Shown: positions 1 to 64,000 of the stretch, piece after piece | Position numbering within the stretch: the stretch's first letter is position 1 | Layout: every line of letters begins with the position of its first letter | Assembly (NCBI GenBank): GCA_037893245.1 | Contig: JBAIAA010000013.1 | Location: forward strand, 930,001-994,000 | Direction of reading: 5' to 3' | DNA: 64,000 nt | Source: Crossaster papposus | Lineage: Eukaryota; Echinodermata; Asteroidea; Velatida; Solasteridae | Notes under the pieces: generated by a model | What the model saw: the letters and a program-made list of their open reading frames with translations, nothing else | Databases searched by the model: none | What the model was told of the DNA's origin: nothing | Made by a program: the position numbers and the translations under genes

Positions 1-45
1 TAATTATTTTCTTGAAAGTGATTTCATTTTCATTACAAATAGTTA

Positions 46-117
46 CGCAGAGTGGTGCAGTGGGAGCGTGATGGGCCCATAACCCAGAGGCCCGAGGACC
101 GAAACCTCGCTCTGCTA
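46..117 (+). tRNA. Type B initiator-tRNA-like gene, anticodon CAT
   Basis: The 72 nt fit the cloverleaf: acceptor pairs 2-7 intact, D loop with G18 G19, anticodon loop CCCATAA with the three G:C pairs beside it that mark initiators, and a 5-bp T stem CGAGG/CCTCG. Departures from the usual initiator are C at position 1, which cannot pair with T72, an A:G mismatch at the foot of the anticodon stem, and T loop ACCGAAA in place of ATCGAAA. A TTTTT tract at 124-128 would serve as a Pol III terminator. This type recurs about every 801 bp (620, 1421 and so on). It may be an expressed variant or a pseudogene. Confidence 0.75.
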
Positions 118-221
118 AAGAGGTATTTTTGCTTCACTGTTATTCAAATTTAATAATTAGTTTAGAATGTTTTTAGAATGTCTGCTTTTATTTTGTTTGT
201 TGTTTTTCTAAATTTACATGA

Positions 222-293
222 GGCATGGTGGCGCAGTGGAAGCTTGCTGGGCCTATAACCCAGAGGCCCGAGGACCGAAACCTCGCTCTGCTA
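222..293 (+). tRNA. Hybrid C/B tRNA-like gene, anticodon TAT
   Basis: The 5' half is type C (GGCATGG start, anticodon loop CCTATAA) and the 3' half, from the variable region on, is type B (CGAGG, ACCGAAA, CCTCG, CTCTGCT). Such a switch inside one gene suggests unequal crossing over or gene conversion between neighbouring units. A T5 tract follows at about 300. The function of the product, if any, is unknown. Confidence 0.65.
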
Positions 294-395
294 AAGAGGT
301 ATTTTTGCTTCACTGCTATTCACATTTAATAATTATTGTAAAATGTTTTTAGAATGTCTGCTTTCATTTTGTTTGCATTTTCTAAATTTACATGA

Positions 396-467
396 GGCAT
401 AGTGGCGCAGTTGAAGCGTGCTGGGCCCATAACCCAGAGGTCCGAGGATCGAAACCTCGCTCTGCTA
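396..467 (+). tRNA. Type A initiator-tRNA-like gene, anticodon CAT
   Basis: This type keeps most of the initiator hallmarks. The anticodon arm is CTGGG, CCCATAA, CCCAG, with C33 and three G:C pairs. The T loop is ATCGAAA (A54 in place of T54) on an intact CGAGG/CCTCG stem, so the B box GGATCGAAACC matches the animal initiator gene. Weak points are a T:C mismatch at acceptor pair 5:68, a G1:T72 pair in place of A1:T72, and T in place of G18 in the D loop. A TTTTT tract lies at 473-477. About twenty copies occur in this array and about fourteen in the right array. Confidence 0.8.
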
Positions 468-795
468 ACAAGTTTTTGGTATGACATGAGGTACTCGACT
501 CGGAGTGACAAAGTAGACACTTTCGTGGTCAGTACCCGAGAGTTTGGTTGACCACAACCTCGGTCTGCTCAGGATAATTATTTCCTTGAAAGTGATTTCA
601 TTTTCATTACAAATAGTTACGCAGAGTGGTGCAGTGGGAGCGTGATGGGCCCATAACCCAGAGGCCCGAGGACCGAAACCTCGCTCTGCTAAAGAGGTAT
701 TTTTGATTCACTGTTATTCAAATTTAATAATTATTTTAGAATGTTTTTAGAATGTCTGCTTTTATTTTGTTTGTTGTTTTTCTAAATTTACATGA

Positions 796-867
796 GGCAT
801 GGTGGCGCAGTGGAAGCTTGCTGGGCCTATAACCCAGAGCGCCGAGGATCAAAACCTCGTTCTGCTG
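796..867 (+). tRNA. Type C tRNA-like gene with TAT anticodon
   Basis: The anticodon stem CTGGG/CCCAG is intact, but the loop reads CCTATAA, so the anticodon is TAT (which would read AUA) instead of CAT. The D loop keeps G18 G19 and the T stem is intact with loop ATCAAAA. The acceptor stem has one mismatch and G:T pairs, and D-stem pair 11:24 is C:T. The discriminator is G, followed by CTA, so the 3' end looks extended by three bases relative to the other types. The same anticodon change is seen in all ordinary C copies I read in both arrays. Confidence 0.7.
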
Positions 868-937
868 CTAATAACTTTTTGATATGACTTGAAGTACTCG
901 ACTCAGAGTGACAAAGTAGACCCTTTCTTGGTCAGTA

Positions 938-975
938 ACCGAGAGTTCGGATGATCACAACCTCTGTCTGCTCAG
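938..975 (+). pseudogene. Decayed tRNA 3' end inside the C-D spacer
   Basis: The sequence ending CACAACCTC.GTCTGCTCA resembles the T arm and acceptor 3' strand of the array tRNAs (CGAAACCTCGCTCTGCTA), preceded by a weak match to the variable region. The same relic sits in every A-B spacer. The ancestral 400-bp unit therefore probably held three tRNA genes, one of which has decayed. Confidence 0.5.
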
Positions 976-1022
976 GATAATTTTGTATTTGATAGGGATT
1001 TCATTTTCATTAAAAATAGTTA

Positions 1023-1094
1023 CGCAGAGTAGTGCAGCGGGAGCGTGATGGGCCCATAGCCCAGAGGTCCGAGGACCAAAACCTCGCTTTGCTA
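1023..1094 (+). tRNA. Type D initiator-tRNA-like gene, anticodon CAT
   Basis: Type D resembles type B (CGCAGAG 5' end, D stem GTGC/GCGT) but has anticodon loop CCCATAG, T loop ACCAAAA and acceptor 3' strand CTTTGCT. The T stem is intact. A T5 tract follows about ten bases downstream. Some copies vary at the anticodon: the copies near 6627 and 10215 read CTATAG there, and the copy near 12115 reads CAATAG. Confidence 0.65.
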
Positions 1095-4000
1095 ACTAGG
1101 TATTTTTGCTTCACTGCTATTTACATTTAATAAATATTGTAGAATGTTTTTAGAATGTCTGCTTTCATTTTGTTTGCATTTTCTAAATTTACATGAGGCA
1201 TAGTGGCGCAGTTGAAGCGTGCTTGGGCCATAACCCAGAGGTCCGAGGATCGAAACCTCGCTCTGCTAACAAGTTTTTGGTATGACATGAGGTACTCGAC
1301 TCGGAGTGACAAAGTAGACACTTTCTTGGTCAGTACCCGAGAGTTTGGTTGACCACAACCTCGGTCTGCTCAGGATAATTATTTCCTTGAAAGTGATTTC
1401 ATTTTCATTACAAATAGTTACGCAGAGTGGTGCAGTGGGAGCGTGATGGGCCCATAACCCAGAGGCCCGAGGACCGAAACCTCGCTCTGCTAAAGAGGTA
1501 TTTTTGCTTCACTGTTATTCAATTTTAATAATTATTTTAGAATGTTTTTAGAATGTCTGCTTTTATTTTGTTTGTTGTTTTTCTAAATTTACATAAGGCA
1601 TGGTGGCGCAGTGGAAGCTTGCTGGGCCTATAACCCAAATTGCCGAGGATCAAAACCTCGTTCTGCTGCTAATAAGTTTTTGGTATGACTAGAAGTACTC
1701 GACTCAGAGTGACAAAGTAGACCCTTTCTTGGTCAGTAACCGAGAGTTCGGATGATCACAACCTCGGTCTGCTCAGGATAATTTTGTATTTGATAGGGAT
1801 TTCATTTTCATTAAAAATAGTTACGCAGAGTAGTGCAGCGTGAGCGTGATGGGCCCATAGCCCAGAGGTCCGAGGACCAAAACCTCGCTTTGCTAACTAG
1901 GTATTTTTGCTTCACTGCTATTCACATTTAATAAATATTGTAGAATGTTTTTAGAATGTCTGCTTTCATTTTGTTTGCATTTTCTAAATTTACATGAGGC
2001 ATAGTGGCGCAGTTGAAGCGTGCTGGGCCCATAACCCAGAGGTCCGAGGAGCGAAACCTCGCTCTGCTAACAAGTTTTTGGTATGACATGAGGTACTTGA
2101 CTCGGAGTGACAAAGTAGACACTTTCTTGGTCAGTACCCGAGAGTTTGGTTGACCACAACCTCGGTCTGCTCAGGATAATTATTTCCTTGAAAGTGATTT
2201 CATTTTCATTACAAATAGTTACGCAGAGTGGTGCAGTGGGAGCGTGATGGCCCATAACCCAGAGGCCCGAGGACCGAAACCTCGCTCTGCTAAAGAGGTA
2301 TTTTTGCTTCACTGTTATTCAAATTTAATAATTATTTTAGAATGTCTGCTTTATTTTGTTTGTTGTTTTTCTAAATTTACATGAGGCATGGTGGCGCAGT
2401 GGAAGCTTGCTGGGCCTATAACCCAGAGTGCCGAGGATCAAAACCTCGTTCTGCTGCTAATAAGTTTTTGGTTTGGCTTGAAGTACTCGACTCAGAGTGA
2501 CAAAGTAGACCCTTTCTTGGTCAGTAACCGAGAGTTCGGATGATCACAACCTCGGTCTGCTCAGGATAATTTTGTATTTGATAGGAATTTCATTTTCATT
2601 AAAAATAGTTACGCAGAGTAGTGCAGCGGGAGTGTGATGGGTCCATAGCCCAGAGGTCCGAGGACCAAAACCTCGCTTTGCTAACTAGGTATTTTTGCTT
2701 CACTGCTATTCACATTTAATAAATATTGTAGAATGTTTTTAGAATGTCTGCTTTCATTTTGTTTGCATTTTCTAAATTTACATGAGGCATAGTGGCGCAG
2801 TTGAAGCGTGCTGGGCCCATAACCCAGAGGTCCGAGGATCGTAACCTCTCTCTGCTAACAAGTTTTTGGTATGACATGAGGTACTCAACTCGGAGTGACA
2901 AAGTAGACACTTTCTTGGTCAGTACCCGAGAGTTTGGTTGACCACAACCTCGGTCTGCTCAGGATAATTATTTTCTTGAAAGTGATTTCATTTTCATTAC
3001 AAATAGTTACGCAGAGTGGTGCAGTGGGAGTGTGATGGGCCCATAACCCAGAGGCCCGAGGACCGAAACCTCGCTCTGCTAACTAGGTATTTTTGCTTCA
3101 CTGCTATTCACATTTAATAATTATTGTAAAATGTTTTTAGAATGTCTGCTTTCATTTTGTTTGCATTTTCTAAATTTACATGAGGCATAGTGGCGCAGTT
3201 GAAGCGTGCTGGGCCCATAACCCAGAGGTCCGAGGATCGAAACCTCGCTCTGCTAACAAGTTTTTGGTATGACATGAGGTACTCGACTCGGAGTGACAAA
3301 GTAGACACTTTCGTGGTCAGTACCCGAGAGTTTGGTTGACCACAACCTCGGTCTGCTCAGGATAATTATTTCCTTGAAAGTGATTTCATTTTCATTACAA
3401 ATAGTTACGCAGAGTGGTGCAGTGGGAGCGTGATGGGCCCATAACCCAGAGGCCCGAGGACCGAAACCTCGCTCTGCTAAAGAGGTATTTTTGATTCACT
3501 GTTATTCAAATTTAATAATTATTTTAGAATGTTTTTAGAATGTCTGCTTTTATTTTGTTTGTTGTTTTTCTAAATTTACATGAGGCATGGTGGCGCAGTG
3601 GAAGCTTGCTGGGCCTATAACCCAGAGCGCCGAGGATCAAAACCTCGTTCTGCTGCTAATAAGTTTTTGGTATGACTTGAAGTACTCGACTCGAGTGACA
3701 AAGTAGACCCTTTCTTGGTCAGTAACCGAGAGTTCGGATGATCACAACCTCGGTCTGCTCAGGATAATTTTGTATTTGATAGGAATTTCATTTTCATTAA
3801 AAATAGTTACGCAGAGTAGTGCAGCGGGAGCGTGATGGGCCCATAGCCCAGAGGTCCGAGGACCAAAACCTCGCTTTGCTAACTAGGTATTTTTGCTTCA
3901 CTGCTATTCACATTTAATAAATATTGTAGAATGTTTTTAGAATGTCTGCTTTCATTTTGTTTGCATTTTCTAAATTTACATGAGGCATAGTGGCGCAGTT

Positions 4001-7000
4001 GAAGCGTGCTGGGCCCATAACCCAGAGGTCCGAGGAGCGAAACCTCGCTCTGCTAACAAGTTTTTGGTATGACATGAGGTACTTGACTCGGAGTGACAAA
4101 GTAGACACTTTCTTGGTCAGTACCCGAGAGTTTGGTTGACCACAACCTCGGTCTGCTCAGGATAATTATTTCCTTGAAAGTGATTTCATTTTCATTACAA
4201 ATAGTTACGCAGAGTGGTGCAGTGGGAGCGTGATGGCCCATAACCCAGAGGCCCGAGGACCGAAACCTCGCTCTGCTAAAGAGGTATTTTTGCTTCACTG
4301 TTATTCAAATTTAATAATTATTTTAGAATGTCTGCTTTATTTTGTTTGTTGTTTTTCTAAATTTACATGAGGCATGGTGGCGCAGTGGAAGCTTGCTGGG
4401 CCTATAACCCAGAGTGCCGAGGATCAAAACCTCGTTCTGCTGCTAATAAGTTTTTGGTTTGACTTGAAGTACTCGACTCAGAGTGACAAAGTAGACCCTT
4501 TCTTGGTCAGTAACCGAGAGTTCGGATGATCACAACCTCGGTCTGCTCAGGATAATTTTGTATTTGATAGGAATTTCATTTTCATTAAAAATAGTTACGC
4601 AGAGTAGTGCAGCGGGAGTGTGATGGGTCCATAGCCCAGAGGTCCGAGGACCAAAACCTCGCCTTGCTAACTAGGTATTTTTGCTTCACTGCTATTCACA
4701 TTTAATAAATGTTGTAGAATGTTTTTAGAATGTCTGCTTTCATTTTGTTTGCATTTTCTAAATTTACATGAGGCATAGTGGCGCAGTTGAAGCGTGCTGG
4801 GCCCATAACCCAGAGGTCCGAGGATCGTAACCTCTCTCTGCTAACAAGTTTTTGGTATGACATGAGGTACTCAACTCGGAGTGACAAAGTAGACACTTTC
4901 TTGGTCAGTACCCGAGAGTTTGGTTGACCACAACCTCGGTCTGCTCAGGATAATTGTTTTCTTGAAAGTGATTTCATTTTCATTACAAATAGTTACGCAG
5001 AGTGGTGCAGTGGGAGTGTGATGGGCCCATAACCCAGAGGCCCGAGGACCGAAACCTCGCTCTGCTAACTAGGTATTTTTGCTTCACTGCTATTCACATT
5101 TAATAATTATTGTAAAATGTTTTTAGAATGTCTGCTTTCATTTTGTTTGCATTTTCTAAATTTACATGAGGCATAGTGGCGCAGTTGAAGCGTGCTGGGC
5201 CCATAACCCAGAGGTCCGAGGATCGAAACCTCGCTCTGCTAACAAGTTTTTGGTATGACATGAGGTACTCGACTCGGAGTGACAAAGTAGACACTTTCGT
5301 GGTCAGTACCCGAGAGTTTGGTTGACCACAACCTCGGTCTGCTCAGGATAATTATTTCCTTGAAAGTGATTTCATTTTCATTACAAATAGTTACGCAGAG
5401 TGGTGCAGTGGGAGCGTGATGGGCCCATAACCCAGAGGCCCGAGGACCGAAACCTCGCTCTGCTAAAGAGGTATTTTTGATTCACTGTTATTCAAATTTA
5501 ATAATTATTTTAGAATGTTTTTAGAATGTCTGCTTTTATTTTGTTTGTTGTTTTTCTAAATTTACATGAGGCATGGTGGCGCAGTGGAAGCTTGCTGGGC
5601 CTATAACCCAGAGTGCCGAGGATCAAAACCTCGTTCTGCTGCTAATAAGTTTTTGGTATGACTTGAAGTACTCGACTCAGAGTGACAAAGTAGACCCTTT
5701 CTTGGTCAGTAACCGAGAGTTCGGATGATCACAACCTCGGTCTGCTCAGGATAATTTTGTATTTGATAGGGATTTCATTTTCATTAAAAATAGTTACGCA
5801 GAGTAGTGCAGCAGGAGCGTGATGGGCCCATAGCCCAGAGGTCCGAGGACCAAAACCTCGCTTTGCTAACTAGGTATTTTTGCTTCACTGCTATTCACAT
5901 TTAATAATTATTGTAAAATGTTTTTAGAATGTCTGCTTTCATTTTGTTTGCATTTTCTAAATTTACATGAGGCATAGTGGCGCAGTTGAAGCGTGCTGGG
6001 CCCATAACCCAGAGGTCCGAGGATCGAAACCTCGCTCTGCTAACAAGTTTTTGGTATGATATGAGGTACTCGACTCGGAGTGACAAAGTAGACACTTTCT
6101 TGGTCAGTACCCGAGAGTTTGGTTGACCACAAGCTCGGTCTGCTCAGGATAATTATTTCCTTGAAAGTGATTTCATTTTCATTACAAATAGTTACGCAGA
6201 GTGGTGCAGTGGGAGCGTGATGGGCCCATAACCCAGAGGCCCGAGGACCGAAACCTCGCTCTGCTAAAGAGGTATTTTTGCTTCACTGTTATTCAAATTT
6301 AATAATTATTTTAGAATGTTTTTAGAATGTCTGCTTTTATTTTGTTTGTTGTTTTTCTAAATTTACATGAGGCATGGTGGCGCAGTGGAAGCTTGCTGGG
6401 CCTATAACCCAGAGTGCCGAGGATCAAAACCTCGTTCTGCTGCTAATAAGTTTTTGGTATGACTTGAAGTATTCGACTCAGAGTGACAAAGTAGACCCTT
6501 TCTTGGTCAGTAACCGAGAGTTCGGATGATCACAACCTCGGTCTGCTCAGGATAATTTTGTATTTGATAGGGATTTCATTTTCATTAAAAATAGTTACGC
6601 AGAGTAGTGCAGCGGGAGCGTGATGGGCCTATAGCCCAGAGGACCGAGGACCAAAACCTCGCTTTGCTAACTAGGTATTTTTGCTTCACTGCTATTCACA
6701 TTTAATAAATATTGTAAAATGTTTTTAGAATGTCTTCTTTCATTTTGTTTGCATTTTCTAAATTTACATGAGGCATAGTGGCGCAGTTGAAGCGTGCTGG
6801 GCCCATAACCCAGAGGTCCGAGGATCGAAACCTCGCTCTGCTAACAAGTTTTTGGTATGACATGAGGTACTCGACTCGGAGTGACAAAGTAGACACTTTC
6901 GTGGTCAGTACCCGAGAGTTTGGTTGACCACAACCTCGGTCTGCTCAGGATAATTATTTCCTTGAAAGTGATTTCATTTTCATTACAAATAGTTACGCAG

Positions 7001-10000
7001 AGTGGTGCAGTGGGAGCGTGATGGGCCCATAACCCAGAGGCCCGAGGACCGAAACCTCGCTCTGCTAAAGAGGTATTTTTGATTCACTGTTATTCAAATT
7101 TAATAATTATTTTAGAATGTTTTTAGAATGTCTGCTTTTATTTTGTTTGTTGTTTTTCTAAATTTACATGAGGCATGGTGGCGCAGTGGAAGCTTGCTGG
7201 GCCTATAACCCAGAGCGCCGAGGATCAAAACCTCGTTCTGCTGCTAATAAGTTTTTGGTATGACTTGAAGTACTCGACTCGAGTGACAAAGTAGACCCTT
7301 TCTTGGTCAGTAACCGAGAGTTCGGATGATCACAACCTCGGTCTGCTCAGGATAATTTTGTATTTGATAGGAATTTCATTTTCATTAAAAATAGTTACGC
7401 AGAGTAGTGCAGCGGGAGCGTGATGGGCCCATAGCCCAGAGGTCCGAGGACCAAAACCTCGCTTTGCTAACTAGGTATTTTTGCTTCACTGCTATTCACA
7501 TTTAATAAATATTGTAGAATGTTTTTAGAATGTCTGCTTTCATTTTGTTTGCATTTTCTAAATTTACATGAGGCATAGTGGCGCAGTTGAAGCGTGCTGG
7601 GCCCATAACCCAGAGGTCCGAGGAGCGAAACCTCGCTCTGCTAACAAGTTTTTGGTATGACATGAGGTACTTGACTCGGAGTGACAAAGTAGACACTTTC
7701 TTGGTCAGTACCCGAGAGTTTGGTTGACCACAACCTCGGTCTGCTCAGGATAATTATTTCCTTGAAAGTGATTTCATTTTCATTACAAATAGTTACGCAG
7801 AGTGGTGCAGTGGGAGCGTGATGGCCCATAACCCAGAGGCCCGAGGACCGAAACCTCGCTCTGCTAAAGAGGTATTTTTGCTTCACTGTTATTCAAATTT
7901 AATAATTATTTTAGAATGTCTGCTTTATTTTGTTTGTTGTTTTTCTAAATTTACATGAGGCATGGTGGCGCAGTGGAAGCTTGCTGGGCCTATAACCCAG
8001 AGTGCCGAGGATCAAAACCTCGTTCTGCTGCTAATAAGTTTTTGGTTTGACTTGAAGTACTCGACTCAGAGTGACAAAGTAGACCCTTTCTTGGTCAGTA
8101 ACCGAGAGTTCGGATGATCACAACCTCGGTCTGCTCAGGATAATTTTGTATTTGATAGGAATTTCATTTTCATTAAAAATAGTTACGCAGAGTAGTGCAG
8201 CGGGAGTGTGATGGGTCCATAGCCCAGAGGTCCGAGGACCAAAACCTCGCTTTGCTAACTAGGTATTTTTGCTTCACTGCTATTCACATTTAATAAATGT
8301 TGTAGAATGTTTTTAGAATGTCTGCTTTCATTTTGTTTGCATTTTCTAAATTTACATGAGGCATAGTGGCGCAGTTGAAGCGTGCTGGGCCCATAACCCA
8401 GAGGTCCGAGGATCGTAACCTCTCTCTGCTAACAAGTTTTTGGTATGACATGAGGTACTCAACTCGGAGTGACAAAGTAGACACTTTCTTGGTCAGTACC
8501 CGAGAGTTTGGTTGACCACAACTTCGGTCTGCTCAGGATAATTGTTTTCTTGAAAGTGATTTCATTTTCATTACAAATAGTTACGCAGAGTGGTGCAGTG
8601 GGAGTGTGATGGGCCCATAACCCAGAGGCCCGAGGACCGAAACCTCGCTCTGCTAACTAGGTATTTTTGCTTCACTGCTATTCACATTTAATAATTATTG
8701 TAAAATGTTTTTAGAATGTCTGCTTTCATTTTGTTTGCATTTTCTAAATTTACATGAGGCATAGTGGCGCAGTTGAAGCGTGCTGGGCCCATAACCCAGA
8801 GGTCCGAGGATCGAAACCTCGCTCTGCTAACAAGTTTTTGGTATGACATGAGGTACTCGACTCGGAGTGACAAAGTAGACACTTTCGTGGTCAGTACCCG
8901 AGAGTTTGGTTGACCACAACCTCGGTCTGCTCAGGATAATTATTTCCTTGAAAGTGATTTCATTTTCATTACAAATAGTTACGCAGAGTGGTGCAGTGGG
9001 AGCGTGATGGGCCCATAACCCAGAGGCCCGAGGACCGAAACCTCGCTCTGCTAAAGAGGTATTTTTGATTCACTGTTATTCAAATTTAATAATTATTTTA
9101 GAATGTTTTTAGAATGTCTGCTTTTATTTTGTTTGTTGTTTTTCTAAATTTACATGAGGCATGGTGGCGCAGTGGAAGCTTGCTGGGCCTATAACCCAGA
9201 GTGCCGAGGATCAAAACCTCGTTCTGCTGCTAATAAGTTTTTGGTATGACTTGAAGTACTCGACTCAGAGTGACAAAGTAGACCCTTTCTTGGTCAGTAA
9301 CCGAGAGTTCGGATGATCACAACCTCGGTCTGCTCAGGATAATTTTGTATTTGATAGGGATTTCATTTTCATTAAAAATAGTTACGCAGAGTAGTGCAGC
9401 AGGAGCGTGATGGGCCCATAGCCCAGAGGTCCGAGGACCAAAACCTCGCTTTGCTAACTAGGTATTTTTGCTTCACTGCTATTCACATTTAATAATTATT
9501 GTAAAATGTTTTTAGAATGTCTGCTTTCATTTTGTTTGCATTTTCTAAATTTACAGGAGGCATAGTGGCGCAGTTGAAGCGTGCTGGGCCCATAACCCAG
9601 AGGTCCGAGGATCGAAACCTCGCTCTGCTAACAAGTTTTTGGTATGACATGAGGTACTCGACTCGGAGTGACAAAGTAGACACTTTCTTGGTCAGTACCC
9701 GAGAGTTTGGTTGACCACAACATCGGTCTGCTCAGGATAAATATTTCCTTGAAAGTGATTTCATTTTCATTACAAATAGTTACGCAGAGTGGTGCAGTGG
9801 GAGCGTGATGGGCCCATAACCCAGAGGCCCGAGGACCGAAACCTCGCTCTGCTAAAGAGGTATTTTTGCTTCACTGTTATTCAAATTTAATAATTATTTT
9901 AGAATGTTTTTAGAATGTATGCTTTTATTTTGTTTGTTGTTTTTCTAAATTTACATGAGGCATGGTGGCGCAGTGGAAGCTTGCTGGGCCTATAACCCAG

Positions 10001-12659
10001 AGTGCCGAGGATCAAAACCTCGTTCTGCTGCTAATAAGGTTTTGGTATGACTTGAAGTATTCGACTCAGAGTGACAAAGTAGACCCTTTCTTGGTCAGTA
10101 ACCGAGAGTTCGGATGATCACAACCTCGGTCTGCTCAGGATAATTTTGTATTTGATAGGGATTTCATTTTCATTAAAAATAGTTACGCAGAGTAGTGCAG
10201 CGGGAGCGTGATGGGCCTATAGCCCAGAGGACCGAGGACCAAAACCTCGCTTTGCTAACTAGGTATTTTTGCTTCACTGCTATTCACATTTAATAAATAT
10301 TGTAAAATGTTTTTAGAATGTCTTCTTTCATTTTGTTTGCATTTTCTAAATTTACATGAGGCATAGTGGCGCAGTTGAAGCGTGCTGGGCCCATAACCCA
10401 GAGGTCCGAGGATCGAAACCTCGCTCTGCTAACAAGTTTTTGGTATGACATGAGGTACTCGACTCGGAGTGACAAAGTAGACCCTTTCTTGGTCAGTAAC
10501 CGAGAGTTTGGGCCCATAGCCCAGAGGTCCGAGGACCAAAACCTCGCTTTGCTAACTAGGTATTTTTGCTTCACTGCTATTCACATTTAATAATTATTGT
10601 AAAATGTTTTTAGAATGTCTGCTTTCATTTTGTTTGCATTTTCTAAATTTACAGGAGGCATAGTGGCGCAGTTGAAGCGTGCTGGGCCCATAACCCAGAG
10701 GTCCGAGGATCGAAACCTCGCTCTGCTAACAAGTTTTTGGTATGACATGAGGTACTCGACTCGGAGTGACAAAGTAGACACTTTCTTGGTCAGTACCCGA
10801 GAGTTTGGTTGACCACAACATCGGTCTGCTCAGGATAAATATTTCCTTGAAAGTGATTTCATTTTCATTACAAATAGTTACGCAGAGTGGTGCAGTGGGA
10901 GCGTGATGGGCCCATAACCCAGAGGCCCGAGGACCGAAACCTCGCTCTGCTAAAGAGGTATTTTTGCTTCACTGTTATTCAAATTTAATAAATATTTTAG
11001 AATGTTTTTAGAATGTATGCTTTTATTTTGTTTGTTGTTTTTCTAAATTTACATGAGGCATGGTGGCGCAGTGGAAGCTTGCTGGGCCTATAACCCAGAG
11101 TGCCGAGGATCAAAACCTCGTTCTGCTGCTAATACGTTTTTGGTATGACTTGAAGTACTCGACTCACAGTGACAAAGTAGACCCTTTCTTGGTCAGTAAC
11201 CGAGAGTTCGGATGATCACAACCTCGGTCTGCTCAGGATAATTTTGTATTTGATAGGGATTTCATTTTCATTAAAAATAGTTACGCAGAGTAGTGCAGCG
11301 GGAGCGTGATGGGCCCATAGCCCAGAGGTCCGAGGACCAAAACCTCGCTTTGCTAACTAGGTATTTTTGCTTCACTGCTATTCACATTTAATAATTATTG
11401 TAAAATGTTTTTAGAATGTCTGCTTTCATTTTGTTTGCATTTTCTAAATTTACATGAGGCATAGTGGCGCAGTTGAAGCGTGCTGGGCCCATAACCCAGA
11501 GGTCCGAGGATCGAAACCTCGCTCTGCTAACAAGTTTTTGGTATGATATGAGGTACTCGACTCGGAGTGACAAAGTAGACACTTTCTTGGTCAGTACCCG
11601 AGAGTTTGGTTGACCACAACCTCGGTCTGCTCAGGATAATTATTTCCTTGAAAGTGATTTCATTTTCATTACAAATAGTTACGCAGAGTGGTGCAGTGGG
11701 AGCTTGATGGGCCCATAACCCAGAGGCCCGAGGACCGAAACCTCGCTCTGCTAAAGAGGTATTTTTGCTTCACTGTTATTCAAATTTAATAAATATTTTA
11801 GAATGTTTTTAGAATGTCTGCTTTTATTTTGTTTGTTGTTTTTCTAAATTTACATGAGGCATGGTGGCGCAGTGGAAGCTTGCTGGGCCTATAACCCAGA
11901 GTGCCGAGGATCAAAACCTCGTTCTGCTGCTAACACGTTTTTGGTATGACTTGAAGTACTCGACTCACAGTGACAAAGTAGACCCTTTCTTAGTCAGTAA
12001 CCGAGAGTTCGGATGATCACAACCTCGGTCTGCTCAGGATAATTTTGTATTTGATAGGGATTTCATTTTCATTAAAAATAGTTACGCAGAGTAGTGCAGC
12101 GGGAGCGTGATGGGCCAATAGCCCAGAGGTCCGAGGACCGAAACCTCGCTTTGCTAACTAGGTATTTTTGCTTCACTGCTATTCACATTTAATAAATATT
12201 GTAGAATGTTTTTAGAATGTCTGCTTTCATTTTGTTTGCATTTTCTAAATTTACATGAGGCATAGTGGCGCAGTTGAAGCATGCTGGGCCCATAACCCAG
12301 AGGTCCGAGGATCGAAACCTCGCTCTGCTAACAAGTTTTTGGTATGACATGAGGTACTCGACTCGGAGTGACAAAGTAGACACTTTCTTGGTCAGTACCC
12401 GAGAGTTTGGTTGACCACAACCTCGGTCTGATCAGGATAATTATTTCCTTGAAAGTGATTTCATTTTCATTACAAATAGTTACGCAGAGTGGTGCAGTGG
12501 GAGCGTGATGGGCCCATAACTCAGAGGCCCGAGGACCGAAACCTCGCTCTGCTAAAGAGGTATTTTTGCTTCACTGTTATTCAAATTTAATAATTATTTT
12601 AGAATGTTTTTAGAATGTCTGCTTTTATTTTGTTTGTTGTTTTTTCTAAATTTACATGA

Positions 12660-12731
12660 GGCATAGTGGCGCAGTTGAAGCGTGCTGGGCCCATAACCCA
12701 GAGTGCCGAGGATCAAAACCTCGTTCTGCTG
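12660..12731 (+). tRNA. Hybrid A/C tRNA-like gene
   Basis: The 5' half is type A (GGCATAG, AGTTGAA D loop, CAT anticodon) but the 3' half is type C (GTGCCGAGG, ATCAAAA, TTCTGCTG). It sits in a C slot of the 801-bp unit. A second hybrid of the same make-up starts at 14664. Both suggest exchange between units. Confidence 0.6.
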
Positions 12732-15064
12732 CTAATAAGTTTTTGGTAAGACTTGAAGTACTCGACTCAGAGTGACAAAGTAGACCCTTTCTTGGTCAGT
12801 AACCGAGAGTTCGGATGATCACAACCTCGGTCTGCTCAGGATAATTTTGTATTTGATAGGGATTTCATTTTCATTAAAAATAGTTACGCAGAGTAGTGCA
12901 GCGGGAGCGTGATGGGCCCATAGCCCAGAGGTCCGAGGAACAAAACCTCGCTTTGCTAACTAGGTATTTTTGCTTCACTGCTATTCACATTTAATAAATA
13001 TTGTAGAATGTTTTTAGAATGTCTGCTTTAATTTTGTTTGCATTTTCTAAATTTACATGAGGCATAGTGGCGCAGTTGAAGCGTGCTGGGCCCATAACCC
13101 AGAGGTCCGAGGATCGAAACCTCGCTCTGCTAACAAGTTTTTGGTATGACATGAGGTACTCGACTCGGAGTGACAAAGTAGACACTTTCTTGGTCAGTAC
13201 CCGAGAGTTTGGTTGACCACAACCTCGGTCTGCTCAGGATAATTATTTTCTTGAAAGTGATTTCATTTTCATTACAAATAGTTACGCAGAGTGGTGCAGT
13301 GGGAGCGTGATGGGCCCATAACCCAGAGGCCCGAGGACCGAAACCTCGCTCTGCTAAAGAGGTATTTTCGCTTCACTGTTATTCAAATTTAATAATTATT
13401 TTAGAATGTTTATAGAATGTCTGCTTTTATTTTGTTTGTTGTTTTTCTAAATTTACATGAGGCATGGTGGCGCAGTGGAAGCTTGCTGGGCCTATAACCC
13501 AGAGTGCCGAGGATCAAAACCTCGTTCTGCTGCTAATAAGTTTTTGGTATGACTTGAAGTACTCAACTCAGAGTGACAAAGTAGACCCTTTCTTGGTCAG
13601 TAACCGAGAGTTCGGATGATCACAACCTCGGTCTGCTCAGGATAATTTTGTATTTGATAGGGATTTCATTTTCATTAAAAATAGTTACGCAGAGTAGTGC
13701 AGCGGGAGCGTGATGGGCCCATAGCCCAGAGGTCCGAGGACCAAAACCTCGCTTTGCTAACTAGGTATTTTTGCTTCACTGCTATTCACATTTAATAAAT
13801 ATTGTAGAATGTTTTTAGAATGTCTGCTTTCATTTTGTTTGCATTTTCTAAATTTACATGAGGCATAGTGGCGCAGTTGAAGCGTGCTGGGCCCATAACC
13901 CAGAGGTCCGAGGATCGAAACCTCGCTCTGCTAACAAGTTTTTGGTATGACATGAGGTACTCGACTCGGAGTGACAAAGTAGACACTTTTTTGGTCAGTA
14001 CCCGAGAGTTTGGTTGACCACAACCTCGGTCTGCTCAGGATAATTATTTTCCTGAAAGTGATTTCATTTTCATTACAAATAGTTACGCAGAGTGGTGCAG
14101 TGGGAGCGTGATGGGCCCATAACCCAGAGGCCCGAGGACCGAAACCTCGCTCTGCTAAAAAGGGAATTTTTGCTTCACTGTTATTCAAATTTAATAATTA
14201 TTTTATAATGTTTTTAGAATGTCTGCTTTTATTTTGTTTATTGTTTTTCTAAATTTACATGAGGCATGGTGGCGCAGTGGAAGCTTGCTGGGCCTATAAC
14301 CCAGAGTGCCGAGGATCAAAACCTCGTTTTGCTGCTAATAAGTTTTTGGTATGACTTGAAGTACTCGACTCAGAGTGACAAAGTAGACCCTTTCTTGGTC
14401 AGTAACCGAGAGTTCGGATGATCACAACCTCGGTCTGCTCAGGATAATTTTGTATTTGATAGGGATTTCATTTTCAATACAAATAGTTACACAGGGTAGT
14501 GCAGCGGGAGCGTGATGGGCCCATAGCCCAGAGGTCCGAGGACCAAAACCCCGCTTTGCTAACTAGGTATTTTTGCTTCACTGCTATTCACATTTAATAA
14601 ATATTGTAGAATGTTTTTAGAATGTCTGCTTTCATTTTGTTTGCATTTTCTAAATTTACATGAGGCATAGTGGCGCAGTTGAAGCGTGCTGGGCCCATAA
14701 CCCAGAGTGCCGAGGATCAAAACCTCGTTCTGCTGCTAATAAGTTTTTGGTCTGACTTGAAGTACTCGACTCAGAGTGACAAAGTAGACCCTTTCTTGGT
14801 CAGTAACCGAGAGTTCGGATGATCACAACCTCGGTCTGCTCAGGATAATTTTGTATTTGATAGGGATTTCATTTTCATTAAAAATAGTTACGCAGAGTAG
14901 TGCAGCGGGAGCGTGATGGGCCCATAACCCAGAGGTCCGAGGACCAAAACCTCGCTCTGCTAAAGAGGTACTTTTGCTTCACTGTTATTCAAATTTTATA
15001 AAAAATTTAGAATGTTTTTAGAATGTCTGTTTTCATTTTGTTTGCTGTTTCTCAAATTACATGA

Positions 15065-15136
15065 AGCATAGTGGTGCAGTGGGAGCGTGCTGGGCCCATA
15101 ATTCAGAGGTACAAGGATCGAAACCTCGCTCTGCTA
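15065..15136 (+). tRNA. Array-edge tRNA-like gene with A at position 1
   Basis: This last copy starts AGCATAG, so it has the A1:T72 pair expected of a eukaryotic initiator and absent from the inner copies. It combines a B-like D loop (AGTGGGA) with an A-like anticodon stem start (CTGGG) and T loop ATCGAAA. It also has its own changes: the anticodon stem 3' strand is TTCAG and the T stem is CAAGG. No T run follows closely, because the array stops here. Edge copies escape homogenisation, so this one may keep ancestral features. Confidence 0.65.
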
Positions 15137-15696
15137 TCGCCAAAGCAAACGGTGTTTGAAACGTAAAAACTGAAGGGCAGACGAAACAAACAGTAATCAG
15201 GTAATGGCGGCAACGGAAGGTCTTCCAAACCTAGTTATTCACGTAGTACCAGTGGAAATGAAACCTCTTTCTCACAATCTTCTTCCATTAAACTTTTCAG
15301 TTTTTTGTTTTAGTTTTAGAAGGGGCCAAACGATGAGAACAATCAAGGTAATGTACTCCATGGGGTACATCACTTGTGGAGTAACACATACAGTTTTGTT
15401 TTAAACCGTGTGACCAGTTATCAACCAATCGGATCTCACAATTTAATTCCATGGTATAACAAGTATTACTGTTGTACAGCTCATTTGTGATGTGATCTGG
15501 GAAAACTCTTCACATTGTTGTTACCTTTGAAATAAACAAATATGCAACACATCTGAGCTGCGGTACAGATTTTTAAAAAAAAACAACGCACGGCATCCTT
15601 GGTAGTGTACTATGACCTTTCAAATTGTATGCAGCGCATCTGAGCTGTGGAATTGATGACAACATATTTCAACATGTAACATCACATTTGAATATA
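15137..15696. other. Unassigned spacer
   Basis: I see no coding or RNA gene here. A phrase close to CATCTGAGCTG occurs twice (about 15550 and 15640), each after an A/T-rich stretch, and there is a poly-A run near 15575. Confidence 0.4.
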
Positions 15697-16336
15697 CAGG
15701 GTGTCTGAAAAACTATACCCATTTTCAAACTTTATAATACTGCAAAACTACTAAATATTTCAGAAAAGGACAAATGTCTGTGAAAACTTGGGTAGGATGT
15801 CGTTTGTCTAATTTTAATAGGTTCATTATGTCATTGCCATGGATGACTGAACAAAAACAATACAGTTTTGAAAGGCACTGCGTGAATTCAGCACTGTGAC
15901 CAGTTGGAATATGATCAAGGCTGGCTATAATTAATTAGTATCATGAGACGAAGATGATGCATTAACATGAAGGGTTACATTGGTCAGGTATAATGTCCCA
16001 TGTCAAGTGTATCACAAAAAGAAAGGGGTCAGACAACAATATTCATCGACCCCTGTCATTAGTTCAATGTGTTTAAACAGCAAACGAATCTGTTCCTAAA
16101 AACACCTGCCTGAGCTTTGTCACTCTAGTAAAAAAAAACTTGTCACAGTGCTGATTTTAGTGCTTTTATAACTGTCTTGTTTGTTCAGTCATCCATGGCA
16201 ATGACATCATTAACATTATACCATTGGACAGAGGACATTTTACCCTTTCGACAGACATTTGGATTTTATGAAATATGTAGTAGTTTTGCAATAATATGAA
16301 TGTTAAAATGGGTATACCTTTTTCGAGACACCCTTG
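15697..16336. mobile_element. Mariner/Tc1-type MITE with long inverted arms
   Basis: The left end CAGGGTGTCTGAAAAA and the right end, read inverted as CAAGGGTGTCTCGAAAAA, are mirror images, and TA flanks both (15695-15696 and 16337-16338), as in the IS630/Tc1/mariner superfamily. The similarity goes far inward: both arms carry the CCATGGATGACTGAACA region (near 15838 and inverted near 16195). Each arm is therefore roughly 200 bp. No transposase ORF is present, so it is non-autonomous. Confidence 0.8.
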
Positions 16337-16658
16337 TACATGTTCTTAATAAAAATGTGTACTTAACCCTAACTCCCTATTCAATTTCCTGCGAATAAAT
16401 CCTGCAAAATTCTCAAATTTCAGAGTAATATGCTCTATGTAATATAACCGGAATCTTGCAAAATCCTCCAATATTTATTACTGGTGACCACTGCCTGAAT
16501 CCTCCAAATTCCTGCAAGCATGCAGCCAAACATGGACAAACGGCTGCAATTAATGCCCAATAACAAGGGTCTGCAAACATGACCCTTGGTATGCAAAATG
16601 TTCTATCCTTGACATAACTTGCACCTTGACTGAAGCTCAATGGAGAATGTGCATATAG
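16337..16658. other. Unassigned spacer
   Basis: A/T-rich sequence with several short CCTGCAAA/TCCTCCAAA phrases. I see no gene or terminal repeats. Confidence 0.35.
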
Positions 16659-17196
16659 AACAAGTCTGGTGCCAGCAGCTGCGGTAAATCCAGCTCTAAT
16701 GGCGTATTAAAATTGCTGCAGTTGTGAATCTCATTGTTGAACCTTGGGCGCAGGCTGGCGGTCCGCCGCAAAAGGCGCGCCACGTACTGTCCGCCTGGCC
16801 TTGATCTCAGTTACCGCCCGGTTCTCTTGACTGAGTGCCGAGCGTAAAAATGGAGCATTCAAAGCAGGTTGGCTGCCTTGACAGCAGAGCATTCATGAAA
16901 TAATGAAAAAGGACCTCGGTTCTATTGCGTCGGTTTTCGGAACTCGAGGTAATGATTAAGAGGGATTTTATAACGGTGGCATTTGTACTGCGGTGTGAGA
17001 GGTAGCATTCTTGGATTGCCGTCACGACGACCAACTGCAAAAGCATTCGCCACGAATGTTTTTTTATCAATCAAGAATGAAAGTTAGAGGTTCGAAGGTG
17101 ATCAGATACCGCCCAATATCTTACCATAAATGATGGCAACTGGCGATCCGCCGGCGTTACTCCAATGTCGCGCGGGCAGTCTGCAAAAGTTTGAGG
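16659..17196 (+). pseudogene. Partial, diverged 18S rRNA pseudogene (middle part)
   Basis: The segment follows the 18S rRNA from the GTGCCAGCAGC[C/T]GCGGTAA region, through TTGGGCGCAGGCTGGCGG and GGACCTCGGTTCTATT, to CGAAGGTGATCAGATACCG and CGATCCGCCGGCGTTACT. That corresponds to roughly positions 575-1110 of a metazoan 18S gene. It carries many substitutions and small indels, so it is old. Its right side is cut by a TA-flanked transposon end at 17199. It is not a working rRNA gene: both ends are missing. Confidence 0.9.
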
Positions 17197-17198
17197 TA

Positions 17199-17360
17199 CA
17201 GTCGACTCCCGTTATAACGAACTCCACGGGACCTCGTCAAAGTGTTCGTTATATCCGAATTTCGTATTATCCGACCCAACGATTTCTAACCCATTGTTCA
17301 CTTTGTATAGACCCTGTACGTGTTGACCAAAATACACCTTTGCAATATGAACACAAATGA
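17199..17360 (+). mobile_element. Left end of a Tigger/pogo-like DNA transposon
   Basis: After a TA dinucleotide (17197-17198) the sequence begins CAGTCGACTCCCGTTATAAC and goes on with repeated TTCGTTATAT and TTCGTATTATCCG phrases. This style of end is typical of pogo/Tigger and Jerky-type transposons. The insertion lies inside the 18S pseudogene. No transposase ORF was found between here and 22265, so the element is non-autonomous or gutted. Confidence 0.5.
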
Positions 17361-17889
17361 AATACAATTTACACGTAGTGTTGTTTGTGTAATAAAAGGT
17401 TTAAAATAAAGTTGTGAGAAGCAAAATGTTAAATGTAGGTGTAAAATAATACAAAAATTACGAAGGTTCTTGATGTTCGATTGTTGAGAATGAAGTCAAC
17501 GTAACAGATACGGAAGAGTGAATCAACTAACTGGATCGGTTGTTTCAACGTAAGTATCTTGCACAAATTGTGACGGAGAGACATTTGTTATTATCCTTTG
17601 GTCTTCAGAAGGCAGAATTGTGAAATGTTGAGATATAAAATGATAGCAAAGACAACAGCACGAACGTACAAGGGCGATCCCCTCGTTGCAAAACCGTTAA
17701 TTTAGATGGTAAAATGCGTAAGCAAATCACATTTTCGACCCGACAAAGTGTTCAAAAATGTACAAAATTGTGTCATAAGAGTTGAGAGAAGTGTACTTTA
17801 GGTTGTTAAAGTAATTTTTGAATGATAAAAGTACCTTTGACTCGAATTGGACCAAAATAAAAAGGGGCCCTTAACAACACAAACGACAC
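17361..17889. other. Interior of the Tigger-like remnant, no gene seen
   Basis: A/T-rich sequence without a credible ORF or clear repeat. It lies between the Tigger-like left end and the foldback element, and I infer that it belongs to the former. Confidence 0.3.
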
Positions 17890-18035
17890 AATAAGCCATT
17901 TGCGCATGACCCCGAGTTAAATTTGAATAACATCTGGTACACTGACTTGCTCACACAGCTTGGCACAGTTTAACTTTAAATTCTCCAGACCAAAGACGCT
18001 GTTGCTATATCACGTGATTCGGGGCAAGCCTTACG

Positions 18036-21000
18036 CGTCATCATCATCATCGTCGTACGCCGGAGGCGCCTTGGCGGCTATGACTTCTTAGCACCATTGA
18101 AGTTGATCTGGTTCCATGTTCCTTCTGTGGCATGGGGGCACGAGCTGCCGCGTCGTCGGCGAGAGCTGCTGCCGGCTTTCCGGACCATCGTCGCAGTCCA
18201 TCCATCCATCGCAGACGCGGCCTGCCAGGAGTAGGGCGTGCGTCAGTCGGCAGACCGGTGATCAGAGCTGGGTGGTTTGTGTGACGCTGGAAGTGCCCCA
18301 GCCACGTCCATTGCTGGTTCATCAGAGTGGCCTCAGTGAGTTGCCAGCGATCGCCTATACGTTGTCCAAGTTCAGTGTTTGAGACGAAGTCACTCCAAAC
18401 AACACCAAGCAGCTTCCTCCATATGGTTCTGCCAAACGCGTCAATTGACTTTGCGCTTGTGGTGCTGACTGTCCAGGACGCTGCCCCATACATCATTTTT
18501 GAGAGAATGAGCGCTCTGGCGAGGTGGAGCTTTGTTTCGATGCGTATACGTGATTTCTGGAGGTAGATGCATGAGTTCAAGGCACTCTTTGCGATGGCGA
18601 TGCGGGAGCGAATCTCGGAGGAGTCATCTAGGGTGTTGTTGATGCTACAGCCCAGGTATCGGAAATTAGTGGTCGGCTTGATGGGGTTGCCATGGAGAGT
18701 GACTGGAACGTCTGGAGCGTTCAGTGCTAGATGTTCGGTTTTTCCTAGATGAAGTTTCAAACCATAGGAGTTGGCAATGAGGTCGAGCTTATCCAGCATA
18801 AAAGTGGCATCTTCTGCAGAGCGCGCAAGTAGCACCAGGTCGTCGGCGTATCTCAGTTCCCAGTACTTGTCACCACTGACATCTGGAGGGAGTAGATGTG
18901 ACACCTCTTCTTTCCACTCTCGCATCATCGCTTCTGTGTATAAGTTGAAAAGCACAGGAAACAAGGGGCAGCCCTGGCGTACACCAACTGGCGTCTCAAA
19001 GCATTCAGTGGTCAGGCCTTTCCAGGAGAGCGAACCGTATGCGCCGTTGTAAAGATTGGCGATGAGACGGGAGGTTTCTGGCATAACTCCATACGAGTCG
19101 ATGATTTCCAGCATTTTGCGGTGGATCACAGAATCGAATGCTTTACGAAAGTCAACGAAGACCATGTGAAGCTGTCTGCGAGCTGCCATGTGAGCTTGGC
19201 CAATAAGCTTGAGTGTGAATATCGCATCGGTGGTGGACTTGCCGGCGCTGAACCCACACTGAGTTTCGCTGACGGCGACTTTGGCGACACGGTTGAGGTC
19301 CTCCAACATGATGTTCAGCATGATCTTGCTTGCGTGTGTAATCAAAGCTAGAGTCCGATAGTTGCCGCAGTCGCCGTTGTCACATTTCTTGTACAGTGCG
19401 ATGTAATTAGACATCAGCGCAGAGGGTGGCCAGTTGCCCGTGGTTCAGATGCGGTTGATGGCGCGATGGATTGCAGAAAACACGAGTGGGTCATCAAGCA
19501 TAGCCTTCAGAAACTCCGCTTGAACTCCGTCCGAGCCAGCAGCTCTTCCGTTCTTGAGACGGGAGATAGCGCGTCTGACGACATCGGCGGGTAGAGGTGC
19601 AGCTGCAAATTGGTGTGGCGAGTACGGTGCGCGTTGTAGGTTAGACTGGAATAGGCCCTGAGCATATTCATGCCATCTTTTGATTTCATCCTCAGGGGAG
19701 ACGCAGAGATTGCCGTTGCTAAGCTTAATGGTGGCTTCCGGCTTGCGTGGATCTCCTACCAGGCTCTTCGTGGTTTTGAACAGAAGGGCAGAGTCGTTGC
19801 GATGGAATGCTTCGTTGATTTCATCCGCCGTTTTGAGCAGCCATGTGTCGAGGTCCTTGTCGCACGCTGCCCTCACTTGATTCTTGAGCAGACGGTATTG
19901 AGGGGTACCAGTCGCCTTCCGCTTCTTTTCAATCAGATCGATCGTTTCAGGTGTAATGTGCGGTTTCGACTTGTTTCGTCTGGTGGGACCACAGAGTTTA
20001 AGTGCGGCATCATGGATAGCAGAGGTGATATCCTCCAAATCATCTGATGTGGCGATGCGGTTTTTCACTTCCGTCTGCAGGTTTCTTTTGATTGTGTCAC
20101 CGTTGGCGGAGGTGAGCTGTTGTGCACATGGTTTAGGTGGCAGTTTGAGAGGTTTCGGTACGCGTTTGATCTGCAACTTCATATTGCATAGGACTAGTCG
20201 GTGGTCCGTGTCGAAGGCTGCCGAGTACGAGCGGCAATCGACCAGCTGCTGGATGTGCTTCTGTCTGACTAGAACGTGGTCAATCGCGTTCCTGGCGTTC
20301 CCTGCGCGGCTTATCCACGTGACTTTGTGCAGCATCCGCTTACGAAACCAGGTGTTAGCTGAGGTCAGTTGGTGGGCACGGCAAAAATCAAGTAGTCTCA
20401 GGCCGCGGTCGTTAACGGTGCCGATGCTATGAGGGCCAATGACCGCCGGGTCAATTCTCTCTGTGCCAAGTTTTGCGTTCAGATCACCAGCAACTATCAA
20501 TGTATCAGATGGTTTCACTCTCTGAATCACGTCTTCGAGTTGGTCATAGAAGGCGTCCATTACATCAACAGTGGCGGTGCTGGTGGGTGCGTAGACGGCC
20601 AGGAAGACCAGTGAGCCAGGACCGTTCAAACGAAGCTGAGCAGACATGACGCGGTCAGATATACAATCGTGTGAGATGAGTGCTGCTTTTGCTTTCGCAG
20701 AGAGGAGGATACCGACACCGGCATAGCGCTTAGTACCACCGGAGAAAAGCAGTCTGCCATCTAGTCGAGTTTCCGTGCCTATTCCATGTGTTTCGGTGAG
20801 TGCGATGGCATCGTAACTATAAGAGGTTAGGGCTTGTTCTAGGTGTTCGTCATCAAGGGCATGTTGTAACGTGGTGACGTTTCACGTTCCAATAGTAAAA
20901 GTAAAAAGGCCCGGCGCGGCGCAAGTTCCACGGCGTATCAGCCCCACACCATCCCCGGAAGGCTTTAAGTGTGACGCGTCATCAGTCGAGGTCTGTCGCC

Positions 21001-21186
21001 GCGGAGGGTCTACATCCCAAGTAGCATTGAGATCCGGATCGGCGCTTGGGGGCCACACATCCACCAGATCATTGTTGTTATCTTCGTCGGTTGTAGTCAT
21101 ACGCTAGCAACCCCCAGCTCTGGAATGGTCTGGTGTCTTGTTGCCATTCTCACCCATTGTAAACAATGTATTGTTGCTGAGCGTCT
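18036..21186 (-). mobile_element. RTE-clade LINE, nearly full length
   Basis: The element lies between copies of CTTACG (18030-18035 and 21187-21192), a likely 6-bp target duplication. Its 3' end, on the minus strand, is a short GATGATGATGATGA tract, the kind of tail RTE elements use instead of poly-A. It carries one long reading frame (18047-21100) with an apurinic-type endonuclease followed by reverse transcriptase, the usual RTE layout. The low number of disabling changes and the clear target duplication point to a fairly recent insertion. Confidence 0.85.
18047..21100 (-). pseudogene. RTE endonuclease-reverse transcriptase, interrupted by two UGA codons
   Basis: The frame starts at an ATG at 21100 and stays in one frame to 18047, about 1017 codons, the usual length for an RTE protein. 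Only two in-frame stops break it, both TGA: at about 20882-20884, just after FTFTIGT, and at 19445-19447, just after AINRI. In relatives both places hold tryptophan (TIGTWNV and a W before the TG.WP motif). The endonuclease shows ALTETHG, FLAVYAPTS, VAGDLNAKLG and NAIDHVLV. The RT shows YRTLALIT, FVDFRKAFDS, GVRQGCPLFP and the catalytic RYADDLV. The C-terminus has the WLGHFQRH and GRPRLRW motifs seen in RTE proteins. The product would nick DNA and copy its RNA into the nick. As it stands it is a pseudogene unless UGA is read through. Confidence 0.88.
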
Positions 21187-21348
21187 CTTACGTAACTATG
21201 CAAAAGCTTGCCCCGAATCACGTGATATAGCAACAGTGTCTTTGGTCTGGAGAATTTAAAGTTAAACTGTGCCAATGTGTGTGAACAAGTCAGTGTACCA
21301 GATATTATTTAAATTTAACTCGGGGTCACGCGCAAATGGCTTATTGCC

Positions 21349-22149
21349 ATGATCACAAAAATCATAGAGCAATGTACACACACTGTACTGCAGTCACATG
21401 ATCGATCCGATGGCTGAGGCCTTTTCCCAAACCCCAGCTTGCAAACGCCGTTGCGGCTCCATCGCATTTGACAAACTGCATGAACAACGCCAAAACGGAG
21501 ATGAGTTTTGGGTTTGGAAAACGGCACGAGTTTTCAGAAATCGCTAAAGCGCCCTCATGTGACAGTAACCTACCTTGATTGGATATTTTAACGTACGTAG
21601 CACAGGCCATTCAAGTTTTAAAGACGGGTTTATTTTATTCATTATCTAAGATTGCGCTTGGTTAAAGGTGAAATATTTAAGGGATTAGTTTTGTTTTTCT
21701 TTTTCTGAGGGGTTATACAACTTACCAGGGAAGAGAGCTAAATGATTTTTTAGAGGGGAGATTGATTGGGTTTTTTTCCCTGTTTTTTCTTGCGCGATCA
21801 GGCCAGCGCGATGTTTCCTTTCTTGCGCCCATTCTCGATTGCTTTGATGACCTCCATCTTGAGCTTGGTAGTGACGGTCCTTTGGCAAGGCGCACATGGT
21901 TTGGGTGATTGGCACTTGTTACCAGCACTCTTTTAAGACGGGCCTTTGTTGCTAACTGCAACGGCCGATTAACGACTGTGCACTGTCCAAACAATTAGCA
22001 CCATCCCTCTGAACAGGTTTTCTCATCGGCAAGGTGAATTAACATGACAAGCATCAATTGATGACTAATACTGCTTTTAATTTTGATCTGAATGAAAAAG
22101 CCGTGGGCCAGGATTTGTAAGCTTTCGTTATAAATGGATCAATAACAAT
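21349..22149. other. Unassigned sequence within the Tigger-like remnant
   Basis: I see no convincing gene. Short ORFs here lack family motifs. The stretch has mixed base composition and no repeat that I could pair with anything else in the window. Confidence 0.3.
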
Positions 22150-22265
22150 GCTTTTTTATTCACGGGTTACTAAAACCGTTCGTTGTAACAGGAATTTCGT
22201 ACAATCCGTTTTCGTTATATGCGAATATTTTCCCATAGAAACGTGCACAGTTTTGCCGGGACCAA
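22150..22265. mobile_element. Possible right part of the Tigger-like element
   Basis: The phrases TTCGTTGTAACAGGAATTTCG, CAATCCG and TTCGTTATATGCGAAT echo the left end at 17199. A GCCGGGACC motif follows. The very terminus is missing, so this is either the decayed right end of the same element or part of a second copy. Confidence 0.35.
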
Positions 22266-22497
22266 GGATAGGGAGGGGCTGGTCGCATGTCCCCGGTCAG
22301 CCCCCGCTCCGGTAGGGCAGGCCACCGTGCTGTTTTCTGGGTGTAGGTGGGAGTGACCCAACAGTGATTCAACACCGGGGTCCTGAGGCGGCCTGTCCAC
22401 GGTCAGTCCATTGTACACATCGCCATTATAATTATGTAGATCGTTACATCTGTGCCGGTTGGCCGGTAGAGGGCACCAGAGCGGTCCCACGGTGGGA

Positions 22498-22627
22498 CCA
22501 CTAACCTCTACACATGGACAGATCATCATTGTTACACACTTGAAGTCGGCGCGAACTGGAAGTGCAACATGGCGGACCCACGACATCACTCTGTGAGCCA
22601 ATGAAATGTCCAGGTGTAAGGTTCAGT
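22498..22627 (-). mobile_element. P-type MITE copy 1
   Basis: It is about 130 bp with ends CCACTAACCTCTACACATGG and, inverted, ACTGAACCTTACACCTGGAC. The interior (ATGGCGGACCCACG, GAGCCAATGAAATG) is the inverted partner of the copy at 22668. The octamer GTGGGACC occurs at 22492-22499 and at 22813-22820, flanking the pair, which fits the 8-bp target duplication of P-superfamily elements. No ORF is present. Confidence 0.65.
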
Positions 22628-22667
22628 CGACGTAATGTTTATAAATAAACAAATGTATAGAGTAAAT

Positions 22668-22812
22668 CCACTGACCTCTACACCTGGACATTTCATTGGC
22701 TCACAGAAGTGACGTCTTGGGTCCGCCATGTTGCACGTCCAGTTCGCGCCGACTTCAAGCGTTAGTACAGCAGAATGTGGACAATGGTCCGTCCAGGTGT
22801 AGAGGTCAGTGG
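22668..22812 (+). mobile_element. P-type MITE copy 2
   Basis: It is 145 bp. It starts CCACTGACCTCTACACCTGG and ends with the inverse, GTCCAGGTGTAGAGGTCAGTGG in outline. Its first 75 bases or so closely match the left end of the THAP-coding element at 57519, including the ATTGGCTCACAGAAGTGACG and GGGTCCGCCATGTTGCAC phrases. It is therefore a plausible deletion derivative of that family. It lies inverted to copy 1 across a spacer of about 40 bp. Confidence 0.7.
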
Positions 22813-23026
22813 GTGGGACCGTCTAGGGTGCTCCTGCCGGTCCGCTTGCCGATCCGTCCCGGATGGCGCATGCGCACTAGTGCCGCGTTGTGACGCCATA
22901 GTTGTGTGCCAGTTTTGTAGCTAGAAATAGTGAGAATAAACAGCCTGAGAACCGTCGATAAAAGAGAATACCTGTCTTGAGTACTTCCTGTGTGTTTGTG
23001 GACCCATGTGAACGGTTTTCGTTACA

Positions 23027-24623
23027 ATAAGCCAAGGTACATGTACAGTCCCGATAGTTCATTGGATGGAACGCAAGCACCGCTGATCTCATGAACACTC
23101 GCAAGTGCTGAATGGCTAGGCTTGCGTACAACGGTAATTTACTGTCAAAAACTCGAGTATTGCGTTGCCTCACCGTGTGGAATGTCGCCATATTAATTTA
23201 ACCGCTCCAGCGGTATCACGGCCAAGTTGTAGGTCGATGTCACATTCTACATCATATGGAAACATCAACCTTATCGAATACAAACAAAGCAATTTAAAGT
23301 TGCGTTCAACACGGCGGAGGCACGACGTCGGAAAATTGCCTAACCCAAAACAGTTAAGCATTTTGCAGATCCAGGAAAACCTGTCACTGAGGTATAATCA
23401 AATTTCGAATTTTCTTGATGGCGAATCCTTGTGCTGAGTTTGCGCTTTCAATCGTGTTTTAAGCGTGTAATTTAATTCTTCGCGTTTCGGAATCAAATTA
23501 TTTCCTAGTTTCGAGTAGAAATGTTAGAAATGTTCCAAAAATAAGCTGAAATTGTCTAACTAAAATGCGTTGTGGCGTTGTGTGTCGTTAAATAAGGGAA
23601 TAATAATAATCGAACTAGGTCACATAGGCGTCACGTTTTGGGAGTTACACACGCCTATCTGCTCAGGCTGTAGAGTTGCTCAGGACTGACTGAGGAAGAT
23701 GCTCTAATGCTGGCCTTTTTATGTCCACGTTACCATGACACACAAAAAATGAGAAACGCTTGAGCTACTCGAATTCGGCTGTCTTCGCCTACACCGTGGT
23801 CCCATCTCTATGTCATTGTACTATAATACGATGGCTACACGACGGCATTGGGAGGGCTTCACGTAGTCGTGTTGCCTTCTTAAGAGAATCGGGTAGCTTC
23901 TTGTTTCCTTTGCATTGTCTTCGTGAGGCGAAAAATGAGCGATGGCCCCGACGATCACACGAAGTAAAGACGAAGATGACACGTACGATTTGACAAGATG
24001 CCCTCACTGACGATGGCCTTACGAAGGGCAAAATTGACACACAAATTCAACAAGAAAATAAACCTTCGCAAGGTCCTTCGCCAATTCGTTGGCATGCCAA
24101 CGATTTTTCCACCTTCTACGAAGTTGCTGCCGGAGCCTGAGAAACTCTACCGGTGGTCATACGATGGCTTAAGACGAAATCTCGAATGGCCGGATGTTTT
24201 TACGATCGGAACCGAATTTGAACATTTCCTTTATCGTATGGCCATCTAGTGTCAATTTCAGGACAGTGTAACGCGGGCATAAGCAAAATACAAGAAAAAC
24301 CGAATTAAGTTAAGGAGACAACTGCCCTTTGACCGTTACTTTATTTAGCTGACCTAGCCTTGCTATGTAAACACCTAAGCAAAACACCAGATTTAACATG
24401 TAAATTAAGTACAATAAACACTGTGCTAAATCTAGAATGCACACATGGACACTTGTTCGTTTCTTATTACAGCCAATTTAACCTCGTAAATCATATAAAA
24501 CTGCTTAATATTTCTGTTACACACAAAGACAAACTTCAATTAACGATTATTGATACCTCCATGCCTCATTGTTTCGAATTTTGCTAGTAATAACAGGATT
24601 GCAAAATTCTAATATATACATAC
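23027..24623. other. Unassigned region before the GPCR exon
   Basis: I see no coding exon with recognisable motifs. ACGATGGC and CGTATGGCC phrases recur between 23830 and 24245 and may belong to a decayed inverted-repeat element, but I could not define its ends. Earlier exons of the GPCR could be anywhere upstream, including beyond the window. Confidence 0.3.
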
Positions 24624-25019
24624 AGCTGGATACTCATCACGCTCAACAAGAAATCGGCTAATCCAATGAACGGTCCTCGTAATGCGATGAATAAAGCCAA
24701 GACAAACGTTCTCGTAACGACAATGCTGATAGGCATAATGTTTGTACTTTGTTGGACACCAATAGAAGTGTTGTTCGTGTATCAAAACGTTTCAGGAGAT
24801 TGGATCACACCGCTGTACTTACCCTTTATCAGCCTGGTGGCATGCAACATGCTCGTCAACCCGGTCATTTACTGCTTCACATACGCCAAATTTCGCTCCG
24901 GGCTGAGAAAACTAGTACTCAAGCGATGCCGTAAGAATCGATTGGAGGACGGGGACATTATTTCAATGTCAGCTGCTACCTCACGAATGAACACAAATGT
25001 AATGCACGTTGTTCAATAA
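24624..25019 (+). CDS. Class A (rhodopsin-like) GPCR, last exon: TM6, TM7 and tail
   Basis: After a CAG acceptor (24621-24623) the frame reads SWILITLNKKSANPMNG, then a third intracellular loop, TM6 with FVLCWTP (the CWxP switch), an extracellular turn, TM7 with NPVIYCF (the NPxxY motif) and a helix-8-like FRSGLRKLV with a basic stretch. It stops at a TAA at 25017-25019. About 130 residues are seen; TM1-TM5 are not found upstream in the window. It may be the final exon of a receptor gene with long introns, or a retained fragment. Ligand class cannot be told from these helices. The frame is open and shows no damage. Confidence 0.6.
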   Translation, partial: SWILITLNKKSANPMNGPRNAMNKAKTNVLVTTMLIGIMFVLCWTPIEVLFVYQNVSGDWITPLYLPFISLVACNMLVNPVIYCFTYAKFRSGLRKLVLKRCRKNRLEDGDIISMSAATSRMNTNVMHVVQ

Positions 25020-25985
25020 TAAACAGAGTGTAGAGTTCACCAAGGACACTTTCCTTACAAGACGGCTTTCCAGAGTCGCACCCTAACAAACATGAACATG
25101 TATTTGGATTTTAGATTCTATTGAAATCCCCGAGTCGTTTCAATCAATAACAACCGAATGATTAATGATTTTCGTATTCGTTAGTTTCAGCTCTACTCTG
25201 GCACTAAAACTGGCACTGACACTGGAAAGGACTGAAACTGCTCTTTGTGGCACTTCATGTATACATCGTGCCTCCGCTATACTGCATGTCGCTCTGGATA
25301 GCTGTGGATCTACAATGTTCGTTATATATTTCACGACTTAGCTAGTCTAGTCGAATTTGAGTAAAATTGGCAGTAAATTGGCTGAAACATCACCAATCGA
25401 ATAACGCAAGTTGAAAACCCACACAATTAAAACTCCCCGTAAAATGTACGGGAAAATACCTAGTAGCCGTGGGTGCCAACAAATTTCCGTAATTTGCACT
25501 GTCACCGTAAACGGATAGATGTTAGCAAAATAATGTTCTCTCTGAATAAAACAAAGGCAGAGTTTTGAACTTAATATATTTATTATCAGGAAATGCAACA
25601 ATTTGTCATTCTTTTGGTTCCTCATTTTATTCATGTTAATCCCCTACTACCAAATTTATGGTGACCATAATTTTTTTGGAAATTCGTTGATACCCAAGGT
25701 TTCCGTGTATTTTGTTAACAGTGCATTTTGCAGAATTATATCGTCATCGTGTTAAAATGTTGATGTTACTGACTGGTCGATATTCAGTAAAAGAATTTAT
25801 AATAATAAGTGTTAATATCCATAATAGCTGGTATTATACAAAACCTAAATAAATACCCGTCATCTGATTGGTACATCGCTGATCACAGGCACAAGCAGGT
25901 TGTTAAACACCGCCAATTGTGGGCGGGGCATTGTCCGGCCGTCCTCCCTTCTTTGTTTGTACTCTGACGTTTTCTCCATGATAGT
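25020..25985. other. Unassigned region
   Basis: Mostly A/T-rich sequence with no coding signal or paired repeats that I can support. It probably includes the 3' untranslated part of the GPCR exon. Confidence 0.3.
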
Positions 25986-26000
25986 CTGGTTGCCTATGTC

Positions 26001-26765
26001 ATGATATCCATGATTTTGGACGGATCTATCCAACTCCAGACAACTGAGTTGGTTGTTCATGCGGGTACGAACAATACTTGCGATGATGCAGAAACGATAT
26101 CAAAGAAATTGGAATTGCTGTGTGAAATGGCACAGCAGAAATGTGCCATCAACAACACCACCATATCATCGATAATACATAGACACCAGGAGAACAAGAG
26201 AGATTATGACAAAATAGTCTCTACCAATAAACTCATCCGACAGATGTGCCGTGCAAATAACTGGAAATTCATCGACAATGACAACATCCATCAACGACTA
26301 CTGGCATCCGACGGGGTCCATCTTGGTCGCGCTGGTATCACTGTGTTCGCTCGTAACCTCATCAGGCATCTACGGGGTCTACCACCAGTCACAAATCACA
26401 CAAAGGTGCCTGTAGTCAACGATGACAGACCTACACGCCGTCGCGGACGTTCAAATTCACCGGTTCCATCATGTAGGACTTCGTATATACTCCAGGACCG
26501 AGATGGCCAACCACCTTCAACCTATGCCCAGGCTGTAAGTACCAGACCTGGCTCAAGCTGTGACATTCCTGTACACAGATATCAGGATTTCCATCACGAG
26601 GACTGGAAAACACGGAAAAGGCATCTGACTCCGAGTCAACAGGTGCAGCCCCTTTGTCCCCTGATTCGTCGTCGATCATTGCCATCTCAGGAAACCGAGT
26701 GGTTCCAGTACCAGAGGAAGAATCGTCTGTTCGTGAAGAAATCGTCAGTGAGCAATCGTCCGTGA
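26001..26765 (+). pseudogene. LINE ORF1 remnant with SGNH/GDSL-esterase domain
   Basis: The ORF (about 254 codons) carries LVVHAGTNNT, which matches the central GTND block of SGNH hydrolases, and DGVHLGRAGITVFARN, which matches the final block with the catalytic Asp and His. The first block with the catalytic Ser is absent, so the 5' end is truncated. A basic, proline-rich tail (RPTRRRGRSNSP) follows, a reasonable nucleic-acid-binding region. Several CR1-group LINEs code for such an esterase in ORF1. The last 110 bases overlap the start of the endonuclease frame. It is not likely to be a host enzyme. Confidence 0.7.
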
Positions 26766-27535
26766 ACTACTTAACACAAGGTCTGCAATATAGCTACAAT
26801 GAACTGGTTGAAGGCAGTATCCCTCCCATTAAAACAAAAGGTATTAAATTTGGTCATCTTAACATTCATAGCCTTGTCAGTAAGATAGACGAATTTCGTC
26901 TCTTGCTGAAGCATAGACCTTTCGATATTATATGTCTGAACGAAACGTTGTGTGATTCTAGTATCTCGGATGAGGAGATATGTATTGACGGTTTTTCCAT
27001 ACTAAGAAGTGACAGAACTAGACATGGTGGCGGTGTAGCTATTTATGTATCAAACGATGTCCAGGTTACTAGGCGACATAATCTTGAGAATGCGGCTCTA
27101 GAAAGTGTGTGGATTGAAGTGAAATATAACAAATATAAATCCCCTATCCTTGTTGGTGCATTTTATAGGCCACCGAGCACGAGTATTGATTTCTTTGATA
27201 ACATTGATGAAGTTTTAGCAACCGCCTCAACTGAAAACAAGGAGTGCATTTTATTGGGTGATTTTAACTGTAATTTTATGGATGGTGTCACTAATATTAA
27301 TACTGATAACTTGAAATTTTATACCTCTCTATATGGATTTGCTCAAGTGATCACCACCCCAACAAGGGCCACCAGCCATAGCAACACTCTCATCGACCTA
27401 ATATTTGTAAATAATCCAGATGTTTTTACTGATAATGGTGTATTATGTACTAGTATAAGTGATCATTTTTTAACTTATTCAGTTCGTTGTTTTAATTTTA
27501 AATCATCCACTCAACAAGGTCATAATTATGTATAG
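26654..27535 (+). pseudogene. LINE ORF2, endonuclease domain
   Basis: The apurinic-type endonuclease is clear: FGHLNIHSLVSKIDE, ICLNETL (catalytic Glu), RTRHGGGVAIYV, VGAFYRPPS, LLGDFNCNF and SISDHFLTYS with the final Asp-His pair. The order and spacing match CR1/L2 LINEs. The frame ends at the edge of the 1.8-kb insertion at 27536. Coding resumes at 29371 in another frame (MYRPFKK), so a small indel lies near the break in addition to the insertion. Confidence 0.85.
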
Positions 27536-27640
27536 GAGAATACACGAGAAAGTGTGGATTCGTAATTACGAATTCACGAGGCGCGAAGCGCCGAGTGGAT
27601 TCTTAAATACGAATCCACACTTGCGAGTGTATTCTCTGAC
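27536..27640. repeat. Long imperfect hairpin at element end
   Basis: The outer arms are GAGAATACAC and GTGTATTCTC, then GTGTGGATTCGTA pairs with TACGAATCCACAC, and the centre GGCGCGAAGCGCC folds on itself. The whole 105-bp stretch is therefore one near-palindrome with short interruptions. Confidence 0.7.
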
Positions 27641-28790
27641 TTAAACCATTGCGTCAAAAGAGGTATTGTCATTAACTACCCAGTTGAGTGGAGATGAAAA
27701 GGCATGCATGTATCGTGGCCATAGACGTAATTTACATAAGGCCAACTAAACAAAAAAGCGTCACCGCCCGCTTCTTTTTTTAGAGGCCGCCTCCTTTTTT
27801 TTCACAAAAATAATAAATTTTATTATCTTAAATAAAATTAATAATAATAATAACTAGAACTGTTCGAGGAACAGAACATATAGGGCCTTTTCGCATTTTT
27901 CCCCCCGTAAAAACCATTCAAAAGGAATGATAAACACATTAAAAGTAATCAAAACGAATTTAGGTTATTTAAACAGATTAAAGGTAATTTAAAGTGATTA
28001 AAACGATAACGTCACACATTTGTAAACTTTTGGTGAACTACCTAACCAACCCAATACACAATTATTTTTATTTTAGCATGATCCGTTGCTGATATATGGC
28101 TTCAAGATCTTAAAACGTAATAAATCACATACAATTGAATTATGACTTCAAGTCGTTTCATTCTAACTTCCGGTCTGGTGACGCCATATTTTTTTTCTCC
28201 CGGTCAAATTGTTTCTAACATGAAGCTATTATATACATCAATTATAAAGTGATTTCAGCAAACTTCGCCACACACATCAACTGAATATTAATTTTGAACC
28301 TGCCGCCAGAGGGTGCTATAACATGTTATGATGTCGCCGGTAATTGTTTTGAAAAGTACATCTAGCCAAACACTAACATCGTTTAAAGTAAGTTCATATC
28401 ATTTTTCACTTTCAAATTATAAGGCACTTTCGGTTTGGACCGAAAGGAAGGGTCACGTGATTTCTCACACACGAGATAAAATGAAGATCCTGGATTATCC
28501 TATCAATTGCCACAAACCTAAAGTCCCGGTCTTTTGCGCGTTATTTGTTATTGATTTTCAAAGATTAAATAAATTTAATATGACGTCACGTTACCCCCTG
28601 ATGACGTCACCATGATGTCTGTCTGCTAGACACGAGCTCACTATAGGGTCTTCACTTGGATAAAGTTTTATTTGGATACGACTTTTTATGAAAAGTGCTT
28701 GTACGAAAGAACGTGTACAAAGTCTATTGCATTTTGGTCTCAAAAAGAAAAAGAAAAAAGAAGTAAAACAACAATCAGAACAAAAACAAA

Positions 28791-28818
28791 GGCTTTTTCG
28801 CAAAATTGCGAAAAAGCC
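28791..28818. repeat. Perfect 13-bp stem hairpin
   Basis: GGCTTTTTCGCAA is followed by AA and then its exact inverse. It lies inside the 1.8-kb element, about two thirds of the way along, after an A/G-rich tract. It may have structural meaning for the element. Confidence 0.75.
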
Positions 28819-29370
28819 AATTAAAAAAGATAATACAATTTTAAGACCGTAATTTGGACTTTAGCATCACTGTGTACATGCTGTGAAAATATATTTGTTT
28901 CTAATGGGAAGGCTAGGGTGTGACGTGTATGGTGCATACATGATCGACCCACATGAATTTTGATTTTTATTCGTGGGTGAGACATGTTTTAATTTCAAAT
29001 AGAAAGATGGGGCGTGACATGTTCACTACATGACCCATATTAAAATGTGTCGAGCGGCTATTAAAAAAGAAAGAAAAAAAAGGCCTCCTCCTTCCTTCTA
29101 AAAAAAAGACAAACATGTTTTTTTTATTATTTGGCCTAAAGGGAGGTTCTCGAGGCTCTTACGTAATCGAGTTGGATTAGGGTTGAGGAATTGAATAACC
29201 GTGGATTCGTAATTGTTACAAATGTAGGCAAGATAAAAACCGTTCCGAATCCACACTTTACTAAAGATTCGTAGATACGAATCCACTGTTATTGTCCAAA
29301 GCGTTGATTCTTAGATACGAATCCACACTTTTAACAATAGCGTGACGTCATAGCAATGGTTTAAATTGAG

Positions 29371-30348
29371 TATAGACCATTCAAGAAGATGAATGTCCAA
29401 GATTTTATTCATGATTTGGAAAATGTACATTGGAATGCTATTGCTAACATAACTGACATTGAACTAGCCTGGCAAACCTGGTTAACTAGTTTTATGGAAA
29501 CTGTGAACCTGCATGCCAAACTTTGTAAAAAGAAAATTAGGCATAATGCTTGTCCTTGGATCACAGACGACATTGTTAAGCTGATGAGAGAACGTGATCA
29601 GATCCATAAGGCTGCCGTCAAACATAATTGTCCGAATTTGTGGAATGAGTATAGATGTTTACGTAATAAAGTTACACATATGATGCAGAAGCAAAAGACC
29701 GATCATTACTGTGGTCTGATCCGTGATAATGCTGGTAACAGCAAAAAGATCTGGAGTTGCCTTAAAGAGGTAACCCCAAAGCAAGGCCGTATTCTCCCCA
29801 TTTCGATTGAGGTCAATGGATCAGACTGCACTGACAGTGATCGGATTGCTAATGCATTTAATGATTATTTTGTGACTTGTGCGCAAAACGTCACAAAAGA
29901 CTTGCCTGTCACAACACCTACTGTGTTCACCGATGTATTAGGTGGTAACGATTGTGTTTTTAATCTTAGGCCAGTCTCACCTGCTTTTGTTAAAAAAAAC
30001 TCTCCTGACTATGAATGTTAACAAAGCTACAGGGGATGATCAACTCAGCTGCCGGTTACTAAAAGTTGCTTGCCCTGCCATCCTTCATTCCTTAACCAAA
30101 ATCATAAATATGTCCTTGATGCATGGACATGTTCCTGAAGGATTGAAGAGTGCCAAAGTGGTACCAATCTTTAAGTCTGGCAATACTTCTGATGTAGGTA
30201 ACTATCGTCCCATTTCTGTCTTGCCAATTGTAAGTAAGATCTTAGAGCGAGCCGTTTGTGATCAGTTGTATGAATTTATTAATGAACATGATATAATGCA
30301 TCCTAATCAGTCAGGATTTCGCCCAATGCACTCCACAACCACAATTCT
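29371..30348 (+). pseudogene. LINE ORF2, linker and first half of the RT
   Basis: The linker (YRPFKKMNVQDF to about 29990) has the charged helical look of CR1/L2 ORF2. After a frame change near 29990 the RT begins: NVNKATGDDQLSCRLLK, VPIFKSGNTSDVGNYRPIS (RT block 1) and NQSGFRPMHSTT (block 2). The reading frame is then cut at 30348 by the DIRS insertion, between the codons for ...TTTIL and AKLVNQW. Its other half resumes at 35434. Confidence 0.85.
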
Positions 30349-30370
30349 ACCTCACAATTACCTCAATTCG

Positions 30371-30487
30371 GAACACGTGAGATTGCATTCTCTGGTAAAA
30401 AACATACCACGCATTCAAAGTATAACAAAGAGAAGTGAATAGGAGTCCCTGCTATATAAGAGCCCTCCCCACGCAACCTCGTCAGTG
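30371..30487 (+). repeat. DIRS left inverted terminal repeat
   Basis: It contains ACGTGAGATTGCATTCTCTG, GTATAACAAAGAGAAGTGAA and a TATA-like CTATATAAGAG, which may be the element promoter. The inverse of all this lies at 35253-35376 with only a few differences. Confidence 0.88.
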
Positions 30488-30670
30488 TATTTTTGGTGGC
30501 ATACCACGTCGGCTACGCTTCACAACGCAGCGCGTTTTTGCATAGGCAGCCTTTTTTGCTCCTTTAATTTTTTGCTATAAGCGTGGCCATTATGGCCGAT
30601 GAGGCCGTTATTCAAGTGAACCCGTCAGAAGACGAGAGCACTTTTATGCATTTAGAGAAGGAAATTACAT

Positions 30671-31855
30671 GTGAGTAGTGCTATTCAGGTGCCTGCTGTG
30701 CCAGCTAAAAAGCGAGCCTGCAAGCGCAAGAATGTTGCCCCTGCGACCCCTGCTCTCTCGAGCAAGGCCACTTCGTCCGCGTCCGTGCCCGCGCCCGACT
30801 CGAACCTGCACGCTGCTGTAGCCCAGCTGCAAAACACGGTTGCGACTCTAGCAAGTGCATTCAGTAGCTTTTCTAATGAATCTGTTGCTATCGGCCATGG
30901 TGCGACTCCTGTAGACGAGGGCACTGAAGAAGGCGAAATTGTAGATTTTGATTCATTTTATGACAGGCCTGCACCCGACAGGGGCAATAATTTGGCTGAT
31001 AGTGGTCTTGTACCCGAGAGGGACAGTTTTTCAGACCGTGACATAGACACACTCCTCCACGGGCAAGAAAATGACCCGTTATTCTTGGAGTTGGCGGCCC
31101 TTGTCGAAAACGACGACAAAGAGGGTCCAGCCATTAATGATCAGTTGGCTCAAACAGTTAATGCTTTGGTTAGAGGCAAAATTCAAACCGAAAAGCTCAA
31201 TGAAAAATTGAAGCTTTACAATAAGCCAATAAATTGCGCTAACATGTGCTTGACACGTGTTAATCCAGAAATTTGGTCAATTCTGAAACCGACAACGCGG
31301 TCACACGATGCCAAATTACAGAAGATCCAGAACTGCTTCGTTCATGGATCAATTGCCGTTGCTCTGGTAACTGACGAGCTCCTTAAAGCACGAGCCAACA
31401 AGACCGAAACCAATCTTGATTCGGCTAAATTAATTCGCAATCTAATAGATGCGATGGCAATTTTGGGGCATGGCAATTCATTGCTAAATTTGCGTCGCCG
31501 AGACGCTATTCGACCTGATTTGAGTCAAAATTACACCCCACTGTGTTCTTCACAGGTTCCATGCACAAGCCTTTTGTTTGGCGATGACCTTGCTCAGTCC
31601 TGTAAGAGCATTCAAGATTCCAATAGAATTGGATCAAAAGTACAGGTGCGATCTAACAATGTGGCCCAACACAAAAGAAATTACCCATCCACCTGGACAC
31701 GCCCATCGTCTGTGGACTGGCGTTACAGACCCTCTTTCAGCAGAGGAGGTTATAACCGCCGAGTGAGGGCGTCTAACTACCGAGGTCGGGGGTCATATCG
31801 TTCATCCCCATACCCGTACCCGTACCCAGCGCGCTCATACAACAAAGCTGAGTGA
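30671..31855 (+). other. DIRS gag-like region (fossil part)
   Basis: The region codes for a protein of about 390 residues with an Ala/Pro-rich basic start, an acidic middle and an Arg/Gly/Tyr-rich end (RGRGSYRSSPYPYPYP), as in gag-like proteins of DIRS elements. It is assigned by its place and composition, since such proteins are poorly conserved. Confidence 0.65.
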
Positions 31856-32181
31856 AATGGCCTCGGAATCATCGTCCTCGACTAAGCAACCAACAGCATG
31901 ACTAAGTCAAGCTGGAACATCCCACCTTGTGAGTAAGTGCTTAACTCAAACCTTTACCCCTAATGCGGGAAGATTGAAACAGTTCCTCCATGGTTCATCT
32001 CAGCCTGGTCCAATATTACTAATGATCAGTGGGTTCTGGACACAGTGGCACATTGCCACATTGAATTTGATAAAGAACCAGTGCAGTATGCTGCTCCAAA
32101 CCAAATCCGGTTTTCAGACACCGAAGCAGCCATGATGGATAAAGAAGTTGTCTCTTTGTTTAAAAAAGGTGCCATTAATAA

Positions 32182-33990
32182 GTGCAACCCTGTCATGGAC
32201 AGTTTCTTTCGGTCCTATTTTTGACCCCTAAAAAAGACGGCACTATGCGACCTATTATCAATTTGAAGCAATTGAACAAATTTGTTAAATATCACCATTT
32301 CAAAATGGAAACTCTAGAATTTGCTTTAACGCTTATTCGACCAAACTGTTATCTTGCATCTGTAGATCTCAAAGATGCATATTTTACTATCCCTATGGCC
32401 AAAGAACACCAAAAATATCTCAGATTTGCTTGGCGAGATAAATTGTGGCAATTTACTTGCTTGTGTTTTGGTCTAGCTAGCGCGCCGCGCATTTTCACTA
32501 AAGTCATGAAACCAGCAATTGCAACTTTACGCAATTATGGTCACATTTCTGCCAATTATATCGATGACTCCCTCCTTATTGGGGACACGGTAAAAGAATG
32601 CACAGAGAATTTCGAATCCAGATGTACTCTTATGAATGAACTCGGTTTTGTGATCAATCAAATCAAATCACACCCTACCCCATGTCAAACTTTGGAATTT
32701 CTGGGTTTTGTGATGAATACGGTAACAATGACAGTGAGCTTACCGATCAAAAAAGTTTCTATCGTTGTTGAAGCATGCCGCCATCTGGCTAACCAGACAA
32801 ATCCAACCATTTTATTGGTTGCACAGGTAATAGGCAGATTAGTGTCAAGTTTTCCGGCTACACCACTGGGCCCTCTGTTTTACAGAAATTTGGAAATGGC
32901 TAAAGATGAAGCTCTAAAGAGAAATGATGGAAATTTTCTGTATAAAATGCCGTTATCTCAAGAAGCCATTCTTGAATTACAATGGTGGATACAAAACCTA
33001 GCTGGTACTCGTCGCCCAATAATGCCTCGAGTTGCAAACATTCATATTTATACAGATGCTTCCCTTAGTGGTTGGGGAGCCTATTGCCCTACATTTAACC
33101 TCCAAACAAAGGGCAAATGGAATCTGTTTGAGGCAACATTCCACATTAATTACCTTGAATTGTTGGCAGTTTTCTATGCGCTTAAAGCTTTTGTTACTCA
33201 TGTACAGAATAAAACTGTTGCTGTACACGTAGACAATACTACTGTTATGGCATACATCAATCATATGGGAGGTTGTCACTCCCCGCTACTATTGACCAAA
33301 CAATTATGGCTTTGGTGTATACAACATAATTCATGGCTAATTGCCTCCCGTATCCCTGGGGTTGATAATGTTGTTGCAGATACCTTATCTAGGTGTACCG
33401 ATGATCATTTGGAATGGAAATTAAATTGTCAAATCCTTCATGATGTTTTATTAAAACTGAATGTTTTCCCCACAATTGATTTATTTGCATCTAGAACTAA
33501 CTACCAGTTCAAACCATACGTGTCATGGTATCCTGACCCCGAGGCAATTGCTTGTGATGCTTTCTCGTTGTCATGGTCAGAACATGTAATTTATGCATTT
33601 CCCCCATTTTCACTCATTGACAGAATAATACAGAAAATAGAAAGGGACAACACGACCGGAGTCTTGGTTTTCCCGCTGTGGCACACACAACACTGGTTCC
33701 CCCGGTTACTGCGTCTACTGATAGCACATCCGATAATCATGTCAAGAGAGCCAGGTCTGCTCCACCTACCACATGCCCCGGAGCGTCGACATCCACTGGA
33801 ACACCAGTTAGTTATGATAGCAGCGGTTTTATCAGGAAATCGCTTAAAACGAGAGGCCTTTCAGACAGAACTGTCAGTATCGTCATGCAGGCCTGGAAAC
33901 CAGGTACGCAAAAACAGTACAATTCAGCCGTATCCAAATGGCTACACTTCTGTGCTCAACGGGCGCTCCATCCGGTTCATACCTCTTTGA
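32182..33990 (+). other. DIRS reverse transcriptase and RNase H region (fossil part)
   Basis: Visible motifs are LTPKKDGTMRPIINLK, SVDLKDAYFTIP, CFGLASAPRIFTK and NYIDDSL for the RT, and IYTDASLSGWG, LELLAVFYAL, HVDNTTVMAYIN and DTLSR for the RNase H. They are of the DIRS/Ngaro kind, not the LINE kind. The recombinase region overlaps its 3' end. Confidence 0.9.
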
Positions 33991-34798
33991 GTCCTGCATT
34001 GGACTTCCTAGCGTCACTGTTCGACCAAGGTGCAGAATACAGCACTATTAACACTGCAAGGAGTGCCTTGTCATCGTTCTTGTGGTTGACAGATGACTCT
34101 TGTACTAAATTTGGAACTCATCCAATTGTCGTACGTTTTATGCGTGGGGTCTTTAACACTAGACCTCAATTGCCTAGATACTCCCATACATGGGATGTTA
34201 GTCCTTTACTTAGCTACGTCAGTGGCTTAGAACCCATTCAGTCGATAAGCCTGAAAGACTTGACTTTTAAACTAATTTGTTTGTTTGCATTGACTACAGG
34301 TCAAAGGACACAGACCCTGTCCTTGTGTGATGTTTCAAATATGGTGCTTACAAATAAACAGGTTAAAATTAACATAACTGAATTAATTAAGACTTCGAAA
34401 GTAGGCAAGCCTCAACCAGTCTTGGTTCTTTCGGCTTATCCAGAAAATCGCTCTTTGTGTGTTATCAGAACTCTATTGGAATATTTAAAAAATATATTAG
34501 TAAACTTTTCATAAGTTATGTTCCTCCTAATAAGGAAGTATGTTCTTCAACCATTGCTCGATGGTTGAAATTATGCTTAACTGAAGCAGGCATTGACTCC
34601 TCTGTTTTCAAAGCTCATAGCTTTCGGTCAGCCTCCACATCTGCAGCCGCAAACAAAGGCGTGCCAACAGATGTTATCTTACAGACAGCAGGCTGGTCAT
34701 CAGCCACTACCTTTGCTCGATTCTATAATAGACCCAGTTCCAGCAAAAATAGTGAAACAGAGGCAGTTTTTGCCAAGGCTGTGCTTGACAGAAACTAA
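33678..34798 (+). other. DIRS tyrosine recombinase region (fossil part)
   Basis: The region has the N-terminal SAM-like part (WLHFCAQRALHP) and the catalytic part with TTGQRTQTLSL, HSFRSASTSAAA and GWSSATTFARFYNRP. These match the Arg, His-x-x-Arg and Tyr positions of phage-type integrases used by DIRS elements. The enzyme joins a circular cDNA into the genome, so no target duplication is expected. Confidence 0.88.
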
Positions 34799-35019
34799 TT
34801 ATTATTACATCTGCGTGTATTTAATGTACATCGTTAATTGAAATACTGAAAGTATCTGTTTTTTATCTTATTTTGATTCCAAATTAATTTTAGGTGCAGA
34901 ACCACCTTTATGAATTTATTTTGTATACATTGCTCTAGCAAATGGCTACGAAGCTTATGTTTGTACCCAGTATGTGGAATTGGTTTTCGATACACATTAC
35001 ACTGGCCAACTTTGAAATC

Positions 35020-35133
35020 TCACGTGTTCCGAATTGAGGTAATTGTGAGGTAGAATCCCCCAATTAAACGATTGAAATGATGTTTGATTGGGATTCTGCC
35101 GAATCTTTTACCGAAATGAGGAATCACGTGGCA
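35020..35133 (-). repeat. DIRS internal complementary region
   Basis: Read on the minus strand, it joins the right end of the element (ending TTTAATTGGGGG), one copy of ATTCT, and the left end (starting ACCTCACAATTACC). That is exactly the junction a circular intermediate would have, as known for DIRS1. Confidence 0.88.
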
Positions 35134-35252
35134 CCCTCCCAAACTGTTACCTTTTGTGTGTCATGTTACGCAGCCTTTAAGACATGTATTTTAACTTGTC
35201 ATTTTGTCCGCCCCTTGGGTGGGCCAGTGTAATGCTTTTTAATACTTTAAAC

Positions 35253-35376
35253 ACTGACGAGGTTGCGTGGGGAGGGCTCTTATATAGCAGGGACTCCTAT
35301 TCACTTCTCTTTGTTATACTTTGAATGCGTGGTATGTTTCCTACCAGAGAATGCAATCTCACGTGATTCCTCATTT
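35253..35376 (-). repeat. DIRS right inverted terminal repeat
   Basis: This is the inverse of 30371-30487: it shows CACTGACGAGGTTGCGTGGG, CTCTTATATAGCAGG and CAGAGAATGCAATCTCACGTG. About 57 further bases of the right extension reach the junction at 35433. Confidence 0.88.
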
Positions 35377-35433
35377 TGGTAAAAGATTCGGCAGAATCCC
35401 AATCAAACATCATTTCAATCGTTTAATTGGGGG

Positions 35434-36591
35434 ATTCTTGCCAAACTGGTCAATCAGTGGAGCAGAAATGTTGAACGTGGCGACCTGACAGGAGTGGCTT
35501 TCATAGACCTCAGAAAAGCTTTTGATACTGTCAACCACGAAATTCTTCTGGCTAAATTAAGCTCACTTGGCTGTTCAGCGAGTGCTCTGAAGTGGTTTGC
35601 TAGCTACCTGTCAGGTCGCACACAAAGAGTTTATTTGAACAAATCCTATTCCAAATCTCAGAGTGTTGTGAATGGCGTTCCACAGGGCTCTATCCTGGGC
35701 CCACTACTGTTCTCTATCTATGTTAACTCTATGCCTTCGTCGGTTAATAACGGTATTGTTGACATGTACGCCGACGACACCACTCTCACAGTTAGTGGCA
35801 AGACGATTGCAGATGTTGAACACAAATTATCTGTTGCCTTGATGCAGATCTCTAACTGGCTGAATACAAGTCGTCTTGTTTTAAATTATGATAAAACCAA
35901 TGTGATGATCATAGGATCTAGAGCAAAACTCAAAGACGTTGTCGATTTTAGAGTAGAGGTAAATAACATTATTCTTAAAAGAGTTCATAAAACCAAATGT
36001 CTAGGTGTGATCATTGATGATGAAATGAAATGGACTGATCACATAGACAAAGTTGTGAGTACTGTACAAGCAAAACTGGGTATTATTCGCCGGGTAAAAC
36101 CATATATTCCGGCTGACTCTGTCAAATTACTTTATAATGCGTTTATCTTACCCCATTTTGATTACTGTTCGCAAATCTGGTCAGAGAGATTCAACATGCA
36201 CACAGACAAGCTGTATAAACTCCAAAAACGTGCTGCCAGATTAATTCTAGGTAAAGGATATGATACTCCATCAAGTGCACTATTTAATACACTAGGCTGG
36301 ATGCCGTTACCAAAACGATTCTGCTACTTGCGAGCAGTACTCATGTACAAATGTACCAACAATCTTGCCCCTACCTACCTGACAGAAGATTTCATTAAAA
36401 TATCTGACATGCACCATCACTCCACCAGACAAGCAACTGAGGACACCGTGTTCATTCCTAAATATAAATCAGACTGCTTAAAGCATAGTCCTTTTGTTGC
36501 TGGGGCTACTGTCTGGAATAGTTTAAATAAAGTAACACGATCAGCAGCCTCAATTGGGTCTTTTAAGTCAATAATAAAACTTAACTTTTAA
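35434..36591 (+). pseudogene. LINE ORF2, second half of the RT and C-terminus
   Basis: Coding resumes with AKLVNQWSRNVERGD and runs without a stop to 36591. It has FIDLRKAFDTVNH (RT block A), VPQGSILGPLLF (block B), the catalytic MYADDTTL (block C), LNYDKTNVM, and the C-terminal part with HFDYCSQIW, LQKRAARLI and KYKSDCLKHSPF usual for CR1/L2 proteins. The frame is undamaged over more than 380 codons, which suggests that the LINE was young when the DIRS element landed in it. Confidence 0.88.
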
Positions 36592-36995
36592 ACCGTTTAA
36601 GTTACTTCCAAATTATTGTTTTAATTGTACGTTTTCTTAGCACGTTAAGTGTATATATTTGCATTTAGGACTCATTTTGTGATCTTATTCTTAAATTTAA
36701 CTTCTTAATCAGCACTTTTGTCTATTGTCGTTTTTAGATACACATTTATATTGTTTATTATTGTAAACCCGTCCATGTCTCTTTTATTTAATGATTATAA
36801 CTTAAAGGTTACAAATTTTTATGATCTTATTTCCTATCTATTTCTTATTTGTTTTGATAATTGTACACACTTTTAATCCTTTAAATATTGTTCGATTTTG
36901 TTGTATTAATTTATAATTTATGTTCAGGGCCCCGTGGAAGACCACATTATATGTGAACGAGCTACCCTGATAAAAGATCAGAAAATAAATAAATA
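36592..36995 (+). other. LINE 3' UTR and tail
   Basis: A/T-rich sequence follows the stop, then GGAAGACCACATTATATGTG, GCTACCCTGATAAAAGATCA and a short AAAT tandem tail. The tail marks the 3' end of the LINE. The long-TIR element starts about 20 bp beyond. Confidence 0.7.
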
Positions 36996-37014
36996 AATAA
37001 AAATAGCATAAGTG

Positions 37015-37460
37015 AACTAAAATTGTCCTACACTAGAAATTGTTGATGTTTTTTTGTAGTTTTGACGCTCAGGAATCCAAATCAAATTGTTACCATTTTT
37101 TCCGATCAGCCGTTTGGCGGCCATCTTGAATTTCAAAATGGCTGCCATTTTCAATCTAGTTTGTACTATATCTCAACTTGTGAGTGACATAGAGCTGTGA
37201 AATTTGTGGCAATACCCCCCATCTTTATGATACCAAGCTTTCAGTTGAAGCCATACTCAAACTTGTATCAAGTGCCCGCCATCTTTAATTTCAAAATGGC
37301 CGCCATAGTCACTCTTTTTGCACTATATATACTTGTGCAGGTAATATAGAGCGGGGGAAATTAGAGGCATACTCATTTTTTATGCTAATCTTTCAGTTTG
37401 AATCATAATCACACTCTATCATGTTGTATCAACTTTCATTTTCTATTCCAAGAAGATGGC
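37015..37460 (+). repeat. Left arm of the foldback element
   Basis: It is built of about 155-bp units, each holding a GCCGCCATCTTGAA/TTTCAAAATGGC phrase, an ACTTGTATCAAG phrase and a GACATAGAGCTGTGAAAT phrase. Two units are plain and a third is diverged. The CCGCCAT.TT phrases look like YY1 sites, which may be chance in such a repeat. Confidence 0.7.
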
Positions 37461-37639
37461 TGCCATTATGATGCATTTTAAATAGATCCTCATGAATATA
37501 TCTAGTATTGATGCAAGTATAACAGTGTCATATATCAGGTTTGCCTGTATATATTTGCTTACATTGATATTCATGTATGTACTATGAAATAAGTTACATT
37601 TGCAGGTACCGGTACTTCCCGGATGGCCCTTATTGATAT

Positions 37640-38577
37640 CCTTACTTCTTAATATGACCACCTGAGCCCTCCAGAAATGCCAGGCCGAGATGATAGAGCC
37701 TGTCGAAGGGGAACGATTTTCAGCGGACTTGACCGGCTCTCTAACGGCTTCTCGAGTAAAGCTGCAATTGTACGAGGAAGGGCCTTTGAGCGTGTGACGG
37801 CCAGGCATTCGTGGGTGGCAGACCCACGAGCAAGTTGTTCCCCGAGTGCCATCCGACTTGTCGTACGAGGAAGGCTCTGTGAGCGTGCGGATTCCAGGCA
37901 TTCGTGGGTGGCAGACCCACGAGCGGGCGGTGCACGGAGTGCTCTGCGACTCGTCGTACGAGGAAGGCCATGTGAGCGTGCGGTGGACAGGCATTCGTGG
38001 GCGTCCGGGCCGAGATGAGACGGGCCAGCTGGGGCCTGTTGGAGGGGTACGATTTTTGGCGGATTTAGAGACGTTCTCTCGATTAGGCCGGATGGGTGCG
38101 CCGGGACCTGCGGGCGGAGGCCGCCGGTCGTTGACAGCAGGTGCCCGGGGAAGCGACGAAACTTCTGTCGGCGGAGAAGGAAGGCTGCGTAGGAGTAGCC
38201 GAAAAAGTCCCCGTTCGGGCGATCCAAGGCGAAAAAGACCGAGAGGCGATTTGTACACGTTCCTATGAGATAAGCGAGAATTAGACGGGTTGGGTCGAGT
38301 ACGAGAGCGTGCGCGGCCCAAAATCGCGGGTAGCCGACCGACGATCCCTCGTTCCTCCGATTGCCTCCGGTTTTGTTTGTACACATCTGGACGAAGAGTG
38401 GGATATTTGTTCGGATTGGGTCGAGTCCAGGAACGGGCACCGAGTCCCGATCGTGGAGAAATTGCGCCGATGGCCACAAGAGCTCCCTCAGCTCCGATTT
38501 GGTCGACCCTTTTTGTGTCCGGTTTCTACACAACCCTATGGGACGAGCCTAAATGGGGGCCATCGCGTTGGTGTGGC
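37640..38577 (+). other. rDNA intergenic spacer fragment
   Basis: This G/C-rich stretch lies upstream of the likely Pol I start. It holds 91-bp subrepeats (37765-38005) and a second, looser repeat of about 123 bp with GGGTTGGGTCGAGTAC and GGATTGGGTCGAGTCC (38289 and 38412) and TTTGTACACRT phrases. Such spacer repeats often act as Pol I enhancers. The left border with the foldback arm is unclear. Long ORFs read through it on both strands only because of the high G/C content. Confidence 0.7.
37765..38005 (+). repeat. IGS subrepeats, about 91 bp, nearly three copies
   Basis: Each copy has GTACGAGGAAGG, TGAGCGTG, CAGGCATTCGTGGG and, in two copies, CGTGGGTGGCAGACCCACG, which folds into a 7-bp hairpin. 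Copies start near 37767, 37857 and 37950. Confidence 0.8.
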
Positions 38578-38587
38578 TATATATAAG
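38578..38587 (+). promoter_or_regulatory. Possible RNA polymerase I core promoter (TATA-like)
   Basis: TATATATAAG followed by TGGGCAGG lies about 950 bp before the 18S start, next to the spacer repeats. Many invertebrate rDNA promoters have a TATA-like box near the start site. The call rests on position and look only. Confidence 0.4.
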
Positions 38588-38599
38588 TGGGCAGGTGGT

Positions 38600-39529
38600 C
38601 AGGCGAAGGTTTGTACACGACCTATGGAGCGGATCAGCACTCGGACTGTCCCCCGTCGCACACCCGTCGTCCGATCGGCGTGGGATGCATCCGGATTGGT
38701 TCTCGATACTCTGGGTTGGCTCCCCTGGGTTGGCGACAGAACCGAGAGCTGGCCCGTGGCTGCGGTGCCCTGGCTTCCGGAGAGCGAGGCGGAGCGGGGG
38801 ATGATTTCCCTGCCCGACTCCGCGTCCCCGCCGACCTGTCGCGCCCAACCCGGGCGGTGAGAAGCGACCGACCGACCGCGCCCGCAGCTGCGGTGCCCGG
38901 AGAGTTGAAGCAAGTGGGATGGGGGATTCTTTCCCCCGCCCGCCAAACCTGTCGTGCCCTTTCGAGGCACTCGGACAGGCCCGGCACAGTGCGATGGGAT
39001 CGCCGTGGCCGGCCCGCCCGCACCGCCCGCGCCCGCTTTGCGGCGCGGGGCGGCACGGGGCGGGCCCGCCACGACATCCCGCCGGGCTCCCGGAACCCAT
39101 GGCAATCAGAGCGGCCGCGCGGGCCGTCGAGACGCGGGAAGCCAAGACCCTCCCGCTCTCGCCAGCCGAGCGGCACCTATTTCGAACGCCCGCCGCAGTA
39201 TCGCGGCGGGCGGTAGCAAGTTCCCCAGGCGGGGCGCCGAGCCGCGGCCCAGGCGGCGGAACGGGCGGCGGGCAGCAGCCCGCCCCGGAGCGGACCGAGG
39301 CGGCCCACCCTCTTCTGAGGGCTGGCCCTCTCAGACCGCCGGATTGAGACGAGAGGAGGCGGCGGAGGAGGCTCCCGTGTCCCTTAGCCCGGTCACAATG
39401 CCTCCGAGAGAGAGTGAGTGTTCGGATGAAGTACACTGGCGCCGCGGCCCGGCAGCCGCGGCGGGTCCGGCCGGAGAGCGGCGGGCCCACGCGCGTGGGT
39501 AAGCCCGCCCACCCAGGCCCCGAGGGGGC
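38600..39529 (+). other. 5' external transcribed spacer of rDNA
   Basis: This is very G/C-rich sequence that runs without a break into the 18S gene at 39530. Its place between the likely promoter and the mature 18S 5' end defines it. ORFs on both strands here are by-products of base composition. Confidence 0.65.
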
Positions 39530-40137
39530 TACCTGGTTGATCCTGCCAGTAGTCATATGCTTGTCTCAAAGATTAAGCCATGCATGTCTAAGTAAAAGCT
39601 TTTACAAGCGAAACTGCGGATGGCTCATTAAATCAGTTATGGTTCCTTGGAGCGCATCCCCCTACATGGATAACTGTGGTAATTCTAGAGCTAATACATG
39701 CCAGCAAGCGCCGACCTTACGGGAGGCGTGCTTTTATTAGGAACAAGACCAACCCGGGCTCGTCCCGGCTCCGTTGGTGAACTCTGGATAACCTGGCCGA
39801 TCGCACGGTCTTCGCACCGGCGACGGATCCTTCGAATGTCTGCCCTATCAACTTTCGATGGTACGTTATGCGCCTACCATGGTCGTAACGGGTAACGGAG
39901 AATAAGGGTTCGATTCCGGAAAGGGAGCTTGAGAAACGGCTACCACATCCAAGGAAGGCAGCAGGCGCGCAAATTACCCACTCCCGACACGGGAGGTAGT
40001 GACGAAAAATTGCAATACAGGACTTTTTTGAGGCCCTGTAATTGGAATGAGTACACTTTAAATCCTTTAACGAGGATCTATTGGAGGGCAAGTCTGGTGC
40101 CAGCAGCCGCGGTAATTCCAGCTCCAATAGCGTATAT
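39530..40137 (+). rRNA. 18S rRNA, first 608 nt (truncated)
   Basis: The segment opens at the mature 18S end, TACCTGGTTGATCCTGCCAG, and keeps the universal stretches: AAGCCATGCATGTCTAAGTA, GCTCATTAAATCAG, TGATTCGATTCCGGA-type helix text, GAGAAACGGCTACCACATC, and GTGCCAGCAGCCGCGGTAAT. It stops at GCGTATAT, where functional genes go on with TAAAGTTG. I saw no obvious damage over the 608 bases, so the capture is recent. The remaining two thirds of 18S, 5.8S and 28S are absent, so it cannot make a ribosome part. Confidence 0.95.
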
Positions 40138-40600
40138 CAAAATAGAGTGAAATGGCGGCCATTTTGAAATTTCAAGATGGCGGGCACTTGATACAAGTTT
40201 AATAATGGCTTCAACTGAAACCTTGGTATCGTAAACATGGGTATTGCCACTTATTTCACAGCTCTATGTCACCCACAAGTTGAGATATAGTACAAACTAA
40301 ATTGAATATGGCGGCCATTTTGAAATTCAAGATGGCGGAAACTTGATACAAGTTCAATTATGGTTTATACTGAAAGCTTGGTATCATAAACATGGGTATT
40401 GCCACCAATTTCACAGCTCTATGTCACCCACAAGTTGAGATATAATGTAAACTATATTCAAAATGGTAGCCATTTTGAAATTCAAGATGGCCGCCAAACG
40501 GCTGATCGGAAAAAATGGTAACAATTTGATTTGGATTCCTGAGCGTCAAAACTACAAAAAAACATCAAAAATTTCTAGTGTAGGAAAATTTTAGTTAAAT
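40138..40600 (-). repeat. Right arm of the foldback element
   Basis: This is the inverse of the left arm with an extra unit: the phrase CACAGCTCTATGTCACCCAC occurs twice, about 155 bp apart (near 40257 and 40412). The arm starts right at the end of the 18S fragment with an AGTGAAATGGCGGCCATTTT text that matches the inner end of the left arm near 37315. Confidence 0.75.
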
Positions 40601-40741
40601 AACACAAGTAACCATACTATGACCTCCACAGGATTTCTACACGATTTAGAATCGTTGACGTTTTGTCAATCGTGGACGTACCCAATTCTTTTGTCTGACG
40701 GCCACGATTGGCGGTCAATACACAGGCCCAATTATTCTCCC

Positions 40742-40857
40742 AATGCGTGGAGTGGCCGTACCGCAATATATTTTGTATTCAACCGTAAATAGAACTCCCA
40801 ATGCGTGGAGTGGCCGTACCGCAATATATTTTGTATTCAACCGTAAATAGAACTCCC
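40742..40857. repeat. Exact 58-bp tandem duplication
   Basis: Two identical copies start at 40742 and 40800 with AATGCGTGGAGTGGCCGTAC. Both run to AGAACTCCC. The identity points to a very recent slip or to an assembly artefact. Confidence 0.85.
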
Positions 40858-40959
40858 AGTTTTCAAAAAAATATATAATTCATGCACACAAATAGGCTGG
40901 GAGGCAAGAATCGAAATCGTCCTAATTAAAATATACAGGGTTCAATGATTTGGGAAATT

Positions 40960-41510
40960 GTTTTTTCTTAAATTCTTCAGAATTTTTTTTTATTTTTATG
41001 AAAGCCCCTGAAATAGCTATAGGTATTACTTTCTGGTCTAAGTGGATTTTTAGGGGTACAATTAAATTAAAACTTAATTATTTCTTGATACAAAACTTAT
41101 TTCGTCCCATCCGCACAAGGTCGGGGGAAATCAGCAGGGCTTCTTTCCCCCCACGAGTCAAAGATAATACTGTGACTTTTCCCACCACAGTGCGGCCAGA
41201 ATCGCGTACTTTGAATTACGCTGTGAATAAGATACATCGTTTTGTGTGTGCCATGCGCAAGCTGTGCTTCGTGCCGTGATTCAATGCCTGCCATTCTGCC
41301 CGCAATGTGGTGGATGCACGGTACCCTAAACAAATTGCAATATTCCCTTTAACTCGTGGGGAAAGGAGCCCTATTGGTTTCCCTCGACCTCGTGCGCACG
41401 GGACGAAATAATGTTTTACAGTTTGTTTTTGTTACCCCCAAAACCCCACTTAGACCAGAAAGTAAAACTTATCACGATTTCAAGGACTTTTTTCTTAATT
41501 TCAATTAGGA
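40960..41510. mobile_element. Inverted-repeat MITE
   Basis: Left-arm phrases TTACTTTCTGGTCTAAGTGG and ACTTATTTCGTCCC are mirrored on the right by CCACTTAGACCAGAAAGTAA and GGGACGAAATAATGTT, with GGGGAAA and CGTGGGG/CCCACG phrases also paired. Arms are about 150-200 bp. No ORF belongs to it. It lies just upstream of a LINE fragment. Confidence 0.7.
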
Positions 41511-41549
41511 GTGTTTTCAAGTAAGCCGTATGTTCAGTCATCATCATTA

Positions 41550-42706
41550 TGGATCACACCCTTCATTCTGTGGACAAGTTCACATACTTGGGCACTGCAC
41601 CCTGTCCAGAGAGGCCCACATAGATGACGAAATCGCAAATCGGATATACAAAACCAACCCAGGCCACGATTTCATGAAACTCATCGTAACTTACGATGTA
41701 TCGCAGCGCTGCGATACGTCGTATCCCAGTCCAGGAGAACAGGTGACTTCGCCAAAGAAGCAAACGCGAGCCTTTTGCAAGATAACCGTGCGACATAATT
41801 ATGTACGAATGTCCCATGAATGTCGCACGACGTTCACTATTCACCAAATATGCGAAAAAAGTGCGCATGTTTGGCATGTGTCGCGAAATGTCCGCACAAA
41901 TGTTGCCCGAGATTTCTGCAACATTGTTGTGTATGTGGACTGGCCATATAGTTCGGCAAATCTACACACGAAATTCGCACATATACGTTGTGAGAAACTG
42001 CATTGTGGCGACACATTCGAAGAAAAACGTCTCCAAATGTTGGGATTTCGCGTGCCCCGTGAAATCCCACCCTAAGCAAACAGTCATCGAATATCTTCTT
42101 GGAAAGTTTACAAAACGTAAATCAAAATGGCAGACGTATAATGCAGTTAAAAACACAAACTTGCTGTGGACTTGTAGCTAATTTGAAATTTCCCAAACAA
42201 TATTCAAGGTTTTTCATTTTGACTACGATGAATGTTCCATTTACAACTTCTCACATAATTGTCTCGGTATTTTAGCCTTTTTACTTCAGTTGTATGGCGT
42301 AAAACCGGATATAAAACGACGCATCTTATTTTACGACGACCCAAAGCAAGTCGTAACTTACGACGTGATTTAAACCGTTGTCAAGAAAGTTGCGATGTTT
42401 TACGTTTGGCAAGTTTCGTAGATGGGATCGGTTGACGAGTCGCGAGATGCGACGCGTTACACGTCGAGTTACGACGCGTCGCGGAGCTTTGTAAAATCGG
42501 GTGAAGCATTCAGAAGATTTTGTGAGTGTATGTGGAATAGAAGCAGCATAAGCTTTAAAACAAAGTTGTGTGTCTATCAAGCTGTAGTCTTGACTTCTCT
42601 GTTGTATGGCTGTAAAACAACAACAACTTCCTGGATAGAATTGGACTTATAGGCCATCAACGTACACACTACACCAACTCGAAAGGAGATATTGGCTTCC
42701 ATCTAA
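41550..42706 (+). pseudogene. Fragment of a second LINE reverse transcriptase, split by a MITE
   Basis: The frame at 41555 reads HSVDKFTYLG; a nearby frame gives LSREAHIDDEIANRIYKTN. After the insertion it goes on near 42505 with EAFRRFCECMWNRSSISFKTK and VYQAVVLTSLLYGCKT. These are the thumb-region motifs of LINE RTs (FTYLGS, I..EI..RI, VYxAVVLxxLLYGCE). The catalytic part is absent. It is a short old fragment, ended on the right by the Harbinger element. Confidence 0.75.
41663..42505. mobile_element. TIR element inserted in the LINE fragment
   Basis: The left end (CACGATTTCATGAAACTC) and the inverse of the right end (CCCGATTTTACAAAGCTC) are similar, and CGTAACTTACGA-type text recurs near both ends. 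A perfect 20-bp palindrome lies at 41698-41717. No transposase motif is visible in the ORFs here. Exact borders are uncertain by a few bases. Confidence 0.5.
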
Positions 42707-42714
42707 AGGCGCTG

Positions 42715-43045
42715 TCACACTATTGCGTATGGCACCAGCGTATGATTTGCGTATTAAAATTAAATTATTTTGAATACGCACAACAAGCCCTTGAAAATAC
42801 AGAATTGTGCGTATACTTACCGTATTGAACCTATTTGTAGCGTATGAGTAGCGTACGGCCAGCGTATAGCCTGCGTATAGCATGCGTATGACCAGCGAAT
42901 GTCAGTAAATGTCAGCGTCTGCCAGCGTATGACAAGCGTATGTCAGCGTATAACCAGCGTATGGGCTGCGTATGGGCAGCGTACTATACGTGTGGATAGC
43001 GTATTAGTAGCGTATGAGCAGCGTATTCACAGCACATGCCCAACG
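42715..43045. repeat. Subterminal AGCGTATG minisatellite
   Basis: AGCGTATG and close variants (GCGTATGAC, GCGTATAGC, GCGTATGGGC) recur about every 11-13 bases from about 42835 to 43025. Such short repeats near Harbinger ends may bind the element's own DNA-binding protein. Confidence 0.75.
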
Positions 43046-43625
43046 TGCCGCCTATCACGTGACAAGTGGCTATAAGCGGCGGTATTTCCACATTGCAAGA
43101 TATCTTGATGCTGCCGAGAATGCCTGCGCTGACCTGGAAATTAGCCTGGATGAGCTCACCCCTACCACCCCCCCCCCCCCCCCCCCCCCATTCAGAGTCC
43201 CTACAGAAGAGAGGTGCCGAGTCACGCACCATCGTCAAGGACCTTTCAAAAGCCCAGAAGCAGCCCAGAAGCAGCCCATCACAGCCCGAACAGGCTTTGC
43301 CAACTACGTTCGAGACAGCCTGCTTACCATGTCCATGGCCAAGTACAAGAAGACAAGGTCCACCATCAACAGGTTGCTGTCTGACCTGATGGATAAGGAC
43401 AGTGATGATGACATTCCAAGTGCCATGGGAGCTCCCCCATCCAAGAAACCCAGCAAGCCCGCCACTCTCAAGCACCTCACCAACTGGGGCCCAGTTCAGC
43501 ACCGTCCTTTGGCTCGTACCATCAGCACCATCAACCTCCGAGCAGTATCAGCCAGCTCCCCACATGTGGAGAAACGTGCCTCCAGCATCATCAGTGTGAG
43601 GTTCACAATATATGGAGTACAATGA
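43014..43625 (+). pseudogene. Harbinger second protein remnant with BESS-like motif
   Basis: The ORF has a Pro run coded by a C tract (43169-43190), then FANYVRDSLLTMSMAKYKKT and INRLLSDLMDKDSDDD, which looks like the C-terminal BESS motif of MADF-BESS proteins. Gln- and Pro-rich text follows in shifting frames up to about 43880 (QQPSQQTQQQQQHTSPPPQ). The MADF or Myb-like N-terminus is missing. In PIF-Harbinger elements such a partner helps bring the transposase to DNA. The exact family is uncertain. Confidence 0.4.
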
Positions 43626-43889
43626 GCAGTACCACCAGCAACCCTTACAGAATCAACATCAGCAGATGCCTCCACATCCTTTTCTATACACATGATGCCT
43701 TCTCCTCAGCAACCTTCTCAGCAAACTCAGCAGCAGCAACAGCACACCTCACCACCACCACAGTGTCTGCTGCCTTGGGTTCTGCTGCCCAGGTACTGAG
43801 GAACCAGCCCAGTCCAACCCAGCCTAGTTCAGGCACAGCCTTACAGACCAGCTTCCCGAACATTTCCGGTCTGTCCAACATCTAAGGAC

Positions 43890-44379
43890 TTAATGGCTAC
43901 CTAGATCCTCCTCTTGATCTCGGTTCTCAGGATGGGGAACTCCCAACACCAAACGGAAAGAAGTCGTGACTGTTGTGATAAAGTAGCGGGTTATACATCA
44001 AGTAGTGTAGTGTAGTTTTCAGTGTAGTCAAATTAAATTTCAATTAAAAAAGTATGATAAACACCCAATGTTTTTTCCACCCAAAAAATGTTCAATAATA
44101 ACGACACATGATAATAATGGTACATAGTAATAACATTTAACAAAAAACAGTCTCTAGGATGACACAACAATGACTACATTAACAGTCACTACAACAGCAG
44201 TGTTGTCAGTCACTACAACAAGAGTCACCACAACAACAGTCACCACAGCCAAATCCTCTAAATCGTCTTGTCTTGCCATAGAACGAACTGCATCTGCTGG
44301 GGAGTTGGCCCAGTGCTTCAGGAGGTTCCTCTGCATCTTTCCTTTCTTGGTGGAGGTGTTACTGCCAGCAATGTGTGTC
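43890..44379. other. Harbinger interior, low-complexity triplets
   Basis: Between the two ORFs lies A/T-rich text followed by a CACTACAACA/CACCACAACA triplet-like tract (44160-44250). I see no further gene. Confidence 0.45.
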
Positions 44380-44732
44380 GTACAAGTTGCTCTCCTTTCT
44401 CAATGCTCCAGGGATGAAGTCACGGTTCATGTTCACTGCACAGTCGAGCTGCCGGTTCTGGAGTCCAGGGTACCGTATCCTCACCAGATTGTGAAGGACA
44501 ATGCATGCTTTCACGATGACCTTGATAGTAGAGGGGATGGTGCTGCCTGATAGTCAGCAGAACTTGTAAGCGGTTCGCTAGGATGCCAAAGGCATTTTCT
44601 ACTACCCTTCTGGTGCAGAAAAGCCTGTAGTTATCCTCTTTTCATCGTCTAGCCCCCGGAGCCTGTATGGCTTCATCATGGTTTCTCGGAGGGCAAAGGC
44701 GTCGTCGCCGATGAAGATCGAAGTAGGGAACA
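44380..44732 (-). pseudogene. PIF-Harbinger transposase, C-terminal part
   Basis: On the minus strand the text reads IGDDAFALRETMMKPYRLRG, then, after a small frame change, RVVENAFGILANR, QQHHPSTIKVIVKACIVLHN-type text and a DFIPGAL end. GDDAFALR..MMKPY and VVENAFGILANRF are trademark motifs of the Harbinger DDE transposase around its third catalytic residue. The N-terminal two thirds are missing because the frame runs straight into array DNA at 44732. It can no longer move. Confidence 0.8.
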
Positions 44733-44782
44733 TTCTACAATATTTATTAAATGTGAATAGCAGTGAAGCAAAAATACCTCGT

Positions 44783-44853
44783 TAGCAAAGCGAGGTTTTG
44801 GTCCTCGGACCTCTGGGTTTGGGCCCATCACGCTCCCGCTGCACTACTCTGCG
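44783..44853 (-). pseudogene. Type D tRNA-like gene lacking its anticodon
   Basis: This border copy is 71 nt, with the anticodon loop shortened to read CCCAAA, so the CAT is lost. The same change recurs near 52725 and 55922, so it spreads with the repeat and is not a single slip. Confidence 0.65.
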
Positions 44854-45008
44854 TAACTATTTTTAATGAAAATGAAATCCCTATCAAATACAAAATTATC
44901 CTGAGCAGACCGAGGTTGTGATCATCCGAACTCTCGGTTACTGACCAAGAAAGGGTCTACTTTGTCACTCTGAGTCGAGTACTTCAAGTCATACCAAAAA
45001 CTTATTAG

Positions 45009-45080
45009 CAGCAGAACGAGGTTTTGATCCTCGGCACTCTGGGTTATAGGCCCAGCAAGCTTCCACTGCGCCAGCATGCC
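45009..45080 (-). tRNA. Type C tRNA-like gene, anticodon TAT (right array)
   Basis: It has the same CTGGG, CCTATAA, CCCAG anticodon arm as type C on the left. The acceptor strand reads GGCATGC here, one base different from the left array; other right-array copies have GGCATGG. A T5 tract (AAAAA on the plus strand) lies just downstream. Confidence 0.68.
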
Positions 45081-45184
45081 TCATGTAAATTTAGAAAAAC
45101 AACAAACAAAATAAAAGCAGACATTCTAAAAACATTCTAAAATATTTATTAAATTTGAATAACAGTGAAGCAAAAATACCTCTT

Positions 45185-45256
45185 TAGCAGAGCGAGGTTT
45201 CGGTCCTCGGGCCTCTGGGTTATGGTCCCATCACGCTCCCACTGCACCACTCTGCG
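45185..45256 (-). tRNA. Type B initiator-tRNA-like gene (right array)
   Basis: It matches type B of the left array, with 6 acceptor pairs, G18 G19, T loop ACCGAAA and a downstream T5 tract. In this copy the loop region reads GGGACCATAACCC, one base off the common form. Confidence 0.68.
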
Positions 45257-45408
45257 TAACTATTTGTAATGAAAATGAAATCACTTTCAAGGAAATAATT
45301 ATCCTGAGCAGACCGAGGTTGTGGTCAACCAAACTCTCGGGTACTGACCAAGAAAGTGTCTACTTTGTCACTCCGAGTCGAGTACCTCATGTCATACCAA
45401 AAACTTGT

Positions 45409-45480
45409 TAGCAGAGCGAGGTTTCGATCCTCGGACCTCTGGGTTATGGGCCCAGCACGCTTCAACTGCGCCACTATGCC
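45409..45480 (-). tRNA. Type A initiator-tRNA-like gene, anticodon CAT (right array)
   Basis: The 72 nt equal the left-array type A consensus: CCCATAA anticodon loop, ATCGAAA T loop and CGAGG/CCTCG stem, with the same T:C mismatch at 5:68. A T5 tract follows (AAAAAC on the plus strand at about 45400). That the same flaws occur in both arrays shows that both came from one already altered ancestor. Confidence 0.78.
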
Positions 45481-48400
45481 TCATGTAAATTTCGAAAATG
45501 CAAACAAAATGAAAGCAGACATTCTAAAAACATTCTACAATATTTATTAAATGTGAATAGCAGTGAAGCAAAAATACCTCGTTAGCAAAGCGAGGTTTTG
45601 GTCCTCGGGCCTCTGGGTTATGGGCCCATCACGCTCCCACTGCACCACTCTGCGTAACTATTTGTAATGAAAATGAAATCACTTTCAAGGAAATAATTAT
45701 CCTGAGCAGACCGAGGTTGTGGTCAACCAAACTCTCGGGTACTGACCAAGAAAGTGTCTACTTTGTCACTCCGAGTCGAGTACCTCATGTCATACCAACA
45801 ACTTGTTAGCAGAGCGAGGTTTCGATCCTTGGACCTCTAGGTTAAGGGCCCAGCACGCTTCAACTGCGCCACTATGCATCATGTAAATTTAGAAAATGCA
45901 AACAAAATGAAAGCAGACATTCTAAAAACATTCTACAATATTTATTAAATGTGAATAGCAGTGAAGCAAAAATACCTCGTTAGCAAAGCGAGGTTTTGGT
46001 CCTCGGACCTCTGGGTTATGGGCCCATCACGCTCCCGCTGCACTACTTTGCGTAACTATTTTTAATGAAAATGAAATCCCTATCAAATACAAAATTATCC
46101 TGAGCAGACCGAGGTTGTGATCATCCGAACTCTCGGTTACTGACCAAGAAAGGGTCTACTTTGTCACTCTGAGTCGAGTACTTCAAGTCATACCAAAAAC
46201 TTATTAGCAGCAGAACGAGGTTTTGATCCTCGGCACTCTGGGTTATAGGCCCAGCAAGCTTCCACTGCGCCAGCATGCCTCATGTAAATTTAGAAAAACA
46301 ACAAACAAAATAAAAGCAGACATTCTAAAAACATTCTAAAATATTTATTAAATTTGAATAACAGTGAAGCAAAAATACCTCTTTAGCAGAGCGAGGTTTC
46401 GGTCCTCGGGCCTCTGGGTTATGGGCCCATCACGCTCCCACTGCACCACTCTGCGTAACTATTTGTAATGAAAATGAAATCACTTTCAAGGAAATAATTA
46501 TCCTGAGCAGACCGAGGTTGTGGTCAACCAAACTCTCGGGTACTGACCAAGAAAGTGTCTACTTTGTCACTCCGAGTCGAGTACCTCATGTCATACCAAA
46601 AACTTGTTAGCAGAGCGAGGTTTCGATCCTCGGACCTCTGGGTTATGGGCCCAGCACGCTTCAACTGCGCCACTATGCCTCATGTAAATTTAGAAAATGC
46701 AAACAAAATGAAAGCAGACATTCTAAAAACATTCTACAATATTTATTAAATGTGAATAGCAGTGAAGCAAAAATACCTCGTTAGCAAAGCGAGGTTTTGG
46801 TCCTCGGACCTCAGGGTTATGGGCCCATCACGCTCCCGCTGCACTACTCTGCGTAACTATTTTTAATGAAAATGAAATCCCTATCAAATACAAAATTATC
46901 CTGAGCAGACCGAGGTTGTGATCATCCGAACTCTCGGTTACTGACCAAGAAAGGGTCTACTTTGTCACTCTGAGTCGAGTACTTCAAGTCATACCAAAAA
47001 CTTATTAGCAGCAGAACGAGTTTTTGATCCTCGGCACTCTGGGTTATAGGCCCAGCAAGCTTCCACTGCGCCACCATGCCTCATGTAAATTTAGAAAAAC
47101 AACAAACATAATAAAAGCAGACATTCTAAAAACATTCTAAAAAATGTATTAAATTTGAATAACAGTGAAGCAAAAATACTTCTTTAGCAGAGCGAGGTTT
47201 CGGTCCTCGGGCCTCTGGGTTATGGGCCCATCACGCTCCCACTGCACCACTCTGCGTAACTATTTGTAATGAAAATGAAATCACTTTCAAGGAAATAATT
47301 ATCCTGAGCAGACCGAAGTTGTGGTCAACCAAACTCTCGGGTACTGACCAAGAAAGTGTCTACTTTGTCACTCCGAGTCGAGTACCTCATGTCATACCAA
47401 AAAATTGTTAGCAGAGCGAGGTTTCGATCCTAGGACCTCTGGGTTATGGGCCCAGCACGCTTCAACTGCGCCACTATGCCTCATGTAAATTTAGAAAATG
47501 CAAACAAAATGAAAGCAGACATTCTAAAAACATTCTACAATATTTATTAAATGTGAATAGCAGTGAAGCAAAAATACCTCGTTAGCAAAGCGAGGTTTTG
47601 GTCCTCGGACCTCTGTTAATGAAAATGAAATCCCTATCAAATACAAAATTATCCTGAGCAGACCGAGGTTGTGATCATCCGAACTCTCGGTTACTGACCA
47701 AGAAAGGGTCTACTTTGTCACTCTGAGTCGAGTACTTCAAGTTATACCAAAAACTTATTAGCAGCAGAACGAGGTTTTGATCCTCGGCACTCTGGGTCAT
47801 AGGCCCAGCAAGCTTCCACTGCGCCAGCATGCCTCATGTAAATTTAGAAAAACAACAAACAAAATAAAAGCAGACATTCTAAAAACATTCTAAAATATTT
47901 ATTAAATTTGAATAACAGTGAAGCAAAAATACCTCTTTAGCAGAGCGAGGTTTCGGTCCTCGGGCCTCTGGGTTATGGGCCCATCACGCTCCCACTGCAC
48001 CACTCTGCGTAACTATTTGTAATGAAAATGAAATCACTTTCAAGGAAATAATTATCCTGAGCAGACCGAGGTTGTGGTCAACCAAACTCTCGGGTACTGA
48101 CCAAGAAAGTGTCTACTTTGTCACTCCGAGTCGAGTACCTCATGTCATACCAAAAACTTGTTAGCAGAGCGAGGTTTCGATCCTCGGACCTCTGGGTTAT
48201 GGGCCCAGCACGCTTCAACTGCGCCACTATGCCTCATGTAAATTTAGAAAATGCAAACAAAATGAAAGCAGACATTCTAAAAACATTCTACAATATTTAT
48301 TAAATGTGAATAGCAGTGAAGCAAAAATACCTCGTTAGAAAAGCGAGGTTTTGGTCCTCGGACCTCTGGGTTATGGGCCCATCACGCTCCCGCTGCACTA

Positions 48401-49753
48401 CTCTGCGTAACTATTTTTAATGAAAATGAAATCCCTATCAAATACAAAATTATCCTGAGCAGACCGAGGTTGTGATCATCCGAACTCTCGGTTACTGACC
48501 AAGAAAGGGTCTACTTTGTCACTCTGAGTCGAGTATTTCAAGTCATACCAAAAACTTATTAGCAGCAGAACGAGTTTTTGATCCTCGGCACTCTGGGTTA
48601 TAGGCCCAGCAAGCTTCCACTGCGCCACCATGCCTCATGTAAATTTAGAAAAACAAACCACACAAAATAAAAACAGACATTCTAAAAACATTCTAAAATA
48701 TTTATTAAATTTGAATAACAGTGAAGCAAAAATACCTCTTTAGCAGAGCGAGGTTTCGGTCCTCGGGCCTCTGGGTTATGGGCCCATCACGCTCCCACTG
48801 CACCACTCTGCGTAACTATTTGTAATGAAAATGAAATCACTTTCAAGGAAATAATTTTCCTGAGCAGACCGAGGTTGTGGTCAACCAAACTCTCGGGTAC
48901 TGACCAAGAAAGTGTCTACTTTGTCACTCCGAGTCGAGTACCTCATGTCATACCAAAAACTTGTTAGCAGAGCTAGGTTTCGATCCTCGGACCTCTGGGT
49001 TATGGGCCCAGCACGCTTCAACTGCGCCACTATGCCTCATGTAAATTTAGAAAATGCAAACAAAATGAAAGCAGACATTCTAAAAACATTCTACAATATT
49101 TATTAAATGTGAATAGCAGTGAAGCAAAAATACCTCGTTAGAAAAGCGAGGTTTTGGTCCTCGGACCTCTGGGTTATCGGCCCATCACGCTCCCGCTGCA
49201 CTACTCTGCGTAACTATTTTTAATGAAAATGAAATCCCTATCAAATACATAATTATCCTGAGCAGACCGAGGTTGTGATCATCCGAACTCTCGGTTACTG
49301 ACCAAGAAAGGGTCTACTTTGTCACTCTGAGTCGAGTACTTCAAGTCATACCAAAAACTTATTAGCAGCAGAACGAGTTTTTGATCCTCGGCACTCTGGG
49401 TTATAGGCCCAGCAAGCTTCCACTGCGCCACCATGCCTCATGTAAATTTAGAAAAACAAACCACACAAAATAAAAGCAGACATTCTAAAAACATTATAAA
49501 ATATTTATTAAATTTGAATAACAGTGAAGCAAAAATACCTCTTTAGCAGAGCGAGGTTTCGGTCCTCGGGCCTCCGGGTTATGGGCCCATCACGCTCCCA
49601 CTGCACCACTCTGCGTAACTATTTGTAATGAAAATGAAATCACTTTCAAGGAAATAATTATCCTGAGCAGACCGAGGTTGTGGTCAACCAAACTCTCGGG
49701 TACTGACCAAGAAAGTGTCTACTTTGTCACTCCGAGTCGAGTACCTCAAGTCA

Positions 49754-49850
49754 TACCAAAAACTTATTAGCAGCAGAACGAGTTTTTGATCCTCGGCACT
49801 CTGGGTTATAGGCCCAGCAAGCTTCCACTGCGCCACCATGCCTCATGTAA
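49754..49850 (-). repeat. Junction where an A spacer is joined to a C gene
   Basis: The A-side spacer (GTCACTCCGAGTCGAGTACC) runs straight into a C-type gene (ACGAG, CGGCACTC, TATAGGCCCAG) instead of an A-type gene. This explains the 1206-bp step between A genes at 48965 and 50171. It is a recombination joint between the two half-units. Confidence 0.6.
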
Positions 49851-52800
49851 ATTTAGAAAAACAACAAACATAATAAAAGCAGACATTCTAAAAACATTCT
49901 AAAAAATTTATTAAATTTGAATAACAGTGAAGCAAAAATACTTCTTTAGCAGAGCGAGGTTTCGGTCTTCGGGCCTCTGGGTTATGGGCCCATCACGCTC
50001 CCACTGCACCACTCTGCGTAACTATTTGTAATGAAAATGAAATCACTTTCAAGGAAATAATTATCCTGAGCAGACCGAGGTTGTGGTCAACCAAACTCTC
50101 GGGTACTGACCAAGAAAGTGTCTACTTTGTCACTCCGAGTCGAGTACCTCATGTCATACCAAAAAATTGTTAGCAGAGCGAGGTTTCGATCCTAGGACCT
50201 CTGGGTTATGGGCCCAGCACGCTTCAACTGCGCCACTATGCCTCATGTAAATTTAGAAAATGCAAACAAAATGAAAGCAGACATTCTAAAAACATTCTAC
50301 AATATTTATTAAATGTGAATAGCAGTGAAGCAAAAATACCTCGTTAGCAAAGCGAGGTTTTGGTCCTCGGACCTCTGTCAATGAAAATGAAATCCCTATA
50401 AAATACAAAATTATCCTGAGCAGACCGAGGTTGTGATCATCCGAACTCTCAGTTACTGACCAAGAAAGGGTCTACTTTGTCACTCTGAGTCGAGTACTTC
50501 AAGTTATACCAAAAACTTATTAGCAGCAGAACGAGGTTTTGATCCTCGGCACTCTGGGTCATAGGCCCAGCAAGCTTCCACTGCGCCAGCATGCCTCATG
50601 TAAATTTAGAAAAACAACAAACAAAATAAAAGCAGACATTCTAAAAACATTCTAAAATATTTATTAAATTTGAATAACAGTGAAGCAAAAATACCTCTTT
50701 AGCAGAGCGAGGTTTCGGTCCTCGGGCCTCTGGGTTATGGGCCCATCACGCTCCCACTGCACCACTCTGCGTAACTATTTGTAATGAAAATGAAATCACT
50801 TTCAAGGAAATAATTATCCTGAGCAGACCGAGGTTGTGGTCAACCAAACTCTCGGGTACTGACCAAGAAAGTGTCTACTTTGTCACTCCGAGTCGAGTAC
50901 CTCATGTCATACCAAAAACTTGTTAGCAGAGCGAGGTTTCGATCCTCGGACCTCTGGGTTATGGGCCCAGCACGCTTCAACTGCGCCACTATGCCTCATG
51001 TAAATTTAGAAAATGCAAACAAAATGAAAGCAGACATTCTAAAAACATTCTACAATATTTATTAAATGTGAATAGCAGTGAAGCAAAAATACCTCGTTAG
51101 AAAAGCGAGGTTTTGGTCCTCGGACCTCTGGGTTATGGGCCCATCACGCTCCCGCTGCACTACTCTGCGTAACTATTTTTAATGAAAATGAAATCCCTAT
51201 CAAATACAAAATTATCCTGAGCAGACCGAGGTTGTGATCATCCGAACTCTCGGTTACTGACCAAGAAAGGGTCTACTTTGTCACTCTGAGTCGAGTACTT
51301 CAAGTCATACCAAAAACTTATTAGCAGCAGAACGAGTTTTTGATCCTCGGCACTCTGGGTTATAGGCCCAGCAAGCTTCCACTGCGCCACCATGCCTCAT
51401 GTAAATTTAGAAAAACAAACCACACAAAATAAAAGCAGACATTCTAAAATATTTATTAAATTTGAATAACAGTGAAGCAAAAATACCTCTTTAGCAGAGC
51501 GAGGTTTCGGTCCTCGGGCCTCTGGGTTATGGGCCCATCACGCTCCCACTGCACCACTCTGCGTAACTATTTGTAATGAAAATGAAATCACTTTCAAGGA
51601 AATAATTATCCTGAGCAGACCGAGGTTGTGGTCAACCAAACTCTCGGGTACTGACCAAGAAAGTGTCTACTTTGTCACTCCGAGTCGAGTACCTCATGTC
51701 ATACCAAAAACTTGTTAGCAGAGCTAGGTTTCGATCCTCGGACCTCTGGGTTATGGGCCCAGCACGCTTCAACTGCGCCACTATGCCTCATGTAAATTTA
51801 GAAAATGCAAACAAAATGAAAGCAGACATTCTAAAAACATTCTACAATATTTATTAAATGTGAATAGCAGTGAAGCAAAAATACCTCGTTAGAAAAGCGA
51901 GGTTTTGGTCCTCGGACCTCTGGGTTATGGGCCCATCACGCTCCCGCTGCACTACTCTGCGTAACTATTTTTAATGAAAATGAAATCCCTATCAAATACA
52001 TAATTATCCTGAGCAGACCGAGGTTGTGATCATCCGAACTCTCGGTTACTGACCAAGAAAGGGTCTACTTTGTCACTCTGAGTCGAGTACTTCAAGTCAT
52101 ACCAAAAACTTATTAGCAGCAGAACGAGTTTTTGATCCTCGGCACTCTGGGTTATAGGCCCAGCAAGCTTCCACTGCGCCACCATGCCTCATGTAAATTT
52201 AGAAAAACAAACCACACAAAATAAAAGCAGACATTCTAAAAACATTCTAAAATATTTATTAAATTTGAATAACAGTGAAGCAAAAATACCTCTTTAGCAG
52301 AGCGAGGTTTCGGTCCTCGGGCCTCCGGGTTATGGGCCCATCACGCTCCCACTGCACCACTCTGCGTAACTATTTGTAATGAAAATGAAATCACTTTCAA
52401 GGAAATAATTATCCTGAGCAGACCGAGGTTGTGGTCAACCAAACTCTCGGGTACTGACCAAGAAAGTGTCTACTTTGTCACTTCGAGTCGAGTACCTCAT
52501 GTCATACCAAAAACTTGTTAGCAGAGCGAGGTTTCGATCCTCGGACCTCTGGGTTATGGGCCCAGCACGCTTCAACTGCGCCACTATGCCTCATGTAAAT
52601 TTAGAAAATGCAAACAAAATGAAAGCAGACATTCTAAAAACATTCTACAATATTTATTAAATGTGAATAGCAGTGAAGCAAAAATACCTCGTTAGCAAAG
52701 CGAGGTTTTGGTCCTCGGACCTCTGGGTTTGGGCCCATCACGCTCCCGCTGCACCACTCTGCGTAACTATTTTTAATGAAAATGAAATCCCTATCAAATA

Positions 52801-55800
52801 CAAAATTTTCCTGAGCAGACCGAGGTTGTGATCATCCAAACTCTCGGTTACTGACCAAGAAAGGGTCTACTTTGTCACTCTGAGTCGAGTACTTCAAGTC
52901 ATACCAAAAACTTATTAGCAGCAGAACGAGGTTTTGATCCTCGGCACTCTGGGTTATAGGCCCAGCAAGCTTCCACTGCGCCAGCATGCCTCATGTAGAT
53001 TTAGAAAAACAACAAACAAAATAAAAGCAGACATTCTAAAAACATTCTAAAATATTTATTAAATTTGAATAACAGTGAAGCAAAAATACCTCTTTAGCAG
53101 AGCGAGGTTTCGGTCCTCGGGCCTCTGAACCCATCACGCTCCCACTGCACCACTCTGCGTAACTATTTGTAATGAAAATGAAATCACTTTCAAGGAAATA
53201 ATTATCCTGAGCAGACCGAGGTTGTGGTCAACCAAACTCTCGGGTACTGACCAAGAAAGTGTCTACTTTGTCACTCCGAGTCGAGTACCTCATGTCATAC
53301 CAAAAACTTGTTAGCAGAGCGAGGTTTCGATCCTCGGACCTCTGGGTTATGGGCCCAGCACGCTTCAACTGCGCCACTATGCCTCATGTAAATTTAGAAA
53401 ATGCAAACAAAATGAAAGCAGACATTCTAAAAACATTCTACAATATTTATTAAATGTGAATAGCAGTGAAGCAAAAATACCTCGTTAGAAAAGCGAGGTT
53501 TTGGTCCTCGGACCTCTGGGTTATGGGCCCATCACGCTCCCGCTGCACTACTCTGCGTAACTATTTTTAATGAAAATGAAATCCCTATCAAATACAAAAT
53601 TATCCTGAGCAGACCGAGGTTGTGATCATCCGAACTCTCGGTTACTGACCAAGAAAGGGTCTACTTTGTCACTCTGAGTCGAGTACTTCAAGTCATACCA
53701 AAAACTTATTAGCAGCAGAACGAGTTTTTGATCCTCGGCACTCTGGGTTATAGGCCCAGCAAGCTTCCACTGCGCCACCATGCCTCATGTAAATTTAGAA
53801 AAACAACAAACAAAATAAAAGCAGACATTCTAAAAACATTCTAAAATATGTATTAAATTTGAATAACAGTGAAGCAAAAATACCTCTTTAGCAGAGCGAG
53901 GTTTCGGTCCTCGGGCCTCTGGGTTATGGGCCCATCACGCTCCCACTGCACCACTCTGCGTAACTATTTGTAATGAAAATGAAATCACTTTCAAGGAAAT
54001 AATTATCCTGAGCAGACCGAGGTTGTGGTCAACCAAACTCTCGGGTACTGACCAAGAAAGTGTCTACTTTGTCACTCCGAGTCGAGTACCTCATGGCATA
54101 CCAACAACTTGTTAGCAGAGCGAGGTTTCGATCCTTGGACCTCTAGGTTAAGGGCCCAGCACGCTTCAACTGCGCCACTATGCCTCATGTAAATTTAGAA
54201 AATGCAAACAAAATGAAAGCAGACATTCTAAAAACATTCTACAATATTTATTAAATGTGAATAGCAGTGAAGCAAAAATACCTCGTTAGCAAAGCGAGGT
54301 TTTGGTCCTCGGACCTCTGGATTATGGGCCCATCACGCTCCCGCTGCACTACTCTGCGTAACTATTTTTAATGAAAATGAAATCCCTATCAAATACAAAA
54401 TTATCCTGAGCAGACCGAGGTTGTGATCATCCGAACTCTCGGTTACTGACCAAGAAAGGGTCTACTTTGTCACTCTGAGTCGAGTACTTCAAGTCATACC
54501 AAAACCTTATTAGCAGCAGAACGAGTTTGTGATCCTCGGCACTCTGGGTTATAGGCCCAGCAAGCTTCCACTGCGCCACCATGCCTCATGTAAATTTAGA
54601 AAAACAACAAACATAATAAAAGCAGACATTCTAAAAACATTCTAAAAAATTTATTAAATTTGAATAACAGTGAAGCAAAAATATTTCTTTAGCAGAGCGA
54701 GGTTTCGGTCCTCGGGCCTCTGGGTTATGGGCCCATCACGCTTCCACTGCACCACTCTGCGTAACTATTTGTAATGAAAATGAAATCACTTTCAAGGAAA
54801 TAATTATCCTGAGCAGACCGAGGTTGTGGTCAACCAAACTCTCGGGTACTGACCAAGAAAGTGTCTACTTTGTCACTCCGAGTCGAGTACCTCATGTCAT
54901 ACCAAAAAATTGTTAGCAGAGCGAGGTTTCGATCCTAGGACCTCTGGGTTATGGGCCCAGCACGCTTCAACTGCGCCACTATGCCTCATGTAAATTTAGA
55001 AAATGCAAACAAAATGAAAGCACACATTCTAAAAACATTCTACAATATTTATTAAATGTGAATAGCAGTGAAGCAAAAATACCTAGTTAGCAAAGCGAGG
55101 TTTTGGTCCTCGGACCTCTGGGTTATGGGCCCATCACGTTCCCACTGCACCACTCTGCGTAACTATTTTTAATGAAAATGAAATCCCTATCAAATACAAA
55201 ATTATCCTGAGCAGACCGAGGTTGTGATCATCCGAACTCTCGGTTACTGACCAAGAAAGGGTCTACTTTGTCACTCTGAGTCGAGTACTTCAAGTCATAC
55301 CAAAAACTTATTAGCAGCAGAGCGAGGTTTTGATCCTCGGCACTCTGGGTTATAGGCCCAGCAAGCTTCCACTGCGCCACCATGCCTCATGTAAATTTAG
55401 AAAAACAACAAACAAAATAAAAGCAGACATTCTAAAAACATTCTAAAATATTTATTAAATTTGAATAACAGTGAAGCAAAAATACCTCTTTAGCAGAGCG
55501 AGGTTTCGGTCCTTGGGCCTCTGGGTTATGGGCCCATCACGCTCCCACTGCACCACTCTGCGTAACTATTTGTAATGAAAATGAAATCACTTTCAAGGAA
55601 ATAATTATCCTGAGCAGACCGAGGTTGTGGTCAACCAAACTCTCGGGTACTGACCAAGAAAGTGTCTACTTTGTCACTCCGAGTCGAGTACCTCATGTCA
55701 TACCAAAAACTTGTTAGCAGAGCGAGGTTTCGATCCTCGGACCTCTGGGTTATGGGCCCAGCACGCTTCAACTGCGCCACTATGCCTCATGTAAATTTAG

Positions 55801-56286
55801 AAAATGCAAACAAAATGAAAGCAGACATTCTAAAAACATTCTACAATATTTATTAAATGTGAATAGCAGTGAAGCAAAAATACCTCGTTAGCAAAGCGAT
55901 GTTTTGGTCCTCGGACCTCTGGGTTTGGGCCCATCACGCTCCCGCTGCACTACTCTGCGTAACTATTTTTAATGAAAATGAAATCCCTATCAAATACAAA
56001 ATTATCCTGAGCAGACCGAGGTTGTGATCATCCGAACTCTCGGTTACTGACCAAGAAAGGGTCTACTTTGTCACTCTGAGTCGAGTACTTCAAGTCATAC
56101 CAAAAACTTATTAGCAGCAGAACGAGGTTTTGATCCTCGGCACTCTGGGTTATAGGCCCAGCAAGCTTCCACTGCGCCAGCATGCCTCATGTAAATTTAG
56201 AAAATGCAAACAAAATGAAAGCAGACATTCTAAAAACATTCTACAATATTTATTAAATGTGAATAGCAGTGAAGCAAAAATACCTT

Positions 56287-57023
56287 TTAGACCTTTGCAC
56301 GCTACGAATCAGTGTACTGAGTAGTCCCTCCCTGCTGGATTGTTTGTGTGTACATACTCAAAATAGGCATCTGTTCTGTTCATTAAATTGCTTTTTTTCT
56401 CATTGAAGATGTTTTTGTATCACGAAACCCAAAATTAATTATTTGTAGAATAAAAGATTTCCAATATATTGATTCAATCATGATGTCTAAGCAATTTTTT
56501 ATTGTGTAAGTTACCAATTTTTTTAATCCATGGTTGTTTACGATGAAAAGCAGCATCTCCGCCATCTTGCATTATTTGCGGCCGCTTGGCGATCATTACC
56601 ACCCGCCCGTGATCCGTTGTTGTCCTCCGGTGCCGGCCAGGGCTAAATCCACCACTAAGACATGCGACATGTACACACAGTGATTGTCATCACAATCGCC
56701 GATTTCACTCCCTGCCAAAACCTCTAAAAAGTCCAATTCTCTGTCCCAAAAAATCTCCCTAAAAGCATCATCGGCATCCATGACATTATTGGGTAAATCA
56801 GGTGCAGAACATACAACATACAAAGAAAAGTTTCGCTGATTACACGTTGAAAATTCAGTCCATAGATTGACAATGTCATACAATACCCCATCAGGTCAGG
56901 GGTTATGATGACGTATTTTATTTGGACACTAAATGCTGCATACTATCTGGGCGCAAATATGCGCCTATAGCAGTGTGGGAATACAAGGTGCGGGCGCAAA
57001 TATGCGCCTATAGCATGCAAAAG
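56287..57023. other. Unassigned region right of the array
   Basis: I see no supported gene. A 95-codon minus-strand ORF (56596-56883) has no motif that I know. A 24-bp direct repeat lies at 56949-56972 and 56992-57015. Confidence 0.35.
56949..57015. repeat. 24-bp direct repeat with palindromic core
   Basis: Two identical copies start GGGCGCAAATATGCGCC and go on TATAGCA, at 56949 and 56992. The core GGCGCATATTTGCGCC pairs with itself almost perfectly. The second copy lies 8 bp from an orphan tRNA fragment. Confidence 0.75.
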
Positions 57024-57052
57024 GTTAGCAGAGCGAGGTTTTGGTCATCGGG
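57024..57052 (-). pseudogene. Orphan tRNA 3' fragment outside the array
   Basis: On the minus strand it reads CCGATGACCAAAACCTCGCTCTGCTAAC, the T arm and acceptor 3' strand of a D/B-type array gene. It lies about 740 bp beyond the array end in unrelated DNA. It could be a remnant of a once longer array or a short insertion. Confidence 0.7.
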
Positions 57053-57518
57053 TTCCACTCACTAAATACGGGGCTCATTGTAACCAACGCAAAAATAGAA
57101 AGAAAGAGCGCCGCCTGGTAACGCTCAGGAGTAGGGTGGCAATATTTTTTTGACTGGAAATTGAAGATTAAGACTCCTAGAATAATTTTCGTTTTCAAAC
57201 TGAGGGGGGTTGACCGAATGAATTTTTTGTATACTCCCCTTCCCACAAACCACCCCTAAAATGGTGGCCCAGCTCTGGGCCCAGGTCTAAATGTAGCCCC
57301 CCGCCTCTATGCAAAATATACCCACTTATTGGTCTTTTTTGTGAACGCGATCCCCCGAGTTGGAAGCCACAGGTCACCAATTCTTGATTTCCACAGATAT
57401 TTCTACAATCAGTCCAGTTTATAGCCTCCAGGGACCTCTTAATCAAAATTACCGGAGAGATCACAAAATATTAATGAGCTCGCGCGCAGTGATTTTCAGA
57501 GATTTAGTGGCATATGCA
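57053..57518. other. Unassigned region before the P-type element
   Basis: Mixed sequence without a credible gene; ORFs on the minus strand lack known motifs. TATTTTTTTGACTGG and GGGGGTTGACC phrases are not repeated elsewhere in the window. Confidence 0.3.
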
Positions 57519-57679
57519 CCACTGACCTCTATACCTGGACGGATCATTGGCTCACAGAAGTGACGCCGTGGGTCCGCCATGTTGCACTTCCGAAACATCG
57601 ACGTGCGAGAAGGATGTAATACAGATTTGTGTACAGCCTTGTGTGCAGGTTCTGTTTCTGAACTTTATAATCGTTGAAA

Positions 57680-57747
57680 ATGCCCACATGTGCTGCAATT
57701 AACTGCTCAAACCGGTGTAATAAAGGATGTGTACAGACATTTCATTC
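57680..57747 (+). pseudogene. THAP-domain protein, exon 1
   Basis: The 68-nt exon opens with an ATG and codes for MPTCAAINCSNRCNKG and CVQTFH. That is the start of a THAP C2CH zinc finger: first Cys, CSNR-type turn and the FH before the FP motif. A strong splice donor, C|GTAAGT, follows at 57748. It ends in phase 2 and fits exon 2 at 58588 across an 840-bp intron. THAP fingers bind DNA at the ends of P elements and also occur in domesticated host genes; the MITE-like sequence just upstream favours a transposon. Confidence 0.65.
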
Positions 57748-58587
57748 GTAAGTTCAACTATGTTTTCTATGTATTTTAAAAGCAGATTGGAAGTAGTTAG
57801 CGTACCGTCTAGCGCTCTGTGTAGTCCCAACGTTTATATTTCATGCATGCATTGCATCATGCATGTACGTATGGTATGGCATAATGCCATTGCCAATGGC
57901 AATGCAATTCAATGTAATTCTGATCATTTCATTGCTGATACTAGGCGATATAATCTATAGCAATCCAATGCCATGCTATGCTATAGATTTCGACTAGACT
58001 AAGTATATTCAATTTCTAACGATTAGTCTTATTCATAATTATCATCTTATGTTAATTGTAACTTGAACTTGACAGTCACGATAAACGTCTTTAAGTTTGA
58101 CGAGTGTCTTACTTAAAAAGGGTATTGTGTATATTCATCATAGATTTACCTGACATTCAACGTCATGCTAACTCTAGTATATTGAAGATTATGCATACAA
58201 TAATTAATTAGTATTCTTATATTTATATAATAATAAACTTGGACATTGACATTGTTTACTTTAACTTAGTTGCGTTTTATTTTAGTTCCTATAAATTTTG
58301 GTCAGACTTTTACCATCGGTCTACTCTAGTGGTCTAGATTCCCCGCTAGAAGGGTGGAAGTATCTAAATTTCCTACATTCCTTCACCTGTTATTAGAAGA
58401 CAATTTGTTTGACAGATGATAATTTGTTTGACAAAAAATAATGAATTTAATTTAATTAAAAATACTGGAACACTTTGTTTACAGTCACCCCACCCTGGAA
58501 ATAAATCTTCTGATGTAGTGTGTAGACTGTAGTGTAGATTATTCTACACATAATTTAATTCACCTCGTATGCTTACATTTGCTGCAG
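57748..58587 (+). other. Probable intron of the THAP gene
   Basis: It is A/T-rich and bounded by GTAAGT and CTGCAG. Small hairpins of the CCATTGCCAATGG type lie near 57890. No coding segment is evident. Confidence 0.45.
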
Positions 58588-58790
58588 GTTTCCATTCAGC
58601 CGCCGGTCTGTACTTGCAGAATGCAGTATGGATGGTCAACATGAAGCGAGATCTATTTTGTGGACTCCCGACAAGAGCTGTACTCTACGTCAATCATTTT
58701 GAAGAGACCTGCTTTGACAATACTGGGCAGACAGTTCGTCTTACTCAGGATGCTGTCCTTACAATATTTTGTTTTCCGCTTCATCTTTAG
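58588..58790 (+). pseudogene. THAP-domain protein, exon 2 with a frameshift
   Basis: After a CAG acceptor (58585-58587) the frame joined to exon 1 reads S-FPFSRRSVLAEC, giving the THAP FHxFP motif, and goes on to LWTPDKSCTL. It then meets a stop; the next part of the finger, NHFEETCFDNTGQTVRL and DAVLTIF, with the final Cys/His and AVPTIF-like motif, is in another frame. One frameshift near 58690 therefore breaks the domain. Downstream exons are not recognised. Confidence 0.6.
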
Positions 58791-58795
58791 AAGGT

Positions 58796-59042
58796 ACATT
58801 AAATTGTATATGTTACAAACAAGTCGTCACAGTTTTCACGAAGAGACGAATTTCGCCACTCATCATCGAACTAATGTTTCGAGATAATCGTTTTTTTAGT
58901 TGCTCACTTTTTAAAAATAACATTTCACGATTATAAAAAAACAAGCATTGTTCAAAATTTGATACTGTGTTAAAGTCGGGTTTCAAACTTCGTAAATGTA
59001 TCGACAATTAAACAGTAGGATAATTAATAACATCGTAATTAA
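58796..59042. other. Unassigned spacer
   Basis: Short A/T-rich stretch with no gene or repeat that I can support. Confidence 0.3.
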
Positions 59043-59340
59043 TTAATAATGACATTTGTCTGTTCGTGAAAACTCCAAAACGAAAAACTGCCTTTTTGTC
59101 CCACAATTGGCAGTTCGTGAAAATCTAAAATCCAATTCCTGGCTTTTTGCCCCACGCAGCGCACACAATTGGCAGTTCGTGAAAACCCAAATTCCAATTC
59201 TTGCGATTTTTAACTCCTCATAGCGCATGCGCACATACAATTGGCAGTTCGTGAAAACCTGAATTCCACTTCTAAGCTTTTTTCCCCACACAGCGCATGC
59301 GCACACGCAATTGGCAGTTCAGGAAAACCCATTTTCTAGT
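59043..59340. repeat. About 60-bp minisatellite with GCGCATGCGC palindromes
   Basis: Nearly five copies share TTGGCAGTTCGTGAAAA, then CCAATTC-type text and a CCCCACACAGCGCATGCGCA ending in the later copies. GCGCATGCGC fits the NRF-1 consensus. The array ends at a C/T-rich tract. Confidence 0.75.
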
Positions 59341-59343
59341 TGC

Positions 59344-59433
59344 ACCCCCCCCCCCCCTCCCCCTCCCTCCCCCCTCCCCCTCCCTCCCCCCTCCCCCTCC
59401 CTCCCCCTCCCCCTCCCTCCCCCCTCCCCCTCC
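59344..59433. repeat. 90-bp pure C/T tract
   Basis: This is an unbroken pyrimidine run of CCCCCTCCCTCC-type units on the plus strand. Such mirror-like tracts may form triplex or i-motif structures. Pro-rich ORFs through it are by-products. Confidence 0.85.
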
Positions 59434-59469
59434 TGCAGTGCATGCGCACTTCCAAATTCTAGATTCTGG

Positions 59470-60380
59470 CTATTTTACCCACCCAATAGTCCTGCAAAGA
59501 AATGATGTAAAGATTGTTTGTATGCCTGCTTCAATCGGGACGTCAAGATGCACATTGGACTCTTGTAAATACACACATTTTCAAAACCATACAAGAAAAT
59601 ACAAGAAAACCTGAATAACTGTAGCCTAATCAAGCTAATATATTTATTCCATTAACTCCCAATACCTTAACATAATTAAATTGTTCCCAATTAATTTACC
59701 GAAGAGATAAGACAACTAGTATCAATAAATTAAATGAGTTAATAGTAGAGTTTCTATCTTAGCATAATTTTTGTTTAACTTAAACCTGGGAAATTAATTG
59801 CATAAAATAAATCGTAAGCAAATGCATGTAGTAAATATTAATGCTTCAATGAGGTTTCATCAGAGTATAACATTTATCCAGGGAAATTCATTTGCACATA
59901 ATCACAAACAAAATAATAGCAAACAAAATATGTTTTTTTTACTAAAATGGGTTTCCACTGTAACACAGAATATAATTTTATACTTGCAAATTCATTTTCA
60001 TATATTCAATCCCAAGCAAATATAATTGCTTAAATACATTCTTTCCTTGGCATAACATTTAATTTTATTCTTGGAAATTCATTTTGCATGTAAAATCATG
60101 AACACATAGATAGGATCGTCTAAATGACTACTTTTAATAGCATCAAATTATTAAAAATGTATTCCATTTGCCGCATTGATGGTCTCAAACCGTAATGCAC
60201 ACACATTGTTCTTTATATTTTAATCTTTACGATTAGAACATTCCTTTAAATATGTTAGGCAAACATAGACCTACACCTATTTTCTTAAACAGTGAAGTTT
60301 AACAGTTTAATCATAACTATGATATTGTATCCAGTTAACCGTGAAGCTATTAGGTATCTGACGGAGGTAAACAAAATGAA
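59470..60380. other. A/T-rich region with loose repeats
   Basis: GGAAATTCATTTTGCAT-like text recurs near 59880, 59985 and 60075, next to ATAACATTTA phrases, which hints at an old diverged tandem repeat. I see no gene. Confidence 0.35.
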
Positions 60381-60839
60381 TAAAGATACTTGATGGAGAG
60401 CGATGTTGGATGCGCATGTTAATTAAGATACAGCAAAGGGGAAAACAAGAATTAGAGGGAAAGCAAAGTGTTGGAAGGTTGTGAGAGCTGGGAGGAAAGC
60501 GTTTGGATGAAAAGTGCATTTAAAGTTGTTGTGTTCGTGCTTTTAGGAGTTTGCACCCTGACAAATTGATTTGATAATTTTCTAGAATTGTATTTATTAT
60601 GAGCCTTCGAATGAGACATCGCACGTAAAAAGAAATCGACCCACGATTAGTAATGAATGAATTAATTTAAACTTTTGAATTTTAAATGTGTAACGTACCG
60701 GTACATGTGTGGGTACAACATGCATTGAGCATGAAGTCGAATAACAAATACAATGCTAGAAAATTATCAATTCAATTTGATCTATTTTTCAGGGTGTAAC
60801 CCTCTAAAAGCACAGACACATCAACTTTAAGATGATAAG

Positions 60840-61880
60840 GTTCCAAAATGAGGTAGGGAATGATGTAAAGCGTTGGAAGCTGTCAGAACCAAGAAGAGAT
60901 GATTTGGAAGAAAAGTGAACTTACAATGGTATAAGATGCAAGCAGAGGTAAAGTAAGATGCAAATCATTGGAAGCCTGAAAGAACTGGGACGAAACAGTT
61001 AAGATGATAAACATGCAAGGTTTCAAATGAGATAGGCTATGATGCAAAGCGATGGAAGCCTGTCAGAACCAGGAAGAGATGATATAAATGAAAAATTAAC
61101 TTAAATTAAGGTGCAAAAAGAGGTAAAGTATTAAAGACGCAAAACATTGGAAGCCTGAAAGAACTGGGAGGAAACAGTTGGGATGGTAAGTGCACTTAAG
61201 ATGATAAACATGGAAGTTGTCCAATGAGATAGGCTATGATGCAAAGCGATGGAAACCCTTTCAGAATCATTGGAAGCCTGAAAAAACTGGGAGGAAACAG
61301 TTGGGATGGTAAGTGCACTTAAGATAATAAATATGTAATTTTTCAAATGAGACAGGGTATGAACCAGTAAGAGATGAATAAAAGAAAAATGCACTTAAAA
61401 ATGTATAAGGTGCAAAAAAAGGTAAAGTAATACGCAAATTGTTGGAAGCCTGAAAGAACTAAGAAGAAACAGTTTGGATGGTAAGTACAATTAAGATGAT
61501 ATACATGTACATGCAAGGTGTCAACAGAGGTATGATGCAAAGCGCTGGAAGCCTGTCAGAACCAGGTACAGATAATTTGGATGAAAAGTGCCCTTCAAAT
61601 TGTATAAGGTTCAAAAAGAGGTAAAGTAAGATGCACATTGTTCGAAGCATGAAAGAACTGAGAGGAAAGGGTTAGGATGGTAAGTGAAATAGGGTGTCAA
61701 ATTACGTTTTGTAAGATGCAAATTACTGGAAACTAGTAAGAACCTGAAAGTGACAATTTAGATGAAAAGTGCATGGAAACTAGTACCATCAGGTGCCAAA
61801 TGAGATAAGACGCAGAGTGTTTGAAGCTTGTAAGAACTTAGAATAAACAATTTTAGGTGGAAAGTACATTTAAGAACAAT
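60840..61880. repeat. Diverged tandem repeat, two alternating forms of about 90 bp
   Basis: ATGCAAA..TTGGAAGCCTG text recurs near 60872, 60967, 61046, 61144, 61268, 61442, 61546, 61640, 61726 and 61820. One form goes on GAAAGAACTGGGAGGAAACAG, the other TCAGAACCAGGAAGAGATGA, and they mostly alternate, so the true unit is about 180 bp. A weaker copy lies near 60470. Confidence 0.75.
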
Positions 61881-62008
61881 TATTTAAAATTGTATTAAAA
61901 TACCAGCATAAATTTAAAACAGGAGACTTTGTGTTTGAGGCATACTTTAGACAGGACAGTACTGGAAATCCTTGCTCAAATCATTTAAGCCGACCCAAGA
62001 AAATAAAG

Positions 62009-64000
62009 CTAATGAGCAAGTGATCGAAAAAATGACTGGTACTCTGGATGACACACAACTGGTGTTGAACCTGAGCAAAGTTTAGCAAGATCTTGGTACT
62101 TACCTTCTGATATTGTTGGTTTACCTGAAAGGTAGAGCAGCTGCGGTTCGGTGATTTCCTGATCAGTACTTCTCCTGGGTCGGTTGAGCTTGATGATGGA
62201 GAATCGGTCGTCATTGTGGGAATACTTGAACATTATTGATTCAGGTGAATCCTTCCTTACCTGAATCTGCATGAAGTGTGTCCAGTCTAATTTTAATCCA
62301 TCTTCGGAGTACCGAACTCTGAGCACACCCCTCTTCTGTCCTAGTGTCTTCCAATCATGTATGTCGGATGATTGAACGGATACAACATGGTATGGCTTTG
62401 GATTTTTTCTGGACATCTTACACACCGAGACTAGTTGGGATGGGACAAACATGTCACCAACCTGTCGTATGGCCCTCTCAATTGTGCTGTGCATCGAGTC
62501 GCCCTCCGACTGACCATGGTTTGTCTCAAAAAAATGGAGGATTACAACACGCACAGATCTGGAAAGGCTGACAAAATACATCAACATTGTCGGTATGATG
62601 GAGTTCTTGTTTTGGCCCACACATCCATCAGAAAATAGATCAACCGATTGAATGCCTTTATCATCGAGCTTCTGCAGGTACTGATGTAAATAGGATACAA
62701 TTTCGCATGAACCTCGGCGTGTTTGACCCTCGTGTGAAAGGAAGCAGTATCCATCCTTTTTCGTCAGGTCATAAACAGTGAAATTGAAACACGCCAAACG
62801 CCGTTTGTAGAAAAGCTCGGACCTTTGAGACTGAGGCAGGTAAATGACCGACTGTAAATCAAACACAGCAACAGTGTGGTTAGTTGTCCTTGATGCTTTC
62901 TCTTTGGATTGAGCTTTGATTTCTCGCACTTTTTCCTTTTCACCAATGTGTTTTTGGTAGTCCAGGTGAAGTAGTTCCTTCCTGTCTGCATCCGAATTAT
63001 GGTATGTTTCACACAAGCCACATGTGTCTTTCTTTGGACGGTGAAATTTCAGGTTCAGTGAGTAGAATGTTTTTCTGTAGAAAGACTTGGAGGCTCCTTG
63101 TGGATTGTCTCTTTGGTACATTTCGTACATAGTTTGAAGGTTCAAGTCGGAGGATAAGTATTGGCATTGACTGTTTGCTCTGCAATAGTGTGACTCCACA
63201 CGCGGGAATGTGTCTATGTGTGATGTCACTTCTTCTTGTTTAATATTATCCCTATCAGGCACCTGTCTTCCTCCTCTTTTATCACACACTAGAACACCAC
63301 AGCTTTTAATCTTGGAGAAGACTGTCCTTATCTGTTTGTCCGACACATTAATTGTACTGATAAACATACCTCGGCAAACACTCCAAACTTCAGTCTCAGA
63401 CTTTGGTAACGAGTAGCTATACAGCTGGTACGGCCCAGTTTTAGGGCGAAGCGAGACATGTCTAGCAATCCATTCACGCTGTCTCTGCAAACAGCCCATA
63501 CCATAATATGCCCTGTTAATCTTTGTTAGCTCCTCTGCTGTGATCATATTACAATCCAATTCCAGGCATCGAATAGAGCATTTGCCAACACCAAAGTTGC
63601 CAACCTTAGGTTGCACTGGGTTGCCAGATTTCTCGGTTAAGTACGCTTCACCCTTGTTTCTCTTATCTTTGACAATGACGTTCTTAGATTGACTCCCCTT
63701 TTTTCTCTTCGGGGAAAGAGGTTTGCCAACCCCATCAACTTGAAAATCAAGTGGATTCAATGCAGCAGCTGATACTTGACACTGAAACTGGGAGAGAGAT
63801 GAAATTATCCTTTCAACAGCAGAGGGAGAAGCAAGAGGTGAAGTATATCCATGTGTCTGATCCTCACCTCGCTCAGCCTGCCCAAAAGGAACAGCAGAAG
63901 GAGAAGTAAGAGATGGAGTATATCCATGTGTCTGATCCTCACCTCGCTCAGTCTGCCCAGAAAAAACAGCAGAGGGAGAAGAAAGAGATGGAGTATATCC
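62009..64000 (-). CDS. DDE-transposase-like protein, 5' end outside the window
   Basis: One frame stays open from the right edge to a stop at 62009, at least 663 codons. At the N-terminal side are 25-residue repeats, then a basic stretch (SPKRKKGSQSK), a small Cys-rich part (CSIRCLELDC), a CGLCETYH pair, and a core with AVFDLQSVIYLP, FSDGCVGQNKN and NHGQSEGDSMHSTIERA. The three acidic spots (DLQ, SDGC, SEGDS/IE) have the order expected of an RNase-H-fold DDE catalytic site. The end has TISEGKYQDLAKLC and VCHPEYQSFF. Many invertebrate genomes hold copies of this SDxCxGQNKN family, often labelled uncharacterised. It may be a Sola-like or DUF7869-type transposase; I am not sure which. No damage is visible, so it may be active or domesticated. 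Confidence 0.6.
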   Translation of the reverse strand, partial: GYTPSLSSPSAVFSGQTERGEDQTHGYTPSLTSPSAVPFGQAERGEDQTHGYTSPLASPSAVERIISSLSQFQCQVSAAALNPLDFQVDGVGKPLSPKRKKGSQSKNVIVKDKRNKGEAYLTEKSGNPVQPKVGNFGVGKCSIRCLELDCNMITAEELTKINRAYYGMGCLQRQREWIARHVSLRPKTGPYQLYSYSLPKSETEVWSVCRGMFISTINVSDKQIRTVFSKIKSCGVLVCDKRGGRQVPDRDNIKQEEVTSHIDTFPRVESHYCRANSQCQYLSSDLNLQTMYEMYQRDNPQGASKSFYRKTFYSLNLKFHRPKKDTCGLCETYHNSDADRKELLHLDYQKHIGEKEKVREIKAQSKEKASRTTNHTVAVFDLQSVIYLPQSQRSELFYKRRLACFNFTVYDLTKKDGYCFLSHEGQTRRGSCEIVSYLHQYLQKLDDKGIQSVDLFSDGCVGQNKNSIIPTMLMYFVSLSRSVRVVILHFFETNHGQSEGDSMHSTIERAIRQVGDMFVPSQLVSVCKMSRKNPKPYHVVSVQSSDIHDWKTLGQKRGVLRVRYSEDGLKLDWTHFMQIQVRKDSPESIMFKYSHNDDRFSIIKLNRPRRSTDQEITEPQLLYLSGKPTISEGKYQDLAKLCSGSTPVVCHPEYQSFFRSLAH
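63809..64000 (-). repeat. 75-bp coding tandem repeat
   Basis: The N-terminal part of the ORF repeats a 25-residue unit, GYTPSLTSPSAV followed by FGQAERGEDQTH: full copies at 63926-64000 and 63851-63925, then a partial copy from 63850. The copies are nearly identical and keep the frame. More copies may lie beyond the window. Confidence 0.85.

Follow-up and report, generated by a model that had tools for sequence, protein, structure and literature searches.

An amplified initiator-tRNA family and its 801-bp higher-order satellite in the sea star Crossaster papposus

The window analysed here is a 64,000-nucleotide stretch of the Crossaster papposus genome (C13:930001-994000, in an assembly of 1,023,315,904 bases and 1841 contigs). 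We found that it holds two arrays of tRNA-like units in opposite orientations:

1-15136 (+): array 1, built of an 801-bp higher-order unit; 77 tRNA-like units of four types by BLAST (46-15136); extends upstream beyond the window
15065-15136 (+): terminal tRNA-like unit at the array edge, with 10 of 72 bases changed from the nearest type
15137-44728 (no strand): 29.6 kb of inter-array DNA carrying fragments of retrotransposons and a pair of 18S rRNA-like relics
44729-56290 (-): array 2, inverted, of the same 801-bp family; 56 tRNA-like units by BLAST (between 44785 and 56285)

Across the window the Rfam tRNA model gave 102 matches above the gathering score, of which 60 fall in the forward and 42 in the inverted array, and ARAGORN made 22 calls, all of them tRNA-Met(CAT) (15 on the plus and seven on the minus strand). 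Chance tRNA likeness was rejected on the basis of these Rfam matches and the ordered BLAST units. The first-pass annotation had counted about 75 tRNA-like genes by eye with an 801-bp period, both borne out by our analysis, and had proposed covariance-model scoring as a check, which 102 matches pass. It had also placed the array at 1-15136. The right edge is exact, but the left limit is only that of the window, and the interval omits both the inverted array and a third monomer type described below. Upstream, at C13:880001-930000, array units occur across all five 10-kb stretches (n = 50, 47, 46, 35 and 50), and the forward array goes on for at least 50 kb beyond the window; the stretch with 35 units implies a gap or unmatched units. 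By eye, a solitary array-like tRNA 3' end can be seen at about 57027-57062 (-), 700 bases beyond the inverted array.

The two 18S rRNA-like relics between the arrays (16538-17251 and 39530-40570, both plus strand; 181.7 and 562.2 bits) are shortened or interrupted. LINE pieces with reverse transcriptase and endonuclease/exonuclease domains lie at 18047-20881 (-), 26564-27535 (+) and 35383-36591 (+). The segment 30656-34514 (+) is presumably a DIRS-like element, judging by its layout, with a reverse transcriptase (32182-33990) and, at 33621-34514, a weak integrase N-terminal match that falls short of the Pfam cut-off. At the far end, a 663-aa frame with a weak, below cut-off match to DUF7869 runs off the window (62009-64000, minus strand), and 75-bp tandem repeats occupy 63815-64000.

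Within the arrays the repeat order is A, short spacer, B, long spacer, C, short spacer, D, long spacer, with a period of 801 bp (written A-B=C-D); the C-D-A-B order noted at first pass is a rotation of it. The unit at 620-1420 serves as an example:

620-691 (+): type A monomer, initiator-derived; Rfam tRNA 38.4 bits; C1, A27 mismatch, T55 changed to C
692-795 (+): short spacer, A+T-rich, with a T5 terminator-like run and no tRNA likeness
796-867 (+): type B monomer, initiator-derived; 33.7 bits; anticodon CAT changed to TAT
902-973 (+): relic R1, a third monomer type within the long spacer; ungapped, 50/72 identical, z 12.3, 0/1000 shuffles
1023-1094 (+): type C monomer, initiator-derived; 32.1 bits
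1197-1268 (+): type D monomer, the best preserved type; 36.3 bits, this copy having extra changes beyond the consensus
1300-1371 (+): relic R2, in the second long spacer; ungapped, 45/72 identical in the consensus, z 9.2, 0/1000 shuffles

Irregular orders occur as well, among others A-D, A--D and A-B-B. With periods of up to 500 bp, TRF reported 398 bp at 88% in the forward array; with longer periods allowed, it reported 801/802 bp at up to 98% (output pooled over 17 loci). Mean identity among 64 complete 801-bp units (23 from the window and 41 from nine other loci) is 97.9%, whereas the type consensuses A-D have only 55-65 of 72 bases in common. The repeat is thus a true higher-order one: diverged monomers lie head to tail and the multimer is more homogeneous than its monomers, as in satellites of this kind.

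The identity elements of initiator tRNA are A1-U72, three G-C pairs in the anticodon stem, A54, A60 and the anticodon CAT. None of the four type consensuses of the 801-bp form is intact. They differ from the intact initiator at six positions in A (five in the upstream stretches), ten in B, ten in C and three in D, copies with the type D consensus reaching 49.8 bits. The window copies retain GGG/CCC, A54 and A60 but fall short of a functional initiator, as A1 is absent in all four types and the type B anticodon is TAT; furthermore, the B box or T loop is altered in types A, B and C. Runs of T5 resembling Pol III terminators remain 6-9 bases past all types, so that transcription of the decayed copies would be possible. 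As for the spacers, shuffle-scored alignment to the initiator detected no tRNA likeness in the short ones, and no common ancestry of short and long spacers was found (S1-S4, z 0.2; S3-S2, z -1.5).

In turn, every long spacer contains a stretch, relic R, that aligns without gaps to initiator tRNA (z 12.3 and 9.2), its score being reached by none of 1000 dinucleotide-preserving shuffles. The relic consensus shares 50 of 72 bases with the initiator in R1 and in a 398-bp form of the family (see below), and 45 in R2. Five other tRNAs of the genome (Lys, Thr and Cys) gave z values of at most 1.9 against 9-12 for the initiator, and a different tRNA species as the source of the relic was therefore rejected. 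R1 has no match to the Rfam tRNA model up to an E value of 10; in the relics the acceptor, D and T stems are partly broken and boxes A and B are lost, while the anticodon stem pairs at five of five positions. Given these relics, the 398-bp unit consists of three initiator-derived monomers and the 801-bp unit of six. The earlier claim that every monomer comes from the initiator tRNA thus holds and goes further, since it extends to the long spacers.

We observed no sign that the tRNA segments of the 801-bp form are under constraint. Between module consensuses they are no more conserved than spacers, with differences of 13/144 v 13/182, 9/144 v 14/182 and 14/144 v 20/182 (p = 0.54, 0.67 and 0.86), and within units their per-site variation is 0.0113, against 0.0091 in spacers. 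Constraint on these segments was accordingly rejected, and nothing suggests selection on them as tRNAs. The least variable segment of the unit is relic R (0.0037 per site; rank 4 of 801 circular shifts). Yet in the 398-bp form its variability is not significantly low (rank 41/397), and it differs between module consensuses at three, five and six of 72 positions, like the rest of the unit. We treat its low variability as a lead only.

Beyond the window, the 801-bp form was found on at least nine contigs (C13, C146 at 3.0-3.7 Mb, C262, C424, C463, C648, C723, C784 and C833) in a survey that scored 40 of 464 candidates; the full-length units across them are 93-100% identical, all but one at 98% or more. 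Units on C13 are 97.7-98.7% identical to those on C146 and C723 (two C13 groups; two units each from C146 and C723), much like the 97.5-98.3% found within C13. On C13 itself, matches lie on the plus strand at 53-57 kb, from 266 kb onward and at 880-945 kb, and on the minus strand at 95 kb and 975-986 kb. BLAST with the types detected no array in 3 of 12 further stretches sampled. Exact relic cassettes number 14,826 for the 801-bp form and 3292 for the 398-bp form, a ratio inflated by the greater variability of the latter; reversed controls gave none. At 398 bp each, exact cassettes amount to about 7.2 Mb, or 0.70% of the 1.02-Gb assembly, which is a lower bound for the assembly; the haploid amount may be half as large, should the two haplotypes have been assembled separately. 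The exact type D 72-mer occurs 4703 times.

The 398-bp form was found on C146, where five stretches within 4.42-6.40 Mb carry the family as A'-D' units along with A'-A' and D'-D' variants; in a sixth stretch, at 5.0 Mb, an array of this form is absent. In three of these stretches the D-class consensus is identical to the intact initiator, and in the other two it is off by one and by two bases; an exact intact D' was found in 12 of the 41 D-class units. The D' consensus carries all stems, A1-U72, GGG/CCC, A54, A60 and both boxes, and exact or top copies score 58.7 bits, so that by its sequence D' would qualify as a functional initiator tRNA. Genome-wide there are 1281 copies of the exact 72-nt intact initiator, 737 of which are flanked by an exact long spacer and 254 by an exact short spacer (991 together), the remaining 290 having other flanks. 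All 41 exact copies in the examined loci have array-like flanks, a count in which overlaps enter repeatedly and the loci were mostly picked for arrays. The intact-copy matches listed, about 100, are all on C146, and other contigs may hold such copies too. Within two mismatches of the 47-nt 5' part of the initiator lie 3607 places in the genome; a search for initiators with another T stem returned 34 matches, each retaining one strand of the array's T stem.

Selection on D' is suggested by its lower variability relative to A' (63/3166 v 165/3888, p = 7e-8) over five stretches, of which three had been chosen for their closeness to initiator matches; leaving out bait units gives 244/6537 v 514/9792. 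In the two blindly chosen stretches the difference is not significant (21/935 v 36/1152, p = 0.23), and across a pooled D' set the variability exceeds that of the spacers in 25 dimers (0.0318 v 0.0237).

We consider it probable that these arrays represent an amplified initiator-tRNA locus with two layers, an intact one of 398-bp units and an 801-bp satellite derived from it, now pseudogenised, that was dispersed in blocks. An initiator gene would have been tandemly duplicated to yield a unit of three monomers, about 398 bp long (A', D' and relic R). Of these, D' would have kept a perfect initiator consensus, A' would have been stripped of critical bases, and R would have decayed past recognition by the covariance model. 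Unequal exchange would then have extended this unit into the long arrays still found on C146. A sublineage in which the D initiator signature was lost as well would have doubled to the 801-bp unit, with six initiator-derived monomers and none intact in the consensus, and this unit would have been homogenised and subsequently carried in blocks, some of them inverted, to at least nine contigs, including the window. The direction, 398 before 801, follows if the intact gene is taken as ancestral, and is drawn from the genome of one species. The period, the homogeneity, the divergence of the terminal unit and the irregular orders can all be accounted for by tandem duplication, unequal exchange and conversion, and blocks of both orientations on C13 point to spread by blocks, some inverted. 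Most likely, some of the 398-bp copies serve as templates for initiator tRNA, and the 801-bp arrays of the window would be non-coding satellite. A relaxed gene family and an inert satellite, both suggested at first pass, would therefore each fit in part, with the intact genes on C146 and the decayed layer in the window. Several observations count against our explanation: D' is exact in only 12 of 41 units, its lower variability is not significant in the blindly chosen stretches and its pooled set varies more than the dimer spacers, the T5 runs persist, and the low variability of relic R would not be predicted by pure decay.

Those same T5 runs are what a very large working gene family would show, in which most copies, including decayed-looking ones, are transcribed, e.g., to stock oocytes, for which amphibian 5S and tRNA repeats offer a precedent. 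The 102 units above the tRNA threshold, the mostly pairing stems and the presence of high-scoring tRNA-Lys genes in arrays of the same genome agree with it as well. However, the loss of A1 in four of four types, the B-box or T-loop changes of types A-C, the changed anticodon of B and the lack of excess conservation in tRNA segments of the 801-bp form make this reading rather unlikely. The quietness of relic R in the 801-bp unit, together with long arrays on many contigs, would in turn fit a structural satellite, in which the 801-bp arrays form boundary or (peri)centromeric chromatin and the functional part is relic R or the binding of Pol III factors. Since the low variability of R does not reach significance in the 398-bp form, and since R changes between module consensuses like the rest and has no box A and B, we regard such a structural role as unlikely too.

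The copy number could also be largely a product of assembly, the two haplotypes having been left as distinct contigs or repeats having been expanded in error. An assembly of 1.02 Gb is large for a sea star, and C13 and C723 share one 801-bp unit at 100% identity. Nevertheless, units within arrays are about 2% apart and have their own rearranged orders, the two forms occur in different states on a single 6.9-Mb contig (C146), and retained haplotypes would at most about halve the counts; we judge this explanation very improbable. A tRNA-derived SINE was rejected, given that the units stand head to tail without an unrelated body or tail and that the 100 listed of the 14,826 cassettes, on C13, lie in blocks. 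Likewise, the proposed spread by tRNA promoters found no support, as the arrays form tandem blocks lacking SINE features.

Under the two-layer explanation that we prefer, it is conceivable, if doubtful, that the satellite provides the whole initiator-tRNA supply, every intact gene residing in 398-bp arrays of the same family as the dead higher-order layer. An essential gene would then be evolving by satellite rules (unequal exchange, homogenisation and block spread), selection keeping only an intact reservoir, and the dead layer would comprise tens of thousands of initiator relics beside intact copies. If the intact copies were the only initiator genes, one would also have to ask how the cell tolerates more than 1000 copies of the gene for translation start. 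The passage from gene to satellite appears visible within one genome, where perfect genes, part-decayed partners and relics invisible to the covariance model share one repeat, and where the gene-free higher-order form outnumbers its likely 398-bp parent. This makes testable from what source satellite monomers arise and at which point a gene array stops being one.

The arrays resemble known systems in part. Higher-order repeats of alpha satellite likewise consist of diverged monomers in a fixed order and include decayed layers, but those monomers are not genes. Xenopus oocyte 5S and tRNA repeats combine gene, pseudogene and A+T-rich spacer in one unit, as here; we know of no gene-free higher-order form among them, such as the one in this genome. 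In the literature searched, mostly outside subscription papers, we found no initiator-tRNA satellite with a higher-order unit, and nothing relevant on tRNA satellites of sea stars or echinoderms. In Hydractinia (PMC11067881), also an animal, tRNA genes are described in regularly spaced tandem arrays that hold tens to hundreds of nearly identical copies, and in Entamoeba (PMC2652664) in tandem array units with up to five tRNA genes. Both share with our arrays the even tandem spacing and homogeneous spacers, while the gene-free higher-order derivative and the initiator-only family set the sea star apart from what the consulted parts of these accounts describe (PMC11067881; PMC2652664). In pike, 5S rDNA exceeds 20,000 pericentromeric copies in blocks that are directly linked, parted by other DNA or inverted (PMC5437419). 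That is likewise a Pol III gene amplified in linked, separated or inverted blocks, yet it is 5S rather than tRNA, and its authors report, in the sections consulted, no significant pseudogenisation (PMC5437419), in contrast to the pseudogenised larger layer of the sea star arrays. The maize satellite tRNASAT_ZM, named after tRNA, differs, by its description rather than its sequence, in being a single plant array of 91.95 kb on chr4L, as given in the portion consulted (PMC10335936). The human 1q23.3 tandem repeat, of variable copy number and with a proposed CTCF boundary, also contains tRNA genes; according to the part of the report used here, they make up less than 6% of its 7.3-kb units, which are mostly non-tRNA (PMC4041453). 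Large tRNA numbers alone are not new, as the source, in the part used, gives more than 17,000 tDNAs for Nematostella and 20,000 for zebrafish (PMC2888827). The first-pass remark that no such example had been described is thus partly right: related tRNA arrays, the maize satellite and pike 5S rDNA are in print, and what appears to be new is the initiator-tRNA higher-order satellite.

Other tandem tRNA arrays were detected in the same genome. Copies of tRNA-Lys(UUU) are spaced at about 572/576 bp on C479 and C1268 and at about 770 bp on C424, those on C479 scoring up to 78.9 bits. Arrays of tRNA genes are thus a habit of this genome, the initiator family being the case that turned satellite. C8 (5.3 Mb) looks bacterial, as its COX1 matches read open with the standard code, its tRNAs are 76 nt long and long frames are dense; it is perhaps a symbiont or contaminant. 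C1841 (16,330 bp; bases 1-8000 examined) is mitochondrial: ARAGORN found 18 tRNAs, and its COX1 carries AAA at a site expected to be Asn and uses AGA for Ser. After F, E and T come I to P, which lie mostly on the opposite strand interspersed with ND2 and ND1, followed by COX1 and R. We take the codon use to be the echinoderm code and this arrangement to be a gene order of the sea star type.
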